Below, piece after piece: positions 1 to 64,000 of a stretch of 64,000 nt of DNA (the stretch's first letter is position 1; each line of letters starts with the position of its first letter). The translations under genes and the position numbers were made by a program. The stretch covers positions 11,281,302 to 11,345,301 of the forward strand of contig RPFO01000080.1 of NCBI GenBank assembly GCA_009746045.1, given 5' to 3'. This stretch comes from Mesostigma viride. Lineage: Eukaryota > Streptophyta > Mesostigmatophyceae > Mesostigmatales > Mesostigmataceae. The notes under the pieces are model-generated. The model was not told where the DNA came from and made no database searches. It saw nothing but the letters and a program-made list of their open reading frames with translations.

Positions 1-715
1 CCCTCCCTCCCTCCCTCCTCCCTCCTCCCTCCCTCCCTCCCTCCTCCCTCCCTCCCTCCCTCTCCTCCCTCCCTCCCTCCTCCTGCCTCCCTCCCTCCCT
101 CCCTCCCTCCCTCCCCCTCCCTCCCTCCTCCCTCCTCCCTCCCTCCCTCCTCCTCCCTCCCCTCCCTCCCTCCCTCCCTCCCTCCTCCCTCCCTCCTCCC
201 TCCCTCCCTCCCTCCCTCCCTCCTCCCTCCTCCTACCTCCCTCCCTCCCTCCCTCCTCCCTCCTCCCTCCTCCTCCCTCCTCCCTCCCTCCTCCCTCCCT
301 CCCTCCCTCCCTCCTCCCTCCCTCCCTCCCTCCCTCCCTCCTCCTCCTCCCTCCCTCCCCTCCCTCCCTCCTCCCTCCTCCCTCCCCCTCCCTCCCTCCC
401 TCCCTCCTCCTCCCCCCTCCCTCCCTCCCTCCTCCCTCCCTCCCTCCCTCCCTCCTCCTCCCTCCCTCCCCCTCCTCCCTCCCTCCTCCTCCCTCCCTCT
501 CCCTCCCTCCTCCCTCCTCCCTCCCTCCTCCTCCCTCCCTCCTCCCTCCTCCCTCCCTCTCCTCCCTCCCTCCCTCCCTCCTCCCTCCCTCCCTCCCTCC
601 CCCTCCCTCCCTCCCTCCCTCCCTCCCTCCCTCCTCCCTCCCTCTCCCTCCCTCCCTCCCTCCCTCCCTCCCTCCCTCCCTCCTCCCCTCCTCCCTCCCT
701 CCCTCCCTCCCTCCC
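1..715. repeat. CCCT/CCTCC pyrimidine tract
   Basis: This stretch is almost pure C and T on the plus strand, made of irregular CCCT and CCT units with rare interruptions (for example cctg near 82 and ccta near 233). The opposite strand is a polypurine GGGA/GGA tract with many G-triplets. No coding potential is visible. Confidence 0.97.
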
Positions 716-907
716 TCATTCATTCATTCATTCATTCATTCATTCATTCATTCATTCATTCATTCATTCATTCATTCATTCATTCATTCATTCATTCATT
801 CATTCATTCATTCATTCATTCATTCATTCATTCATTCATTCATTCATTCATTCATTCATTCATTCATTCATTCATTCATTCATTCATTCATTCATTCATT
901 CATTCAT
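716..907. repeat. (CATT)n microsatellite
   Basis: About 47 near-perfect CATT units follow directly on the pyrimidine tract. The array ends at cattcatcacgcg, where unique sequence begins. Confidence 0.98.
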
Positions 908-1105
908 CACGCGCTTCGATCCATTTGGGAGGGGAGTCGCGGAGCACAATCATACATAGTGCCTGATCAGAATACATAGTACAAGGAGGGCAGAGACACC
1001 CATCCGGGTATACGTAAATTACACGGGTTAATTATCTAACAAATTTGCACGTAGACTGCATGCGTCACGTGATCATAGTCCTCAGTGACATGGGAATGCA
1101 ATGAG

Positions 1106-1618
1106 ATGGGCTCGGAGCGGCGAAGTTTTTCCGCGCGAAAAAGATTCCGCGGTATCCTCCGTACCGTGAAAGTTGGGTGCATGAACAACCCTTGCGGAAG
1201 TGGCCATGGCAACGGCTTTTAGGCGAAACGTGACAAATCTGGCATGCGGAAGCCGGAAGGCAGACATAATGCTCGAATGTTGAGAAGATTAGTTACTGAT
1301 CAATTCTATTTTATGGCGGGCTGGTTGGGATCTACAATGTCGCTGGCTTTCTTTCTTTACCATCAGCAGGGGGGGTCCGACCTGAATTTCTGTCGGGATA
1401 AATAAAGCATAATGGATGCCTGCGGCTGTGGTTATCGATTTTGTTTCAGCTTTAATGGTCGTAAGGGAAGCTAGTTTAATGATGCTTCTGAATCCGTAAA
1501 AAATCCTGCTGCTATCCTACCTTTCCCGTCATTTTGCGGTAAGATTACATTTAGGCCAGCGCGATGCGCGCCCGATCTCTCCATGAAAGGCTGGCCTCTC
1601 TTGCACATGCACGTGGCA
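1106..1618. repeat. Dispersed ~500-bp repeat, copy 1
   Basis: This block aligns along its whole length with 31238-31735 in the same orientation, with many substitutions and small indels. Shared landmarks are ttccgcggta, cgtgacaaatctgg, cctgaatttctgtcggga and cccgtcattttgcggtaag. No convincing ORF is conserved between the two copies, so it is probably a non-coding transposon fragment of unknown class. 908-1105, just before it, is unique sequence with nothing recognisable. Confidence 0.8.
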
Positions 1619-1628
1619 AGTGGAGGCG

Positions 1629-2640
1629 GTCTCGCCCGTGAGGCCTACGTGCATACAAACGAGTAATGAGGCTAGCTAAACGAGCTTTCAAACGTGGAAA
1701 CCTAATGTCGTGTATAGAGAGGTGAAATCATAGGTGGCTATGGGCATAGGCATACACTTCTCTTCTTCTGTCTTAGAACGGCTAAGGGCGGCAAGGCGCA
1801 GGCGTACTTGGGCTAAGTCTATGACGATCCAACTACCAGCGCATTCATACCCGGCATTCGACAAGACCTGTACGCATAATGCATTGGCTTCGGGGAAAAG
1901 AGCATTCACAGCACGGCAGATGAGTTTCGATAAAGACATCAGTGGGGCGGAACTCGACGCCGCAATGATGGTGCGCAAAGCAATAGGACGGTTTTCTGAG
2001 TTACAGATATGGGAACGTACTCAACGTAGTGGTGGTGGCGCGTCGCTGCCACTTATGGAAGGGCAGAAGGCCCGAGCAACAATGCGCTGGCTTTGCAGAA
2101 AAGCCAGATGAGACGCAGTGCGGATACTGGCGGTTGACTGTGCACGCTGAACATAGGTAGTCGGTGCTGGACTGACGCCAACTCGTGGTGCAAAGTAGCA
2201 AGGTAGTGCTTTTTGCAGATAAAAGCAAAATTGTTGGCACTCTCGTCTATACACTGCACGTGATGATAAAGTCCTGCTTGAAGTGGTCACGAAGCGCTTC
2301 ATCCGTGGTGGTACGGTGGACCTGCCGTAGACGGTAATCAGGCCTTACTTATGAGACGTGCATTGCATTCGTGAATGACTGCGCTAAACCACGGGCCCAT
2401 GCGAAGGGGAGCAAGCTTGAGGTCCGTGCAAACGGCATTGCAGAATTTGCGCAGGTTGCTGTCGTGATTTTGACAGCAGTGCAATCACCTCTTTGTTTGT
2501 CACACGTGCGCTTGAACCATGGCCGAAACTTGGTGCCTTTGGCAAAAAGCTCTACAAGCGTGTGGCTCAGCAGGATGCCGAGGTCACCGGCGTGGGATCC
2601 AACTGATTGACGGACTGTTTGCCAAAAATTGTGGCGGATC
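1629..2640 (-). pseudogene. Broken Penelope-like element fragment
   Basis: The minus strand matches 27724-28640, inside the intact Penelope-like ORF of this window, at both nucleotide and protein level. It covers part of the region between the endonuclease and the reverse transcriptase, and the start of the RT fingers/palm. The frame is broken by several indels and stops; recognisable peptides include ATYDFTSLYTTL (RT motif A) and SAGYECAGSWIVID-like sequence in different frames. Both ends of the element are missing. It is an old dead copy lying next to the dispersed repeat at 1106-1618. Confidence 0.85.
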
Positions 2641-2760
2641 GCCGCGGTGGTTTATGCAGTGCACGTGACGACTCGAGTTGACTTGAGTCGAGTTTTTCCC
2701 ACGTGACGACTGATGACTGCGGCTTCCTGCGTGGGTACGTTTGGGTACCGTACTAGCACC

Positions 2761-3310
2761 ATTCGTTAATATAAAATACCCATTTACCCGGATATCGGGA
2801 TTCGGATCTACTTCTTGTTGGTGAACGGCCGCAAGGTCTGATGAATCTAGCGGCTGTCGTCGTTCTATAACAGCATCGAACGGTATTCCGACGCCTACTT
2901 TTTCTCCCTGCCTCCACTTTGATTTTCCTATTAAATTTGCCTAAATTTGCATGGAAATTTGCGCTTTTTTCGGGGAAGACGTGGGTATTCATTTTCAGGC
3001 GGAGCCAATTTTCGGAAGAACCGTTAGGTTCGCCAGAATTGGCGAAGCTTATAAGGCCGTACACGTGAGAAAACATAGCTGGCTGTCCGCGACACTCCCG
3101 GAGCTAGTGTATACAGGGGGGGGGGGGTAGCCCCCCCCCACCCCCCCACCCCCAAAACTGGGGGGGCGGGGGGTAAGGGGTTGGACCCCCCCCCCCCCCC
3201 CCCAAGAAAATGGGGGGGGGGGGTTAGGGGTTTTTTGGATGCAGACCCCCCCCCCCCCTCCCTGAAATATAAATATTTTCCGGGTAAATGGGTATTTTTT
3301 ATTAACCAAT
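2761..3310. mobile_element. Inverted-repeat element (MITE-like) with G/C-run core
   Basis: A 31-bp terminal inverted repeat with two mismatches bounds this 550-bp block: the left arm at 2761-2791 starts ATTCGTTAAT and the right arm at 3280-3310, reversed, starts ATTGGTTAAT. The core at 3114-3265 alternates runs of 9 to 17 G or C and could form long G:C hairpins or quadruplexes. No transposase is encoded and I see no clear target duplication. It may be a non-autonomous DNA transposon or simply a large inverted repeat. Confidence 0.55.
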
Positions 3311-3750
3311 AGCGGAATATCGGTAGGTTAAGAGGTACCACGTATCGACCAGCTGGTTACCCACTGAGGGTAGTGCAGTGATAGGTGAAAGGTTTAGAAC
3401 GGGAGCATTATGTGACCAGGGGAGCCAAGTGACGCGCGTAAGGTCACCGTGATGAGGAATGCAAGTAAACACCCTGTTGCGTCCCAGGTATAAATATTAC
3501 TCCTTTCCCCTCCCCTAAACCCTTCTTCCCTTCATCATGATTTGCAGCAACTCAATACGATTCAGTCCAGTCTCTCTTTGTGCCCCTACGTGGCATTTTC
3601 GCTTAGTATTCCTTACTTCTCAGAGGCCGCTCCCCCCCCCGCGCCACTTCCCCTGCGTTTTGCCACCGGAACTACCCGCGCCCCACCGGAACTACCCGCG
3701 CCCAAGCAGAGAGTTGTTTTTTAATACACTTAAGGATATATAAATTTTTG
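3311..3750. other. Non-coding gap
   Basis: No gene is recognised. The only structure is a short tandem duplication of the phrase ccaccggaactacccgcgcc at 3664-3704. Confidence 0.5.
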
Positions 3751-4846
3751 GAGGGCCGTCTTGCAGAACACAGCCGGCCTCACCGCCCAGGCAGTGAAGG
3801 ACATTGCCGCCAAGCCAGCCCCGGCTGGCCTGGCCGGCGATGCTCCTCCCATCACGACCTGGGCGGACATGCTTAAGCAACATACCACCTCCACCACCTC
3901 CGCCGTCGCAGCCCAGCTCCAGCGGCAGACGCTCGACCTCCGCGAGGAGGCCGAGCTCGCCAAGCGCAGCCTCAACGTCATTGTCAAGAATCTCAAGATG
4001 GAGGAAGGTGAGAATTCCGAGAAGCTTGCGCGTGCTTTTGAGAGAGAAATCCTTGATCGCATGGGCCTTACTGGTGAGATCGAGCTGGCCGCCCACCGCC
4101 TTCCCCGCGCGCGGGGTAAGGCAGGGCCGCCCCCGCTCCTTCTCACCTTTAAGACCCCGGCGGACAAGATTTCTTTTCTCAGACGCCGCAAGCGGCTCGA
4201 GAAGACTCTCTTCACCCTTGACGACGACTTGACCCTGGCACAGCAACAACGGCGACGGGAGCTATGGCAGACCTACCTCCAGCTCCGGCAGACCAAGGCG
4301 GGCCAGCCGGTGTACTGGAAGGGGGCGGCCATCTACGTCGGCCACAAGCCCTGGCAAGCGACCCCCTCGACCACCGCGGCCCAGCAACTCCAGCCCCAGC
4401 CTAGGGGAATACAGCAGTAGTGTAGAATAGTTAGACAGTGGCCTTGTACATGCCCGCCTAATACAAGCACTATACCAGCTGAGGCCTAGCCTTTTTAGTC
4501 ATGTACATGTGTGCCTATGATGTGCCACACTCCAGACGATGCCTAGCCTTATTTAGTAATGCTGTGCCCATGCAGGGAGTCACTCTCTGCTGAGAAGCCA
4601 TGCCATAGCTCTTGAATAGCCATGATGATCTTCCCCCTCACAGGCATGCTCCCCCCTTACCCGGGCATAGCGTGATAGACCATGAGGGTGCGGGTGCCCT
4701 GGTGCACCTAGAGCAAGTGTTGTTTACATTCCCACCCTTGCAGGAAGTAGCTTAGAATGTATTATAGGCTCATATGCCCCTTCTCAGGGCTATGTGCTAC
4801 ATATACTCCCAACGGAGTTATGTTCCTAATTAATTAATTAATTAAT
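3751..4846 (+). mobile_element. ORF1-type retroposon, copy A (5'-truncated)
   Basis: This copy aligns with the longer copy C (43516-45490, minus strand), from the middle of the ORF to the tail. It starts near 3751, inside the coding region, as expected of 5' truncation in target-primed reverse transcription. The 3' end has a hairpin at 4805-4818 (ACTCC-CAAC-GGAGT), then atgttcc and an AATT microsatellite tail at 4827-4846. No reverse transcriptase is encoded, so it must be mobilised in trans if it moves. Confidence 0.8.
3761..4420 (+). pseudogene. ORF1p-like protein fragment, copy A
   Basis: An open frame of about 219 residues lacks its N-terminus. It reads as an L1-ORF1p-like (transposase_22-type) RNA-binding protein: a coiled-coil stretch rich in A/E/L, an RRM-like segment beginning NVIVKNLKMEEGE, and a C-terminal domain with FTLDDDLTLAQQQRRRELW and YWKGAAIYVGHKPW, matching the usual 'D-L-T...R..L' and 'G..Y..G' pattern. 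The family match rests on pattern recognition only. Paralogues lie at 24526-25640 and 43959-45337. Confidence 0.65.
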
Positions 4847-4994
4847 GGATGTTGCATTAAGAATTTAGCCATGCTATGCCATGCAGAGAGATGCTCTCTG
4901 TCGAGAAGCCATGTCCTAGCTCTTGTATAGCCATGATGATCTTCCTCCCTCACAGGCCGGCATGCTCCCCCCTTACCCGGGCATAGCGTGATAG
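4847..4994 (+). repeat. Retroposon 3'-UTR remnant, copy D (left part)
   Basis: The sequence repeats the 3' UTR of copies A and C (for example gagaagccatgtcctagctc). It abuts the AATT tail of copy A and is cut by the chromovirus at 4995; the rest resumes after the 3' LTR at 14422-14593. Before the insertion it was one 5'-truncated tail. Confidence 0.8.
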
Positions 4995-5697
4995 TGTAAC
5001 AACCAAATGTTACATCCAAAGTTTTCCTACTGTTGAATCTTATTATGAGTTCTTTAGGACAATTATTTGAGAAGTTAGGAGGCTTCGACGTCTGATAGAT
5101 ATTGGGCCTGTTGAGATCTGTCGAATCTATTGTTCTACCCTCATTGGTCGTGGCCTGATCCACGTAGGGTACTTTGCATGGTGTTGTTTAGTCAGTCAAA
5201 GATTCTCTGCAGTACCGTTGTACCTGGTGGATTTGGTTCCAGGTCCTTGAGATTTCGTATGTGCTGGCTTTGTGTTGTGTGGAGGATTCGGAGGCTAAGA
5301 TCTTATCTTGAGTGATCCTCACTTTTGATTGGTCCTTCCGGGTTAGGGTTGGATGGATGCTGCGTGCACGATGACTTTTATCCTGTTTGGGGCGGCCGTG
5401 CATGTGTGCGTACGTGAGAGCTAAAGCTATGGTGTAATTCAAGGGTTTCCTTGTTTCATCAATCAAACAACCCTTGCCAAAAGTCAACTATAACTTCAAC
5501 AGATAGTCGACTTGGATATAACTTGTCTGTTGTGTCTAACAAGGGTGGGGACTCATTCCCTTAACTGTTGAAGATCCATCTTCATTGCTTCTCTGGACGT
5601 GAAGTTATCTGTCGCGACTCCAACCCAGGTATAAAGATCTTTTCACGCTAATGTTGATACTGAGGCTGTTGCAAACACAACATTTTTAGTCGTTACA
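4995..5697 (+). repeat. 5' LTR
   Basis: TGTAACAACC...GTCGTTACA, 703 bp. It matches the 3' LTR at 13714-14416 except for one base near 5615. Confidence 0.96.
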
Positions 5698-5698
5698 T

Positions 5699-5709
5699 TG
5701 GTATCGGAG
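5699..5709 (+). promoter_or_regulatory. Primer binding site, tRNA-iMet-like
   Basis: TGGTATCGGAG begins one base after the 5' LTR. It resembles the TGGTATCAGAG complement of the initiator methionine tRNA 3' end used by many plant-type LTR elements, with one difference. Confidence 0.7.
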
Positions 5710-5916
5710 GTTTCTACCTAGGTGTTGGTTGTCTTGACAGTATTAGTTCACGATTAACAATGGAATTCTTGCCAGACCCAGAGAGGGTACGTTATGCTGT
5801 GTATTCGGACAGTTCTTAAGAGTGTGACTCATCCTTATGTGACAGTCTTGCTCTGAGAACTGCCTTGAGCCCATAAGTCTCTAACGTTCCCCAGTCCGGC
5901 ATGCGCGACCCATGGA

Positions 5917-7705
5917 GTGATGAGTAACCCGGAGACACAACCACCGTTATCAAGTAAGAGAGTTGAAGATGCAACCACATCTTTAGCAGCTCAACGGACG
6001 ACCGGTGATGAAAGGGTTTCATCATCTACTCCCAGACGTCAACTATTTGGAGATACCACCTTAATGTCTGCTTCCCGCAGATATTCGCTGTCGGTCGGCC
6101 CAAAGTTCTCCATCTTGCCCCTCGGTGTGCAACCAGGCGAGCCCTCCCTGCGTGGCATTGGTAGAGGTGTACCACGGTTCTCCAACGTGGGGACACGCGT
6201 TCGCCAGCACCCGAATACGGTTCGGCTATTCGTTTTGGCTACAACACGGTGCCGGGGCGAGACGGCACTCGGCTAGCGGCTGACGAGCTGACAGCGGAGA
6301 AAATTCGATTACAACATGAACGTGAGGAAGCTGCGAGAGCTAGAAGTGTGGCGGAAGCGCTGGAGAAGAGTGTGGGTAGGACTATTGCGCGTGTGCAGCA
6401 ACTTGAGTCGCAAGGGCAGGCGGGCGATGGAGAGTCTGTTTTCGTGGATCAACCGTCTCCAACACTGGGTATACGAGGGTATATGCGGTTGACGCTCCTT
6501 TTGTTGATGAAGGGACAGATGCACAGGGGCATGAGCCTCCACGGCTCTCGGTGGCTGCGACATTGTCGGAGAATCAGAATGCACCACACGCCCCAGTGAT
6601 GGAGCTCACGTCTTTGTATCCTCGTACTGTTCCTTTTCCTAAGGTGGAGTCGGTAGACAAGCTATCGCTGACCAACCTTACCCATCGCAGCTTCGACCAT
6701 TTCTCCACCAAGTTTCAGGATGTCTTCGCTATCCACTTCGCCAACTATGGGCCCAAGGCAGAGGAACGTCTCACGATGGACATCCAGAAGAGAATGGTTA
6801 GGCAGCGGATGAGCGACAGTGCCAGCGACCGTTTTGATGAGTTTTTGCGTTCTGTGGCTGGACGTGCGTGTACCGACCTCCCCTCTCTCCTATTGGGCTT
6901 TCGCCGGTTTCTGTTACCCCAGGATCAGCTTCGCATGGATCGGGACGCACTGGCTAACTGTACGCAGGCTGGTTTGACGCTGCCACAGTTCGTGGAGCAA
7001 TTCACCAACCTTAGAGCCAAGATTCCTCAATGCTCTGACGCAGAGGCACTTCACAGACTACTGCATGGCATGGCTCCACACGTGCGACTGGATGTGGACA
7101 AGCACTTCTCCCAGTTCGACTACGTGGATTGGCAATGGGACAAGGTGTTGTCTTATGTGCTTACCCTTTGTCGTGTGCCTGCTTTTTCTGTCAAGTGGGA
7201 ACCTGTGGCCACGCCAGTGCCACCCATCAAGAAGTCCCTGAACCAGCTGGATGACCTCCTGGGGGAACTCAATGCATTGGATCCCACCCAGGGTAACTGT
7301 TTTATCTGCAACCAGCCAGGTCACTTTGCACGGGACTGCCCTAGACGGGACCAGTTTCCCCCTGCCACGAGAGGACCTTTTGGCGCCCTGCCATCTCCCA
7401 GGCCACCCAACCTTCCTCCTGGCGTTCCTGCTGGCGATCACCGGATACAGCCAGGGTTCCAGCCCAACTTCCAGCCCTCTGGGAGGTTCCAGTCCCGCGC
7501 TAGGCCCTTCAGCAGACAGGATAAGCGTAGGATGGTGAACGCTCTCATGCAGCTGCTGGCAGATGAGGAGGATGGGGGGACGAGGATGAGCCTCCAGCAC
7601 CACCTGAGCAGCTTCCACCATCGGGCAGTGGAGCATCCCCAGACCCACCTGAGTCAAAAAACTAGTTGGGTCCCCAGGTCATCCTTCTGTCATGGCCAGG
7701 TCTGA
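5917..7705 (+). pseudogene. Gag polyprotein (frame-disrupted)
   Basis: Gag is spread over three frames: 5917-6276, 6249-about 6480 and about 6480-7705. The second segment has a charged, coiled-coil-like stretch (ADELTAEKIRLQHEREEAAR). The third, mostly the ORF from 6551, holds a capsid-like helical region and a CCHC zinc knuckle, CFICNQPGHFARDC, near residue 250, followed by a proline-rich tail. Gag packages the RNA and builds the particle. The start is uncertain; ATG at 5917 is the first good candidate after the primer site. The end overlaps protease by 14 bp in another frame, so a programmed shift there is possible. Confidence 0.75.
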
Positions 7706-8627
7706 CCTGCCTGCTGTTGACGTTAGGCCAGTGAACACTGTGGGTGCTTCTGACCCTGCTGTCCCTGTGGGTCCTCCTGTACCAGGTCACTTACTCAAGT
7801 TTCAGGCTAGGCTCCTCAACGTGCCAGTCCCCTTGGCTCAGCCAGCTTGCTTGTTTATGATTGATTCTGGTGCTGGCAGTAATTATATTGCTGCATCCTT
7901 GGTGCAGGAGCTGAAGTTGCCTGTGTTGGCCCACCCCACACCTGTCATGGTGCAGTATTCTGATGGCAGGAGAAGCTGCTCACCTGGCTATGTGCAGCTC
8001 ATCTTCCAAGTTTGTTCATCCCAGACTTTGGAAGTGACAGCAGATGTCATTCCCCTCACGGCAGCGGATGTGATTTTGGGGATCCCATGGTTGTCTGACA
8101 CCAATCCTGCTATTTCTTGGCCTGACAGGGTGGTCCAGTTCAAGGATGGGACAGTGTGGGATGCTACCTGTGTGTTGCCAGGGGGGAGAAGAACAGCCAC
8201 TGAGTGCTGTTCCACACAGACAGCTGTCAATGATGGCAAGGGAGGGGAAGCAGGTGCGAAAGGGGTGGATCAAGAGCCGACTTTGGAGGAGAAACGGGCT
8301 GCCCTACTGAAGCATGTGTGGTCTGCCAAGCATACTCTGTCTTATTTGGCCACCTATCCAGTGGAACACATCTTTTTCCTGCATTTGGTGCCTAATGAAC
8401 CTGAGTCTGCTAGTGATCATTCTGTCAATGCTGTCAGTTCTACTGTCACCACTGAGCAACAACAGCAGCATGATGCCTTGTTGGACAGGTATGGAGCCAT
8501 CTTTGAGGACAAGATGCCCCAGTATCCTCCTGAGGGACCCATCACACATGTCATCAAGTTGGTAGAGGGTGCTCGTCCTCCTTTGTGCCTATGTACAGGA
8601 TGGGCCCTGCAGAGATGGCAGAGCTGA
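7692..8627 (+). CDS. Retroviral-type aspartic protease (pol N-terminus)
   Basis: The 311-residue frame carries the catalytic triad DSG at residues 58-60 in FMIDSGAGSNYI, and a downstream ADVILGIPWL segment typical of retropepsin-like (Asp_protease_2) domains. It would cleave Gag-Pol. It overlaps gag by 14 bp in a different frame. The last ~14 residues diverge from the family because the frame is lost at a short T run near 8580, where homology continues in the next frame as RT. Confidence 0.85.
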   Translation: MARSDLPAVDVRPVNTVGASDPAVPVGPPVPGHLLKFQARLLNVPVPLAQPACLFMIDSGAGSNYIAASLVQELKLPVLAHPTPVMVQYSDGRRSCSPGYVQLIFQVCSSQTLEVTADVIPLTAADVILGIPWLSDTNPAISWPDRVVQFKDGTVWDATCVLPGGRRTATECCSTQTAVNDGKGGEAGAKGVDQEPTLEEKRAALLKHVWSAKHTLSYLATYPVEHIFFLHLVPNEPESASDHSVNAVSSTVTTEQQQQHDALLDRYGAIFEDKMPQYPPEGPITHVIKLVEGARPPLCLCTGWALQRWQS

Positions 8628-9496
8628 AGACCATACTTATTGGCCTGTTGGAGGCTGGTCTGATCCTCCCAGCTAACAGTCCTTTCAGTTCTGGGTGTTT
8701 GCTTGTACCCAAGCATGATGGGGGGTGGAGGTTGTGCATTGACCTGAGGGGACTGAACAAGGTGACTGTCAAGTCCAGGTACCCTCTGCCCAGAATTGAT
8801 GAGTTGCTGGAGAGGACTGCAGGAGCTGCCTTCTTTACCAAGTTTGACCTCAGGCATGCTTTCTGGCAGATCAGGGTGGCTACTGAGGACATCCCCAAGA
8901 CGGCCTTTTCTACCCCATGGGGACAGTTCCAGTGGACAGTAATGCCCATGGGTGCCTCTAACAGTCCTGCCACTATGCAGATGTTTGTCAATGCCATCTT
9001 TGGCCACCTGACTGGAAATGCCCTGCCCCAGATCTCACCTGACCTTCGCAACCCCAGGTTCAAGGACATTGCCCACTTGTGTGACACTACCAGGGTGGTC
9101 TTCAGGACTTGTGTGGTCGTCTACCTGGACGACATTCTGGTACACTCTCGTACCTTCAGGGAGCACCTGGAGAACGTGGAGGAGGTCCTTAAGGTGATCC
9201 ATCAGTATCATCTGTCGGTGAAGAGGTCCAAGGTGGAGTGGGGCCAAGAGGTGAAGTTTCTGGGCTACCAGCTGAGCGCTGCAGGTATGACTCCTGAGGC
9301 CAGCAAGGTCTCTGCTGTTTTGGAGTGGCCTGTGTTGAAGTCAGCTCAGGATGTCAGATCCTTTCTGGGCCTGGTGGGCTGGTACCGACGGTTCATTCCC
9401 GACATGGCGGCCATCTCTGGTCCCCTGTTAGCCCTGCTCAAGAAGGATGTCCCTTTGAATGGACTGCAGCATGCCAGCAAGCTTTTGATGTGTTGA
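8585..9496 (+). CDS. Reverse transcriptase domain of Pol
   Basis: A clear Ty3/gypsy RT with KFDLRHAFWQI (motif A Asp at residue 88), FSTPWGQFQW, PMGASNSPATMQ and VVYLDDILVHS (YLDD at 180-183), then the thumb GLVGWYRRFIPDMA. About 30 extra residues (HLTGNAL...VVFRT) sit between the MFVNAIFG helix and YLDD, where most relatives have about a dozen; this looks like an insertion specific to the lineage. The frame is lost at another T run near 9463 and homology continues in the third frame. Confidence 0.92.
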   Translation: MPMYRMGPAEMAELKTILIGLLEAGLILPANSPFSSGCLLVPKHDGGWRLCIDLRGLNKVTVKSRYPLPRIDELLERTAGAAFFTKFDLRHAFWQIRVATEDIPKTAFSTPWGQFQWTVMPMGASNSPATMQMFVNAIFGHLTGNALPQISPDLRNPRFKDIAHLCDTTRVVFRTCVVVYLDDILVHSRTFREHLENVEEVLKVIHQYHLSVKRSKVEWGQEVKFLGYQLSAAGMTPEASKVSAVLEWPVLKSAQDVRSFLGLVGWYRRFIPDMAAISGPLLALLKKDVPLNGLQHASKLLMC

Positions 9497-11520
9497 AGCA
9501 GAAGCTTACCACTGCTCCCTTGTTGGTGGGCCCCAACCCAGACTTGCCATACCAGGTCAGGTCTGACGCCTCACAGGGTGCTATTGGTGCAGTACTAATG
9601 CAAGATCATGGTAAGGGCCCTCAACCAGTGGAATACATGTCCAGGAGTATGACGTCTGCAGAACGTAACTACCCTGTTCATGAGCAAGAGCTGTTGGGAT
9701 TGGTGGTGGCCTGTCACAAGTGGGAACACCTACTGAAGGGGGCCCAGTTTTCTGTGGCCAGCAGCGCCAGAGATGGGCAGGGCAACGAGTCTATTACCCT
9801 GATGACTGACCACAGGCCCTTGGTACATGTGTTGGAACAGACCCGGATGAGTAAGAGGATGGCTGGATGGATGGAGTTCCTGGGGGGGTTTGGACCTTTC
9901 TCTGTGAGGTACATTCCTGGTACGCAGAATGTGGTGCCTGACGCCCTGTCCAGGAGGAGGGATTTGATGGGAAGTTTTCATGAGGACTTGGACATCTGTG
10001 CTGCCCTGATTTCTGTGGTAGAGTGTGGAGCCTTGACTAGAGCTCAGGCCAACAACCAGAAGGTTTCTCAACTGTTGACACCACCTGTAGGGAATAACGG
10101 TGGTCCCGTGATGCTCATCGACCAGGGCTCTGTCCCAGAGTTGACAGGCGTCCAGGAGGGTGTCCAGTCACTGTCTGACAGTCTTAGGAGAAGTCCTGAA
10201 GGTGTGGTGCCCACTCCCACAGAGCAGCCAGGTGAGGGAGGCCCTGCTAGGCGCAGCAGAGGTAGGCCCAGGAAGTGGGTCATGGACCCTGTGTTGGTAG
10301 GCCGGTCCAAGGTGTTGGCCTCTCAGGTGATGGCAAGGTCAAAAGGGCCTATAGCTACTACTGTCTCATCCAAGCAGTTGGTGGCTAGCCCTGGGCAGGA
10401 AGAGGAGATGCAGATGCAGCCCCTGGGACCTGACAAGGACCTGGTGTTGCCTAACCCTTTAAATATTTCCCTGCTGGACGTCATCAAGGCCTTCACCAAG
10501 ACGGAGGACATGGCTACTGCAGCTATCCAGAGGGGCAACTTTGGCAATAGACCTGTAGAATACTGGGAGGGCGTTCTGTATGTTCACACTCATGATGCAG
10601 AGCACACGGTGACTAGAAAAGTGTATGTGCCTGAGATGGCCATTCCCACAGTGTTACATTGTTTCCATGACGATGTGACTGCGTGTCATCCTGGTTATGC
10701 TAAGCTACTGCATGAGGTGCAGCAGAGGTTTTGGTGGCCTGGCCTTTATCAGGATGTTAAGGCCTATGTGGACTCCTGTGACTCCTGCCAGAGAAATAAG
10801 GTCAGGAACCAAGCCACGCCCATTTTTCCCATGGCTATGCCCATTCCCCTGCGCCCTTGGATCAGTGTGACTATGGATTTTATCTGTGGTCTTCCCATGT
10901 CAGATGGTGGCAATGACAGGATCCTTGTGGTCATGGACAGGCTGTCCAGGATGTGCCATCTGATTCCTTGCAATACTCATCTCACCGCTGTACAGTGTGT
11001 AGATTTGTTTATGAAGGAGATCTACCGTCTGCACGGCATGCCTAGAGTGATCATCACTGATCAGGACCCCCTTTGGCTGTCAGGGTTTTGGAAGTCATTC
11101 TTTGACATCCTAGACACTAAGCTGGCATTCGGTGTGGCATACAGGTGTGCCAGTACTGGGGCGGTGGAGAGGATGAACAGAATTGTCAGGGAGTGTCAAA
11201 AGCACTATTGTACACACGACAACAAGGACTGGGACAAGAAGATACCTTTCATAGAGTTCGCAATCAACAACTCTCCTCTGGCTCCTCACCAGATGTCCCC
11301 CTTCGTGATCTGCAATGGCCAGTGTCCCTTGACACCATTCGACTTGGAACTGCCTGACAGAGACGCTGAAGGCCCTTTCCAGCGACGTCTTGGTTCAGTC
11401 CAGCAGTTGTTGGCTTCCTTCCAGGAGGCTCACAGCATTGTGGCTACCCAGCTGTTGAGGACACAGGACAAATACCTGACTACGCCTGGCAGCAAACGGT
11501 GGCCAGTCATTCCTTTGTAG
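9463..11520 (+). CDS. RNase H and integrase of Pol
   Basis: RNase H begins with RSDASQGAIGAVL and includes ERNYPVHEQELL and a LMTDHRPL segment. After a variable linker (with an AT-hook-like RRSRGRPRKW), the integrase has an HHCC zinc finger (HCFHDDV...CDSCQRNK), then the DDE core: MDFICGLP, VIITDQDPLW and GAVERMNRIVRE. It joins the cDNA to host DNA. The frame is open across about 2 kb but ends at 11520 in mid-protein; the C-terminal SH3-like domain and chromodomain continue in another frame. Confidence 0.9.
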   Translation, partial: TAACQQAFDVLKQKLTTAPLLVGPNPDLPYQVRSDASQGAIGAVLMQDHGKGPQPVEYMSRSMTSAERNYPVHEQELLGLVVACHKWEHLLKGAQFSVASSARDGQGNESITLMTDHRPLVHVLEQTRMSKRMAGWMEFLGGFGPFSVRYIPGTQNVVPDALSRRRDLMGSFHEDLDICAALISVVECGALTRAQANNQKVSQLLTPPVGNNGGPVMLIDQGSVPELTGVQEGVQSLSDSLRRSPEGVVPTPTEQPGEGGPARRSRGRPRKWVMDPVLVGRSKVLASQVMARSKGPIATTVSSKQLVASPGQEEEMQMQPLGPDKDLVLPNPLNISLLDVIKAFTKTEDMATAAIQRGNFGNRPVEYWEGVLYVHTHDAEHTVTRKVYVPEMAIPTVLHCFHDDVTACHPGYAKLLHEVQQRFWWPGLYQDVKAYVDSCDSCQRNKVRNQATPIFPMAMPIPLRPWISVTMDFICGLPMSDGGNDRILVVMDRLSRMCHLIPCNTHLTAVQCVDLFMKEIYRLHGMPRVIITDQDPLWLSGFWKSFFDILDTKLAFGVAYRCASTGAVERMNRIVRECQKHYCTHDNKDWDKKIPFIEFAINNSPLAPHQMSPFVICNGQCPLTPFDLELPDRDAEGPFQRRLGSVQQLLASFQEAHSIVATQLLRTQDKYLTTPGSKRWPVIPL

Positions 11521-12026
11521 CTCCTGGGGACTTGGTGTTGCTGGAAGCCAACAGAGTGCTGCCTGAGAAGGAGCAATGCAGGAAACTGCAACCACTCTGG
11601 TTGGGTCCTTACCCAGTGTTGGCAACCTTCCACTATGGTACAGTGGTCCAGGTCCAAGTGCCTTCTCACTGGAAGCTCAGGAATAATATTTTTCACCTAG
11701 CCCAGCTGAAGCTGTACAGGCGCAACACCTTACCAGGCAGATTGTCTGCCCCTTTGCCTTATGAATTGGATTCTGAGGGGGAGAAGATCTATGAAGTGGA
11801 GCGGTTGTTGGCTCACAGGGTGAAGGGGAAAGGTCGTACCAAACAGTTGCAGTTTAAGGTACACTGGAAGGGAGAGCTAGAGGTGACTGCTACGTGGCTG
11901 TGGTTGTCTGATCTCACCAACAGTCACTCTGCTGTACTAGAGTATTGTCAGCGTCATGGTATCACCTTGCCTGAGTGGTATGTCATGGGCTCTGAGCGGT
12001 GTGCTCCCCTTCATAGCTCCCAGTGA
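11499..12026 (+). CDS. Integrase C-terminus with chromodomain
   Basis: The frame starts with the SH3-like SFVAPGDLVLLEANRV segment, passes IFHLAQLKLYRR, and ends with a chromodomain: IYEVERLLAHR, LQFKVHWKGE, TWLWLSDLTN. Chromodomains of chromoviruses guide integration to particular histone marks. Its first residues overlap the previous frame by 21 bp, which suggests a single indel rather than a separate protein. Confidence 0.85.
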   Translation: MASHSFVAPGDLVLLEANRVLPEKEQCRKLQPLWLGPYPVLATFHYGTVVQVQVPSHWKLRNNIFHLAQLKLYRRNTLPGRLSAPLPYELDSEGEKIYEVERLLAHRVKGKGRTKQLQFKVHWKGELEVTATWLWLSDLTNSHSAVLEYCQRHGITLPEWYVMGSERCAPLHSSQ

Positions 12027-12074
12027 GCACTGCTAACACCTCTTTTTGGTGTTTTGTGTCTGTGGTTGCCAGCC

Positions 12075-12923
12075 ATGGCCGACTCCCATCCGGAGGGGAC
12101 ACCCAGGCCACCTGCACGAACCCAAGAGGACGTGAGGGCTACGTATGTCTTTCAGCACGACTACGCTGGCCCCAGAGCCCCGGGCCCTTCGATCCAGGAA
12201 GACGCTGGGTTTGTGGAAGCCCATTTTCTCAATCTGTTCCAGCGTATGGTACATGATCAGCAACGGCACGAGCAGCGTCACGGGGCCTTGATAACCAGGT
12301 TGATTAATGTGGAGGGTCTGGTTACTCAGATGGCAGAACACTTGAGGGCTGGGCACATTCCAACTGTGGGTTCTGCTGTGCCTGCAGTTTCTGAGGCTCC
12401 AGTAGCTCAGGAGGCTATCCCCACCCCGGTGGTCTCAGTCCCCTCTCCTACGGAGGCTCCTCCACCCCCTAAGGTGGTGGTACACTTGCCCAGGTCAGCT
12501 GTTCCAACAAAACAGGTGGAGCAGTTCTTGGACCACCGTAATTGTGCTCCTGGACAGTGCGAGTGGTGTAAATCCTTGTACACAGCCATGCAGGCATTGG
12601 ATCAGACAGTGGTGGAGGAGGGTGAACTAGTACCTGAGGGTATGGTAGAGTTGGCCCTTGACTGTCTGCCCCCCAGTCTCTGTGAGATTGGGTCACCTAT
12701 GGTGGCTTACATTATGCACACCGTCTTTGCAGTGTACCCGTGGCCTTCGTTTGACATGAGGCCGGTGGAGGGCCAGGACTTGATGGAGGCTCTGCCCAGT
12801 GACCTGAGACTCGCCTTTGCAGGGCTCAAGCCAGTTGGATATTCCCAGACCTACACTGAGCTACTTGAGCAGGCTGTCAAGCAGGGAGAGTTTGACCTTA
12901 CCCGTCGTCCAACTGCTCTGTGA
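12075..12923 (+). CDS. Extra ORF downstream of pol, function unknown
   Basis: A 282-residue open frame starts at ATG 12075 in the good context agccATGG, 49 bp after the chromodomain stop. It has an N-terminal polar helix rich in H/Q/R (residues ~45-70), a proline-rich linker (PTPVVSVPSPTEAPPPPK) and a C-terminal half with a CAPGQCEWC cysteine cluster and several acidic helices. I do not recognise a domain. The position matches where env-like or accessory genes sit in some LTR elements, but I see no signal peptide or membrane segment, so an envelope role is not supported. Confidence 0.6.
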   Translation: MADSHPEGTPRPPARTQEDVRATYVFQHDYAGPRAPGPSIQEDAGFVEAHFLNLFQRMVHDQQRHEQRHGALITRLINVEGLVTQMAEHLRAGHIPTVGSAVPAVSEAPVAQEAIPTPVVSVPSPTEAPPPPKVVVHLPRSAVPTKQVEQFLDHRNCAPGQCEWCKSLYTAMQALDQTVVEEGELVPEGMVELALDCLPPSLCEIGSPMVAYIMHTVFAVYPWPSFDMRPVEGQDLMEALPSDLRLAFAGLKPVGYSQTYTELLEQAVKQGEFDLTRRPTAL

Positions 12924-13309
12924 TGTCTTGTTTTCCACGCAAGGACAGCACAGTCTTTGTGGGGCTGCAGTTACCAAAGTTCCCTAACGAGCTGAGGGCC
13001 AGGCTCACACCTTTGAGGGTGCTGGTACCCATCTTGGGCGCCAGGTGGGGGCCTATCAAGGCCTTTCTACAGCTGTGGTGGGCCTATAGCAGCTGGCTAT
13101 GTCGCCATAAGACTGCCAGTGGCTGGGTCTTCGATCCCCTCCGACAGGCTGTGGTCACTCTGTCCTACCCTGCCCAGTGCAGTAGGTTTTCAGCTGAGTT
13201 GGGCAAGGCTGCTGAGACCTGCTTGGATATTCAGGTCAGCAGGAACTGGCCAGATCTGGTGTCCATGGTGGAGCATTTCCCAGTGTTTGGAACGAGGGGA
13301 AGGATATGA
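12923..13309 (+). CDS. Second extra ORF downstream of pol, function unknown
   Basis: The ATG at 12923 overlaps the stop of the preceding ORF as TGATG, an arrangement that permits termination-reinitiation. The 128-residue product is rich in W, L and R (LQLWWAYSSWLCRHKT) and has no domain I recognise. It could also be the C-terminus of the preceding protein separated by a frameshift. 13310-13713 is non-coding and leads to the polypurine tract. Confidence 0.5.
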   Translation: MSCFPRKDSTVFVGLQLPKFPNELRARLTPLRVLVPILGARWGPIKAFLQLWWAYSSWLCRHKTASGWVFDPLRQAVVTLSYPAQCSRFSAELGKAAETCLDIQVSRNWPDLVSMVEHFPVFGTRGRI

Positions 13310-13700
13310 AGAAGGGGGATTGGTTCACTCTGTGAAGGGTTCCAGGATGGTTGGAGATGGGCTGTGGAGTGAGGTGGGGATCCAGAATGGAGGCGACCAG
13401 TTCTGATGTCCAGTCCAGATTTCCAGCAACGACAGTTCTGAGTTCATGGTAGCTTTGCAGTTGTATTATTCAGGCATGGTTGCCTGTGTGTTAGTCACTT
13501 GATGACATTTCATCTGTGGGTGAATTTGTCTTATTCAGGGTTGACATGATCAGATGGTACTGAGATAGGAGGCCCTTTGGGGATGTAAAAACCCACTTGC
13601 TTGTCCCAAGAGGTGGTGGACTTCCTGTTTAATGTTGTGTTGTTTTGTGGAGGTTGTCGTTTTATTCTTCTTGGCTTCTAGGAACTGGGAGTTCCTGTCT

Positions 13701-13713
13701 TGAGGGGGAGATA
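13701..13713 (+). promoter_or_regulatory. Polypurine tract
   Basis: tgagggggagata directly precedes the 3' LTR and fits the purine-rich primer for plus-strand synthesis. Confidence 0.75.
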
Positions 13714-14416
13714 TGTAACAACCAAATGTTACATCCAAAGTTTTCCTACTGTTGAATCTTATTATGAGTTCTTTAGGACAATTATTTGAGAAGTTAGGAG
13801 GCTTCGACGTCTGATAGATATTGGGCCTGTTGAGATCTGTCGAATCTATTGTTCTACCCTCATTGGTCGTGGCCTGATCCACGTAGGGTACTTTGCATGG
13901 TGTTGTTTAGTCAGTCAAAGATTCTCTGCAGTACCGTTGTACCTGGTGGATTTGGTTCCAGGTCCTTGAGATTTCGTATGTGCTGGCTTTGTGTTGTGTG
14001 GAGGATTCGGAGGCTAAGATCTTATCTTGAGTGATCCTCACTTTTGATTGGTCCTTCCGGGTTAGGGTTGGATGGATGCTGCGTGCACGATGACTTTTAT
14101 CCTGTTTGGGGCGGCCGTGCATGTGTGCGTACGTGAGAGCTAAAGCTATGGTGTAATTCAAGGGTTTCCTTGTTTCATCAATCAAACAACCCTTGCCAAA
14201 AGTCAACTATAACTTCAACAGATAGTCGACTTGGATATAACTTGTCTGTTGTGTCTAACAAGGGTGGGGACTCATTCCCTTAACTGTTGAAGATCCATCT
14301 TCATTGCTTCTCTGGACGTGAAGTTATCTGTCGTGACTCCAACCCAGGTATAAAGATCTTTTCACGCTAATGTTGATACTGAGGCTGTTGCAAACACAAC
14401 ATTTTTAGTCGTTACA
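13714..14416 (+). repeat. 3' LTR
   Basis: 703 bp, TGTAACAACC...GTCGTTACA, followed by the target duplication gatag (14417-14421). Confidence 0.96.
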
Positions 14417-14421
14417 GATAG

Positions 14422-14593
14422 ACCATGAGGGTGCAGGTGCCTTGGTGCACCTAGAGCAGGGGTAGCTTACATTCCCACCCTTGCATGAAGTAGCCTAGAA
14501 TGTATTAAAAGCCATATGCCCCTTCTCAGGGCTATGTGCTACATCTACTCCCAACGGAGTGATGTTGATAATTAATTAATTAATTAATTAATT
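14422..14593 (+). repeat. Retroposon 3'-UTR remnant, copy D (right part)
   Basis: It continues the 4847-4994 tail after the chromovirus. It has the hairpin ACTCC-CAAC-GGAGT at 14557-14570 and an AATT tail ending near 14593. Confidence 0.8.
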
Positions 14594-15327
14594 TTCCAAT
14601 GATTTTAGCTTTTTCGCTACAACAAACCCGAAACATTCGTATCCCGCGCGTATCTGCTCAAGTGTCCCGCGTCAAAGTTCTCTGACTTTCTCTGCTTGGC
14701 GGGGGAAGCTCCGTGATCCCAGAGCTTGTGGTCAGGAGAAACAGTCAGTCAGTCAAGCAGTGTATTCCCACGCCGGTCATCCGACAGACGGAGTTACACC
14801 CCCCGCATTCAGTTGGTAGTTTTAATTCAGTTCAGCCAAAAGGCCCTTCGGAATTAGACATTAGCGTTTTATTGGTTGAAAGTGCTACTGTGTCCGCCCA
14901 ATTAATTAATTATTAGTTTGTTTGTTTGGTTACCGAACAACCGTTAAACCGGCTGCGAAATTTAATAATTCTTTGTTTGTTTTGTATAACCCAGCCGGAT
15001 GCACTGCTCTTACGGCTAGTAAAAGCACATTTTTCAGCCAGAGATTTAATATTTCTTTGTTTTTTACCGCAAAAGAAGCGCTCTTGGCAGTCAAACAATT
15101 TATTTACACTTTCTTTATTTGTTTGGTAGCTTCGAAAACTACAGTTCACTACACTCGGGAATTAGTTAATTAAAATTCTTTTGTTTTATTTATCGTTTGC
15201 AGCTGGCCGGCGCCCAGCCTCATAATTATTTAATATACTTACCAATGCGGGGGGTGTATAAAGGCGCATGCGGCAGGTCGGCGTGAGTCAGCAGTCAGCC
15301 TGCGGCCTTGCTCGTGATGAGTACATA
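14594..15327. other. Non-coding gap
   Basis: AT-rich unique sequence with short runs such as (attaatta) and (gtttgttt). No gene is recognised; the small open frames have no protein-like composition. Confidence 0.4.
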
Positions 15328-16269
15328 CAGTCATTCCCGCGTTAAGTTGCGTTTCTTAACTGAGGTTGCGTTCCCGCGTTAAGTTGCGGCGCCGAAGTTT
15401 GGGGGGCGACCGCAACTTAAGCATGGAGGCCATCGCAACTTAACGCGGTAACGACCCAATTTGTAGGTGTCAGGCCATTTTTGGCCGCGCAGGAGGCCAT
15501 TTTTTGCCAAGTCCGGACCCGCCGGCTACTTGATTTTAGGGGGCAAAATACGCAAGCCCCACTGGCGCGCAAATTTCCCCGCCTGCTGGCTTAGGTGAAA
15601 AGCGCGAATGCAACCTTACAAATTCAGTTTCGCAGCCTGCGGGCTGCGGTACATAAGAATCCACGACCATGCATGGTCAGTCATCTGTAATTGAGACATC
15701 TTGCCATAAATTACCACCATAGTCATGCCGAACTTCATTGACCATAGTCATGCCGAATGCACCGCAGAAGGGCAAAGACAAGGTTGTTGAGGCCACAGGC
15801 AGTCTCGCTGCCTGTCGGTGGCCTCCATGCTGTTATTATTGTTTACATGCAGGCCATTGACAGTAAATGAAGCTTCCCTCACGACTGTTCCCATGTTTTG
15901 TCACAGTCAAACGTGAAGCCGGCTGGCCGGCAATCAAGTAACCCGCCAAAAAAAGAGCCGAAGTCAGAGGGTTTTATAACACACATTTGTGTTATAAAAC
16001 GCAGGCACTGCGTGGCTGCCCACGGCGTGTTTTCAGTTGCAGCCCGCCTTTCAGTTTGTCCACAATATCTGGCCTGGAAAATGGACTTTGGCCGGCTTTG
16101 ACGCTGCAGCTGGATCGGGCTTGACGAGAGCTGTCGAATGCCGTATAGAAGTCCGTCAGAGGAGGAGGTGGTGGGCTGCTAGCCTAATTCTGCCGTTAAG
16201 TTGCGTTCCCGCGTTAAGTTGCGGCGCCAAGTTTTGGGGGGCGATCGCAACTTAACGCGGGAATGACTG
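15328..16269. mobile_element. Tc1/mariner (pogo-like) MITE
   Basis: A perfect 24-bp terminal inverted repeat starting CAGTCATTCCCGCGTTAAG lies at 15328-15351 and 16246-16269. It is flanked on both sides by TA (15326-15327, 16270-16271), the target duplication of the Tc1/mariner superfamily. A ~50-bp subterminal block (gcgttcccgcgttaag...ggggggcg...cgcaacttaa) occurs near both ends and is itself foldable. No transposase is present in the 942 bp. The superfamily call rests on TA plus the CAGT end. Confidence 0.8.
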
Positions 16270-16271
16270 TA

Positions 16272-17697
16272 GTGGGGCCTGCCGGCCTGGTGGGGCGTGG
16301 GTTTAGCCAGACGTGTCATCCGCGACAGCACGGCCCACTGAGCACTGGTTCACTGACCACTGGAGCATGCGGCCGTCCGTTTGTGCCGACAAGCCCGCCA
16401 TGGCTGCGCAGGGAGGTTTTGTTCATCCGGCAACTAGCTGGGGAAAAGGGTGCGCAGTGCATCTCCGTGCGGCGGCGTTTATATTATGTTGTGTAATAAT
16501 TCATCCGTCTTAGAATTTGAGCATGTGCTAGCTGTAAGTAGCGTTGCTGCAAACGTTGGTCACTAATTCCAATTGCCGCTCGATCATGCGTTGTCAGCAA
16601 AACTAGTTTCGCGGGAATTGCATGTGTTTATCTGGCATCCAAGGCAGCGTTGTTCATTATGATATATCGAGCCTCTCGAATTACTTAGAAATGCGTCGAA
16701 GCGCTGAATAACGTCAGGTTCATCGTCAATTTTATCCTAGTTAATTACGCCGACGATTGGCGGCGATCGCGTCGTCGCCAACCCACCTCGGAGGCTTGCC
16801 ATCACCGGGAGCATTTCCCGCGTCTTGCGTTAAGGTAACTACGCTGCAATCGCCGTTGTTGTTTGCTTTTATGCGGGCCGGTAACAGACGCGCTGTGGAA
16901 GCATGGTGCGGTACTGTATGAGGTAATCATTTAGTTGCATTTTCATAGCTTGCCTTGACGTCCAGCTGTTTCATGACCTGTAACTGCATCAAGCTGGGCA
17001 AGCCTTTGAGTTGTTCGTGAGTACAGGATGTCCATTTCTCTTAACTTGCGAATTTGACAACATATCCAGTAGCTCCTAGGTTATAAGCAAGGACCTGCGG
17101 CCTTGCTCGACCAGCCGTAGGGGCTGCATCGGATAAACGCTTCGATCCATATTTCTGGCAGGGACAATGCAATATGCCCAGACTATGTAATGCCTTGACT
17201 ATTCGCTTCGAACTGTTCTTCTGGCAGGGACTATGCAATCGCCCAGATATGCCTGACTATTACTCCGGCACTGCTTTCACCCCATCGCCACAGTTCCAAA
17301 TTTGCCAGCTCCAAGCGCTTTTTCCGGTGATAATATTTTGGAAAGAATGTTCCCATTCCCCAAGCTCGTGCATGCCCATATGATATCTTGTTATTCATTT
17401 ATCGTATGCGTGTCGGGAGCCTTTAGGTGTGCACACGATTGACGGATGCATGATAGCAGCTGTGCTGTTGTTTAGCTGTCATTGCTGTGTGTCTTAATTC
17501 CCTATCTTCTTTTGGTTTTGGCCCCCATGTCGCGGTTTGGTAATGATTGCTTGCAAGTACATGGCATATAATTGGTTAATCTCTATTTGTTCAAAAAGAC
17601 TCGGGCCTGGAAAATTTAGCTTATCTGCTCTCGGAGGCACCTACCATGCAATGGTGAGCAGCCATTCCTGGGGCTGCACATCATCCTGTGGCTGCAC
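16272..17697. other. Intergenic region upstream of the LRR gene
   Basis: No gene is recognised. There is an imperfect duplication around ctggcagggac(a/t)atgcaat (17155-17175 and 17221-17241). The sequence just before the LRR gene (17650-17735) repeats tgtggctgcac/cattcctg phrases. Any promoter would lie here, but I see no clear element. Confidence 0.4.
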
Positions 17698-17886
17698 ATG
17701 TGGCTTCGACCATTCCTGTGGCTGCATATCATCGACCAGTTTGCCCCTGTGACTTTGGATTCTCTTGTTGGATTCTCCTTTCTTTCCCTTTTCACTTGTG
17801 CATTGCTCTGGGCTACATTCAGATACCCCATGCAGTCCTGCGTCGCCGCCAACATTTTCCTAATCCAACCCAACGCGCATCACCCA

Positions 17887-19617
17887 ATGGCGTCTCCGCT
17901 GCCTCTTCTGCCCGGTGGAGCTTGTGCCACCTCCCTCTCCGTCACCTGTCCTTGTCAAGGCCAAGCCCTCTCGGCTCCATCATGCATAGCTGCCGCCAGA
18001 TCTTGCATAGACGTTCAAGTACATGAGAACTTGCTCCCGTGCCCAGAAGAAATCGTGGACGCGCGTATCTGGGACCTCCCTGCGGCGCTGACAGACGCGC
18101 GCATGAACCACATGGCCAGCTCGCCCGAGATGCGGCTAACCATCCAAAAGCAGCTGGGGGGAATCACGCTCCTGTCCCCCCGTTCGCCGCATCATTCCCC
18201 CCACTCCGACCCGTCGCTTGAAGAGATCTGCTCCGTGCCAGGCCTCGGCGCGCACGTACTCGCCGACGTGCCGCTCCCCGAGCGCCTGCGGTTGCGCCAC
18301 CTGTCCCGGTCGCTGCGATCCGCGGTCGATGAGTCCCTGGAGCACCTCACGGCCATCGCGGGGGGGGACGTGGACACCGTGGGCGGCGACCGCGCAGGAG
18401 CGCTCCTATGGCTGGTCTCGAAGTGCCCGAATCTTCGAACGCTCGGCGCGACCGCGACGGCTGCCCCTCCCGTGATGGCGCTAGCTGCGTCCCCTCCCCT
18501 CGTTCCTTCGTCCGCTGACCCGGTCCCACATGTGTTCAGTCTCCCCGACGAAGACGGCGAAGACCCCTCCTCCCCCTCGGGCCCCTCAGCACGCGGCATA
18601 TGCGGCTGGTGGCGGTGGGAAGGGCTGGATGCCATTCTCGTCTCGCTCTCGGACCACTGCCCCCGTGTGCGCTCGCTCTACATCGGGCGCTGCGCGGGTG
18701 TGACAGACGAAGGAATCTCCGCGGTGGGCCAGCGGTGCACCAAGCTGCGCCACCTGGACGTGGGCGAGTGCGAGGGCGTGACGGACGCAGGGATCAAGGC
18801 GGTGGCGCTCCACTGTCGTGGCCTGCGGCTGCTCTGTGTGAGCGGATGTCTCCACGTGACCGATGCCAGCATCTCCCTCCTCGGTGAGAAGTGCCCGCAT
18901 CTCCAGCTTCTGGGAGTGGCGGGGTGCCCCGGCGTGACTGACGCCAGCATAACACCGATCGCGCGCAACTGCCGGGGACTTCGGCACCTCAACGCGGCCT
19001 GCTGCGTGGGCGTCACGGACGCAAGCATAAAGCTGGTTGCCCGCAACTGCCCGGATCTCCAGCTGCTCGCGCTGCCCTGGTGCGTGGGCGTGACCGACGC
19101 TGGCGTGAGGGAGGTCGCTGAGCTGTGCCCTGGATTGCGCCACCTGGACGTCAAGAAATGCCGTGGCGTCACCGATTCCAGTATTCGGGCCGTGGGCGAG
19201 CGGTGCCCGAGGCTGCAGTATTTGGTGGCGTCGTATTGTGGCGGCGTGACGGACGCCAGCATCGCGGCGGTTGGGGCTAACTGTGGGGAACTGGAGCAGC
19301 TAGGGGTGGCCGGGTGTGATCGCGTAACGGATGCCAGCATTAGAATCGTCGTGGGGATGTGCCCCCAGTTGCTCCAGCTCTGCGTGCAGATGTGCAGCGG
19401 CGTGACGGATGACAGTGTCCAGTTGGTCGGGAGCCACTGCCCCCGGTTGCAGCGGCTGGGGGTCTCAGGGTGTTACCGCGTCACGTTCGAGGGGATCAAG
19501 GCCGCACTGGCACAGTGCCCCTGTTTGCGCTACCTGAGCGTGCGGGGCTGCGCGGGGGTCGTGAGGGATGACCTGGATGAGATCGCTGATGCGCAGGGGT
19601 GCAAGGTGATCTACTGA
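17887..19617 (+). CDS. F-box-like/LRR (AMN1/FBXL type) protein
   Basis: An intronless frame codes for 576 residues from ATG 17887 (cccaATGGCG); an in-frame ATG at 17698 would add 63 residues, including a hydrophobic stretch, but that DNA is AT-richer and less codon-like. After a variable N-terminus, ADVPLPERLRLRHLSRSLRSA resembles a degenerate F-box. The C-terminal ~320 residues hold about twelve cysteine-containing LRRs of ~26 residues (C..L..L....C.gVTDasI..va..). This is the FBXL/AMN1 pattern, in which the F-box binds Skp1 of an SCF ubiquitin ligase and the LRRs bind the substrate. The repeats are strikingly uniform (VTDASI recurs five times). The substrate is unknown, and the F-box call is weaker than the LRR call. 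Confidence 0.85.
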   Translation: MASPLPLLPGGACATSLSVTCPCQGQALSAPSCIAAARSCIDVQVHENLLPCPEEIVDARIWDLPAALTDARMNHMASSPEMRLTIQKQLGGITLLSPRSPHHSPHSDPSLEEICSVPGLGAHVLADVPLPERLRLRHLSRSLRSAVDESLEHLTAIAGGDVDTVGGDRAGALLWLVSKCPNLRTLGATATAAPPVMALAASPPLVPSSADPVPHVFSLPDEDGEDPSSPSGPSARGICGWWRWEGLDAILVSLSDHCPRVRSLYIGRCAGVTDEGISAVGQRCTKLRHLDVGECEGVTDAGIKAVALHCRGLRLLCVSGCLHVTDASISLLGEKCPHLQLLGVAGCPGVTDASITPIARNCRGLRHLNAACCVGVTDASIKLVARNCPDLQLLALPWCVGVTDAGVREVAELCPGLRHLDVKKCRGVTDSSIRAVGERCPRLQYLVASYCGGVTDASIAAVGANCGELEQLGVAGCDRVTDASIRIVVGMCPQLLQLCVQMCSGVTDDSVQLVGSHCPRLQRLGVSGCYRVTFEGIKAALAQCPCLRYLSVRGCAGVVRDDLDEIADAQGCKVIY

Positions 19618-19848
19618 CCATGGACGTGGCCTAGGGGCCATGGAGTATCCTTGGAGAGAGTACTCTCTGCCAGTTTTTTTTTTTTCCACCCTCTGCTGGC
19701 AGTTTTTTTTCGAGGGGGGCGTCGGGGGGGCCTGATTGCGAGCGAATGGATGGGGCCTCGTTGGGTTGCGCATGTCTACCAGCACTTGTCCACTGCGTGG
19801 GTGAGACGGCTGGTAGCGGCGGAGGGTCCTGGGGGGGAAAGAGCCGGT

Positions 19849-20043
19849 CGGGGAGATGAGCCAGGAGGCAGGAGCGTCGGGGAGATGAGCCAGGAGGCAG
19901 GAGCGTCGGGGAAAGGAGCCAGGAGGCAGGAGCGTCGGGGAGAGGAGCCAGGAGGCAGGAGCGTCGGGGAGAGGAGCCAGGAGGCAGGAGCGTCGGGGAG
20001 ATGAGCCAGGAGGCAGGAGCGTCGGGGAGATGAGCCAGGAGCG
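19849..20043. repeat. 29-bp minisatellite
   Basis: Between six and seven copies of a 29-bp unit (gagccaggaggcaggagcgt + cggggagat) with a few variants (gaaagg, gagagg for gagatg). It lies 230 bp downstream of the LRR stop. Confidence 0.93.
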
Positions 20044-22195
20044 TTGGCCAGCGCTCTTCCTTCACTTTCCTGTTGCGGGCTAGTGGCACGATGGAGTTGC
20101 GGTCTGCCGTTGTGGTTGGTTATTTCGGTCTGGAGGCCCCATGGGGATGGTGCCGTCCAGTTCGCTGTATCTTTATACTCATTGGGGGGGGGATCTGACA
20201 ACCGCCATCATCACGAGAGTGTGTGGAGCACTATTATCCTGTCCATTCTGTTCAGGGCCGTATAACTGGTTCGGACGTGGCAGGAGAAGGTGGCGGAAGG
20301 GATGGTTGTAACATAAGGTGTTCGACAAATGGGGTGCTTGCTGTGCCATATGATGGCAGCGAAAGCCTCACCAAAAGCAAACCTGCGGCGCAGCAGTGCC
20401 AACGAGTCTTACCAGCCAAGCAGCCAAGCTTTATAGCTGTATAGCTTGGCTTGCAATCGTCTGTTTTGTTCTTATAGATCCGACGCGGAGCTGGCAGGCT
20501 GAGGTACATGCTGGCGTCACTGAAGGAAAAAGGAAGGGGGGGAGGGGGAGGGCAGGGGTGGGTGGGTCATGTGACTCATGGGGAGGCATCAGGCGGGAGT
20601 CACAATCAAAATTAGGGGTTGTTGCTGCTGTCCTCCCGTTTCATTGTGTTCTGTTCCTGGAAGCCAGATGTGGGGCTCTACATGTGGGAAACACGGACAC
20701 AACCGAGTTGTTTTAAAACAATAATGTTCATACATAGAGGTCAGCCTGTGTTCTTACAGGCATGACCTATGCCTAGCCTTGCTGATATCCATATTCATGA
20801 TATATGGACCAGAGGCGTCCCAAGCTAGAACATCCATTCTCTGCATCTTTGGCCAGGTGGCACAGCCCCATCCGTCTACGTGCTTGGGGTGGCCACTGGC
20901 AATTTTTGGCAGTCAAGTTTCCGGGTCTTGAGTATTCCTGTCGGGCTCAGTCGCGATCTTGTCTTTTGGTGAAACAGGTGGTGGTGTGCTTTGGCACGCC
21001 CACCTCCATTCCCTACGAGATTGATTCTGTCGGAAGAGGCAGGCTGAGCCGTGGATCTGACATGAAAGTACTATTATGCTATTACTATGTCTATTACTAT
21101 TGCTATTACTAGTACTAGTACTATTACCATTACTAATATAACATAGCTATCACCCATTATAGATATAAGATTTTCAAGGATAGCTGTGCCATTTTGCTAC
21201 TATGCCCCATATATGGCGGACTGTGCTTTGCCAAGGCAGGCAGGCGCATGCCACACGGGCCTGGATAACACGAGCCAGTGCCATGCGGACAATGGCCTGC
21301 CTACCATCGATCCTGCGCTGCACAAGACGTGTTTCTTGTGCGGGCACACGCCAGATAGTCCTCTACCCCTGGCATCCACTTGCCTGTCGCTGGAGTGGGG
21401 GCATCGCGGGCGGCAGCCCGCTCACATCCAGCAGCGGCACCGGGCGCTTGCAGGTATCAAGTCTTGGAGCGGGGCTGGGCCAGGGCAGTGATCGGGTGCG
21501 ATGCGGTATTTGTTTTGTTCATGGGCCATTCTGGGCGCCGGATGGCATATACCATAAGTACTTGCGTAAGTAAGTACTTGCGTGTCATGCGCATATAGGC
21601 ATGCCACAGAGTACCATGGTTGGCAGATACCGTAGTATGCGTGCTTCAGGGGGTACTCTTTGTTCCCCGGTGTCCTGCCCTTCAGAACAGAGGCAAGAAG
21701 GTCTCGTGTACGTAAGGGCAACATGGGGCTGTTATGCGGGTGGTCACGGTTGGCTGTGTCTCTCTGTAAGGGGCGATTGCCTTCCGGAAGGTAGCAACTA
21801 GCATAATGTTTGCTGCATTTGTCCTTGCTGCGAGTGCACCGAGGTCCTCGGGTTAGTTTACATAGGGCATGCAGCCTGCAGTTCTGGTTTTCGTGTTTGG
21901 AAGGCATGGCTTGACCCGGTTTCCGCCCCTCCTCTCGCTGTGTGCATGCCTTGGCAGTGCAAGCCCAAGATGGTTTTTATGTGCCAGAGCCTGGGGGGCT
22001 TTGTGGCATAGCTGCTAGCTACTCCCACTCTTAACGGTGTCTCACGATGCACCCTGGGCTGTCGGGGTATCCGCTGCTTGGAAGTACAAAATCCCAAAGT
22101 GACCTCATTTGAAAAAACGGGTCACTTTTGAGGAGCGTAGAAACAGTTAGTACAGAAGACCCCTGTCTAGTCTGCGCATGCCGTCAGCGTACCAT
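20044..22195. other. Non-coding gap
   Basis: No gene is recognised. 21060-21145 is a degenerate (ctatta) microsatellite. The phrase gtacttgcgtgtcatgcgca + tataggcatgccacagagta at 21574-21616 recurs at 24387-24424 beside the TAAG array, and short taagta units precede it in both places, so this is a small dispersed repeat. Confidence 0.4.
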
Positions 22196-22525
22196 GCGTG
22201 CACTATGTGGTCATGTCACTCTGGTATACTATGTGGTCATGTCACTGTGGTAGTACAGTATGTGGTCATGTCACTGTGGTAGTATAGTATGTGGTCATGT
22301 CACTGTGGTAGTATAGTATGTGGTCATGTCACTGTGGTAGTATAGTATGTGGTCATGTCACTGTGGTAGTATAGTATGTGGTCATGTCACTGTGGTAGTA
22401 TAGTATGTGGTCATGTCACTGTGGTAGTATAGTATGTGGTCATGTCACTGTGGTAGTATAGTATGTGGTCATGTCACTGTGGTAGTATAGTATGTGGTCA
22501 TGTCACTGTGGTAGTATACTATTTT
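22196..22525. repeat. 29-bp minisatellite
   Basis: About eleven copies of a 29-bp unit (tatgtggtcatgtcactgtg + gtagtatag). The first units are diverged and the central ones are identical. Confidence 0.95.
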
Positions 22526-24171
22526 GGTATCCATTGCCTCACTTGTCATAGTGCAGATGCTGTCTGGACTCTGGACAGAGCAGTGCGGAGATTGGGCCAG
22601 CCGCCGTAGCAAGGGCGCATGGGGATGTGCAATAGGGAGTTAGTCCGCGGGAGACGCCTTCAGTATTATATAGGCGTGGTGATAGCACGGCTTTGTGATG
22701 GCATGAGGCAGCCTTGGTACCCACGGCCGGTGCGCCGTACGGCAATGTGAGGCAAGTATTGGCAAGACAATTATGGGTGCAGATAAACAGCAGGCTGTTG
22801 GGCATTGGGTTGCAACCGTATGCGTGTAGTCACATGTGCCTCTTCCCTTTTGAGTTTTGTCGCCAAGGGTTGAATGCCACGGCTTCGCGAGGCACCCCCC
22901 TGGGGTTCTGTGGGGTTGGCTTCCAATCACTGTTTTTTCTCAGCTCAAGTCATTTGAAGTGGCAGTTGTCACCCACTCGGTGTTTTTTTTACCGGTGATG
23001 GTTTGCAGGCAGCCATAACCGGTCTCGATCAAGTGGACCCCTTCCATCAAGGAGACCACCAGCGCAGGCCAGAAATCTGGAGAATCAGAACAACCATGGC
23101 CAGATCTGTATTTGGGCCTGCCGCAAAGCCTCTTCTTCGTCAAGTGCGAGGTACGTGGCCAGCATTGCCGAAGTTCAGGAAAGCATTGATTTTTTCCATG
23201 CTTTAGGCCGATGTTGGCCGCATTTTGCCGCTGGCGTTGAATGCGTAGGCTGCATTGATGTAGGCTTGTGCCTTGTGGAGCACAAGATTGGCCAGGGGTA
23301 TGCTCTCGTAGGTCGAGGTTTCCATGTTTACGAGTCTATACTTTTTGCGCCAGCATTATTATCAAGTTCCTCTACACTGGTTGCTGCGGAGCTTAGATTG
23401 GAATGGACTTCAGGAACATTCCATGGGTTGCAAAGGATGTTTGGAACGTTGCTTCCGGTGATTTTGCTGATATTCTTTTTGCTTGGATCGACTAACAGTG
23501 TCATGTTCTCCCTGTTAGCTTGTTTCTGGGATAGTTATCGCCAAGGCTGCTGAAACAAAGTGCCCAGGTCAATCAACGTAAATTTGTTTTTGGGCATCCG
23601 GCAAAAGCTGTTTGGCCTGTCAAATATTGACCATTTTGAAATTTCATGTCTCCTCCCTTTGGGTATATGGGTGGGTTTGTGGTCCTGGAATGCGCTTGTC
23701 CGGGCAGGTTCCACCGCGAGCTTTCTTGTGTGAACCTACACCATGCCACCAAGCGACCCAAGGCACGGGATTGTGATGCATGTTGTCCGACTAAAGACAG
23801 CATAGCTGGTGCCGACTGAGGCAGGTTGTAAATGTCAGCGGAGCCATCCAGAGGCATGGATTGTGTGCAGTCGGCAGGATGTCCAGAGAGACCGTCATTT
23901 CAACATCCACCTTACTGATCAGGTGCCTCTACGCCCTACGGGTGGGTGAATAGGAAGCGTATAGATAGGGAAGCCTGTCCAAGTTTCTTTTCTTATTATT
24001 GTAGCTAGATCATACGCCCTAAGCTGGAGCACACTCGCATTCGCCGGCCTGCATGCAAGGATTTGTTTATGGATTGGAAATGAATGCCCGGGAGTGAGCT
24101 AAAACATGCGCATGCATGCCGGGTGATGCAAGTGGGGTGCAGGAGTAGGTCGGAGCTTGTGTGTGTTGTGT
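22526..24171. other. Non-coding gap with a Penelope-like terminus remnant
   Basis: No gene is recognised. 23047-23105 resembles the outer end of the 197-bp pseudo-LTR at 25958 (gaccaccagcgcaggccaga and following bases), with substitutions, and is probably a decayed end of the same element. The open frame at 23155-23553 has a hydrophobic stretch but no recognisable domain, and I do not call it a gene. Confidence 0.4.
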
Positions 24172-24388
<217 letters not shown>

Positions 24389-24525
24389 CTTGCGTGTCAT
24401 GCGCATGGGCATGCCACAGAGTACTATGCTAATCTCATTAGAAAATAATTAATTACACGAAAGTTACAAATATCGAATCCATCATTAGAATTAAATTAAA
24501 TTGGAACATATGTCCTTGATCTCCG

Positions 24526-25640
24526 TTGACAACATTTCCCCGGCCACTGCTATGCAGTGCATTTTCTTCGGGGACTACGCCTCGCTTCTTGAGCTGTGCC
24601 TCCACCTTCACAGTATCCGACGCCTCTTGCAATATGACGGCACTGATTTTACTCAGATCGAGCCGCGACCAGCTGCTGACGGGCCTCTACCCCCGGCCCG
24701 AGCTTCAGCACATGCTTCTCTGCTCCCTGCTGACGAAGTCTGACCGCGAGATCTGGGCTCCCACCATCTCCGCAGCCGCATACCGCTCCATCCTCACGTA
24801 AGCCTTCCAGCAGCATGTGACCCCCCTTGCCACAGATGTGGCGGCAATGGGCGGCACGCTGGCTGCTGAGCTCCCTCACCTTTCCACCACCGTCACCTCC
24901 ACCTCCACCCTCCTCGCCTCCACCTCCACTGCCACCTCCACCTCCACCGCCGCCCTCCAAGCCCAGCTCCTCGACATCGACCAGTGTCTCAAGGACACCG
25001 CCATCGCCATCGAATGCCTGCAGACCACCGCCGGCATCACCGCCCAGGCGGTGAAGGACATCGCTGCCCAGCCGGCACCTGCTGGCCCAGGCGGCGACGC
25101 CCATCCCACCCAGACCTGGGCGGACCTGCTCAAGCATCACAACACCTCCACCACCTCCACCATCGCGGCACAGCTCAAGCAACAAGCCCTCGACCTCCGC
25201 GAGGAGGCCGACCGCACCCAGCGCAGCCACAATGTCATCGTCAAGCACTTCGACCAGCCGGCAGATGAGACCTCGACGACTCTTCTCACGGCATTTAAGC
25301 GCGACATTCTTGCCCCCATGCAACTCACTGCTGAGCTGCGGATGTTGGCTGTCTGCCTTCCCCGCACCTGGGGTAAGGCAGGCCCGGCCCCCGTGCTCCT
25401 CACCTTTAAGTCCATGGCGGATAAGGTGTCGTTCCTAAAATGCCGAAAGAAGCTCTCGAGGACTCACTTCACGCTGGACGACGACCTGACCCTGGCTCAG
25501 CAACTACGACGACGCGAGCTATGGCCGACCTACCTCCAGCTCTGGTAGAGCGCAGGGCCGGGAAACCGGTATCCTGGAGGGGGCACGTCATCCACGTCGA
25601 CCATAAGCCCTGGCAGGCACCCCCTGCCACCCTAGTCTAG
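24526..25640 (+). pseudogene. ORF1p-like protein, copy B (nonsense and frameshift)
   Basis: Homology to copy C starts in the N-terminal domain (LCSLLTKSDREIWAP) and runs through the helical region (DIDQCLKDTAIAIECLQTTA) to the RRM-like NVIVKHFDQP and the C-terminal FTLDDDLTLAQQLRRREL. An in-frame TAA at 24799-24801 replaces a codon that is a lysine in copy C. A stop at 25546-25548 with an indel nearby breaks the C-terminus, which continues in another frame to WRGHVIHVDHKPWQA. This copy is dead. Confidence 0.75.
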
Positions 25641-25944
25641 GGAATATAGCAGTAGTGTAGATTAGTAACGCTTAGCCTACCACGTGGCCCATGCGCATGT
25701 GCGCCCATAATGGCCCCCATGGATGATGCTTTCAGCATTTAGTCACGCCCTGCCTATAATGGGACCCCCCATGGATGATGCATTAAGAATTTAGCTCAGC
25801 CCTGCCTACAGAGAGAGTCACTCTCTGATGCGAAGCCATGCCCTAGCTTTTGTCTAGCCATGTTGATCTTCCCCCCCCATGACGGGCTCCCCTTAGTTGG
25901 GTTGAGCTCGAGACTCTGGGGGGTGCAGGTGCCCTTGGTGCACC

Positions 25945-25957
25945 TAGAGCAAGTGTC
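25945..25957. other. Target-site duplication, left
   Basis: tagagcaagtgtc is repeated exactly at 31085-31097 on the other side of the Penelope-like element. The uninterrupted 3' UTR of copy A has it once (tagagcaagtgt at 4710). Confidence 0.85.
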
Positions 25958-26154
25958 AAAGAGACAACCAGCGCAGGCCAGAAATCGGGAGAATCCGGAC
26001 CATGGTAGCTCGAGCCTGCCGTTATCTTTTCCGCGTTTTCGAGTCGTTCAGGATGATGAAGATGAATGGTGATGGAAATGTGTATCCTTGTGCATTGAAA
26101 TTATGGCTGGCTTACGTGTGGAGCGACTAGATGACCTAGACGGTGGGGCCGGAA
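25958..26154 (-). repeat. Pseudo-LTR, left
   Basis: 197 bp starting aaagagacaaccagcgcagg on the plus strand; 195 of 197 bases match the right copy by my reading (c/a near 25968, a/g near 26140). Confidence 0.9.
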
Positions 26155-26503
26155 ACAGCATGCTTGATCAGGGCGTGTGTTTCTAGCCTAACTGGCCGGG
26201 AGTGTCTAGTGGTGAGCACCATTGCTGCGATCGCTCTCCCACCATTTACGAGGAAATACCCGCAAATGGAAAACCACTGAAAAGGTCTAGCTAGTCAGTC
26301 ATCACGTTAGCCATGCCATGATTCCAAACGTCCAAGAACTGCACACGGTGCAAAGGCAAAAAGCCGGAGGACAGCACTTTCAAATGTGCGGCGGGAACCA
26401 AAAAAGCCCGCGGATGCCAGAAAACATCGTGTTGCGGCAGCGACGCGACGATGTGGACAACGAATCCAGTGCCAAGCTCGGAACGGCCGCAAAGGAGATC
26501 TGG

Positions 26504-26870
26504 CATTAAATTAAATTAAATTAAATTATAACATGCCTCCGTGGGGAGGTCATGTAGCACATATTTCATGATGGATGGGGTGGAGGAAGCCGCGTGATCG
26601 AACTATCCTAACTCTATCTAGAAAAGCCTAACTACACTACTCATCAAAACGCCTCCTCCGCTTGGGGGGAGGTGGCTTGCCCACAGGGTCGGGCGTGTGT
26701 GCCTTGACAATCTTCTTCCACCGCTCCTTGTCCTGCATGGCAGTCCAAAGACGGGAGAGAGAGTGGATGCGGTACTCAAACTGGGCTGGGACCACTAGGT
26801 CGTCCAGCAACATCTGGGTATAGGTCATGGCATGTTTCCCTACCTTTTTAGGAATGTCATGATCATCAGA
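26504..26870 (-). mobile_element. 5'-truncated retroposon fragment with TTAAA tail (family H)
   Basis: On the minus strand a C-terminal coding piece (KHAMTYTQMLLDDLVVPAQF ... PPPPKRRRRFDE) is followed by a 3' UTR, the hairpin CCTCC-CCAC-GGAGG (26536-26549) and an AATTT tail (26504-26527). A second, diverged copy lies at 45500-45860 on the plus strand without any Penelope sequence, which shows that this is an independent element. The encoded protein is unknown; its basic, proline-rich end could bind nucleic acid. Confidence 0.65.
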
Positions 26871-26886
26871 TCTGGCATCACAGGGT

Positions 26887-29800
26887 TCAGATGTGCGGAG
26901 ATACTTTGCGATCCAGCCGGTCCACGACCTGTTTGTAGAGCTTGTGCCAAGGGGCAGCACCGAACAGATGTGGGTGACGTTGCAAAAAACATCGGACTTG
27001 TCGGAGCATAATGGCTCGGTCATAGTCTTTGACCAATAAACGCTGCAAGAGTTCAACAAGAGTCGTGATGAAATCAACACGATAAGAACAAAGACGGGAA
27101 AAACGATGTAACTGAGAAAGAACAACACCATATTTTGCTGTGTGGGAAAGGAGACTGTGAATATCGGGGTAACGAATAAAAGGAATTTGCTGGTATTTAG
27201 GATCCTTGCGCTTATCATAGACAGCCGTACGCCAGCCCTTCTTGTTATGGGTAATGTTAAGATCGAGGTAATTGCAATGAGTATCCTCCGACGTGAGCTT
27301 TAATGTGAGGGACGCTTGCGGGTAGATGCCAGGCAGACCAGCGGTGATATACAAATGGGTTGCGAAATCAGGGTTGTCGAAAGCGATGACATCATCAATG
27401 TATCGACATGTATGGATAAAACGCCTGATGAGAACATCATCGTTTGAGGCAATGAGATTCTCCATGAATGCAAGCTCATAAGTGTATAGATAGAGGTTTG
27501 CAAGGAGCCCGGCACAGTTAGTGCCCATAGGGATGCCGATAGCTTGTTGGTATACATTGCCCGCAAAACAGATGAAGGTGTTATCAACAAGATAAGAGAT
27601 CCAATGGACAAGGTCAGCCTTCGTGATAATATAATTATAACCATCCCGCACGATAGCACCTGCCGCGATCCCTGAGAGCCACGTTGCCGTGGGCTTGGTC
27701 TGAGAAACACGCACGTGCAGGTGGTTGCGCCCGTGAGGCCTACGTGCATACAGACGAGTAAGGAGGCTATCTAAACGAGCTTTCAAATCGTGCAAATCTA
27801 GTGTGGTATATAGAGTGGTGAAATCATAGGTGGCTATGGGCATAGGTATACGTTTCTCTGCTGCTGTCTTAGAACGGCTAAGGGCGGCAAGGCGTAGGCG
27901 TACTTGGGCTGAGTCTATGACGATCCAACTACCAGCGCATTCATACCCGGCATTCGACAGCACCTCCACCCATAATGCATTGGCTTCGGGGAGAAGAGCA
28001 TTCAAAGCATGGCAGATGAGTTTCGAGAGAGGCATCAGTGGGGCTGAATGCGACGCAGCAATGGTGCGCAAAGCAACAGGAGTTTTGTGCAGCTTAAGAG
28101 TGAGATACAGATATGGGAACGTAGTGGTGGTGGCGCGTCGCTGCCGCTTAAGGAATGCCCGAGCAAAAATGTTTTGGCTGTGCAGAAAAGCCCGATGAGC
28201 AGCAGTGATACTGGCGGTGGACTGTGCACGCTGAACATAGGTAGGGCTGGACGCCAACTCGTGTTGCAAAGTAGCAAGGTAGTGCTTCTTGCATATGAAA
28301 GCAAAGTTGTTGGCACTCTTGTCAACACACGTGATGATAAAGTCCTGCTTGAAGTGGTCAAGAAGTGCTTTATCTGTGGTGTTGAGCCAGGTGGTGCGGT
28401 GGACCTGCTGGAGACGGTAATCAAGCCTGGTGAGACGTGCATTGCATTCGTGAATGACGGCGCGAAACCACGGTTCCATGGCAAGGGGAGCAAGCTGTAG
28501 GTCCGTGCTCATGGCATTGCAGAATTTGCGCAGTGATGTGGAGAGCAGTGCATTCACCTCTTTGGCACACGTGCGCTGGACCCACGGCCGAAACTTGGTG
28601 CCTTTGGCAAAAAGGTCTACAAGCGTGTGGCTCGGCAGGATGCTGAGGTCAGCGGTCATGACGTGCTGTGAGGTGGGATCAAGGTACTTGAAATACCGTT
28701 GTTGTTGGCAGGGGCAGGGCCCTGCCAAGATGGTGGCCAGCTCGGTGGGCGTTGTATCGCGGCTGACCTTCCCGTTGCTGAAAACCATTTGTCCCAAGGT
28801 GGGAGAGTAATGCCAGGCGGCAATGGGAGTGCCGAAAGTGTTGCGCACCACGAGCGGCATCGCAGCCTGCACTTGCGGCAAATGCAGAATGTGTGGCAAA
28901 CACAGCTCATCCATCGCAGCATGAATGAAAGGTGAGATCAGCAAACGGCGCGGACGCAGTGCATCTGCATTCCCATTGACACGGTGCCGAATGATACGTG
29001 AGAGAAGGCCTCGCAGACTAGTGGCATGGGAGCGGGGGACTTGCAGATCAGCTGGGGAGCACGACCCGACGGCAATGTGTAAGCTGGTAAGCTTCTTCAA
29101 GCTGCAGGCTTCGAGATAGGATGCATGAAAGTTGCCGCGTTGCATAAGCCGAGACATGTGACGTAAGCAGCGGAGACTGGTGGAGTAAAGGGAAGGATCG
29201 GTGGACACATGTGTGGAAGGTGGAGGGGCCGGGGTGACGCTGGGGGGATAGGGGCGATATGGGTGGAGATTGTGCTTCAGACGCCAGGCACGGATGAACA
29301 TAAGAGGGCGGGGACGGAGGGGAGGCGGGCGGCGGCGAGACCGAGCTTTGAAACTCTTGCCTTCAATGCAAAAACCGTGGGGCAGAAATGCATGTAACAT
29401 TCGTTTCCAAAACGTTTCCCGATGCCCTGCGGCTTTGCGAAAAGCGGCGCCGGTAAAGGTGCCGGGGACATGTTCCAAGGGGACGACTCGCCAATCCCAC
29501 CACCCGTATTGGGCCATGGCGCCATGTAGGGGGGTGTCGTCGTTGGCGGCAGGGCGGCCAATATGAAGGCGGCGTGCCGCTCGGACATGTTCCTGAAAAC
29601 GCGTCCAGGCATCCCGTTGCGTCTGGCCAACGTAGATACGCTGAGGGTACCTGCGGTTGTAAATGGCATAAATGACGCGACGGGTGCTTACGGGGTGTGG
29701 GCGAGTGGAGTTGGTAAGCGACAAATGCGTGCGCTGTAAGCGCCGGAGGCGACGTAGAGTATGGTCATCCTTGCAGTGATGGTTATGGCGCGTGTTGATG

Positions 29801-29943
29801 CGACAACGCTTCCGCCATGCCTGTGAGGAGATACGATAGGGGAACTGCCGAGAAATAGCAGTGTACTTCCGGTAATCAATGCCACTGGATTGCCGTATTC
29901 TGTGGAGGGTAAGAGCATGCCAGAAAGTCATAAGGTGTTTCAT
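26887..29943 (-). CDS. GIY-YIG/reverse transcriptase polyprotein of a Penelope-like element
   Basis: The intact ORF codes for 1018 residues. The GIY-YIG endonuclease spans ~89-190: YAIYN at 92-96, IYVGQT at 103-108, catalytic Arg in WTRFQEH and Glu in HRETFWKRM. The CxC motif is C410-P-C412 in LAGPCPCQQQ. RT covers ~530-960: LTLKLHKTP, motif A ATYDFTTLYTTL (Asp707), motif B GIPMGTNCAGLLANLYL, motif C CRYIDDVIAF (YIDD at 848-851), then HCNYLDLNIT. Penelope RTs are closest to telomerase RT, and the endonuclease nicks the target for primed reverse transcription. There is no stop or frameshift, in contrast to the other elements here, so this copy could be active. ATG 29943 is the first Met of the frame. 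Confidence 0.93.
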   Translation of the reverse strand: MKHLMTFWHALTLHRIRQSSGIDYRKYTAISRQFPYRISSQAWRKRCRINTRHNHHCKDDHTLRRLRRLQRTHLSLTNSTRPHPVSTRRVIYAIYNRRYPQRIYVGQTQRDAWTRFQEHVRAARRLHIGRPAANDDTPLHGAMAQYGWWDWRVVPLEHVPGTFTGAAFRKAAGHRETFWKRMLHAFLPHGFCIEGKSFKARSRRRPPPLRPRPLMFIRAWRLKHNLHPYRPYPPSVTPAPPPSTHVSTDPSLYSTSLRCLRHMSRLMQRGNFHASYLEACSLKKLTSLHIAVGSCSPADLQVPRSHATSLRGLLSRIIRHRVNGNADALRPRRLLISPFIHAAMDELCLPHILHLPQVQAAMPLVVRNTFGTPIAAWHYSPTLGQMVFSNGKVSRDTTPTELATILAGPCPCQQQRYFKYLDPTSQHVMTADLSILPSHTLVDLFAKGTKFRPWVQRTCAKEVNALLSTSLRKFCNAMSTDLQLAPLAMEPWFRAVIHECNARLTRLDYRLQQVHRTTWLNTTDKALLDHFKQDFIITCVDKSANNFAFICKKHYLATLQHELASSPTYVQRAQSTASITAAHRAFLHSQNIFARAFLKRQRRATTTTFPYLYLTLKLHKTPVALRTIAASHSAPLMPLSKLICHALNALLPEANALWVEVLSNAGYECAGSWIVIDSAQVRLRLAALSRSKTAAEKRIPMPIATYDFTTLYTTLDLHDLKARLDSLLTRLYARRPHGRNHLHVRVSQTKPTATWLSGIAAGAIVRDGYNYIITKADLVHWISYLVDNTFICFAGNVYQQAIGIPMGTNCAGLLANLYLYTYELAFMENLIASNDDVLIRRFIHTCRYIDDVIAFDNPDFATHLYITAGLPGIYPQASLTLKLTSEDTHCNYLDLNITHNKKGWRTAVYDKRKDPKYQQIPFIRYPDIHSLLSHTAKYGVVLSQLHRFSRLCSYRVDFITTLVELLQRLLVKDYDRAIMLRQVRCFLQRHPHLFGAAPWHKLYKQVVDRLDRKVSPHI

Positions 29944-30881
29944 GATGATTCAGATGCACTGAGAGCTAAGACATCAAACAGAACCAGAGCGGAGCATATT
30001 GAGGTAAGTCAATATTCACTGCGTAACACCCGTTACGCGATAGCGGTGGTCCATGATGCATCTCCCCGGGGCAGGATGTGGCTAACAACACAGCTGAATG
30101 GACTCGGAACATGTGGATTCCCAGTGGGGGGCCTTCCAATTGTCATACTTGACACCTCTTTCCTGTAACGAAAAGATTTCCCTTCTTCATGTTCCAGATG
30201 AGTCACCGTGCTCCTGCCTTTGTGTTTTTTTGGCGTTTGTAAAGAGATATGGGAGGGTAAACAAAAGCAAAGGCTGATATTGCCGTGTGGGGGGCCCGAT
30301 CCTTGGTTAGTCTCTCAAGTGCCCACAGAAAAACACGAGAGTAGCACACACAGCGCGCAGCCCAGCCTAGCTCCCTCAGTAAAGTAAAAGAAAAAGGACA
30401 AGAACAGCAAAACAAACGAGAACAAGAAAAAGAACAAAACACAGACACGTAGTGCAATGTGAGCGGAATGATGGAGGAAGGTGAGAGGGGGACATCGTAT
30501 TGAATGTGTAGGCATTGAGGCAGCCGAAGCGTCCCATCCCCGGGTACATTCGTGGCTTTCAAAAAAGCCACAACCTGCGTGGAAGAGGAAAATGCAGGAA
30601 CGATGAGTATGATCCTGAAAACGAGGTTGAGGAAACGCGGAGAGGAAATGCCGGCCGCTGAAACGATTCCGATGGAACTATGGGTTTCGCCGACATGAGG
30701 CGGTGCAGCTGACTATCTCTATGGTGTCGTGTGTGACCGGGAGTGCCGGTTCACGTGCGCACTCGTCGGACTAGCCCGACGACATGTGTGCTTGGTTGCC
30801 CACGGCTGAAATCCTCTTGCCCGTCATGCAAAGGCCACGCCTCCTAGCCGAAAACGAACTATATTCAACCAATCTAATATC

Positions 30882-31078
30882 AAAGAGACAAACAGCGCAG
30901 GCCAGAAATCGGGAGAATCCGGACCATGGTAGCTCGAGCCTGCCGTTATCTTTTCCGCGTTTTCGAGTCGTTCAGGATGATGAAGATGAATGGTGATGGA
31001 AATGTGTATCCTTGTGCATTGAAATTATGGCTGGCTTACGTGTGGAGCGACTAGATGACCTAGGCGGTGGGGCCGGAA
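30882..31078 (-). repeat. Pseudo-LTR, right
   Basis: 197 bp, a direct copy of 25958-26154. On its left it is preceded by tatc, also seen before the same motif near 43290 (reversed) and at the window end. Confidence 0.9.
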
Positions 31079-31084
31079 CTAGTG

Positions 31085-31230
31085 TAGAGCAAGTGTCGTT
31101 TACATTCCCACCCTTGCAGGAAGTAGCTGAGAATGCCATATGCCCCTTCTCTGCCCGGCCCGGATATGTGGTACAGATACTCCCGGCCATGCAACGGAGT
31201 TATGTTCCGTTGGGAGTACATGTAGCACAT
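31085..31230 (+). repeat. Retroposon copy B, 3' end after the Penelope insertion
   Basis: It starts with the target duplication tagagcaagtgtc and continues the 3' UTR (gtttacattcccacccttgc, catatgccccttctc). The end is rearranged: the hairpin region appears as caacggagttatgttccgtt + gggagtac, an inverted duplication of the tail. Confidence 0.7.
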
Positions 31231-31237
31231 ATCCCTT

Positions 31238-31735
31238 AAGGGGACTCGGCGCGGCGAATATTTTCCGCGCCAAAAAAATTCCGCGGTACCCTCCGTACCG
31301 TGAAAAGTGGGTGCACGGTGCGCGCACCCCTTGCGGAAGTGGCCATGGTGACTGCTTTTAGACGAAACGTGACAAATCTGGCTCGCGGAAAGCAGAAAAA
31401 ATGCTCGATTCTTGGAGAAAATTAGTTACTGATTCTAATTTATGGTGGGATAGTTGCGATCTATAATGTCGCGGGCTCTTTTTCTTTACCATCGGCAGGG
31501 GGGGTCCGGCCTGAATTTCTGTCGGGATGAATAAAGTATAATGGATGCCTGCAGGTGTGATTGTCGATTGTTGCCAGTTTTGATGGTCCTAATGGAAGCT
31601 AGTTTAATGATGTTTCTAAAGCCGTAAAAATTCCCGCTGCTATCTTTACCTTTCCCGTCATTTTGCGGTAAGATAACATTAGGCCTGCGCGATGCGCGCC
31701 CGACCTCTCCATGAAAGGGTGGCCTTTCTTGTGCG
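31238..31735. repeat. Dispersed ~500-bp repeat, copy 2
   Basis: Homologous to 1106-1618. A minus-strand open frame (31486-31860, starting MAASGRKEGKKLTLNELRKQ) runs from unique sequence into the repeat. Its first ~40 residues look protein-like, but it is not conserved in copy 1, and I leave it uncalled. Confidence 0.75.
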
Positions 31736-32228
31736 CCTGGGCACGAATAAATGCCCGTTATGGTACGTTCTTGTATTAAACGTCCTAAGATAGCGCTTTC
31801 CTGCTTTCTTAGCTCGTTGAGCGTAAGCTTTTTGCCTTCTTTCCGGCCAGATGCAGCCATGAACTTGCGGGTCCTGGCGCTGCATCGCTAGATTCCTGGA
31901 TGTTTTTTAGCAAGTTCGTCTGTGACGTGGCTGGCTTGCTGCAGCGCGTGGCCCACAACCTGTCGGGAAGGTGTAATGCTTTTATTTCCATGCTTCTCTG
32001 AAATTTCTTTTGCTTTATAGACAGTTGTGTTCGAGGAAATTCACGCGGTCTTCCTAAGCAGCGGCATCATTTTCCCCAGACACTGACGAGCTGGCACCTG
32101 TCTCCTAAAGAAAGTGGCTCGTGCTTGTTAGAAAGGCGGCAGTGTGCATTTTGCGGAACACAATGCTTTGGTGGCACATGCGTCAGGTAGGTTGTTCCAA
32201 TGGTCTCTTCACCTTTCCCACTGAGTAA
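31736..32228. other. Non-coding gap
   Basis: Nothing recognised apart from the start of the small minus-strand frame mentioned for the dispersed repeat. Confidence 0.35.
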
Positions 32229-32232
32229 TTAA

Positions 32233-33952
32233 CTCGTCGTCTGTCCCAACTCAGTCCTCACAGGAGGACTGAGTTGACAATTTTCAACCGCGTGTAGCGA
32301 CTAGGTGGGGGGTCCATCCCAAATGTTTTGATGTGGATCGGGGGTGTACTAGATGTCATTTTGTTGGCAAAAATACTGCATATGTGAAAACTTGACCCGA
32401 ACACCTGAAAATTACACGGACGATGGGCACCCCTCGCGAATTTGCATTTTTCGGGATAAGAACGAGTGGGAAAAATTCAATCAAATCCTCGTGCATGAAG
32501 AAAAAATATAGGCATGTAAACAATATAGTTCTTGAAACGTGGAAAAAAACTGGGCTCGATTTGGCCACTGCAACTGCCTGAAACAATTAAAAAACTCTCA
32601 GTCCTCAGGAGAGGAATGGGGCTTTTGCTAACTTTGCTAGCATGTAAGTGCGGTCATACTACACACCACCGTGGCCACCAACCATCCCAATCAACTCATT
32701 TCCCTTCAAGCATTACAGGACAACACACTTGCATCATCATACTTCAGGTATATCATACCTTATCATGTAGTGAGAGCCTATGCATGCATGTAGGGAATGG
32801 GCTTGGATACCCTACCAACAAAGGGTTATGTTATAAGTGTCAACCACCAATATAATGGGTAGGTTAAGCATATTTCCATTGTTTCTAACAACAATAGATA
32901 TGGCTATAACTGTTTTGCCTTGCCATGATGTGGCCAACATAGTTGCTGGCACATGATGGCAGTGGTTTGTCACCAAGACTTTTCACTCACCCGTAAAAGC
33001 TTGAATGCACCCTTGACGCGGCCCGTGGCCTCAAAATCATGCAGTATGAACGTAGCAAAAGAATAACTAACATCTATGAAGGTGTTTAAACCTGCACAGC
33101 TCCTAAAACCCTGCACAACTACACTGGGTCAAGGCAAATGCCTGATAACATCATCTGAAAAGGGGGTTTTAGAGAGGGCAGGCAACGGTCAAGAAAGAGC
33201 ATCAAGACTTGAACCTGACAACGCCTCGCAAGCTTAAACTCATGTACGAACATCAAGAAACGAAGAGGCAACGATTATCCGGCTTTACCTGGCACGGCTG
33301 GCGTTACCTTGGCCTAGGCGGTGCCCGCAAAAGTGGCACTTTGCGGCACATAGACCATGACGTGACAGAATGGTCGAAATACTCAAATCTATACTGTCAC
33401 TCAATTTATTCTAATACAATGCATGTTAAAATGTAGAAAGAAACCTATCAGCCATTGAAATTGCGCCGGAAAGCAAGCGCAGTCATCAATTCCGTCGACC
33501 TGCCTTATCGCAGTTTTTTCCAGCAAGAACAGTGCCGACACCGGGTAAATCGCATCCCCGCGAGCTAAAAATGTATTTTTATCATCTTTAGGGCATGTTA
33601 AATCTATTTCCTGAGTTTGGACAGCTAACTCGTCCGCAAACGTAAACTGCATGCATGGGCGCGAGCCGCCATGGCTAGGTCGTGCATTTCCGGAACTCGC
33701 GTTTCACGTGGAAAAGTACCCTTACCACCTGTACTTTGACCGTACAATTAGCCGCTCATACCAAATCCAAAAAAATCCCAAAAATATGTCCAAGAAAGAT
33801 CTTTTCACGTAGTATTTGAATAAATTTTGAGAGAATTTTTTTGTCAAACATTCTGACCGGGGCGAATTTTCTACGAAACCCAAAAACTCGGTCCTCTAGA
33901 GAGGACTGAGTTCAACTCAGTCCTCCGTAGAGGACCAGGGACAGACGACGAG
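32233..33952. mobile_element. TTAA-flanked inverted-repeat element (piggyBac-like, non-autonomous)
   Basis: A 15-bp terminal inverted repeat, CTCGTCGTCTGTCCC, lies at 32233-32247 and 33938-33952. TTAA directly outside each end (32229-32232, 33953-33956) would be the target duplication. Next to each end are palindromes built on actcagtcctc/gaggactgagt. TTAA duplication is typical of piggyBac, although these ends do not begin with the usual CCC. The 1.7-kb interior has no recognisable transposase; the short open frame at 33209-33436 has no domain I know. Confidence 0.65.
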
Positions 33953-33956
33953 TTAA

Positions 33957-34782
33957 TGATAGCCTTTGTCATGCTAACCAGAGCAGCTAGCCACAGGTTG
34001 GCTGGATAAAAAGTCTGCTTATTTTCTCTTTATATACTGCGTGTGTGGTCCTCCACATGTCCGGCTTGTTGGGCATTTTGGAACAGGGTTTTTAATGTGT
34101 TGTTGGGTGGAACAACTTGGTTGTTGGCACAAAATCACACATTATTAGCCTGAGTCCTGAGATAGGCATGACATATGCTGCTCAGGCGTGTCGTCCTACC
34201 AGCCTTGTTGTTGAGGGTAGACTCACAAGGCTGGCTGTGCCGATGGAGGGGTGGGGCGTATGACGCTCCGGACGTCCTCCTCACACTCCGTGATCAAAGT
34301 GGGCATGTTTTTGGGTGTCTAGGGTAGCAAAACAGATGTCATTTTAGCTCAGCACTAGCTCAGTTCTCTTTTAGCGTCTACCCAGGTGGCATCACAGGAA
34401 AATCAATCACTTGAGCTACGCTTGTCAGAATGAGCTCAAACTTTGTGGTTGTGTTTCCCCCCACTCAGTGGAATATCGCATGTATGGATGACCCAATCTG
34501 ATGTGTTAATGATTTGATTTATTTTTTTTGGCTCAAAAAAGTACCCATTTTGCGGGAAAATTAATAACTCAAACAAATGTGACCATTTTGGCCATGTAAA
34601 TAGCCCAGCTTTTAAAAAAGTGGGGGAACTTTGCAGGTATGTATGGGCAGGTCATTTAGACAAGTGGTTTGTCTTGGGCAAAATATCTCATAAATAGCGT
34701 CTTTTTCTATTTTTAGCTCGCCACCGGTGCGTGGTTGGGGGTAGTACCCCCAACAAGTGGTGGTATGAATGTCCAAACATCA
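33957..34782. other. Non-coding gap
   Basis: No gene is recognised. 34733-34754 is a small palindrome (ggttgggggtagtaccccca + ac). Confidence 0.35.
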
Positions 34783-34926
34783 TATTTAAAAATATAATTA
34801 CTTACAGCAGAGTGAAATCACTCAAACCAAAGCAAACGCCCAGCTATAAACCTATATACAGAGCCATGTCAAAGCTCTATACTACGAAGTACGATAAGAC
34901 CAATGGAAACGCCTAACGGGAGGAAC

Positions 34927-37137
34927 CTAATAGCCCTGCTGCACCGCAAAATCAGCCCGCGTACGGCGGAGCATGATGTCCGCCATGGCCCGAGTCAGCG
35001 CCACCGACAAGCGCTGACGCCAATATGACGTCCAGGTCCGCGCCGACCATGGGGCCCGCTGGCCCTCCAGGTCCAGCCGGTCCTCCCGGAGCCGGCAACA
35101 CTCCTTGAAGAAGGCGGAGGTCAGGGGCCCCATGGCCCCAAACTCCTCCAGGACAAAGGGCACCACACGATGGTGCCCGACGTCGCCGTAGGCCAGGAGC
35201 TTGGCCCGCTCCGCCCGGTCCGCCGTGTAACCTGCCGTGAGGGAGGCCCCAGCCACGTGGCTAAGAGCCAAGGGCCGCGCCACCGAAACGTCAATAAGCA
35301 GATGCCGGCCACCCCCCTCAAAGTCCAGCACCACGATGTCAGGCCGGTGGTTGGGGGAATAGAAGGCAGCGCCATCCGCATCCTCGGACCGGATGTTCGC
35401 GTGGGGGAAAACCGACCGAATCATGGCGAGCACCACCGTCAGGAGGACAGTGTGCAAATACAAATACCAATTCTGATTCTGTTGGCCCCCCATGCAGGCA
35501 AGGTAGTGAGTCCCCGTGGGATCCAGCGGCTGCCCACAGCTACCACAAGGCCGCCCGGCCGGAACAAGAGGCTGCGGGGCAAATAGCTGGTGCCGGAGCG
35601 CCACCGAGTAGTGGCTGGGAGCCAAGGCGAATGGGGGGGCCATGGGAAGAGCACGAAGGTACGCCGAGCCCACACTCCGCAAGGAAAGCGAGAACAGCCA
35701 CGCACGTCCCTGGGCGTTGAGGTCCGCGAAAAGAGCAATCCAATCAGCCGTGTGCAGAATACCCGCGTAGGTTTTCTGGTGTTTATCGATGACGCGAGCA
35801 GGGAATGCGGCGGGAGATTGAACGGAGGCGACCGAGGGAGTGCCGCGAGGGAGGTGGCGCTGTACCGCCTGAGCGGCACGGACGGGAGAACAGGCCTGCT
35901 GGATCTCAGCATAGGCCTCCTGGATGGCGGTGACGAAGGGCAAAGGGCTGCTGGGGTCCAGGAGGTCAGGCGCTGCCGTTGCCAAAAGGGGCAGGAGCCG
36001 GCAGCTTTCCGCCCACGACTGAGCGACGGAGCCCAAAAAGGCTGCTGGGGCCAGCCGGGCGGCACGAGTCAGACCGCAGCCACCCATCCGTGCAGGCAGG
36101 GAGGCAATGCGAATAGCATGTGGCGGGAGGTCGGGGCCCGGGACCAGCTGCGCCAAGGCCGACTGGATGCGTTCGTCGTGGCCCTCGGCGGCCAGCCGGA
36201 CCTGAGACGGAAGAGCGCCCCGGAGCCAGTGAACGACGCGAGGGTGAGCGCAAAACCACAGAAGCAGACCCTTGGTCTGCGAATCATGAAGGCGCGCAAT
36301 CAAGGGCAGTACCTCAGTGCGTGCCTCGAGGGCGGCCCGCAGAGCATCGATGACAAACGCGGGGTCGCCAACCGGAACGCCGAGGACATCCAACCCATGG
36401 AGGCGCTCGTCCCGGCCCAAGAGCTGGGGCGGAAAGCCGGAGCAATCACCTTGGGGCGAGTACACCGCGCACTTGGCCAGGGTCAACTGGAGGTTGATGT
36501 CGGCCACCGCGGTCTGCAGTGCCAGCAGAGCCGCGGTGGTGTCCGGCACAGGGCCCAGAAGGTAGATATCATCCAAGTAGGCCTGAATAGCGACCGCCGG
36601 GTGGGCAGCATGGACCGCTTGGAGGCAACCCTGGAGGGGGGCGGCAAAGTACAGGGGTCCCAGGGGGTCCCCTTGCTGGGTGCCCGACCGCGACAGCAGG
36701 CCGCCGCGAGTGCCGTCCTCCATGATGTGAACCAGTTGGCCGGGCTGGCCGTAGCACACGGCTGTCCAAGCGTACAAGTCCTCGAAGGACTCCATGACGG
36801 CCGCAAACATGCTGGCGCGGGACAGACTGTTGAACGCGTTGTGGCAGTCGACCTTGACGACAGCGTGGGTGGGGTGGGCCTCGAGGTAGGCCTGCACCGA
36901 ATGGATGAGGATATCCGCCCCGCCTGGAGTCGTCACCCCCAGCTGGGCCGCCACCGAGGTCTCACCCGCTGCGAGGGGCGGGCAGAAAAAGGCACGGAGC
37001 TCGGGCGCCTTTTGGCGGCAGATCACTTTGCCCACGAGCTTGCGGAGCACCTCACCGCAGGCGATCGGGCGCACCTTGCCCTCGGGGGGGGCAAGACACC
37101 CTTGAGCAGAGCGAGGAGGCGAGCGCCCGCTAACCAC
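34927..37137 (-). CDS. Reverse transcriptase and restriction-like endonuclease
   Basis: The 736-residue frame starts inside the protein (it is entered by a frameshift at a G8 run near 37083). RT motifs are GKVRPIACGEVLRKLVGKV, VKVDCHNAFNSLSR (motif A Asp), GTQQGDPLGPLYFA (motif B) and IQAYLDDIYLLG (YLDD). After the thumb comes a CCHC knuckle, CGSCGQPLDPTGTHYLAC, and then a PD-(D/E)xK-type nuclease, RPDIVVLDFEGGGRHLLIDV. In this class the RT copies the RNA at a nick made by the nuclease. The frame is open to its natural stop at 34927. Confidence 0.88.
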   Translation of the reverse strand: MVSGRSPPRSAQGCLAPPEGKVRPIACGEVLRKLVGKVICRQKAPELRAFFCPPLAAGETSVAAQLGVTTPGGADILIHSVQAYLEAHPTHAVVKVDCHNAFNSLSRASMFAAVMESFEDLYAWTAVCYGQPGQLVHIMEDGTRGGLLSRSGTQQGDPLGPLYFAAPLQGCLQAVHAAHPAVAIQAYLDDIYLLGPVPDTTAALLALQTAVADINLQLTLAKCAVYSPQGDCSGFPPQLLGRDERLHGLDVLGVPVGDPAFVIDALRAALEARTEVLPLIARLHDSQTKGLLLWFCAHPRVVHWLRGALPSQVRLAAEGHDERIQSALAQLVPGPDLPPHAIRIASLPARMGGCGLTRAARLAPAAFLGSVAQSWAESCRLLPLLATAAPDLLDPSSPLPFVTAIQEAYAEIQQACSPVRAAQAVQRHLPRGTPSVASVQSPAAFPARVIDKHQKTYAGILHTADWIALFADLNAQGRAWLFSLSLRSVGSAYLRALPMAPPFALAPSHYSVALRHQLFAPQPLVPAGRPCGSCGQPLDPTGTHYLACMGGQQNQNWYLYLHTVLLTVVLAMIRSVFPHANIRSEDADGAAFYSPNHRPDIVVLDFEGGGRHLLIDVSVARPLALSHVAGASLTAGYTADRAERAKLLAYGDVGHHRVVPFVLEEFGAMGPLTSAFFKECCRLREDRLDLEGQRAPWSARTWTSYWRQRLSVALTRAMADIMLRRTRADFAVQQGY

Positions 37138-37885
37138 TCGCGCGCAGCGGGAGGAACGCGACCAGCCGCCAGGTCAATGAGGGTGTCAAAGAGAATGTCC
37201 TCGCCCCCATGCCCCACCAGGACCTCCAAGTGCTCGTAGCGCCAGCCCGACGGCCCGGTAGAGGAAGCCCGCGGGACCGCACGCATCACCTCCAGGAAGC
37301 AGTCGCGGTCCAGCCGGAGGGGGGCCGGCAGGGGGTCCGGCACGGGCAGCTGGAATCCGGGCTCCGCAGGGTGAAGAGCCTCCAAGGCCGCCAGGGTAGC
37401 CGCATTGGCGGGGGCGAGCTTGGCCATTTCCAAGCGGGTCATGGCCCGGCTGAGCTGCCCCTCGCGGACGAGGCGGATGACGTCGGCGGCCACCCGCTCG
37501 AAGTTGACCTCCCCCGACAGCCGGGCCGTGCGCGGGGGCGGCACGCCAAACAGCCCCTCCCAGTCCCCCTGCAGAAAGCGTCGGCAACGGGCAATAACCG
37601 CACCCTGGAGGCCGCGCACACCACGCCCGAGAGGGGTGAGGAGCAGGCGGGGGGTCACCATGTGCAGTTTAAAGCCCAGCGGGTCGTCCGGAGCGGCGTG
37701 CATGCGCCGGAGAGAAACGATTGCACATTGCGCGAAAAGGCTACGCGCGCGGTGGGGGAGGTCGGTCAGGGTAGACGTCGGGTTGATGGCGCATGCATCC
37801 CAGGGAACCGTGTCAAGCCAACGCCAACTGGCCGAGTAGTCGGGCGGCGGGGGCTGGGAGCCGGGGGAGCCGAGGCGGGAGGGGG
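37095..37885 (-). pseudogene. N-terminal part of the RT protein (different frame)
   Basis: This frame (open 37023-37997) supplies the pre-RT region, with WLDTVPWDACAINPTSTLTD and, at its end, RAVPRASSTGPSGWRYEHLEV, the usual start of RT motif 0/1 in this family, then LLALLKG. It joins the RT frame at the G8 run near 37083 and the RING/zinc-finger frame at G runs near 37880. The three together look like one protein interrupted by indels. Confidence 0.7.
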
Positions 37886-38690
37886 GGAGGGGGCCGGGAC
37901 TGCTGGCCGGTTGAGGGGCCGTTGAGCAACACAGGCGCGCGCGTGCTGAGCGCGCCCGTGAATGGAGTACACCCGCTGGCAGTGAGCTTCCGGGCACCGG
38001 TAACAGCTCATGGCCTGCAGATCCGCCGCGCCGAGATCGGGGTGCACAGCGCGAAGGTGCTGGCAGAGGAGGTTACGGTTGTGGAACACACCCGCACACG
38101 GGGACCCCGTGGGAAGCAGCACGGCACACCGGTGAAGGCCGTCGGCGGGCGCTGAGTGGCGGGGAGCGGCGCCAGCAAAGGCAGGACGTGGGGCCTGCGG
38201 CGTCTCCCCAGCCGGGCCGGCAGGCGCGCGCACCACGACCCGACCAGCGCCCGGCAGGCCCGCCGGGGCCACGGAGGAGGCAGTGCCCACCGGGGAGACC
38301 CCCAGCGGAGGGGGATCGAGAACGCCGGCGCCCCTCCCAGGGGGACTCGCCAGCGCGCCCGCGACCACCCCAGGCCCCGGCAACGAGGCCGGGGGCGGAG
38401 GCCGAGGGGTCGGGGAGGCAGCTGGCCCCGGGGCCCGGTGGGGACCCGGCAGGGGACCCAGCGAGACCGGGGGCGGGCCGAGAGGAAGCGCAGTCCCAGG
38501 GGGCGGCACAACAGCCCGGCACAACGGGCAGCGCGGCACGGAGTGGAGCAAGCTGCGCGCGATGCACGCTTGATGGAATGTGTGGCCGCACGCGGGCAGG
38601 CGACACAAGCCATCCCCCGGCCGGAAGGGCTCAAGGCAGATGGCACAGGAGCCCGACTCGGGGTCGTCCCCCTCCAGAAGGGACCGGACA
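37885..38690 (-). CDS. RING finger plus C2H2 zinc-finger segment of the LINE protein
   Basis: In the frame open over 37766-38725, residues ~26-70 form a RING-H2 finger: CAICLEPFRPGDGLCRLPAC, HTFHQAC and CPLCRAVV give the C3-H2-C3 spacing. After a ~130-residue proline-rich linker come two C2H2-like fingers, CAVLLPTGSPC...HLRAVH and CYRCPEAHC...H. C2H2 fingers before the RT bind target DNA in R2/NeSL elements. A RING would be an E3 ubiquitin-ligase module if functional, which is unusual for a retrotransposon. Confidence 0.75.
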
Positions 38691-39264
38691 TGAGGGGGGG
38701 CGGGTCCCAGCCGGCCTCCCAGCAACCCGGGAGAGCGGCAATCTGGGCGCGCGAGAGGATGCCGACCGGTTGGTCAGCCGCGGGGTGCCATTCGTGCGGG
38801 ATGCCTGCCAACTCCAGGATGTCGTGGAGGAAGGCAGAAACAGGCGTCCCCGCGGTTAGGGGCTGGGCGCGCCCGGCCGAGTCCACCAAGATGGCCTGGC
38901 CGCCCTGAACCGCGATGGGGGCCCCGAACTCCACACGCAGCATGGCGGCCTGCGCCAGGCTGAGGGAGGTGATGAGAAAGCCCCCACTGGCAACCGGGCC
39001 GGGAGGCGGGGCCTGGGCGTCCAAGAAGAGGCGAAGCTGCCGCGGGGACATGAGGCCCAGGTCGGCGCCGCCCGCGAGGTAGGCCGCCCGCACCGAGACC
39101 TGTGCGTCTCGAGCCACCGCCGTGACGAACTCGACCACCTCCTGACCCACCCGCTCGTCCAGGGAAAGCAGCTCTTCCTGCCGGGCGGCCGGGAGATGCC
39201 ACGGCAGCCGGCAGCCGGCGTGATATCCTTCCAAGACATACCCCCAAAGAGTCGAGGCCGTCAC
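38690..39264 (-). CDS. Middle segment of the LINE protein, unknown domain
   Basis: Residues 1-~190 of the frame open over 38008-39264 (start MTASTLWGYVLEGYHAG) look like a folded alpha/beta domain: SLSLAQAAMLRVEFGAPIAV, GQAILVDSAGRAQPL, VSAFLHDILELAGIPHEW. I do not recognise it. It lies between the PHD and RING segments. The frame is lost near the G8 run at 38694. Confidence 0.55.
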
Positions 39265-40092
39265 CGGGGGGCGGCGGAAAGAAATGTCGCCCGCACCTGC
39301 GCAACTAGGGCCAGGAAGGCCGGGGGCCTAGGGAGCGAGGGGAAGGCGGCCTGGAGCCCGACCGCGTCCAGCAACAAAGGGCAGTACGCCCAAGAAAAGG
39401 TGGCGCGGCCCACCACGCCGACAATGTGCGAGGGCGGCCACGAGGTGAACGCGTGGGCCCGGGGGCCGCCGTCCCACGCGGCAAGGACGGGGGTGGCGGC
39501 TGGGTGGCCAACCGCGGCCGGGGGAAGGGAGGCCAGAGCGTCGGGGAGCGAGGGGCCGGGGGCGGGCGCCGGGGTCGCCAGGCCCGCCGGGGGTCGGCCG
39601 GGCCAGCCCAGGCGACAGCGCCGCGCCCCCGTCGGCGGGGCCAGGCGACGGGTGGGGCCCCGGGGCCGAGGGCGCCAGGGCCCGAGCAACGGCGGCCCCA
39701 TCGGGCAGGCCACGGCCCGCCCCGAGGGCCTCGGCAGGGGGGCACACGGGGCAGGGGGCCGGAGCACCCAGCGGGGAGGGCAGCCCGGGGGCCCGCCGGG
39801 GGGGACAGCGCGGGCACGTCCAGGAGCCCGGCGGGACCCGGTAGAGCCGGGGAGTAAGACACTGCAAGTGCCACCCGGAATTGCAAGCATCACAAACTAA
39901 CATGTGGTGCCCGCGGTGCCCGCTCCGGCAGACCTCGCAGACCAAGGAGGGGGAGACCGGGGCGCCCGAGCCCCCCGCAGCCGGGTCGCCCACCTCCGCA
40001 AGAAGGGCCGCAAGCCGAGAGGACCGCCGAGGCGCCAACCGGGGAGCGGGGGAGCCGTTGGGCGAAGGGGGTCGTGGGTCGTCCATGAACAA
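39261..40092 (-). CDS. PHD-finger N-terminus of the LINE protein
   Basis: From ATG 40092 (or 40086) the protein starts MDDPRPPSPNG and soon has a PHD finger of C4HC3 type: CEVCRSGHRGHHMLVCDAC, GWHLQC and WTCPRC. PHD fingers usually read histone H3 tails, so this could guide the element to chromatin. A proline/alanine-rich linker follows, and then, in a second frame (39261-39893), a conserved-looking stretch YCPLLLDAVGLQAAFPSLPR. The frame change lies in the GC-rich linker. Confidence 0.75.
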
Positions 40093-40200
40093 TCAGGGCA
40101 GGCGTGGCAGCCACCGAGGGGGGGGGCGGGGGGTGTGGGGGGCGGAGCCCCCCACGCGGGGGGTTTGGGGGGCGGCAGCCCCCCAACGCGCTGCGGTCGC

Positions 40201-42648
40201 GGTACCGCCTGCCGTCCGGCACTTTGAAGCCCGCCGGTGCTATAATTCCTATCGTCCACGCATGTTTTCCCCTGCCTCAAACCGCACGTTGCATTTAAAT
40301 CTGGAGCCCAAAATTCACTGAAAACGTGTGCCAGCCGGTAGCAAACTGGGCCAAGCTGCCACGGAATGGTGGTACCGCCTGCCGTCCGGCACTTTGAAGC
40401 CCGCCGGTGCTATAATTCCTATCGTCCACGCATGTTTTCCCCTGCCTCAAACCGCACGTTGCATTTAAATCTGGAGCCCAAAATTCACTGAAAACGTGTG
40501 CCAGCCGGTAGCAAACTGGGCCAAGCTGCCACGGAATGGTGGTACCGCCTGCCGTCCGGCACTTTGAAGCCCGCCGGTGCTATAATTCCTATCGTCCACG
40601 CATGTTTTCCCCTGCCTCAAACCGCACGTTGCATTTAAATCTGGAGCCCAAAATTCACTGAAAACGTGTGCCAGCCGGTAGCAAACTGGGCCAAGCTGCC
40701 ACGGAATGGTGGTACCGCCTGCCGTCCGGCACTTTGAAGCCCGCCGGTGCTATAATTCCTATCGTCCACGCATGTTTTCCCCTGCCTCAAACCGCACGTT
40801 GCATTTAAATCTGGAGCCCAAAATTCACTGAAAACGTGTGCCAGCCGGTAGCAAACTGGGCCAAGCTGCCACGGAATGGTGGTACCGCCTGCCGTCCGGC
40901 ACTTTGAAGCCCGCCGGTGCTATAATTCCTATCGTCCACGCATGTTTTCCCCTGCCTCAAACCGCACGTTGCATTTAAATCTGGAGCCCAAAATTCACTG
41001 AAAACGTGTGCCAGCCGGTAGCAAACTGGGCCAAGCTGCCACGGAATGGTGGTACCGCCTGCCGTCCGGCACTTTGAAGCCCGCCGGTGCTATAATTCCT
41101 ATCGTCCACGCATGTTTTCCCCTGCCTCAAACCGCACGTTGCATTTAAATCTGGAGCCCAAAATTCACTGAAAACGTGTGCCAGCCGGTAGCAAACTGGG
41201 CCAAGCTGCCACGGAATGGTGGTACCGCCTGCCGTCCGGCACTTTGAAGCCCGCCGGTGCTATAATTCCTATCGTCCACGCATGTTTTCCCCTGCCTCAA
41301 ACCGCACGTTGCATTTAAATCTGGAGCCCAAAATTCACTGAAAACGTGTGCCAGCCGGTAGCAAACTGGGCCAAGCTGCCACGGAATGGTGGTACCGCCT
41401 GCCGTCCGGCACTTTGAAGCCCGCCGGTGCTATAATTCCTATCGTCCACGCATGTTTTCCCCTGCCTCAAACCGCACGTTGCATTTAAATCTGGAGCCCA
41501 AAATTCACTGAAAACGTGTGCCAGCCGGTAGCAAACTGGGCCAAGCTGCCACGGAATGGTGGTACCGCCTGCCGTCCGGCACTTTGAAGCCCGCCGGTGC
41601 TATAATTCCTATCGTCCACGCATGTTTTCCCCTGCCTCAAACCGCACGTTGCATTTAAATCTGGAGCCCAAAATTCACTGAAAACGTGTGCCAGCCGGTA
41701 GCAAACTGGGCCAAGCTGCCACGGAATGGTGGTACCGCCTGCCGTCCGGCACTTTGAAGCCCGCCGGTGCTATAATTCCTATCGTCCACGCATGTTTTCC
41801 CCTGCCTCAAACCGCACGTTGCATTTAAATCTGGAGCCCAAAATTCACTGAAAACGTGTGCCAGCCGGTAGCAAACTGGGCCAAGCTGCCACGGAATGGT
41901 GGTACCGCCTGCCGTCCGGCACTTTGAAGCCCGCCGGTGCTATAATTCCTATCGTCCACGCATGTTTTCCCCTGCCTCAAACCGCACGTTGCATTTAAAT
42001 CTGGAGCCCAAAATTCACTGAAAACGTGTGCCAGCCGGTAGCAAACTGGGCCAAGCTGCCACGGAATGGTGGTACCGCCTGCCGTCCGGCACTTTGAAGC
42101 CCGCCGGTGCTATAATTCCTATCGTCCACGCATGTTTTCCCCTGCCTCAAACCGCACGTTGCATTTAAATCTGGAGCCCAAAATTCACTGAAAACGTGTG
42201 CCAGCCGGTAGCAAACTGGGCCAAGCTGCCACGGAATGGTGGTACCGCCTGCCGTCCGGCACTTTGAAGCCCGCCGGTGCTATAATTCCTATCGTCCACG
42301 CATGTTTTCCCCTGCCTCAAACCGCACGTTGCATTTAAATCTGGAGCCCAAAATTCACTGAAAACGTGTGCCAGCCGGTAGCAAACTGGGCCAAGCTGCC
42401 ACGGAATGGTGGTACCGCCTGCCGTCCGGCACTTTGAAGCCCGCCGGTGCTATAATTCCTATCGTCCACGCATGTTTTCCCCTGCCTCAAACCGCACGTT
42501 GCATTTAAATCTGGAGCCCAAAATTCACTGAAAACGTGTGCCAGCCGGTAGCAAACTGGGCCAAGCTGCCACGGAATGGCGGTACCGCCTGCCGTCCGGC
42601 ACTTTGAAGCCCGCCGGTGCTATAATTCCTATCGTCCACGCATGTTTT
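40201..42648 (-). repeat. 5' array of 170-bp monomers (14.4 copies)
   Basis: Units start at 40201 on the plus strand and recur every 170 bp to 42581: fourteen full copies plus a 68-bp partial copy at the outer (5') end. The copies appear identical except for one base next to the outermost junction. The array directly precedes the PHD ORF. Each monomer carries AT-rich tttaaat and tataatt boxes in a GC-rich context. A truncated outermost monomer and near identity are what is seen in the promoter monomers of mouse L1. Confidence 0.95.
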
Positions 42649-42654
42649 TATTTA

Positions 42655-43003
42655 TGCGCGGGTATATTTATGGTACCCAATCATCACTAGATGGTTCCCA
42701 TGTGCATTGGAACTGATACTCATTAAAGTCTGTTTTTCAGGCTTTTGGACGTGCGAGTCCCCTTAATGAATGAATGAATGCATAAGTTATCAGTGGGAGG
42801 GGAACATGGGATGGTGTAAGCTATCTAGGTCCTAGTTACAGGGGTGTGGGCACCGCGGCCCGAATCGCTATGAATGCCATACGCGGTCACACGCGGAGCC
42901 CCCACAGACTTGGGGGTGGTCTCCTTCATCACTACTTGCCATCTATCCTTGCGTACTGGTCATCTGCCTCCATATTACAGACAAACCAGGAGGCTGTGGC
43001 CCG
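42655..43003. other. Non-coding gap
   Basis: No gene is recognised. There is a short (aatg)n run at 42766-42781. Confidence 0.35.
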
Positions 43004-43110
43004 AGCGCATATCCCTGAGAAGGGGCATATGGCTTTTAATACGTTCTGGGCTACTTCCTGCAAGGGTAAGGTGTAAACTACACCTGCTCTGGGTGCACAA
43101 AGTGCACCTG
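43004..43110 (-). repeat. Retroposon 3'-UTR remnant, copy E
   Basis: The sequence matches the 3' UTR of copy C, reading on the minus strand (catatccctgagaaggggca, ctacttcctgcaagggt, ctctgggtgca). It is a short, isolated piece. Confidence 0.7.
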
Positions 43111-43515
43111 CATCACCAATATGATGAATCATCATACCTAAAAGCCCTGGCATGGGGTGGAAGATTATTATCATGCCTAGGCAATGGCTGGGGCGCTCAC
43201 GGACACACTGGCCGCCAAGCTAGACGGCACGGTAACTAGGATGCTACGTCAGGCCCTGAATGTAGGGTTTTCCACACATAATGCGCTGGTTGTCTCTTTG
43301 ATAATAGGTCTTTAGAATCTTTGTACCAGGGCATGCCTCGCATTTCGGACGAGATTAGACAGCGTAGCCGGATAGCATTTGTAGGACATCTTGCCTGCAC
43401 CAGTCAGGTAGTAGACACTGACCTCGGCCTGGCCGGCCCCCAGCGGCTTGGCCAGCCGGGGCGGCATATCCTGACCTGGCCTGGCCCCAAGGACATAACT
43501 AGAAAGATGGGTAAA
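43111..43515. other. Non-coding gap with a Penelope-terminus motif
   Basis: No gene is recognised. At 43273-43293 the minus strand carries atcaaagagacaaccagcgc, the outer end of the Penelope pseudo-LTR. The phrase (ac)cag(t/g)caggtagtagacac around 43401 recurs near 47091. Confidence 0.4.
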
Positions 43516-45490
43516 CATTAATTAATTAATTAATTAGGAACATAACTCCGTTGGGAGTATATGTAGCACATAGCCCTGAGAAGGGGCATATGAGCCTATA
43601 ATACATTCTAAGCTACTTCCTGCAAGGGTGGGAATGTAAACAACACTTGCTCTAGGTGCACCAGGGCACCCGCACCCTCATGGTCTATCACGCTATGCCC
43701 GGGTAAGGGGGGAGCATGCCTGTGAGGGGGAAGATCATCATGGCTATACAAGAGCTATGGCATGGCTTCTCAGCAGAGAGTGACTCCCTGCATGGGCACA
43801 ACATTTCTAAATAAGGCTAGGCATCGTCTGGAGTGTGGCACATCATAGGCACACATGTACATGACTAAAAAGGCTAGGCCTCAGCTGGTATAATGCCTGT
43901 AGTAGGCGGGCATGTACAAGGCCACTGTCTAACTATTCTACACTACTGCTGTATTCCCCTAGGCTGGGGCTGGAGTTGCTGGGGCCGCGGTGGTCGAGGG
44001 GGTCGCTTGCCAGGGCTTGTGGCCGACGTAGATGGCCGCCCCCTTCCAGTACACCGGCTGGCCCGCCTTGGTCTGCCGGAGCTGGAGGTAGGTCGACCAT
44101 AGCTCCCGTCGTCGTTGTTGCTGTGCCAGGGTCAAGTCGTCGTCAAGGGTGAAGAGAGTCTTCTCGAGCCGCTTGCGGCGTCTGAGAAAAGAAATCTTGT
44201 CCGCCGGGGTCTTAAAGGTGAGAAGGAGCGGGGGCGGCCCGGCCTTACCCCGCGCGCGGGGAAGGCGGTGGGCGGCCAGCTCGATCTCACCAGTAAGGCC
44301 CATGCGATCAAGGATTTCTCTCTCAAAAGCACGCGCAAGCTTCTCGGAATTCTCACCTTCCTCCATCTTGAGATTCTTGACAATGACGTTGAGGCTGCGC
44401 TTGGCGAGCTCGGCCTCCTCGCGGAGGTCAAGCGTCTGCCGCTGGAGCTGGGCTGCGACGGCGGAGGTGGTGGAGGTGGTATGTTGCTTAAGCATGTCCG
44501 CCCAGGTCGTGATGGGAGGAGCATCGCCGGCCAGGCCAGCCGGGGCTGGCTTGGCGGCAATGTCCTTCACTGCCTGGGCGGTGAGGCCTGCGGTGTTCTG
44601 CAAGACCTCGATAGCGATGGCATTATCCTTGAGGCGCTGGTCGATGTCGCGGAGCTGGGCGGTGATGGAGTCGGTGGAGGCGGAGGGGGGGGGGGGGGGG
44701 AGGCGAGGAGGGTGGCGGTGGCGGGGGGGATGGTGGGGAGCTCAGCAGCCAGCGTGCCGCCAAGTGCCGCCACATCTGCGGCAAGAGGGGTCACGTGCTG
44801 CTCGAAAGCTTCCTTGAGGAGGGTGCGGATGGAGGCTTCGGAGGGGAAGGGGGGCGGTTTGGGAGCCCAGATCTCGGATTCGGAGCGTCCAACAAGGGAG
44901 CAGAGGGCGAAGCGTTGAAGCTTGGGGCGAGGCATGCGGTGAAGGATGGGGAGAGCCTCGGCGGGGTCGACAAGCTTGCCGTCACCAGGCCAGCGGCCAC
45001 GGTTGTGGGACGTGAGGTACACGCACATGGCTAGAAGCGAGGCGTGATTGCCGTAAAACAAGTCTTCCATGAACCAAGTGGGGCGGCGTTGCCAGAAGCC
45101 GGAGCTGTTGACGTCAAAGGAGGTCTCTTCCCAGGGCGGCTCAGAAGAGCGACTGCGCTTGGGTTCAGGCGAGGCAGATGGCGAGGCAAGCCCGGGGGGC
45201 TGGGCGAGCACTAGAGCTTGGCTAGTGGCGCCGCTGCCGTCTGGGCCGGTTGGCGAAGCTGCAGCCGGGGCTGCAGACGTATTTTCATTGCTAAGCGCAG
45301 CCGCCAGGCTGCGTTGCGTCGAGAGGCGTTTGCTCATCGTATATTGCGTAATAGCGTCGGAAAATTATATCAGCATGTGCGTCTTAGAAAGACGAAGCGA
45401 TTGTGATATTCACAGCTGAATTCGGCGCTCAAACGTGAAAGTTATGAGCTCCGACAGCCATGGCTACCTCGTGGCTCGTGGCTCGTGGCT
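43516..45490 (-). mobile_element. ORF1-type retroposon, copy C (longest copy)
   Basis: Read on the minus strand, this copy has a 5' region (45490-45338), a ~455-codon ORF, a ~440-bp 3' UTR, the hairpin ACTCC-CAAC-GGAGT (43545-43558) and an AATT tail (43518-43537). There is no RT. It resembles an ORF1-only LINE derivative in the manner of mammalian HAL1, presumably mobilised by a partner elsewhere. Its 5' end abuts the family H fragment at 45500. Confidence 0.75.
43959..45337 (-). pseudogene. ORF1p-like protein, copy C (one frameshift in a G run)
   Basis: ATG 45337 (MSKRLSTQRSL) opens a frame with a low-complexity N-terminus, a domain around FWQRRPTWFMEDLFYGNHAS and a helical region, then a proline run coded by a G14-type homopolymer (44687-44700). 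Homology continues after it in another frame (to 43959) with the coiled coil, the RRM-like NVIVKNL segment, FTLDDDLTLAQQQRRRELW and YWKGAAIYVGHKPWQA. The single break at the homopolymer may be slippage or a sequencing error, so a ~455-residue ORF1p-like protein is plausible. Confidence 0.7.
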
Positions 45491-45499
45491 CAACACATT

Positions 45500-45860
45500 A
45501 GCGCATGTATGATGACACCAAAACGGGTAAACATGCCATGACCTATCCACAGCAAGTGCTGGCCGACCTAGTGGTCCCAGCCCCATTTGAACATCGCATT
45601 CACTCCCTCTCTCTTGCTTGGACTGCCATGCAGAACAAGTCTGAAGAGGTGGAAGACGATTGTCCGGCCAGGCTCACACGCCAGCCCCTGTGGGCGGCAA
45701 GCCCCCTCCCCCCAAGAGGAAGGGGCGCTTTGCTGAGTAGACGGAGTAGCTAGGGTTTTCTAGATTAGATTAGCTTAGAGTTAGGTTAGCTAGGTTTCGC
45801 GGCTTCACCCACCTCTATCCACCCAGCAAGGAATATGTGCTACATGATGTTACATCCCGA
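45500..45860 (+). mobile_element. Retroposon fragment, family H, second copy
   Basis: Homologous to the minus strand of 26504-26870: the coding piece KHAMTYPQQVLADLVVPAPF...HRIHSLSLAWTAMQ (frame lost after ~50 residues) and 3' UTR (tttctagattagat, gcggcttcacccacctctat, atatgtgctacatgatgtta). The hairpin and tail are not seen at its end. Confidence 0.65.
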
Positions 45861-46540
45861 GCCGGACGGTGCGAAAGATCTAATCTAGTATAAGGCGCAG
45901 TTTAATAAGCCAGCATAGCCGCGCATCCGCGTACCGCGATAGCAAGCAAAGATCGCAGTAAATTGACTAATTAACTGAGCCGCGGTTTATCCTCAGCTAG
46001 GCCTTATAGCAAGGTTAATTAATCTAGCTATATAACACGGCGTGTCATGAGGCAAATGACATCCGGATTAGTGCCCCTTGGTCTGAGAGAGTCGTCAACA
46101 CTCGTTTCATTAATCATCAAACCAAAGAGAGCGAGTCCATCGTCCTCAGACCAATTTCACCTAGCTGCGCTACCAAGCTGGCAAGTTGGTGTGCAGGCGC
46201 GCCGACATGCGCGCCGATCTTCCAGAGACTGCCGTCAGGCCCCAATAGGTTCTGTCTGACGTCTAGGGCCGGCCCGGCCCCTAGAAGATCTCGTACTTCT
46301 GGCTAGGCCCAAAATAACTGGTCCGAAACACACAAAGTACCAAATAAACACACTAAGTCCCGAACTTAGGACAAATTCCCAAATTGAAGTCCCGAATGGA
46401 GTCCTATAGTCCGGCAGACTATGAAAGCGAGCTATCGAAAGTCCCAAACGAATAACAAATGACTTTCGACTTATTTATTGAAGGCAATAGTTGTTACGCC
46501 CGCCCATACAAACTGAAAGGTCTGGGCCGTAACACATGAT
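45861..46540. other. Non-coding gap
   Basis: No gene is recognised. TGTTACGCCCGCCCA and TGGGCCGTAACA (46492-46535) form a short inverted repeat just before the tail at 46541. Confidence 0.35.
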
Positions 46541-46592
46541 CTCCCAACGGAGTCATGTTATAATTTAATTTTAAATTTAATTTTAATTTTAA
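46541..46592 (+). repeat. Retroposon-type hairpin and A/T-rich tail
   Basis: CTCC-CAAC-GGAG (46541-46552) followed by catgttataatttaatttta and further TTTAA-type units. The hairpin and tail match those of the ORF1 and H families, but the sequence upstream is unrelated to either. Confidence 0.6.
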
Positions 46593-48126
46593 TGGTTGGG
46601 GCATGGCATCTCACTAGAGCTGGGGCCGAGTGGTGGGGCTCGAGGTCAGCAAGAAGACTGCGGCTCTGGCGATTGGGTTCACTCAGCCACAGCCCGACCT
46701 CTTTCTCCTTGATGGCTCTCGAGTCGTGTCTCGGGACCGCGTCAAGTTGCTGGGTATACGTAGCTTGCTCCCCAGCTGCGAGGCCGACCGGACGTGGACC
46801 GACCACCGTACGGTATCTCCCTCGCCCGGCCGGCTGGGACGCTTTACACCATTATGACAGGGCCCTGACGTGGCGCAAGCCATTGGGCAAGCTAGAGAAA
46901 CAGGACCTGTTTAAGGTCCTGGTCCACCGTCCCTGTTCTTACGGACGGGGCCGACCGACACATGCGGGACTCTCACCGCCGACCAGCCGTCGGCCACGTA
47001 TCACTGACCGACCAGCAGCGACCATTCAGCCCCGCGGCGCTGCTGCTAGTCCGGTTGGCCGCGGTAGGGCACGGCTAGTAGTAGCTCGCACCAACCAGGT
47101 AGTAGACACCTCATGACCTGGCCGGCTGGCCCCTCCGCAGGGCCGGCGGGCGGCTGCGCCGGCTCACCGACTCAGCCGGGCAGGCACTACCTCCTCACGT
47201 GGGCCGGGCTCAGCCAGGCGGGGTCAGACGCAATACTATTTTATCAAAAAATAAAATAATTAGTATAATAAACTGAAATATTGAGCTTCCGCTACCGACT
47301 ATGACTCGGAACTCCCGGCCCGCACTCATTGAAGTCCCCCAAAGGCAATATTCTTGAATATTTTATTTAAAAATAAAATAGTTAGTATAGAAATATAATA
47401 TATTTTTATATTTAAATGATTTAACCATGGATAATGTCAATAATCAATGTCATCAATCATCAACAACCCGCACCATATGGTAGTGGTGCAGGCATGCATG
47501 CCTGGCGGCGCCTGCACTCATAACGGGGGGTTCCCAAGAAAGGGTTCCCATCACGCCTTCACGTGTTCACGGTCGAAACGATTCCGTCCAGGGATGTTTG
47601 CCGATTGTGACGGAATATTCCTCACTCCTCAGCCGACCCTCGAATCTCTGTCTCGGCCCGCTCCTGGCCCGCACGAACTTCGTTTGCATCGGCCACGCCG
47701 TTTGTATCGGCCCGCACGAACATCAAACGGCCCCCGAGGCGGCCCCCTGCAACTGTCGGCGTAGACATAAGACTCTTACTACCGGTACAGCAAGTGCCAA
47801 CGCGATGCAACCGTGCATGGCCGTGATTGCGATCTGGGAAGACGCTCGGCCTGTCAGCCACATCACTGTAGGATAATGCCGGAATAATTATCATCTGTAT
47901 TCCGCCTTCTACTCGGCAGTTGACAGGCTATCGATACCAGATATGTTCCAAGTGTTGTAAATGTGGTTTGTCAATATGATATCGATGTGTAAATGTGACT
48001 TGGTATCATGAACTGAATGAATTGAATGCAAAGCAGCAACACATCTTCGATACCGTAGCTCATATCTGGCGCATTCCGCGGATTCTGCGTGTAACGCTCA
48101 TTTTTTTTTTTGGCTAACTTACTGTC
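46593..48126. other. Intergenic region upstream of the NOS gene
   Basis: No gene is recognised. 47240-47416 is AT-rich with repeats of aaaataaaata(a/g)ttagtata. A T10 run (48101-48110) lies 17 bp before the NOS ATG. I see no convincing TATA box or other promoter signal close to the gene. Confidence 0.4.
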
Positions 48127-49890
48127 ATGGGCTTAACGTGCTTTAAAAAGCCGGCGGTCGTGTCCGATCCGCCGTCACCGCCGAAAAGAGTAGAGAAGGT
48201 TGATGTAGGAAATGCAAAAGCAGCCGAAACGGTCGAAGCCCCTGCTGCTCATGATCAAGCAGCCCCGCCGGTCGTCGGTTCAGCCCCGAAAGCCATCGCA
48301 AGCAACGGGCATGCAGTCAATCCCGCGACAGACGCCGCCGCCACGAACGGTCTCACCAAATGCCCCTTCCTCGACGGGGTGCAGCCTTCCTCCAAGGTTC
48401 CCATCTCCAAATGCCCGCTCGGCCATGGCACGGTCGGCAACAGCCCCTTCCCTGGCTACACGCATGGCAAGCATCCTGAGATCTGCTGGCATGGCTGCGT
48501 CCCCAACCCCAAAGTCCGGCGTGAGGAGACCGTTGACGAGTACCTGCGGCGAGAGGCCGTGGAGTACCAAAACCTCTTCCACTTCGAGCACGGCAGCTCC
48601 GAAGAGGTCAAGCGCAAGCGCGTCAACGAGATCATGGCGGAAATCGACGCGACCGGCACGTACACCCACACGCGCGAGGAACTCGAGTATGGCGCGCGCC
48701 TCTCCTGGCGCAACGCGCCGAAATGCGCCAACCGCAAGTTCTGGGACCAGCTCAGGCTCATTGACTCGCGCCACGTCAAGACAAACGCGGATATGTTTCG
48801 CAGCCTGTGCCTGCAGATGGTGGAGGCTAATGCCGCCATGGGCACGGCCGCCATGATGAACATCTTTCGAGCAAAGCACCCTCACGAGAGTGACGGGCCC
48901 CGCGTCTGGAACTCTCAGCTCTTCCGATTCGCCGCCTGGCGCCAGCGCGACATGTCGGTCCTGGGGGACCCTGCTGAGCTCAAGTTCACAGAGCTCATCC
49001 AGAACAAGTTTGGGTGGGAGCCTGAGCAGCGGAGCATGTTCACTATCCTGCCGATGGTGCTCCAGGTCAACCCCAACGAGCCCCCTGAGCTGTTTGAATG
49101 GGACCCCAACCTGGTCCTCACGGTGCCCCTCCGCCACCCCAAGTACCCCTGGTTCGGGAAACTGGGCCTGATGTGGTACGGCATCCCCGTTGTGGCCAAC
49201 ATGGAGCTCGAACTCGGGGGTCTCCGCTACACAGCCATCCCTTTTAACGGCTGGTACGCGGACACGGAGGTGCTCCGGAACATGACGGACGAGGGCCGGT
49301 TCAACATGCTCCCCGTGGTCGCACAGCACCTGGGCCTGAACATGTCAACACACGCGACGCTCTGGCGCGACGCGGCGCTGTGCGTGGTTAACGAGGCGAT
49401 CGTGAACTCGTACCAGCAGGCCAACGTGTCCATGGTCGACCACCACACGCTCATGCGGCAGTTCTGGGAGTGGTACAACAAGGAGAAGAAGGTGCGCGGC
49501 TACAGCCCCGGGAATTGGAAGTGGATCATCCCACCCGTGGCCGCACACACGAGCCGCTGCTACCTGGAGCTGAACAAGATGATCGAGTACACGCTCAACC
49601 CCGCGCTCATGTATGCCCCGGGCCCGGCCAAGTACAACGCAAAGTTCAAGCACATGGACACGTTCCGCATGGGCGAGGCCCCGATCAACGTGCTGAGCAA
49701 CCTTCCGCTAATGATGGGCCTCGGCAAGATGCTGCGGCGGCTCAAGGCGGACAAGGTCAAGATCGTGCTTCTCTACTCCACGGTCACCAACACGGCCAAG
49801 AACTACGCGCTGCGCACGCAGAACACGCTCAAGTCGCACTTCGACATCCGCGTGGTCAGCACCGAGGACTTCACCGACGAGGTCATCCAG
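48127..49890 (+). CDS. NOS: NOS exon 1: oxygenase domain, linker, start of FMN domain
   Basis: 588 codons from ATG 48127 (tgtcATGGGC). After a ~100-residue low-complexity N-terminus, the oxygenase spans ~105-500. Haem-ligand Cys200 is in SWRNAPKCANR, with the stacking Trp206. Substrate Glu381 is in FNGWYADTEV. VDHHTLMRQF (438-447) and RGYSPGNWKWIIPP (457-470) match the pterin/dimer region, including the conserved Trp. The zinc cysteines are partly kept (ICWHGC, 119-124). A hydrophobic-basic linker, LPLMMGLGKMLRRLKADKVK (526-545), sits where calmodulin binds in animal NOS. FMN binding starts with LLYSTVTNTAKNYA. The N-terminus MGLTCFKK resembles an acylation site, but Phe6 does not fit the myristoylation consensus. 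The exon ends ATCCAG|GTACGG. Confidence 0.96.
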
Positions 49891-50720
49891 GTACGGGTTG
49901 GGTTGCGCTGAGGTCATATAGGTACGTGTTGGTTGGCGCTCATGTCATCCAGGTGGGTTGCGCGCTGATGTCATCCAGGTGGGTTGTGCACTGATGTCAT
50001 CCAGGTGGGTTGCGCTGAGGTCATACAGGTGCATTGGTTAAAGGTCATCATGCGGGTTGCTGTTATCAATCCAGGTATGGTGGTGCTGTGGTCATCCAGG
50101 TGGGTTTATTGGTTGCTATTTATGTGACGAATGATTCGTATTGTCAGTATCGCCCAGGTACGCATTGCTAACTAAATACGATATGGCTGATATCGGCGCT
50201 ATCATCCAGGGGCTTGGTGCAAACGTCATCCAGGTGACTTGGTTGCTGTTTATGAGCGTCGCTAATTCTTTCTGGTAAGAGTGGCCCTATCAGATTGGTG
50301 CGTTCATCCAGGTGCGTTGGTTTCTAGTTGTCGTCCAGGTAGGTCCAAGGTGCTGAGGTCGATTCCAAGTCCGTGGATTGTTGGCAACACAAAGGCGATG
50401 TCACCCAGGTGTGTTGTTTAGAGGTCATACAGCTAGTGGTTCTTGTTATTGATTTATTTATGTCAAATATGGTATCATATGGCTATTTGGGGTTGTCAGT
50501 ATCATCCAGGTGCATTGTGATGAGGTCATGCAGGTGGGTACTGCTGAGGTAATCCAGGAATGGGTTGTGTTGGTCTCCCAGGTATCGATGGTTTTGATGT
50601 CATTCAGGTGGGTTGTCAGCGCTCGGAATACGGGGGCATGGAAGAAACGTTGTACCGTGATAAATACTGTAGGCTTCAGGTGCTTGGATACTACTGCATC
50701 CAGGTGGGTGCTGCTGAGGC

Positions 50721-53310
50721 CATCCAGGTAGGGGTCGTTCGTTGGTTGGCATGCAGCCAGTATTGTCCTTGTGTGCTCGTGTTCACTTGCCATCCAGGTA
50801 GGGCTCGTTCGTTGGTTGGCATGCAGCCAGTATTGTCCTTGTGTGCTCGTGTTCACTTGCCATCCAGGTAGGGCTCGTTCGTTGGTTGGCATGCAGCCAG
50901 TATTGTCCTTGTGTGCTCGTGTTCACTTGCCATCCAGGTAGGGCTCGTTCGTTGGTTGGCATGCAGCCAGTATTGTCCTTGTGTGCTCGTGTTCACTTGC
51001 CATCCAGGTAGGGCTCGTTCGTTGGTTGGCATGCAGCCAGTATTGTCCTTGTGTGCTCGTGTTCACTTGCCATCCAGGTAGGGCTCGTTCGTTGGTTGGC
51101 ATGCAGCCAGTATTGTCCTTGTGTGCTCGTGTTCACTTGCCATCCAGGTAGGGCTCGTTCGTTGGTTGGCATGCAGCCAGTATTGTCCTTGTGTGCTCGT
51201 GTTCACTTGCCATCCAGGTAGGGCTCGTTCGTTGGTTGGCATGCAGCCAGTATTGTCCTTGTGTGCTCGTGTTCACTTGCCATCCAGGTAGGGCTCGTTC
51301 GTTGGTTGGCATGCAGCCAGTATTGTCCTTGTGTGCTCGTGTTCACTTGCCATCCAGGTAGGGCTCGTTCGTTGGTTGGCATGCAGCCAGTATTGTCCTT
51401 GTGTGCTCGTGTTCACTTGCCATCCAGGTAGGGCTCGTTCGTTGGTTGGCATGCAGCCAGTATTGTCCTTGTGTGCTCGTGTTCACTTGCCATCCAGGTA
51501 GGGCTCGTTCGTTGGTTGGCATGCAGCCAGTATTGTCCTTGTGTGCTCGTGTTCACTTGCCATCCAGGTAGGGCTCGTTCGTTGGTTGGCATGCAGCCAG
51601 TATTGTCCTTGTGTGCTCGTGTTCACTTGCCATCCAGGTAGGGCTCGTTCGTTGGTTGGCATGCAGCCAGTATTGTCCTTGTGTGCTCGTGTTCACTTGC
51701 CATCCAGGTAGGGCTCGTTCGTTGGTTGGCATGCAGCCAGTATTGTCCTTGTGTGCTCGTGTTCACTTGCCATCCAGGTAGGGCTCGTTCGTTGGTTGGC
51801 ATGCAGCCAGTATTGTCCTTGTGTGCTCGTGTTCACTTGCCATCCAGGTAGGGCTCGTTCGTTGGTCGGCATGCAGCCAGTATTGTCCTTGTGTGCTCGT
51901 GTTCACTTGCCATCCAGGTAGGGCTCGTTCGTTGGTTGGCATGCAGCCAGTATTGTCCTTGTGTGCTCGTGTTCACTTGCCATCCAGGTAGGGCTCGTTC
52001 GTTGGTTGGCATGCAGCCAGTATTGTCCTTGTGTGCTCGTGTTCACTTGCCATCCAGGTAGGGCTCGTTCGTTGGTTGGCATGCAGCCAGTATTGTCCTT
52101 GTGTGCTCGTGTTCACTTGCCATCCAGGTAGGGCTCGTTCGTTGGTTGGCATGCAGCCAGTATTGTCCTTGTGTGCTCGTGTTCACTTGCCATCCAGGTA
52201 GGGCTCGTTCGTTGGTTGGCATGCAGCCAGTATTGTCCTTGTGTGCTCGTGTTCACTTGCCATCCAGGTAGGGCTCGTTCGTTGGTTGGCATGCAGCCAG
52301 TATTGTCCTTGTGTGCTCGTGTTCACTTGCCATCCAGGTAGGGCTCGTTCGTTGGTCGGCATGCAGCCAGTATTGTCCTTGTGTGCTCGTGTTCACTTGC
52401 CATCCAGGTAGGGCTCGTTCGTTGGTTGGCATGCAGCCAGTATTGTCCTTGTGTGCTCGTGTTCACTTGCCATCCAGGTAGGGCTCGTTCGTTGGTTGGC
52501 ATGCAGCCAGTATTGTCCTTGTGTGCTCGTGTTCACTTGCCATCCAGGTAGGGCTCGTTCGTTGGTCGGCATGCAGCCAGTATTGTCCTTGTGTGCTCGT
52601 GTTCACTTGCCATCCAGGTAGGGCTCGTTCGTTGGTTGGCATGCAGCCAGTATTGTCCTTGTGTGCTCGTGTTCACTTGCCATCCAGGTAGGGCTCGTTC
52701 GTTGGTTGGCATGCAGCCAGTATTGTCCTTGTGTGCTCGTGTTCACTTGCCATCCAGGTAGGGGTCGTTCGTTGGTTGGCATGCAGCCAGTATTGTCCTT
52801 GTGTGCTCGTGTTCACTTGCCATCCAGGTAGGGCTCGTTCGTTGGTTGGCATGCAGCCAGTATTGTCCTTGTGTGCTCGTGTTCACTTGCCATCCAGGTA
52901 GGGCTCGTTCGTTGGTTGGCATGCAGCCAGTATTGTCCTTGTGTGCTCGTGTTCACTTGCCATCCAGGTAGGGCTCGTTCGTTGGTTGGCATGCAGCCAG
53001 TATTGTCCTTGTGTGCTCGTGTTCACTTGCCATCCAGGTAGGGCTCGTTCGTTGGTTGGCATGCAGCCAGTATTGTCCTTGTGTGCTCGTGTTCACTTGC
53101 CATCCAGGTAGGGCTCGTTCGTTGGTTGGCATGCAGCCAGTATTGTCCTTGTGTGCTCGTGTTCACTTGCCATCCAGGTAGGGCTCGTTCGTTGGTTGGC
53201 ATGCAGCCAGTATTGTCCTTGTGTGCTCGTGTTCACTTGCCATCCAGGTAGGGCTCGTTCGTTGGTTGGCATGCAGCCAGTATTGTCCTTGTGTGCTCGT
53301 GTTCACTTGC
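50721..53310 (+). repeat. 70-bp tandem array, 37 units, each with an AG|GT junction
   Basis: Units start at 50721 and recur every 70 bp without indels. Each begins catccag|gtagggctcgtt, which reproduces the end of exon 1 and its donor (catccag|gtacgg), and is preceded by a pyrimidine-leaning gtgttcacttgc. Variation is minimal (ttggc/tcggc in a few units, gctcg/ggtcg in the first unit and near 52765). Near identity over 2.6 kb implies recent amplification or homogenisation. Confidence 0.97.
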
Positions 53311-53596
53311 CATCCAGGTATGGCTCGCGGGTGCATGGGCGCGGTCAGACTCTTGCTTGTGCGCCCATGTTTCGAGGTCATCCATGTGCTTGGCTCGCCC
53401 TCATAAGGGGCATTGAATATTGTGGATTTTGGGTGCCGTAGGAAGCTACCGAGAGATGCCGCGCCTGGATGTATTGGACGACAGGGGCCCGGGGTGGGTG
53501 GGCCTGGCCCGGCAGCTGACTTGCGCCCTGTCCCACCTTTGCAACCGCACCATCCATTTCCCCATTCCCTCCTCTTACCTGACTCATCATATGGGG

Positions 53597-53654
53597 CCCC
53601 TAAACCCTAAACCCTAAAACCTAAAACCTAAAACCTAAAACCTAAAACCTAAAA
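53597..53654 (+). repeat. Interstitial telomere-like repeat flanked by 17-bp direct repeats
   Basis: Ccctaaa units pass into (acctaaa) units. The 17-bp sequence ACTCATCATATGGGGCC occurs at 53582-53598 and again at 53656-53672, bracketing the array. Confidence 0.9.
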
Positions 53655-53861
53655 CACTCATCATATGGGGCCTGCGTTCACAACCGCATCATGTGCCTCA
53701 TTCACCCTGCTCCGGCCATTTGAAATTTAGTCACGCTCATTTTCACCACAACGCCCCCACCCTCAATGCCAGTAAACCCTCTTTCATGTGAGCTGACTTT
53801 TTCCCCGTGCCAAGTCTTAAATTGCGTCGTGTGCTTTTCACCACCATAACCCCACCCTCAG

Positions 53862-54671
53862 CGCGACATGATCATCGTGTACATGCTGTGCACGTACGGA
53901 TCCGGCGCTCCCCCTGCGTCCGCACGCAAGTTCCTCTCCTACCTCACCTCCACGCACGCCAGCCGGCTCCAAGGCATGCTCTTCTGTGTGTTTGGCGTCG
54001 GCAGCTCCGCCTACCCCCGCTTCTGTGGCGCGGCCGACCTGGCGTCCAGCCTCCTCTTCCAGGCGGGTCTCACCGAGCTCATCCCCACGGGCAAGGTGGA
54101 CGTGATGGCCAAGACGGAGCCAGTCTACCAGATCTGGCTCAAGCAGTTTGTGACCGCGCTGGCGAAACGCGGGATTGCGCCCAAGGCGTGCCGGGCCATG
54201 CTCACAAAGCTCGCGTTATCGAGCCAGGACAGTGGGGCGGCCAAGCAGGCGTTTGTGCCGTGGTACAACCTGGGCGATATCACGGGCAGCTTCCTAGAGC
54301 TGGCAGTTGACCCCAAGCGGCTGCAGGCCAAGTGCGTGGACGTCAAGGAGATGCTCCCCTGTGAGGACCCCATCCGGTCCACGATGCTGTGCTCGCTCGA
54401 CTTTTCCGTCTCAGGCCACAGCCAGTACTACCCCGGGGACCATATCTCGATCTACTTCACGAACAACCTGCAGGACCCGGAAATGGAGGCGTTCTTGGCA
54501 GGGTTTGGGTTTGGGTCGACACGCAGCCTGCAGAGCGTGTTTGTGCTCACGTCGGTGGACACGTCGACCAAGGGCAAGGTGGAGCCGCCGTTCCCCACGC
54601 CCAACACGTATGAGAACGTGTTCCGCATGTTTGTCAACGTGCGTGAGCCGCCCTCAGAGACGGCAGTGCAG
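53862..54671 (+). CDS. NOS: NOS exon 2: FMN domain and start of FAD domain
   Basis: 270 codons, entered in phase 0 after cctcag. RDMIIVYMLCTYGSGAPP completes the flavodoxin-like fold (compare VVTSTFGNGDPP of animal NOS), followed by CVFGVGSSAYPRFCGAAD. Between SARKFLSYLTS and MLFCVFGVGS there are only a few residues, so the ~45-residue autoinhibitory loop of animal eNOS/nNOS is absent, as in iNOS. The FAD-domain part includes YYPGDHISIYFTNN. The exon ends GTGCAG|GTGAGA. The FMN domain passes electrons from FAD to the haem. Confidence 0.95.
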
Positions 54672-54756
54672 GTGAGAAGGCTGGATTCATGTATTGTTCG
54701 TTGGCAGCGTGTTTATTATTTTCTATGCATAACGTGGTTTTTTGTATGATATATAT

Positions 54757-54902
54757 GTATAGAGCTTTGACATGGCTCTTTATATAGGTTTATAGCTGGG
54801 CGTTTGCTTTGGTTTGAGTGATTTCACTCTGCTGTAAGTAATTATATGTTTATTATATATATATTTACGTGGGTGCCTTTACTCTGCTGTAAGTAATTAT
54901 AT
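54757..54902 (+). mobile_element. 5'-truncated 3' end of the REL-type LINE
   Basis: 54757-54847 matches the reverse complement of 34796-34885, the 3' UTR of the LINE at 34789-42648, with about one mismatch in 90. The terminal phrase actctgctgtaagtaattat recurs at 54881-54902 after 33 bp of other sequence, so the very end is duplicated. It lies in the same sense as the NOS gene. Confidence 0.85.
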
Positions 54903-55336
54903 TTTTTAATATATATATTATGGTGTTTTCTTGTCTCTTTCCCCTGGCCCTTTCCCCTCAATTATAGGTCCCTTATTGTCTTTTTTAAAATGAGAGGATT
55001 CAGTTCTGTAGAAGATGCTTCAAGGGAAGAATTCAGGTGGGTCAGACGGTGCAGATGTTTTAATGGCCTGAATTATTGCGATGGTTGCAATGGTTACAAT
55101 AGTTACAATGGTGACAATAGTCACAATCGTACAACAGCGACCGTGAAAGAAGTGGCAATGACATGAGTGTGGTGACATCTCTAGAATTGGTAGAATTGTA
55201 AACTATATGGAGGTAGTGGAAGCTTTTATTGGGCCAAAGGGGGCCAAATGGGCCAACTGCATGATGGTCAAAATGGTCAAATTGGGCTAACAATCAATGC
55301 TCAAAATGTTCAAAGTGGCCATGAAAATCAATGTCA

Positions 55337-55782
55337 TCAAAATGGTGGCAATGGTGGCAATTGGTGGCAATGGTGGCAATTGGTGGCAATCGTGGCAATG
55401 GTGGCAATTGGTGGCAATCGTGGGAATGGTGGAAGTGGTGCAAGTGGTGGCAATGGTGGCCATGGTGGCCATGGTGGCAATGGTGGCAATGGTGGCAATG
55501 GTGGCAATGGTGGCAATGGTGGCAATAGTGGCAATGGTGGCAATGGCGGCAATGGTGGCAACGGTGGCAACGGTGGCAACGGTGGCAACGGTGGCAACGG
55601 TGGCAACGGTGGCAACGGTGGCAACGGTGGCAACGGTGGCAACGGTGGCAACGGTGGCAACGGTGGCAACGGTGGCAACGGTGGCAACGGTGGCAACGGT
55701 GGCAACGGTGGCAACGGTGGCAAGGGTGGCAAGGGTGGCAAGGGTGGCAAGGGTGGCAAGGGTGGCAAGGGTGGCCATGGTG
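55337..55782 (+). repeat. 9-bp minisatellite (GGTGGCAAY)n
   Basis: About 50 units of ggtggcaat, then ggtggcaac, then ggtggcaag. The left flank (from ~55060) holds decayed units such as ggttacaat and ggtcaaaat. Confidence 0.97.
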
Positions 55783-56040
55783 GTCCAAACAGTCCAAACA
55801 GTCCAAACAGTCCAAATGGTCCAAATGGTCCAAACAGTTAAGATGGTCCAAACAGTTTAGATGGTCCAGATGGTCCAGATGGTCCAGATGGTCCAGATGG
55901 TCCAGATGGTCCAGATGGTCCAGATGGTCCAGATGGTCCAGATGGTCCAGATGGTCCAGATGGTCCAGATGGTCCAGATGGTCCAGATGGTCCAGATGGT
56001 CCAGATGGTCCAGATGGTCCAGATGGTCCAGATGGTCCAA
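55783..56040 (+). repeat. 9-bp minisatellite (GGTCCARAY)n
   Basis: ggtccaaac/ggtccaaat units pass into about 20 perfect ggtccagat units. It continues the 9-bp register of the preceding array. Confidence 0.97.
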
Positions 56041-56343
56041 ACTTCATCTGGTTTTAAATGGGGGGGTATCAATGTGGCTTAGACAGTTGAAGTGGTTAAT
56101 GAAAGTTAATGTGGTCAAAAGGGTGAAAAGGGTGAAAAGGGTCAAAAGGGTAAAAATTCTTGGATCGTAATCTAGTTTTCAAGGTGTTTCTTATCACACC
56201 CCCCTTGCAACCCCCTCAAAAAAATTACCTCACGCGGAACACACCCTAAATTAGGAAAAAAATTCATCATGAAAGGCTAACGCCGACTCAAGTAAAAAAT
56301 GCATGGCTGCCTTTTCACATGGACCGCCCGATGGCATCTCCAG

Positions 56344-57252
56344 GTGCTGGCTGGCTTTGCGACCGACGCCAAGGACATCCTGGCGCTGAGCAAGGCGGCC
56401 AAGAACTATGACGCATGGCTGGTCGAGGTCGAGCCCCGCTGGATCGACACCTTTGAGCTCTTCCCCTCGCTAGCCAACAAGCTGCCCCTAAACATCTTCT
56501 TCCAGCTTGTGCCGCTCATCGTGCCGCGCGCCTACTCGATCGCGTCCGCGCCCGGCTGGGTGGACCCCCACACGGTCGACATCCTCGTCGGCCGGCTCAC
56601 GTACGCAACCAAAACGGGCAAGACGCGGCGCGGTCAGTGCTCCAACTTCATCACGCGCGAACTGTGCAAGGGTGACCTGGTGGACTTCAAGATCTCCATG
56701 GCCCCCGCGTTCCACCTCCCCTTTGACTCCACAGAGCCGATCCTCATGGTCGGCGCGGGCACCGGGCTTGCCCCCTTCCGCGGCTTCTGGCAGGAGCGGT
56801 CCCGCCTGATGCGCAACGGCCACAAGCTGGGCCCCGCGGTGCTGGTCTTTGGCTGCCGCACGCGCGCCAAGGACATGATGTGCTACGAGGAGCTGATGCA
56901 CCTCAAGCGGCAGGGCGTGCTCAAGGACGTCATCATCGCGTACAGCCGCGAGCCGGGCACCGCAAAGGAGTACGTGCAGGACGCGATCACGAATCGCACC
57001 GAAGCGCTGCGTACGATGATGGTGCACCCAAAGGCCCACGTGTACATCTGCGGGGACACGATGATGAGCGCCGCGGTCAGCGGCTCGTTGGCCAAGCTCA
57101 TGGGGCGCGCCGCGTTTGACGCCATGGTCGAGCGGGGTGGGTTCCACGAGGACGTGTTCGGTATCACGTCGGCGGGCGCAAGCAAGATGCAGGCGCAGCA
57201 GGGGGCGGCCAGCGCAAAGGCGCTGATCGCGGAGCTGGGCAGCCTGGCACAG
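56344..57252 (+). CDS. NOS: NOS exon 3: FAD and NADPH domains
   Basis: 303 codons starting VLAGFATDAKDILALSKAAK, entered after ctccag. FAD binding: RAYSIASAPG (compare RYYSISSSP), GQCSNFITRELCKGD. NADPH binding: ILMVGAGTGLAPFRGFWQER, VLVFGCRTRAKDMMCYEE, IIAYSREPGTAKEYVQDAI, VYICGDTMMSAAV. It ends with FHEDVFGIT, where animal NOS also ends, followed by a ~35-residue Ala/Gln-rich linker. The exon ends GCACAG|GTACGT. This part oxidises NADPH and feeds FMN. Confidence 0.96.
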
Positions 57253-57773
57253 GTACGTGAGGGGGTTGATGCACTTTCGGCTACGTCATATGTTGTGCAG
57301 TGGATACGGCTCGTGGCCCCTATGTTAGGTGTTTTTTTGCCTGTTGGATGACTCTATGCAGCTGAGGCAGCCTGGCGCAGGTACAGGAGGTGCATTCATC
57401 AGCGTGGGGCAAGGGGTCGTGTCTCCATTGAGGTGTCTCAAATTGTGGTAGCTGCAGTTTCCCACATATTGCCAACATTCTTGCTGGTAGTGCGTCCCTT
57501 CACGTTGGTTGTGTCTTCTCTAGCATCATTCTCTAATAATATTCTTTAGTAATCTTCTCTAATTTCCTTATCTTATCATCCCCTCAAATGCCACAAGTGG
57601 ACAAGATGCGACAAGAGGGCGACGTCGCCGGCAGGCAGGCCGGTGAAGGAAGTTCTCCTCTTCTCTACCTTCTGCTCTCCTCCACCTTATAGTCTCCTTT
57701 ACCTTCTACTCTCCGGCACCATTGATCGCCTGATATCTTCTGCTGCTCACGCACTCACTTGTAATTGCGACAG
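57253..57773 (+). other. NOS intron 3
   Basis: 521 bp, GT-AG, phase 0. It carries a copy of the exon 3 end and donor (gcagcctggcgcaggtacag at 57366) and a copy of the exon 4 start (gcgacaagagggcgacgtcg near 57609). Confidence 0.85.
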
Positions 57774-58457
57774 GACGGCGACGTCGCCGGCATGGAGGCC
57801 ATCCTGAACAACCCCGAGCGCCTGGGCGCCAAGTTTGACCTCAACGGCTCGGACACGAGCGGCAACACGCTGCTCCACGTGGCCGTTCAGGCCGGCCAGC
57901 TGGACGTGGTCCGCATGCTCATCGGCCGCAAGATCGGCCTGAACTCGCTCGACCAGTGGGGGCTTACCCCTCTCGCCGCCGCGAGGCGCGAGAGCAAGGA
58001 CGAGATCGCGTCCGCGCTTGAGTCTGCGGGCGGGCTCATGGTCTCCTCGTTCCACCGCAACTTCTACCCGCTACACACCAAGGTCATCCTGAACGACCTG
58101 GACGGGTTGAGGGCGGACCTAGCGGCGGGCGCAAACGTGAACCAGCCGGACATGCTGGGGGGCAGCGCGCTCCACCTCGCGTGCGCGCTCGGCCGCGACG
58201 AGGCCACCAAGATACTCCTGGCAGCCGGCACTGCCGTCAACATGGTCAACCGCGTGGGCAACTCTGCCATTCAAGCCGCACTCGCCTTCTCCCGCCTGGA
58301 GTGCGTGGAGCTGTGTAAGGCCGCGGGGGGGACGCTGGTGGCTGGGATCGGAGGGGACTTCACGTCGGGCCGGCCGTCGACGTTTGACTGGGACCCCGCA
58401 AACGATGAGGTGGCAAAGGACCTGGGCATCACGCCGGAGCAGATCACTATCGTTCAG
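57774..58457 (+). CDS. NOS: NOS exon 4: ankyrin repeats
   Basis: 228 codons. At least four ankyrin-type repeats are visible: GNTLLHVAVQAGQLDVVRML, WGLTPLAAARRESKDEIASA, a degenerate one with DLAAGANVNQPDM, then GGSALHLACALGRDEATKIL and GNSAIQAALAFSRLECVELC. Ankyrin repeats bind proteins and could anchor or regulate the enzyme. It starts DGDVAGMEAIL right after the acceptor gcgacag and ends GTTCAG|GTGAGA, in frame with exon 3 and exon 5. The link to NOS rests on phase, lack of stops and splice sites, not on a transcript. Confidence 0.88.
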
Positions 58458-58512
58458 GTGAGAAAGGGCGCTGGGTGCAAGTGACGGAGGAGCGCGTAAG
58501 GTCTATCCCCAG

Positions 58513-58698
58513 GTACGCGCCTTGCATAGGCAGTCCATGGACCGGGACCTGGGCATCACGTCAAAGCAGATCACGGTCGTGCAGGGGGGCTGTCCTTTCA
58601 TATGTTGGTGCAGCAAACAGGTTCAGATCACGGTCGTGCAGGTGGGCTGTCCTTGCGTGTGTTGGTGCAGCAAACAGGTACAGATCACGGTCGTTCAG
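58513..58698 (+). other. Candidate alternative exon copied from the end of exon 4
   Basis: After tatccccag, 62 codons are open in frame. They contain DLGITSKQITVVQ (exon 4 ends DLGITPEQITIVQ) and two more VQITVVQ units spaced 57 bp apart. The last ends gttcag|gtgagaaagg, identical to the exon 4 donor. Inclusion would keep the frame. Confidence 0.35.
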
Positions 58699-58782
58699 GT
58701 GAGAAAGGCGTCAGGTGCAGAGGGAGGGAGGAGAAAGTCAGGCTGTGTATGCTGCCCCCCCCCCCCCCCCCCCCGCACGGCT

Positions 58783-59278
58783 CCTGGTCATGGCTTTATG
58801 GGGCAAGGGCCATGGGTTCTCTGCCTGATCGACCGTCTTCCTCCAGTTCTCCCCATGCCAATCCACCTGATGCAGTGCTCCTGGTCATGGCTTTATGGGG
58901 CAAGGGCCATGGGTTCTCTGCCTGATCGACCGTCTTCCTCCAGTTCTCCCCATACCAATCCACCTGATGCAGTGCTCCTGGCCATGGCTTTATGGGGCAA
59001 GGGCCATGGGTTCTCTGCCTGATCGACCGTCTTCCTCCAGTTCTCCCCATGCCAATCCACCTGATGCAGTGCTCCTGGCCATGGCTTTATGGGGCAAGGG
59101 CCATGGGTTCTCTGCCTGATCGACCGTCTTCCTCCAGTTCTCCCCATGCCAATCCACCTGATGCAGTGCTCCTGGTCATGGCTTTATGGGGCAAGGGCCA
59201 TGGGTTCTCTGCCTGATCGACCGTCTTCCTCCAGTTCTCCCCATGCCAATCCACCTGATGCAGTGCTCCTGGCCATGG
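58783..59278 (+). repeat. 97-bp tandem repeat (~5 copies)
   Basis: Each unit runs from gctcctggtcatggctttat through gatcgaccgtcttcctccag to cacctgatgcagt. Copies differ at a few bases (ggtcatgg/ggccatgg, catgcc/cataccaat). Confidence 0.96.
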
Positions 59279-60099
59279 CCGTCTATGTTACACATACAAT
59301 GATTTCGTGTGTTCAGGGGTTTAGAGTTTGGTGCCTCCCTGATGCAAACCACCACCACGGCCACAACACCTGCGCCCCCCCCCGCAGGGCTCCTGGTTGT
59401 GACCTACGATCTACCCTTTCTCTTTCATGGTCCCTACGCCCACAACCCCAACTCCATGGCCCCAGAACCCACGGCCACATAACACACGCCGCCAGACCCG
59501 CCGCCACCAAGCCCACAATCCCCCACATGCATGGCTCCTGGTCCTGACTGTTGTATGTGCTATATATATTTATCGAGAAAGGTACCTTAATAAAACTTGC
59601 TATATAGTAGTATCGAGGAGACAACCAGCGCAGGCCAGTAAAGTAAATACATCCCTTAGTACATACCTGCCAGCTCTGGATGTCTCTTTCTATACGTATA
59701 GTATATTGGCTTCCCTAGACTGTACGTTTACTCCCGCTGTACTATATTTATAACATTCTGTACATTTTCTCCCGGATGCAAACCCAACTTGCGGCCCCGA
59801 AACCATGCCCCCCCCCCCCGCTGGGCTCCGGGTCGTGGCGTACAACACATACTGCTATAACTTTGTTTTTATCCTCACCCTTTCCTGGCACGTAAACTTA
59901 AGACCTTCCTGTCACCCTGTATTTTACTTATCCTCGTGCCCCCTGCCACCCCGCGGCAGGCGCGGCTGTCCACCCTCGGTTGTCAACCCTTGACTGTCAT
60001 GAACCCACGGCTGTTAACCCTTTTCCTTTCACCCTTTCTATTACTGATCCTCGTGCCCCCTGCCAACTCTCGGCTGCCAATACTCGGCTATCCTTGCAG

Positions 60100-60522
60100 G
60101 GCTCGTGGTCATGGCTCTCGCAAGGCACATTCCCTGAGAAGACGCGGACCGCGCTCGAGGAATACGGTGCCAAGCTCTTCCACTGCCTCTTCGAGATCTC
60201 CCCTGCGCTGCTGGAGCTGTTCCCCTTCCGCGATCCCGTGACAGGCGTCCCCGTCGAGGCTGAGATGCGCTCGCACGGGCTCAGGGTGACGACCGCGCTA
60301 GGCGACGTGCTGAACGACCTGAACGACCTCTCGGTGCTCATCCCGAAGACCGAGGCGCTGATCAAGCGGCACGTCAAGTATGGGGTCAAGGTGGAGCACT
60401 ACGACATACTGTCGATGTGTCTGGCGATGACGCTGGAAAGGGTGCTGGAGACGAGCTGGAGCGATGACGAGCGGGTCGCGTGGAATGCGGTGCTGGGCAT
60501 GCTCACGCGGACCGCGCAGCGG
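60100..60522 (+). CDS. NOS: NOS exon 5: globin domain
   Basis: 141 codons, entered after tccttgcag. It covers a full neuroglobin/non-symbiotic-type globin fold: LFPFRD (CD region Phe), distal His59 in EMRSHGLRV, proximal His91 in LIKRHVKYGVK, and WNAVLGMLTR in the last helix. These His residues are about 1448 and 1480 of the whole protein. Known NOS-globin fusions in cyanobacteria use the globin as NO dioxygenase to yield nitrate; a similar role is inferred here. If the last intron is not spliced, the frame stops at 60538-60540 after five more codons (VREHV). Confidence 0.9.
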
Positions 60523-60811
60523 GTGAGGGAACATGTTTGACATTTGATGTTTGTTTGATGTTTGTTTGATGGTTGTTTGATGGTTGTGTAGGCAAACATG
60601 CGAGGAAACACACATGATGTTTGTGTGGATGAACGTGCCATGAGCATGGCTATTGTGTGGCTGTACCTCTGTTGATTTGGTCGGTTTGTCATTGTGTGTG
60701 GTTATTGCCACGTGAAACGTAGTGCTGGGTCGATCCACGAGGACGGCACAGAAGGTGAGGGGATGAACAAGTAGTATGAATTATTTAGTAGTAATTACTT
60801 TCATGATTTTT

Positions 60812-62775
60812 TTGTTCGGGGTGTTCGGGGTGTTGGGGGTGTTGGGGGTGTTCGGGGTGTTCGGGGTGTTCGGGGTGTTCGGGGTGTTCGGGGTGTTCGG
60901 GGTGTTCGGGGTGTTCGGGGTGTTCCGGGTGTTCGGGGTGTTCGGGGTGTTCGGGGTGTTCGGGGTGTTCGGGGTGTTCGGGGTGTTCGCGGTGTTCGGG
61001 GTGTTCGCGGTGTTCGGGGTGTTCGGGGTGTTCGGGGTGTTCGGGGTGTTCGGGGTGTTCGGGGTGTTCGGGGTGTTCGGGGTGTTCGGGGTGTTCGGGG
61101 TGTTCGGGGTGTTCGGGGTGTTCGGGGTGTTCGGGGTGTTCGGGGTGTTCGGGGTGTTGGGGGTGTTCGGGGTGTTCGGGGTGTTCGGGGTGTTCGGGGT
61201 GTTCGGGGTGTTCGGGGTGTTCGGGGTGTTCGGGGTGTTCGGGGTGTTCGGGGTGTTCGGGGTGTTCGGGGTGTTCGGGGTGTTCGGGGTGTTCGCGGTG
61301 TTCGCGGTGTTCGCGGTGTTCGGGGTGTTCGGGGTGTTCGGGGTGTTCGGGGTGTTCGGGGTGTTCGGGTGTTCGGGGTGTTCGGGGTGTTCGGGGTGTT
61401 CGGGGTGTTCGGGGTGTTCGGGGTGTTGGGGGTGTTCGGGGTGTTCGGGGTGTTCGGGGTGTTCGGGGTGTTCGGGGTGTTCGGGGTGTTCGGGGTGTTC
61501 GGGGTGTTCCGGGTGTTGGGGGTGTTCGGGGTGTTCGGGGTGTTCGGGGTGTTCGGGTGTTCGGGGTGTTCGGGGTGTTCGGGGTGTTCGGGGTGTTGGG
61601 GGTGTTCGGGGTGTTCGGGGTGTTCGGGGTGTTCGGGGTGTTCGGGGTGTTCGGGGTGTTCGGGGTGTTCGGGGTGTTCGCGGTGTTCGGGGTGTTCGCG
61701 GTGTTCGCGGTGTTCGGGGTGTTCGGGGTGTTCGGGGTGTTCCGGGTGTTCGGGGTGTTCCGGGTGTTCGGGGTGTTCGGGTGTTCGGGGTGTTCGGGGT
61801 GTTCGGGGTGTTCGGGGTGTTCGGGGTGTTCGGGGTGTTCGGGGTGTTCGGGGTGTTCGGGGTGTTCGGGGTGTTCGGGGTGTTGGGGGTGTTCGGGGTG
61901 TTCGCGGTGTTCGGGGTGTTCGGGGTGTTGGGGTGTTCGGGGTGTTCGGGGTGTTCGGGGTGTTCGCGGTGTTCGGGGTGTTCGGGGTGTTCGGGGTGTT
62001 CGGGGTGTTCGGGGTGTTCGGGGTGTTCGGGGTGTTCGGGGTGTTCGGGGTGTTCGGGGTGTTCGGGGTGTTCGGGGTGTTCGGGGTGTTCGGGGTGTTC
62101 GGGGTGTTCGGGGTGTTCGGGGTGTTCGGGGTGTTCGGGGTGTTCGGGGTGTTCGGGGTGTTCGGGGTGTTCGGGGTGTTCGGGGTGTTCGGGGTGTTCG
62201 GGGTGTTCGGGTGTTCGGGGTGTTGGGGTGTTGGGGTGTTGGGGTGTTCGGGGTGTTCGGGTGTTCGGGGTGTTCGGGGTGTTCGGGGTGTTCGGGGTGT
62301 TCGGGGTGTTCGGGGTGTTCGGGGTGTTCGGGGTGTTCGGGGTGTTCGGGGTGTTCGGGGTGTTCGGGGTGTTCGGGGTGTTCGGGGTGTTCGGGGTGTT
62401 CGGGGTGTTCGGGGTGTTCGGGGTGTTCGGGGTGTTCGGGGTGTTCGGGTGTTCGCGGTGTTCGCGGTGTTCGGGGTGTTCCGGGTGTTCGGGGTGTTCG
62501 GGGTGTTCGGGGTGTTCGGGGTGTTCGGGGTGTTCGGGTGTTCGGGGTGTTCGGGGTGTTCGGGGTGTTCGGGGTGTTCGGGGTGTTCGGGGTGTTCGGG
62601 GTGTTCGGGGTGTTCGGGGTGTTCGGGGTGTTCGGGGTGTTCGGGGTGTTCGGGGTGTTCGGGGTGTTCGGGGTGTTCGCGGTGTTCGCGGTGTTCGGGG
62701 TGTTCGGGGTGTTCGGGGTGTTCGGGGTGTTCGGGGTGTTCGGGGTGTTCGGGGTGTTCGGGGTGTTCGGGGTGT
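60812..62775 (+). repeat. 9-bp minisatellite (GGGGTGTTC)n, ~2 kb
   Basis: About 215 units of ggggtgttc, with scattered variants (cggtgttc, gggggtgttg, and 8-bp units). It is open in several frames on both strands only because the unit lacks stops; the VFG/GCS/GVR readings are not proteins. Confidence 0.98.
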
Positions 62776-63109
62776 GGTCATCGTTGCTGTTGCCGCCGGC
62801 AAAGACTAACTGCTCAGAGCTCACGAGCACCGCGCAGAGGGTGGGGGTGGGAGGACAGTTGTATTCAAATCAAAGTCTTCCCATGTGGTACACCTTTTTT
62901 GCGGCTGTGGTTGGTTTAGTTGTTGTCGCTGTTGTTAATTGAAGTATTCCCATTTTGTGGACGAATACATCCACGACCAGAGCCAGGACGCACCATTGCA
63001 TGCACCGGGAGGTTGCGAGGTTTCGCGTCATAGTCTCTGTTTCGCTTCCATTTCCCATAGAATGAGCTTCCAAGTTCTGTTTGGCATCTGGGAGATGGTA
63101 CTCCAGCAC

Positions 63110-63715
63110 ACTTCCCCCCACCCTACCCGAACCCCCCCCCCCAACCCCCCACCCACCCCACCCCACCCACCCACCCACCCACCCACCCATCCACCCACCC
63201 ACCCACCCACCCACCCACCCACCCACCCACCCACCCACCCACCCACCCACCCACCCACCCACCCACCCACCCACCCACCCCCGCCCCGCCCCGCCCCCGC
63301 CCGCCCGCCCCGCCCGCCCCGCCCGCCCCGCCCGCCCCGCCCGCCCGCCGCCCCGCCCGCCCGCCCCGCCCCGCCCCGCCCCGCCCCGCCCCGCCCCGCC
63401 CCGCCCCGCCCCGCCCCGCCCCGCCCCGCCCCGCCCCGCCCCGCCCCGCCCCGCCCCGCCCCGCCCCCCGCCCCGCCCCGCCCCGCCCGCCCCCCCCCCC
63501 GCCCCGCCCCCCGCCGCCCCGCCCCCCCCCCCCCCCCCCCCCCCCGCCCGCCCCCGCCCCCCCGCCCCCCCCCCCGCCCCGCCCCGCCCCGCCCCGCCCC
63601 GCCCCACCCCGCCCCACCCCGCCCACCCCCCCCGTCCAGCCCCAGCCCCACCCCCACCCCACCCCACCCCACCCCACCCCACCCCACCCCACCCCACCCC
63701 ACCCCACCCCACCCC
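63110..63715. repeat. C-rich tracts (CCCA)n, (CCCCG)n, (CCCCA)n
   Basis: Three adjoining low-complexity blocks: 4-bp CCCA to ~63278, 5-bp CCCCG with C runs to ~63605, and 5-bp CCCCA to 63715. The minus strand is G-rich with dense G3-G5 runs. Confidence 0.97.
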
Positions 63716-63884
63716 GGTTTGTTTATGCGTATGCGTATGTGGGGGGTGGGCAGGAGAAGGTGGACATTTTTTAGTTTATCAATGGGTTCTTGCGTCTGCG
63801 TTGCTGGTACATGAGTCGGGCTGCGATGGCGTGGATCACATTGGTAACTGACGTGGTGACATGGTGACGGTTGCGCTCTGACAG

Positions 63885-63947
63885 GTTTACGGCGAAGCTG
63901 CAGAAGAAAGCAGTGGGGCAGGCGCCGGAGCAGCATCTGTCCCCTAG
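63885..63947 (+). CDS. NOS: NOS exon 6: short C-terminal tail (tentative)
   Basis: Twenty codons after gctctgacag, VYGEAAEESSGAGAGAASVP, then TAG at 63945-63947. It is in phase with exon 5, and its composition is Ala/Gly/Glu-rich like the other linkers of this protein. No domain is present, so support is only phase, splice sites and the echo of exon 5 nearby. The alternative is a stop in retained intron sequence at 60538. Confidence 0.5.
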   Translation, partial: VYGEAAEESSGAGAGAASVP

Positions 63948-63985
63948 AACAATCCATCGAGCCCCGCGTTGACGACGTTAGGTCT

Positions 63986-64000
63986 GGGATATTATCAAAG
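63986..64000 (-). repeat. Possible Penelope-like terminus cut by the window end
   Basis: The window ends tattatcaaag, which near 43290 (reversed) is followed by agacaaccagcgc, the outer end of the pseudo-LTR. The match is only 11 bases, so this is a hint. Confidence 0.3.

Follow-up and report, generated by a model that had tools for sequence, protein, structure and literature searches.

What does a nitric oxide synthase (NOS) do with a globin at its C-terminus, and where did that globin come from? These questions are raised by a gene in a stretch of 64,000 nucleotides of Mesostigma viride DNA (hereafter the window), in which an algal NOS continues in frame into ankyrin repeats and a globin. 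To our knowledge, land plants are without a NOS of the animal kind, and algal NOS genes therefore bear on the rise of plant NO signalling. The C-terminal ankyrin-globin tail departs from the cyanobacterial enzyme both in the order of its domains and in the type of its globin, and NOSs that carry it represent an independent natural test of whether linkage to a globin is selected for NO removal or for nitrate supply. We speculate, with a probability of roughly 0.3 for the reading as a whole, that the NOS of a streptophyte alga acquired its globin in an event separate from those in bacteria, that this globin (Phe B10, His E7) is of a plant-haemoglobin-like kind, and that ankyrin repeats serve as the spacer in front of it. 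Fed by the enzyme's own reductase, the globin would turn the single chain into either a converter of arginine to nitrate or a self-limiting source of NO, and an altered haem-Cys loop might retune NO release.

The architecture itself is already known. The first-pass annotation had suspected that relatives might have been described, and they have: Chatelain et al. 2021 (PMC8728061) report that KnNOS2 of Klebsormidium nitens ends in an ANK motif followed by an M-family globin. The same source lists C-terminal NOS-globins from Chlorokybus, Mesostigma viride, Chlamydomonas incerta, C. schloesseri and Edaphochlamys, together with one from Gonium taken from earlier work (PMC8728061). The idea of a novel architecture was consequently rejected, the NOS-ankyrin-globin layout having been in print since 2021 (PMC8728061), and the gene here is a eukaryotic algal NOS of this published kind. 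Independent origins of NOS-globins were already suggested by its describers, who state that the biological functions of the group need study (PMC8728061). Our literature search found no activity data for any C-terminal NOS-globin. What is new here is the comparison of the globin with those of bacterial globin-NOSs, in both scores and distal pocket.

The gene lies on a 12,137,724-base contig of a genome of 439,911,974 bases in 2,243 contigs; the published Mesostigma assembly is given as 441,847,188 bp in 2,363 scaffolds, with a mean intron of 1,142 bp (PMC6947507). Six exons on the forward strand, from 48127 to 63947, join into one 1,550-aa frame, and all five introns are GT-AG and in phase 0. 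Exon 1 (48127..49890, 588 aa) encodes an N-terminal extension, the NOS oxygenase domain (residues 139-499), a linker and the start of the FMN domain. The remaining FMN (flavodoxin) domain and the first half of the FAD domain fall in exon 2 (53862..54671, 270 aa), followed in exon 3 (56344..57252, 303 aa) by the second half of the FAD domain, the NADPH domain and the NOS C-terminal region. Ankyrin repeats, a linker and what is likely the start of globin helix A occupy exon 4 (57774..58457, 228 aa), and the globin occupies exon 5 (60100..60522, 141 aa). Exon 6 as first proposed (63885..63947) contributes 20 aa and a stop. The frame and splice sites of this earlier six-exon model stood for every exon, but its last exon and its 3′ end did not fare as well. 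Although its splice signals fit, exon 6 is doubtful because its GC3 is 0.43, compared with 0.84-0.91 in exons 1-5, and because a Pfam scan of it gave no domain match. Intron GC is 0.47-0.66. A 3′ end at 63947 lacks support, since exon 5 could read on in frame to a stop at 60538-60540.

Pfam scans, for which the exon reads with a few flanking intron residues served as queries, confirmed the domain order of this protein of about 1,550 aa: NOS oxygenase, flavodoxin, FAD/NADPH reductase, ankyrin repeats and globin. NO_synthase matched exon 1 at 395 bits (3e-118; cut-off 22.7), Flavodoxin_1 matched exon 2 (2e-12) and NAD_binding_1 matched exon 3 (3e-14). FAD_binding_1 matched in two pieces that meet at the exon 2/3 junction, with profile positions 10-116 in exon 2 (8e-10) and 114-222 in exon 3 (7e-13). 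Ank_2 matched exon 4 at 62 bits (8e-17) in two stretches, one of them at 21-82, and Globin matched exon 5 at 67 bits (E 2e-18 to 7e-18). These matches are far beyond chance. The FMN, FAD and NADPH modules are thus all in the same predicted chain as the oxygenase, in which WRNAPKC ends at the haem Cys200 and GWYADTE at the substrate Glu381. The first-pass annotation had described a complete NOS with these residues and cofactor motifs, followed in frame by ankyrin repeats and a C-terminal globin, and had named NO_synthase, Ank and Globin as the profiles by which to check it; all three were found (395, 62 and 67 bits).

Exon 1 matched eNOS in the PDB at 1.5e-90, and the whole protein matched nNOS with 527 bits in total and syNOS with 470 bits over residues 134-1133. 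Oxygenase identity is 42% to the eNOS fragment and 40% to the syNOS fragment. Before its C-terminal helices, the oxygenase has two residues more than those of eNOS and syNOS; a lariat insert is mentioned for algal NOSs (PMC8728061), and the two residues are perhaps this insert. A C-x3-C motif at residues 120-124, in the N-terminal extension, fits the atypical zinc site reported for algal NOSs in the same source (PMC8728061). The haem-Cys loop (48712-48744, residues 194-206) reads C-A-N-R, where eNOS, nNOS and syNOS have C-x-G-R. At Cys+2, where the residue here is Asn, 78 of 80 bacterial NOS ORFs carry Gly and the other two Ala; this set comprises the best 80 of 288 relatives. As judged from sequence, NOS activity is predicted, and this unusual loop would count against an explanation in which the protein makes NO.

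Introns 1, 2 and 5 are largely tandem arrays. Intron 1 contains a 70-bp array of 37 copies (50719..53327), intron 2 contains 9-bp arrays of 49 and 26 copies (55341-56039), and intron 5 a 9-bp array of 219 copies (60813..62775). A short tract of the CCTAAAA type, resembling plant telomere repeats, lies inside intron 1 at 53599-53655. In two introns, a close copy of the intron's own exon edge recurs: the acceptor edge in intron 3 (57607-57640, 28/32 bases) and the donor edge in intron 4 (58543-58710, 27/32 bases). For four of the ten junctions, not one of 200 shuffled queries did as well. When 32-mers from inside the exons served as the control, only two edges still stood out clearly, the intron 3 acceptor (rank 1 of 653) and the intron 4 donor (rank 12 of 653, among neighbouring windows). 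The start of intron 1 (49879-50031) holds a short array resembling its own donor, with an edge score that ties the best internal 32-mers. Retroelements flank the NOS gene, given the reverse-transcriptase ORFs within the window at 8534-9493 (forward strand) and 34930-37173 (reverse strand), and the ORFs for RT/RNase H and integrase that lie shortly past the window's downstream end (L082, 2848-6225, reverse strand). Elsewhere in the window, a 665-aa open frame at 17620-19614 (forward strand) has leucine-rich-repeat matches, with a whole-protein E of 3e-11 and no single stretch that passes alone.

The globin in exon 5 has the features of the 3-over-3 (M family) type: the profile match of 67 bits, Phe at CD1 (Phe1430) and a proximal His at F8 (His1480). 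Its distal pocket is formed by Phe1416 (B10) and His1448 (E7), and it thus has the distal and proximal His that the earlier annotation had assigned to it. These helix labels were placed by alignment. In the alignment, Arabidopsis haemoglobin 1 has the same Phe B10/His E7 pair, whereas Tyr/Leu occupies these positions in all eight bacterial NOS globins compared. Structure prediction without an alignment was unusable (mean pLDDT 43.3 for exon 5 and 48.6 for exon 4). The genome yielded five more globin matches, at 34.6-38.1 bits; compared with the NOS globin, these five scored just 13.6-20.2 bits, values that are lower bounds from exon-wise searches. Also in this genome, though on other contigs, are four 88-aa globin exons that resemble one another (L084-L087) and a 194-aa frame (L088); together they make up a separate group of globins that is distant from that of the NOS.

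What might the globin do? In the mechanism we propose, electrons would travel from NADPH via FAD and FMN to the haem of the oxygenase, where NO would be made from arginine. Tethered by the ankyrin repeats directly behind the FAD/NADPH module, a haem-loaded globin would take up O2 and NO, oxidise NO to nitrate, and be re-reduced by the same module. Such reduction is sterically conceivable, because the globin directly follows that module and the ankyrin repeats; for the repeats themselves, docking or spacing would be guesses. Flavohaemoglobins, with globin and reductase in the reverse order, offer a parallel for reduction of the globin by that module. Plant class 1 haemoglobins are NO dioxygenases, and the Phe B10/His E7 pocket, equal to that of Arabidopsis haemoglobin 1, would count for such a role. 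The replacement by Phe of the Tyr B10 found in 8/8 bacterial NOS globins would count against it. In syNOS, the globin is described as an NO dioxygenase that the FNR module can reduce, with a C2 domain that switches between the two haems (PMC12922734). Expression of syNOS in E. coli is reported to have raised nitrate about twofold (PMC6104048). Of the roles considered, oxidation of NO to nitrate by a globin that draws on its own reductase seems to us the most likely, at about even odds, and an arginine-to-nitrate enzyme or self-limiting NO source would be plausible.

Animal NOSs carry a regulatory C-terminal tail behind the FAD/NADPH module, and the globin sits where that tail lies. The same fused protein might therefore use its globin as a sensor or regulator, which would bind O2 or NO, perhaps in a six-coordinate state with both His as ligands, and control electron flow in the reductase via the ankyrin repeats, with little nitrate made. 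The presence of both His E7 and His F8, and of neuroglobin and plant haemoglobin among the PDB matches, is consistent with this, as is the regulation of syNOS by an extra domain and a C-terminal tail (PMC12922734). However, NO dioxygenation is what the globin does in the globin-NOS that has been studied best (PMC12922734), and we regard a sensing or regulatory globin as the main rival, possible if somewhat unlikely.

Either role supposes one protein, and a single transcript is likely: the frame and splice signals point that way, as do the short intron 3 and the published relatives. Could the NOS instead stop at or just after exon 3, with the ankyrin and globin exons forming a separate downstream gene? 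An in-frame ATG early in exon 4 (residue 1167) makes a separate start possible. Further, when exon 3 residues were joined to exon 4, no ankyrin match reached into exon 3; among five profiles, Ank_4 rose from 31.3 to 36.5 bits, one gained 0.4 bits and three fell. Nevertheless, exon 3 ends in a phase-0 GT donor, intron 3 measures just 521 bases, and the relatives are described as single fused proteins (PMC8728061), which together make two transcription units improbable. At the next junction, adding 25 residues of exon 4 raised the match to Arabidopsis haemoglobin from 40.1 to 41.3 bits and extended it across the exon 4/5 boundary, where helix A aligns to 3zhw. With the same residues, other matches moved little or fell (3wfw 41.8 to 41.9, 3ubc 40.2 to 39.7, 3s1i 40.1 to 39.7 and 4b4y 39.2 to 38.8 bits), and the number of matches at E 0.001 dropped from 61 to 57. 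The helix A alignment through this junction gives weak support to the joining of exons 4 and 5.

The origin of the fusion can be approached through the bacterial enzymes. Pfam scans covered 13 bacterial NOS ORFs, chosen from the 34 longer than 700 aa among 80 loci in all. Eight of the 13 had a globin match (L065 exactly at the cut-off), in every case before the oxygenase. One of the others has EF-hands instead, in four the reductase is laid out differently and the oxygenase comes last, and none of the 13 gave an ankyrin match. The globin here lies at the C-terminus, unlike the N-terminal globin of the syNOS type. In single-sequence scoring with filters off, it scored 40.2, 39.9, 38.7 and 38.0 bits against four solved globins and 1.2-9.6 bits against the eight bacterial NOS globins, a contrast that is partly selected because the four comparators are the best PDB matches. 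These four are fragments of Arabidopsis haemoglobin 1, of two bacterial globins of the Methylacidiphilum type (PDB naming) and of neuroglobin. With default filters, phmmer found no match to the globin at E 10 in the 80 bacterial NOS ORFs. Pattern searches yielded nine matches for the globin in viral contigs, and 20 for NOS exon 1 alone in the genome-contig collection, with no relative among them. In the reverse direction, a profile built from the eight bacterial NOS globins gave the globin here 22.0 bits, plant haemoglobin 22.5, neuroglobin 21.3 and two bacterial single-domain globins about 42 bits, a result that is neutral on independent fusion. That the globin derives from the N-terminal globin of a bacterial-type globin-NOS and moved to the C-terminus is the least probable alternative: this profile does match it, as it does other globins, but plant haemoglobin and neuroglobin score equally, the single-sequence scores stay at or below 9.6 bits, and the pocket residues differ in 8/8. 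An independent fusion, as the first-pass annotation had proposed, is thus favoured with modest support by the low scores, the differing pocket and the order of domains in the eight bacterial ORFs, though the reverse profile adds nothing to it.

Among known systems, animal NOSs (nNOS, 8t1j; eNOS, 3eah) share the oxygenase and diflavin reductase of the gene here, without ankyrin repeats or globin. The FMN insert of the nNOS type is absent from it, since only seven residues separate the two aligned FMN pieces, compared with 48 in nNOS. The syNOS of Synechococcus PCC 7335 (PDB 9q05, 9q15) has the same NOS core and likewise a globin in the chain. Its globin, however, precedes the oxygenase, and it is described with a C2 domain and a pseudoglobin (PMC12922734). 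The bacterial globin-NOSs compared differ from the gene here in globin subtype and pocket. The gene is probably the listed Mesostigma viride MvNOS (Mv7497-RA-2), to which it was matched by description: a C-terminal globin is listed for MvNOS, as here, although the text of that source does not state ankyrin repeats for it (PMC8728061) and its gene id may stem from a different assembly of Mesostigma. Klebsormidium is described as having a second, standard NOS (PMC8728061), whereas the genome here gave only one NO_synthase match (one candidate, one match). KnNOS2 (GAQ90485.1), also compared by description, resembles the gene here in that an ANK motif and an M-family globin come behind its oxygenase and reductase, and in that this globin has both the distal and the proximal His; its extension of about 380 residues is close to the 389 contributed here by exons 4-6 (PMC8728061). 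The layout of KnNOS2, in which the reductase is followed, within one open frame, by ankyrin repeats and then a globin, is thus present in Mesostigma at the level of the DNA.
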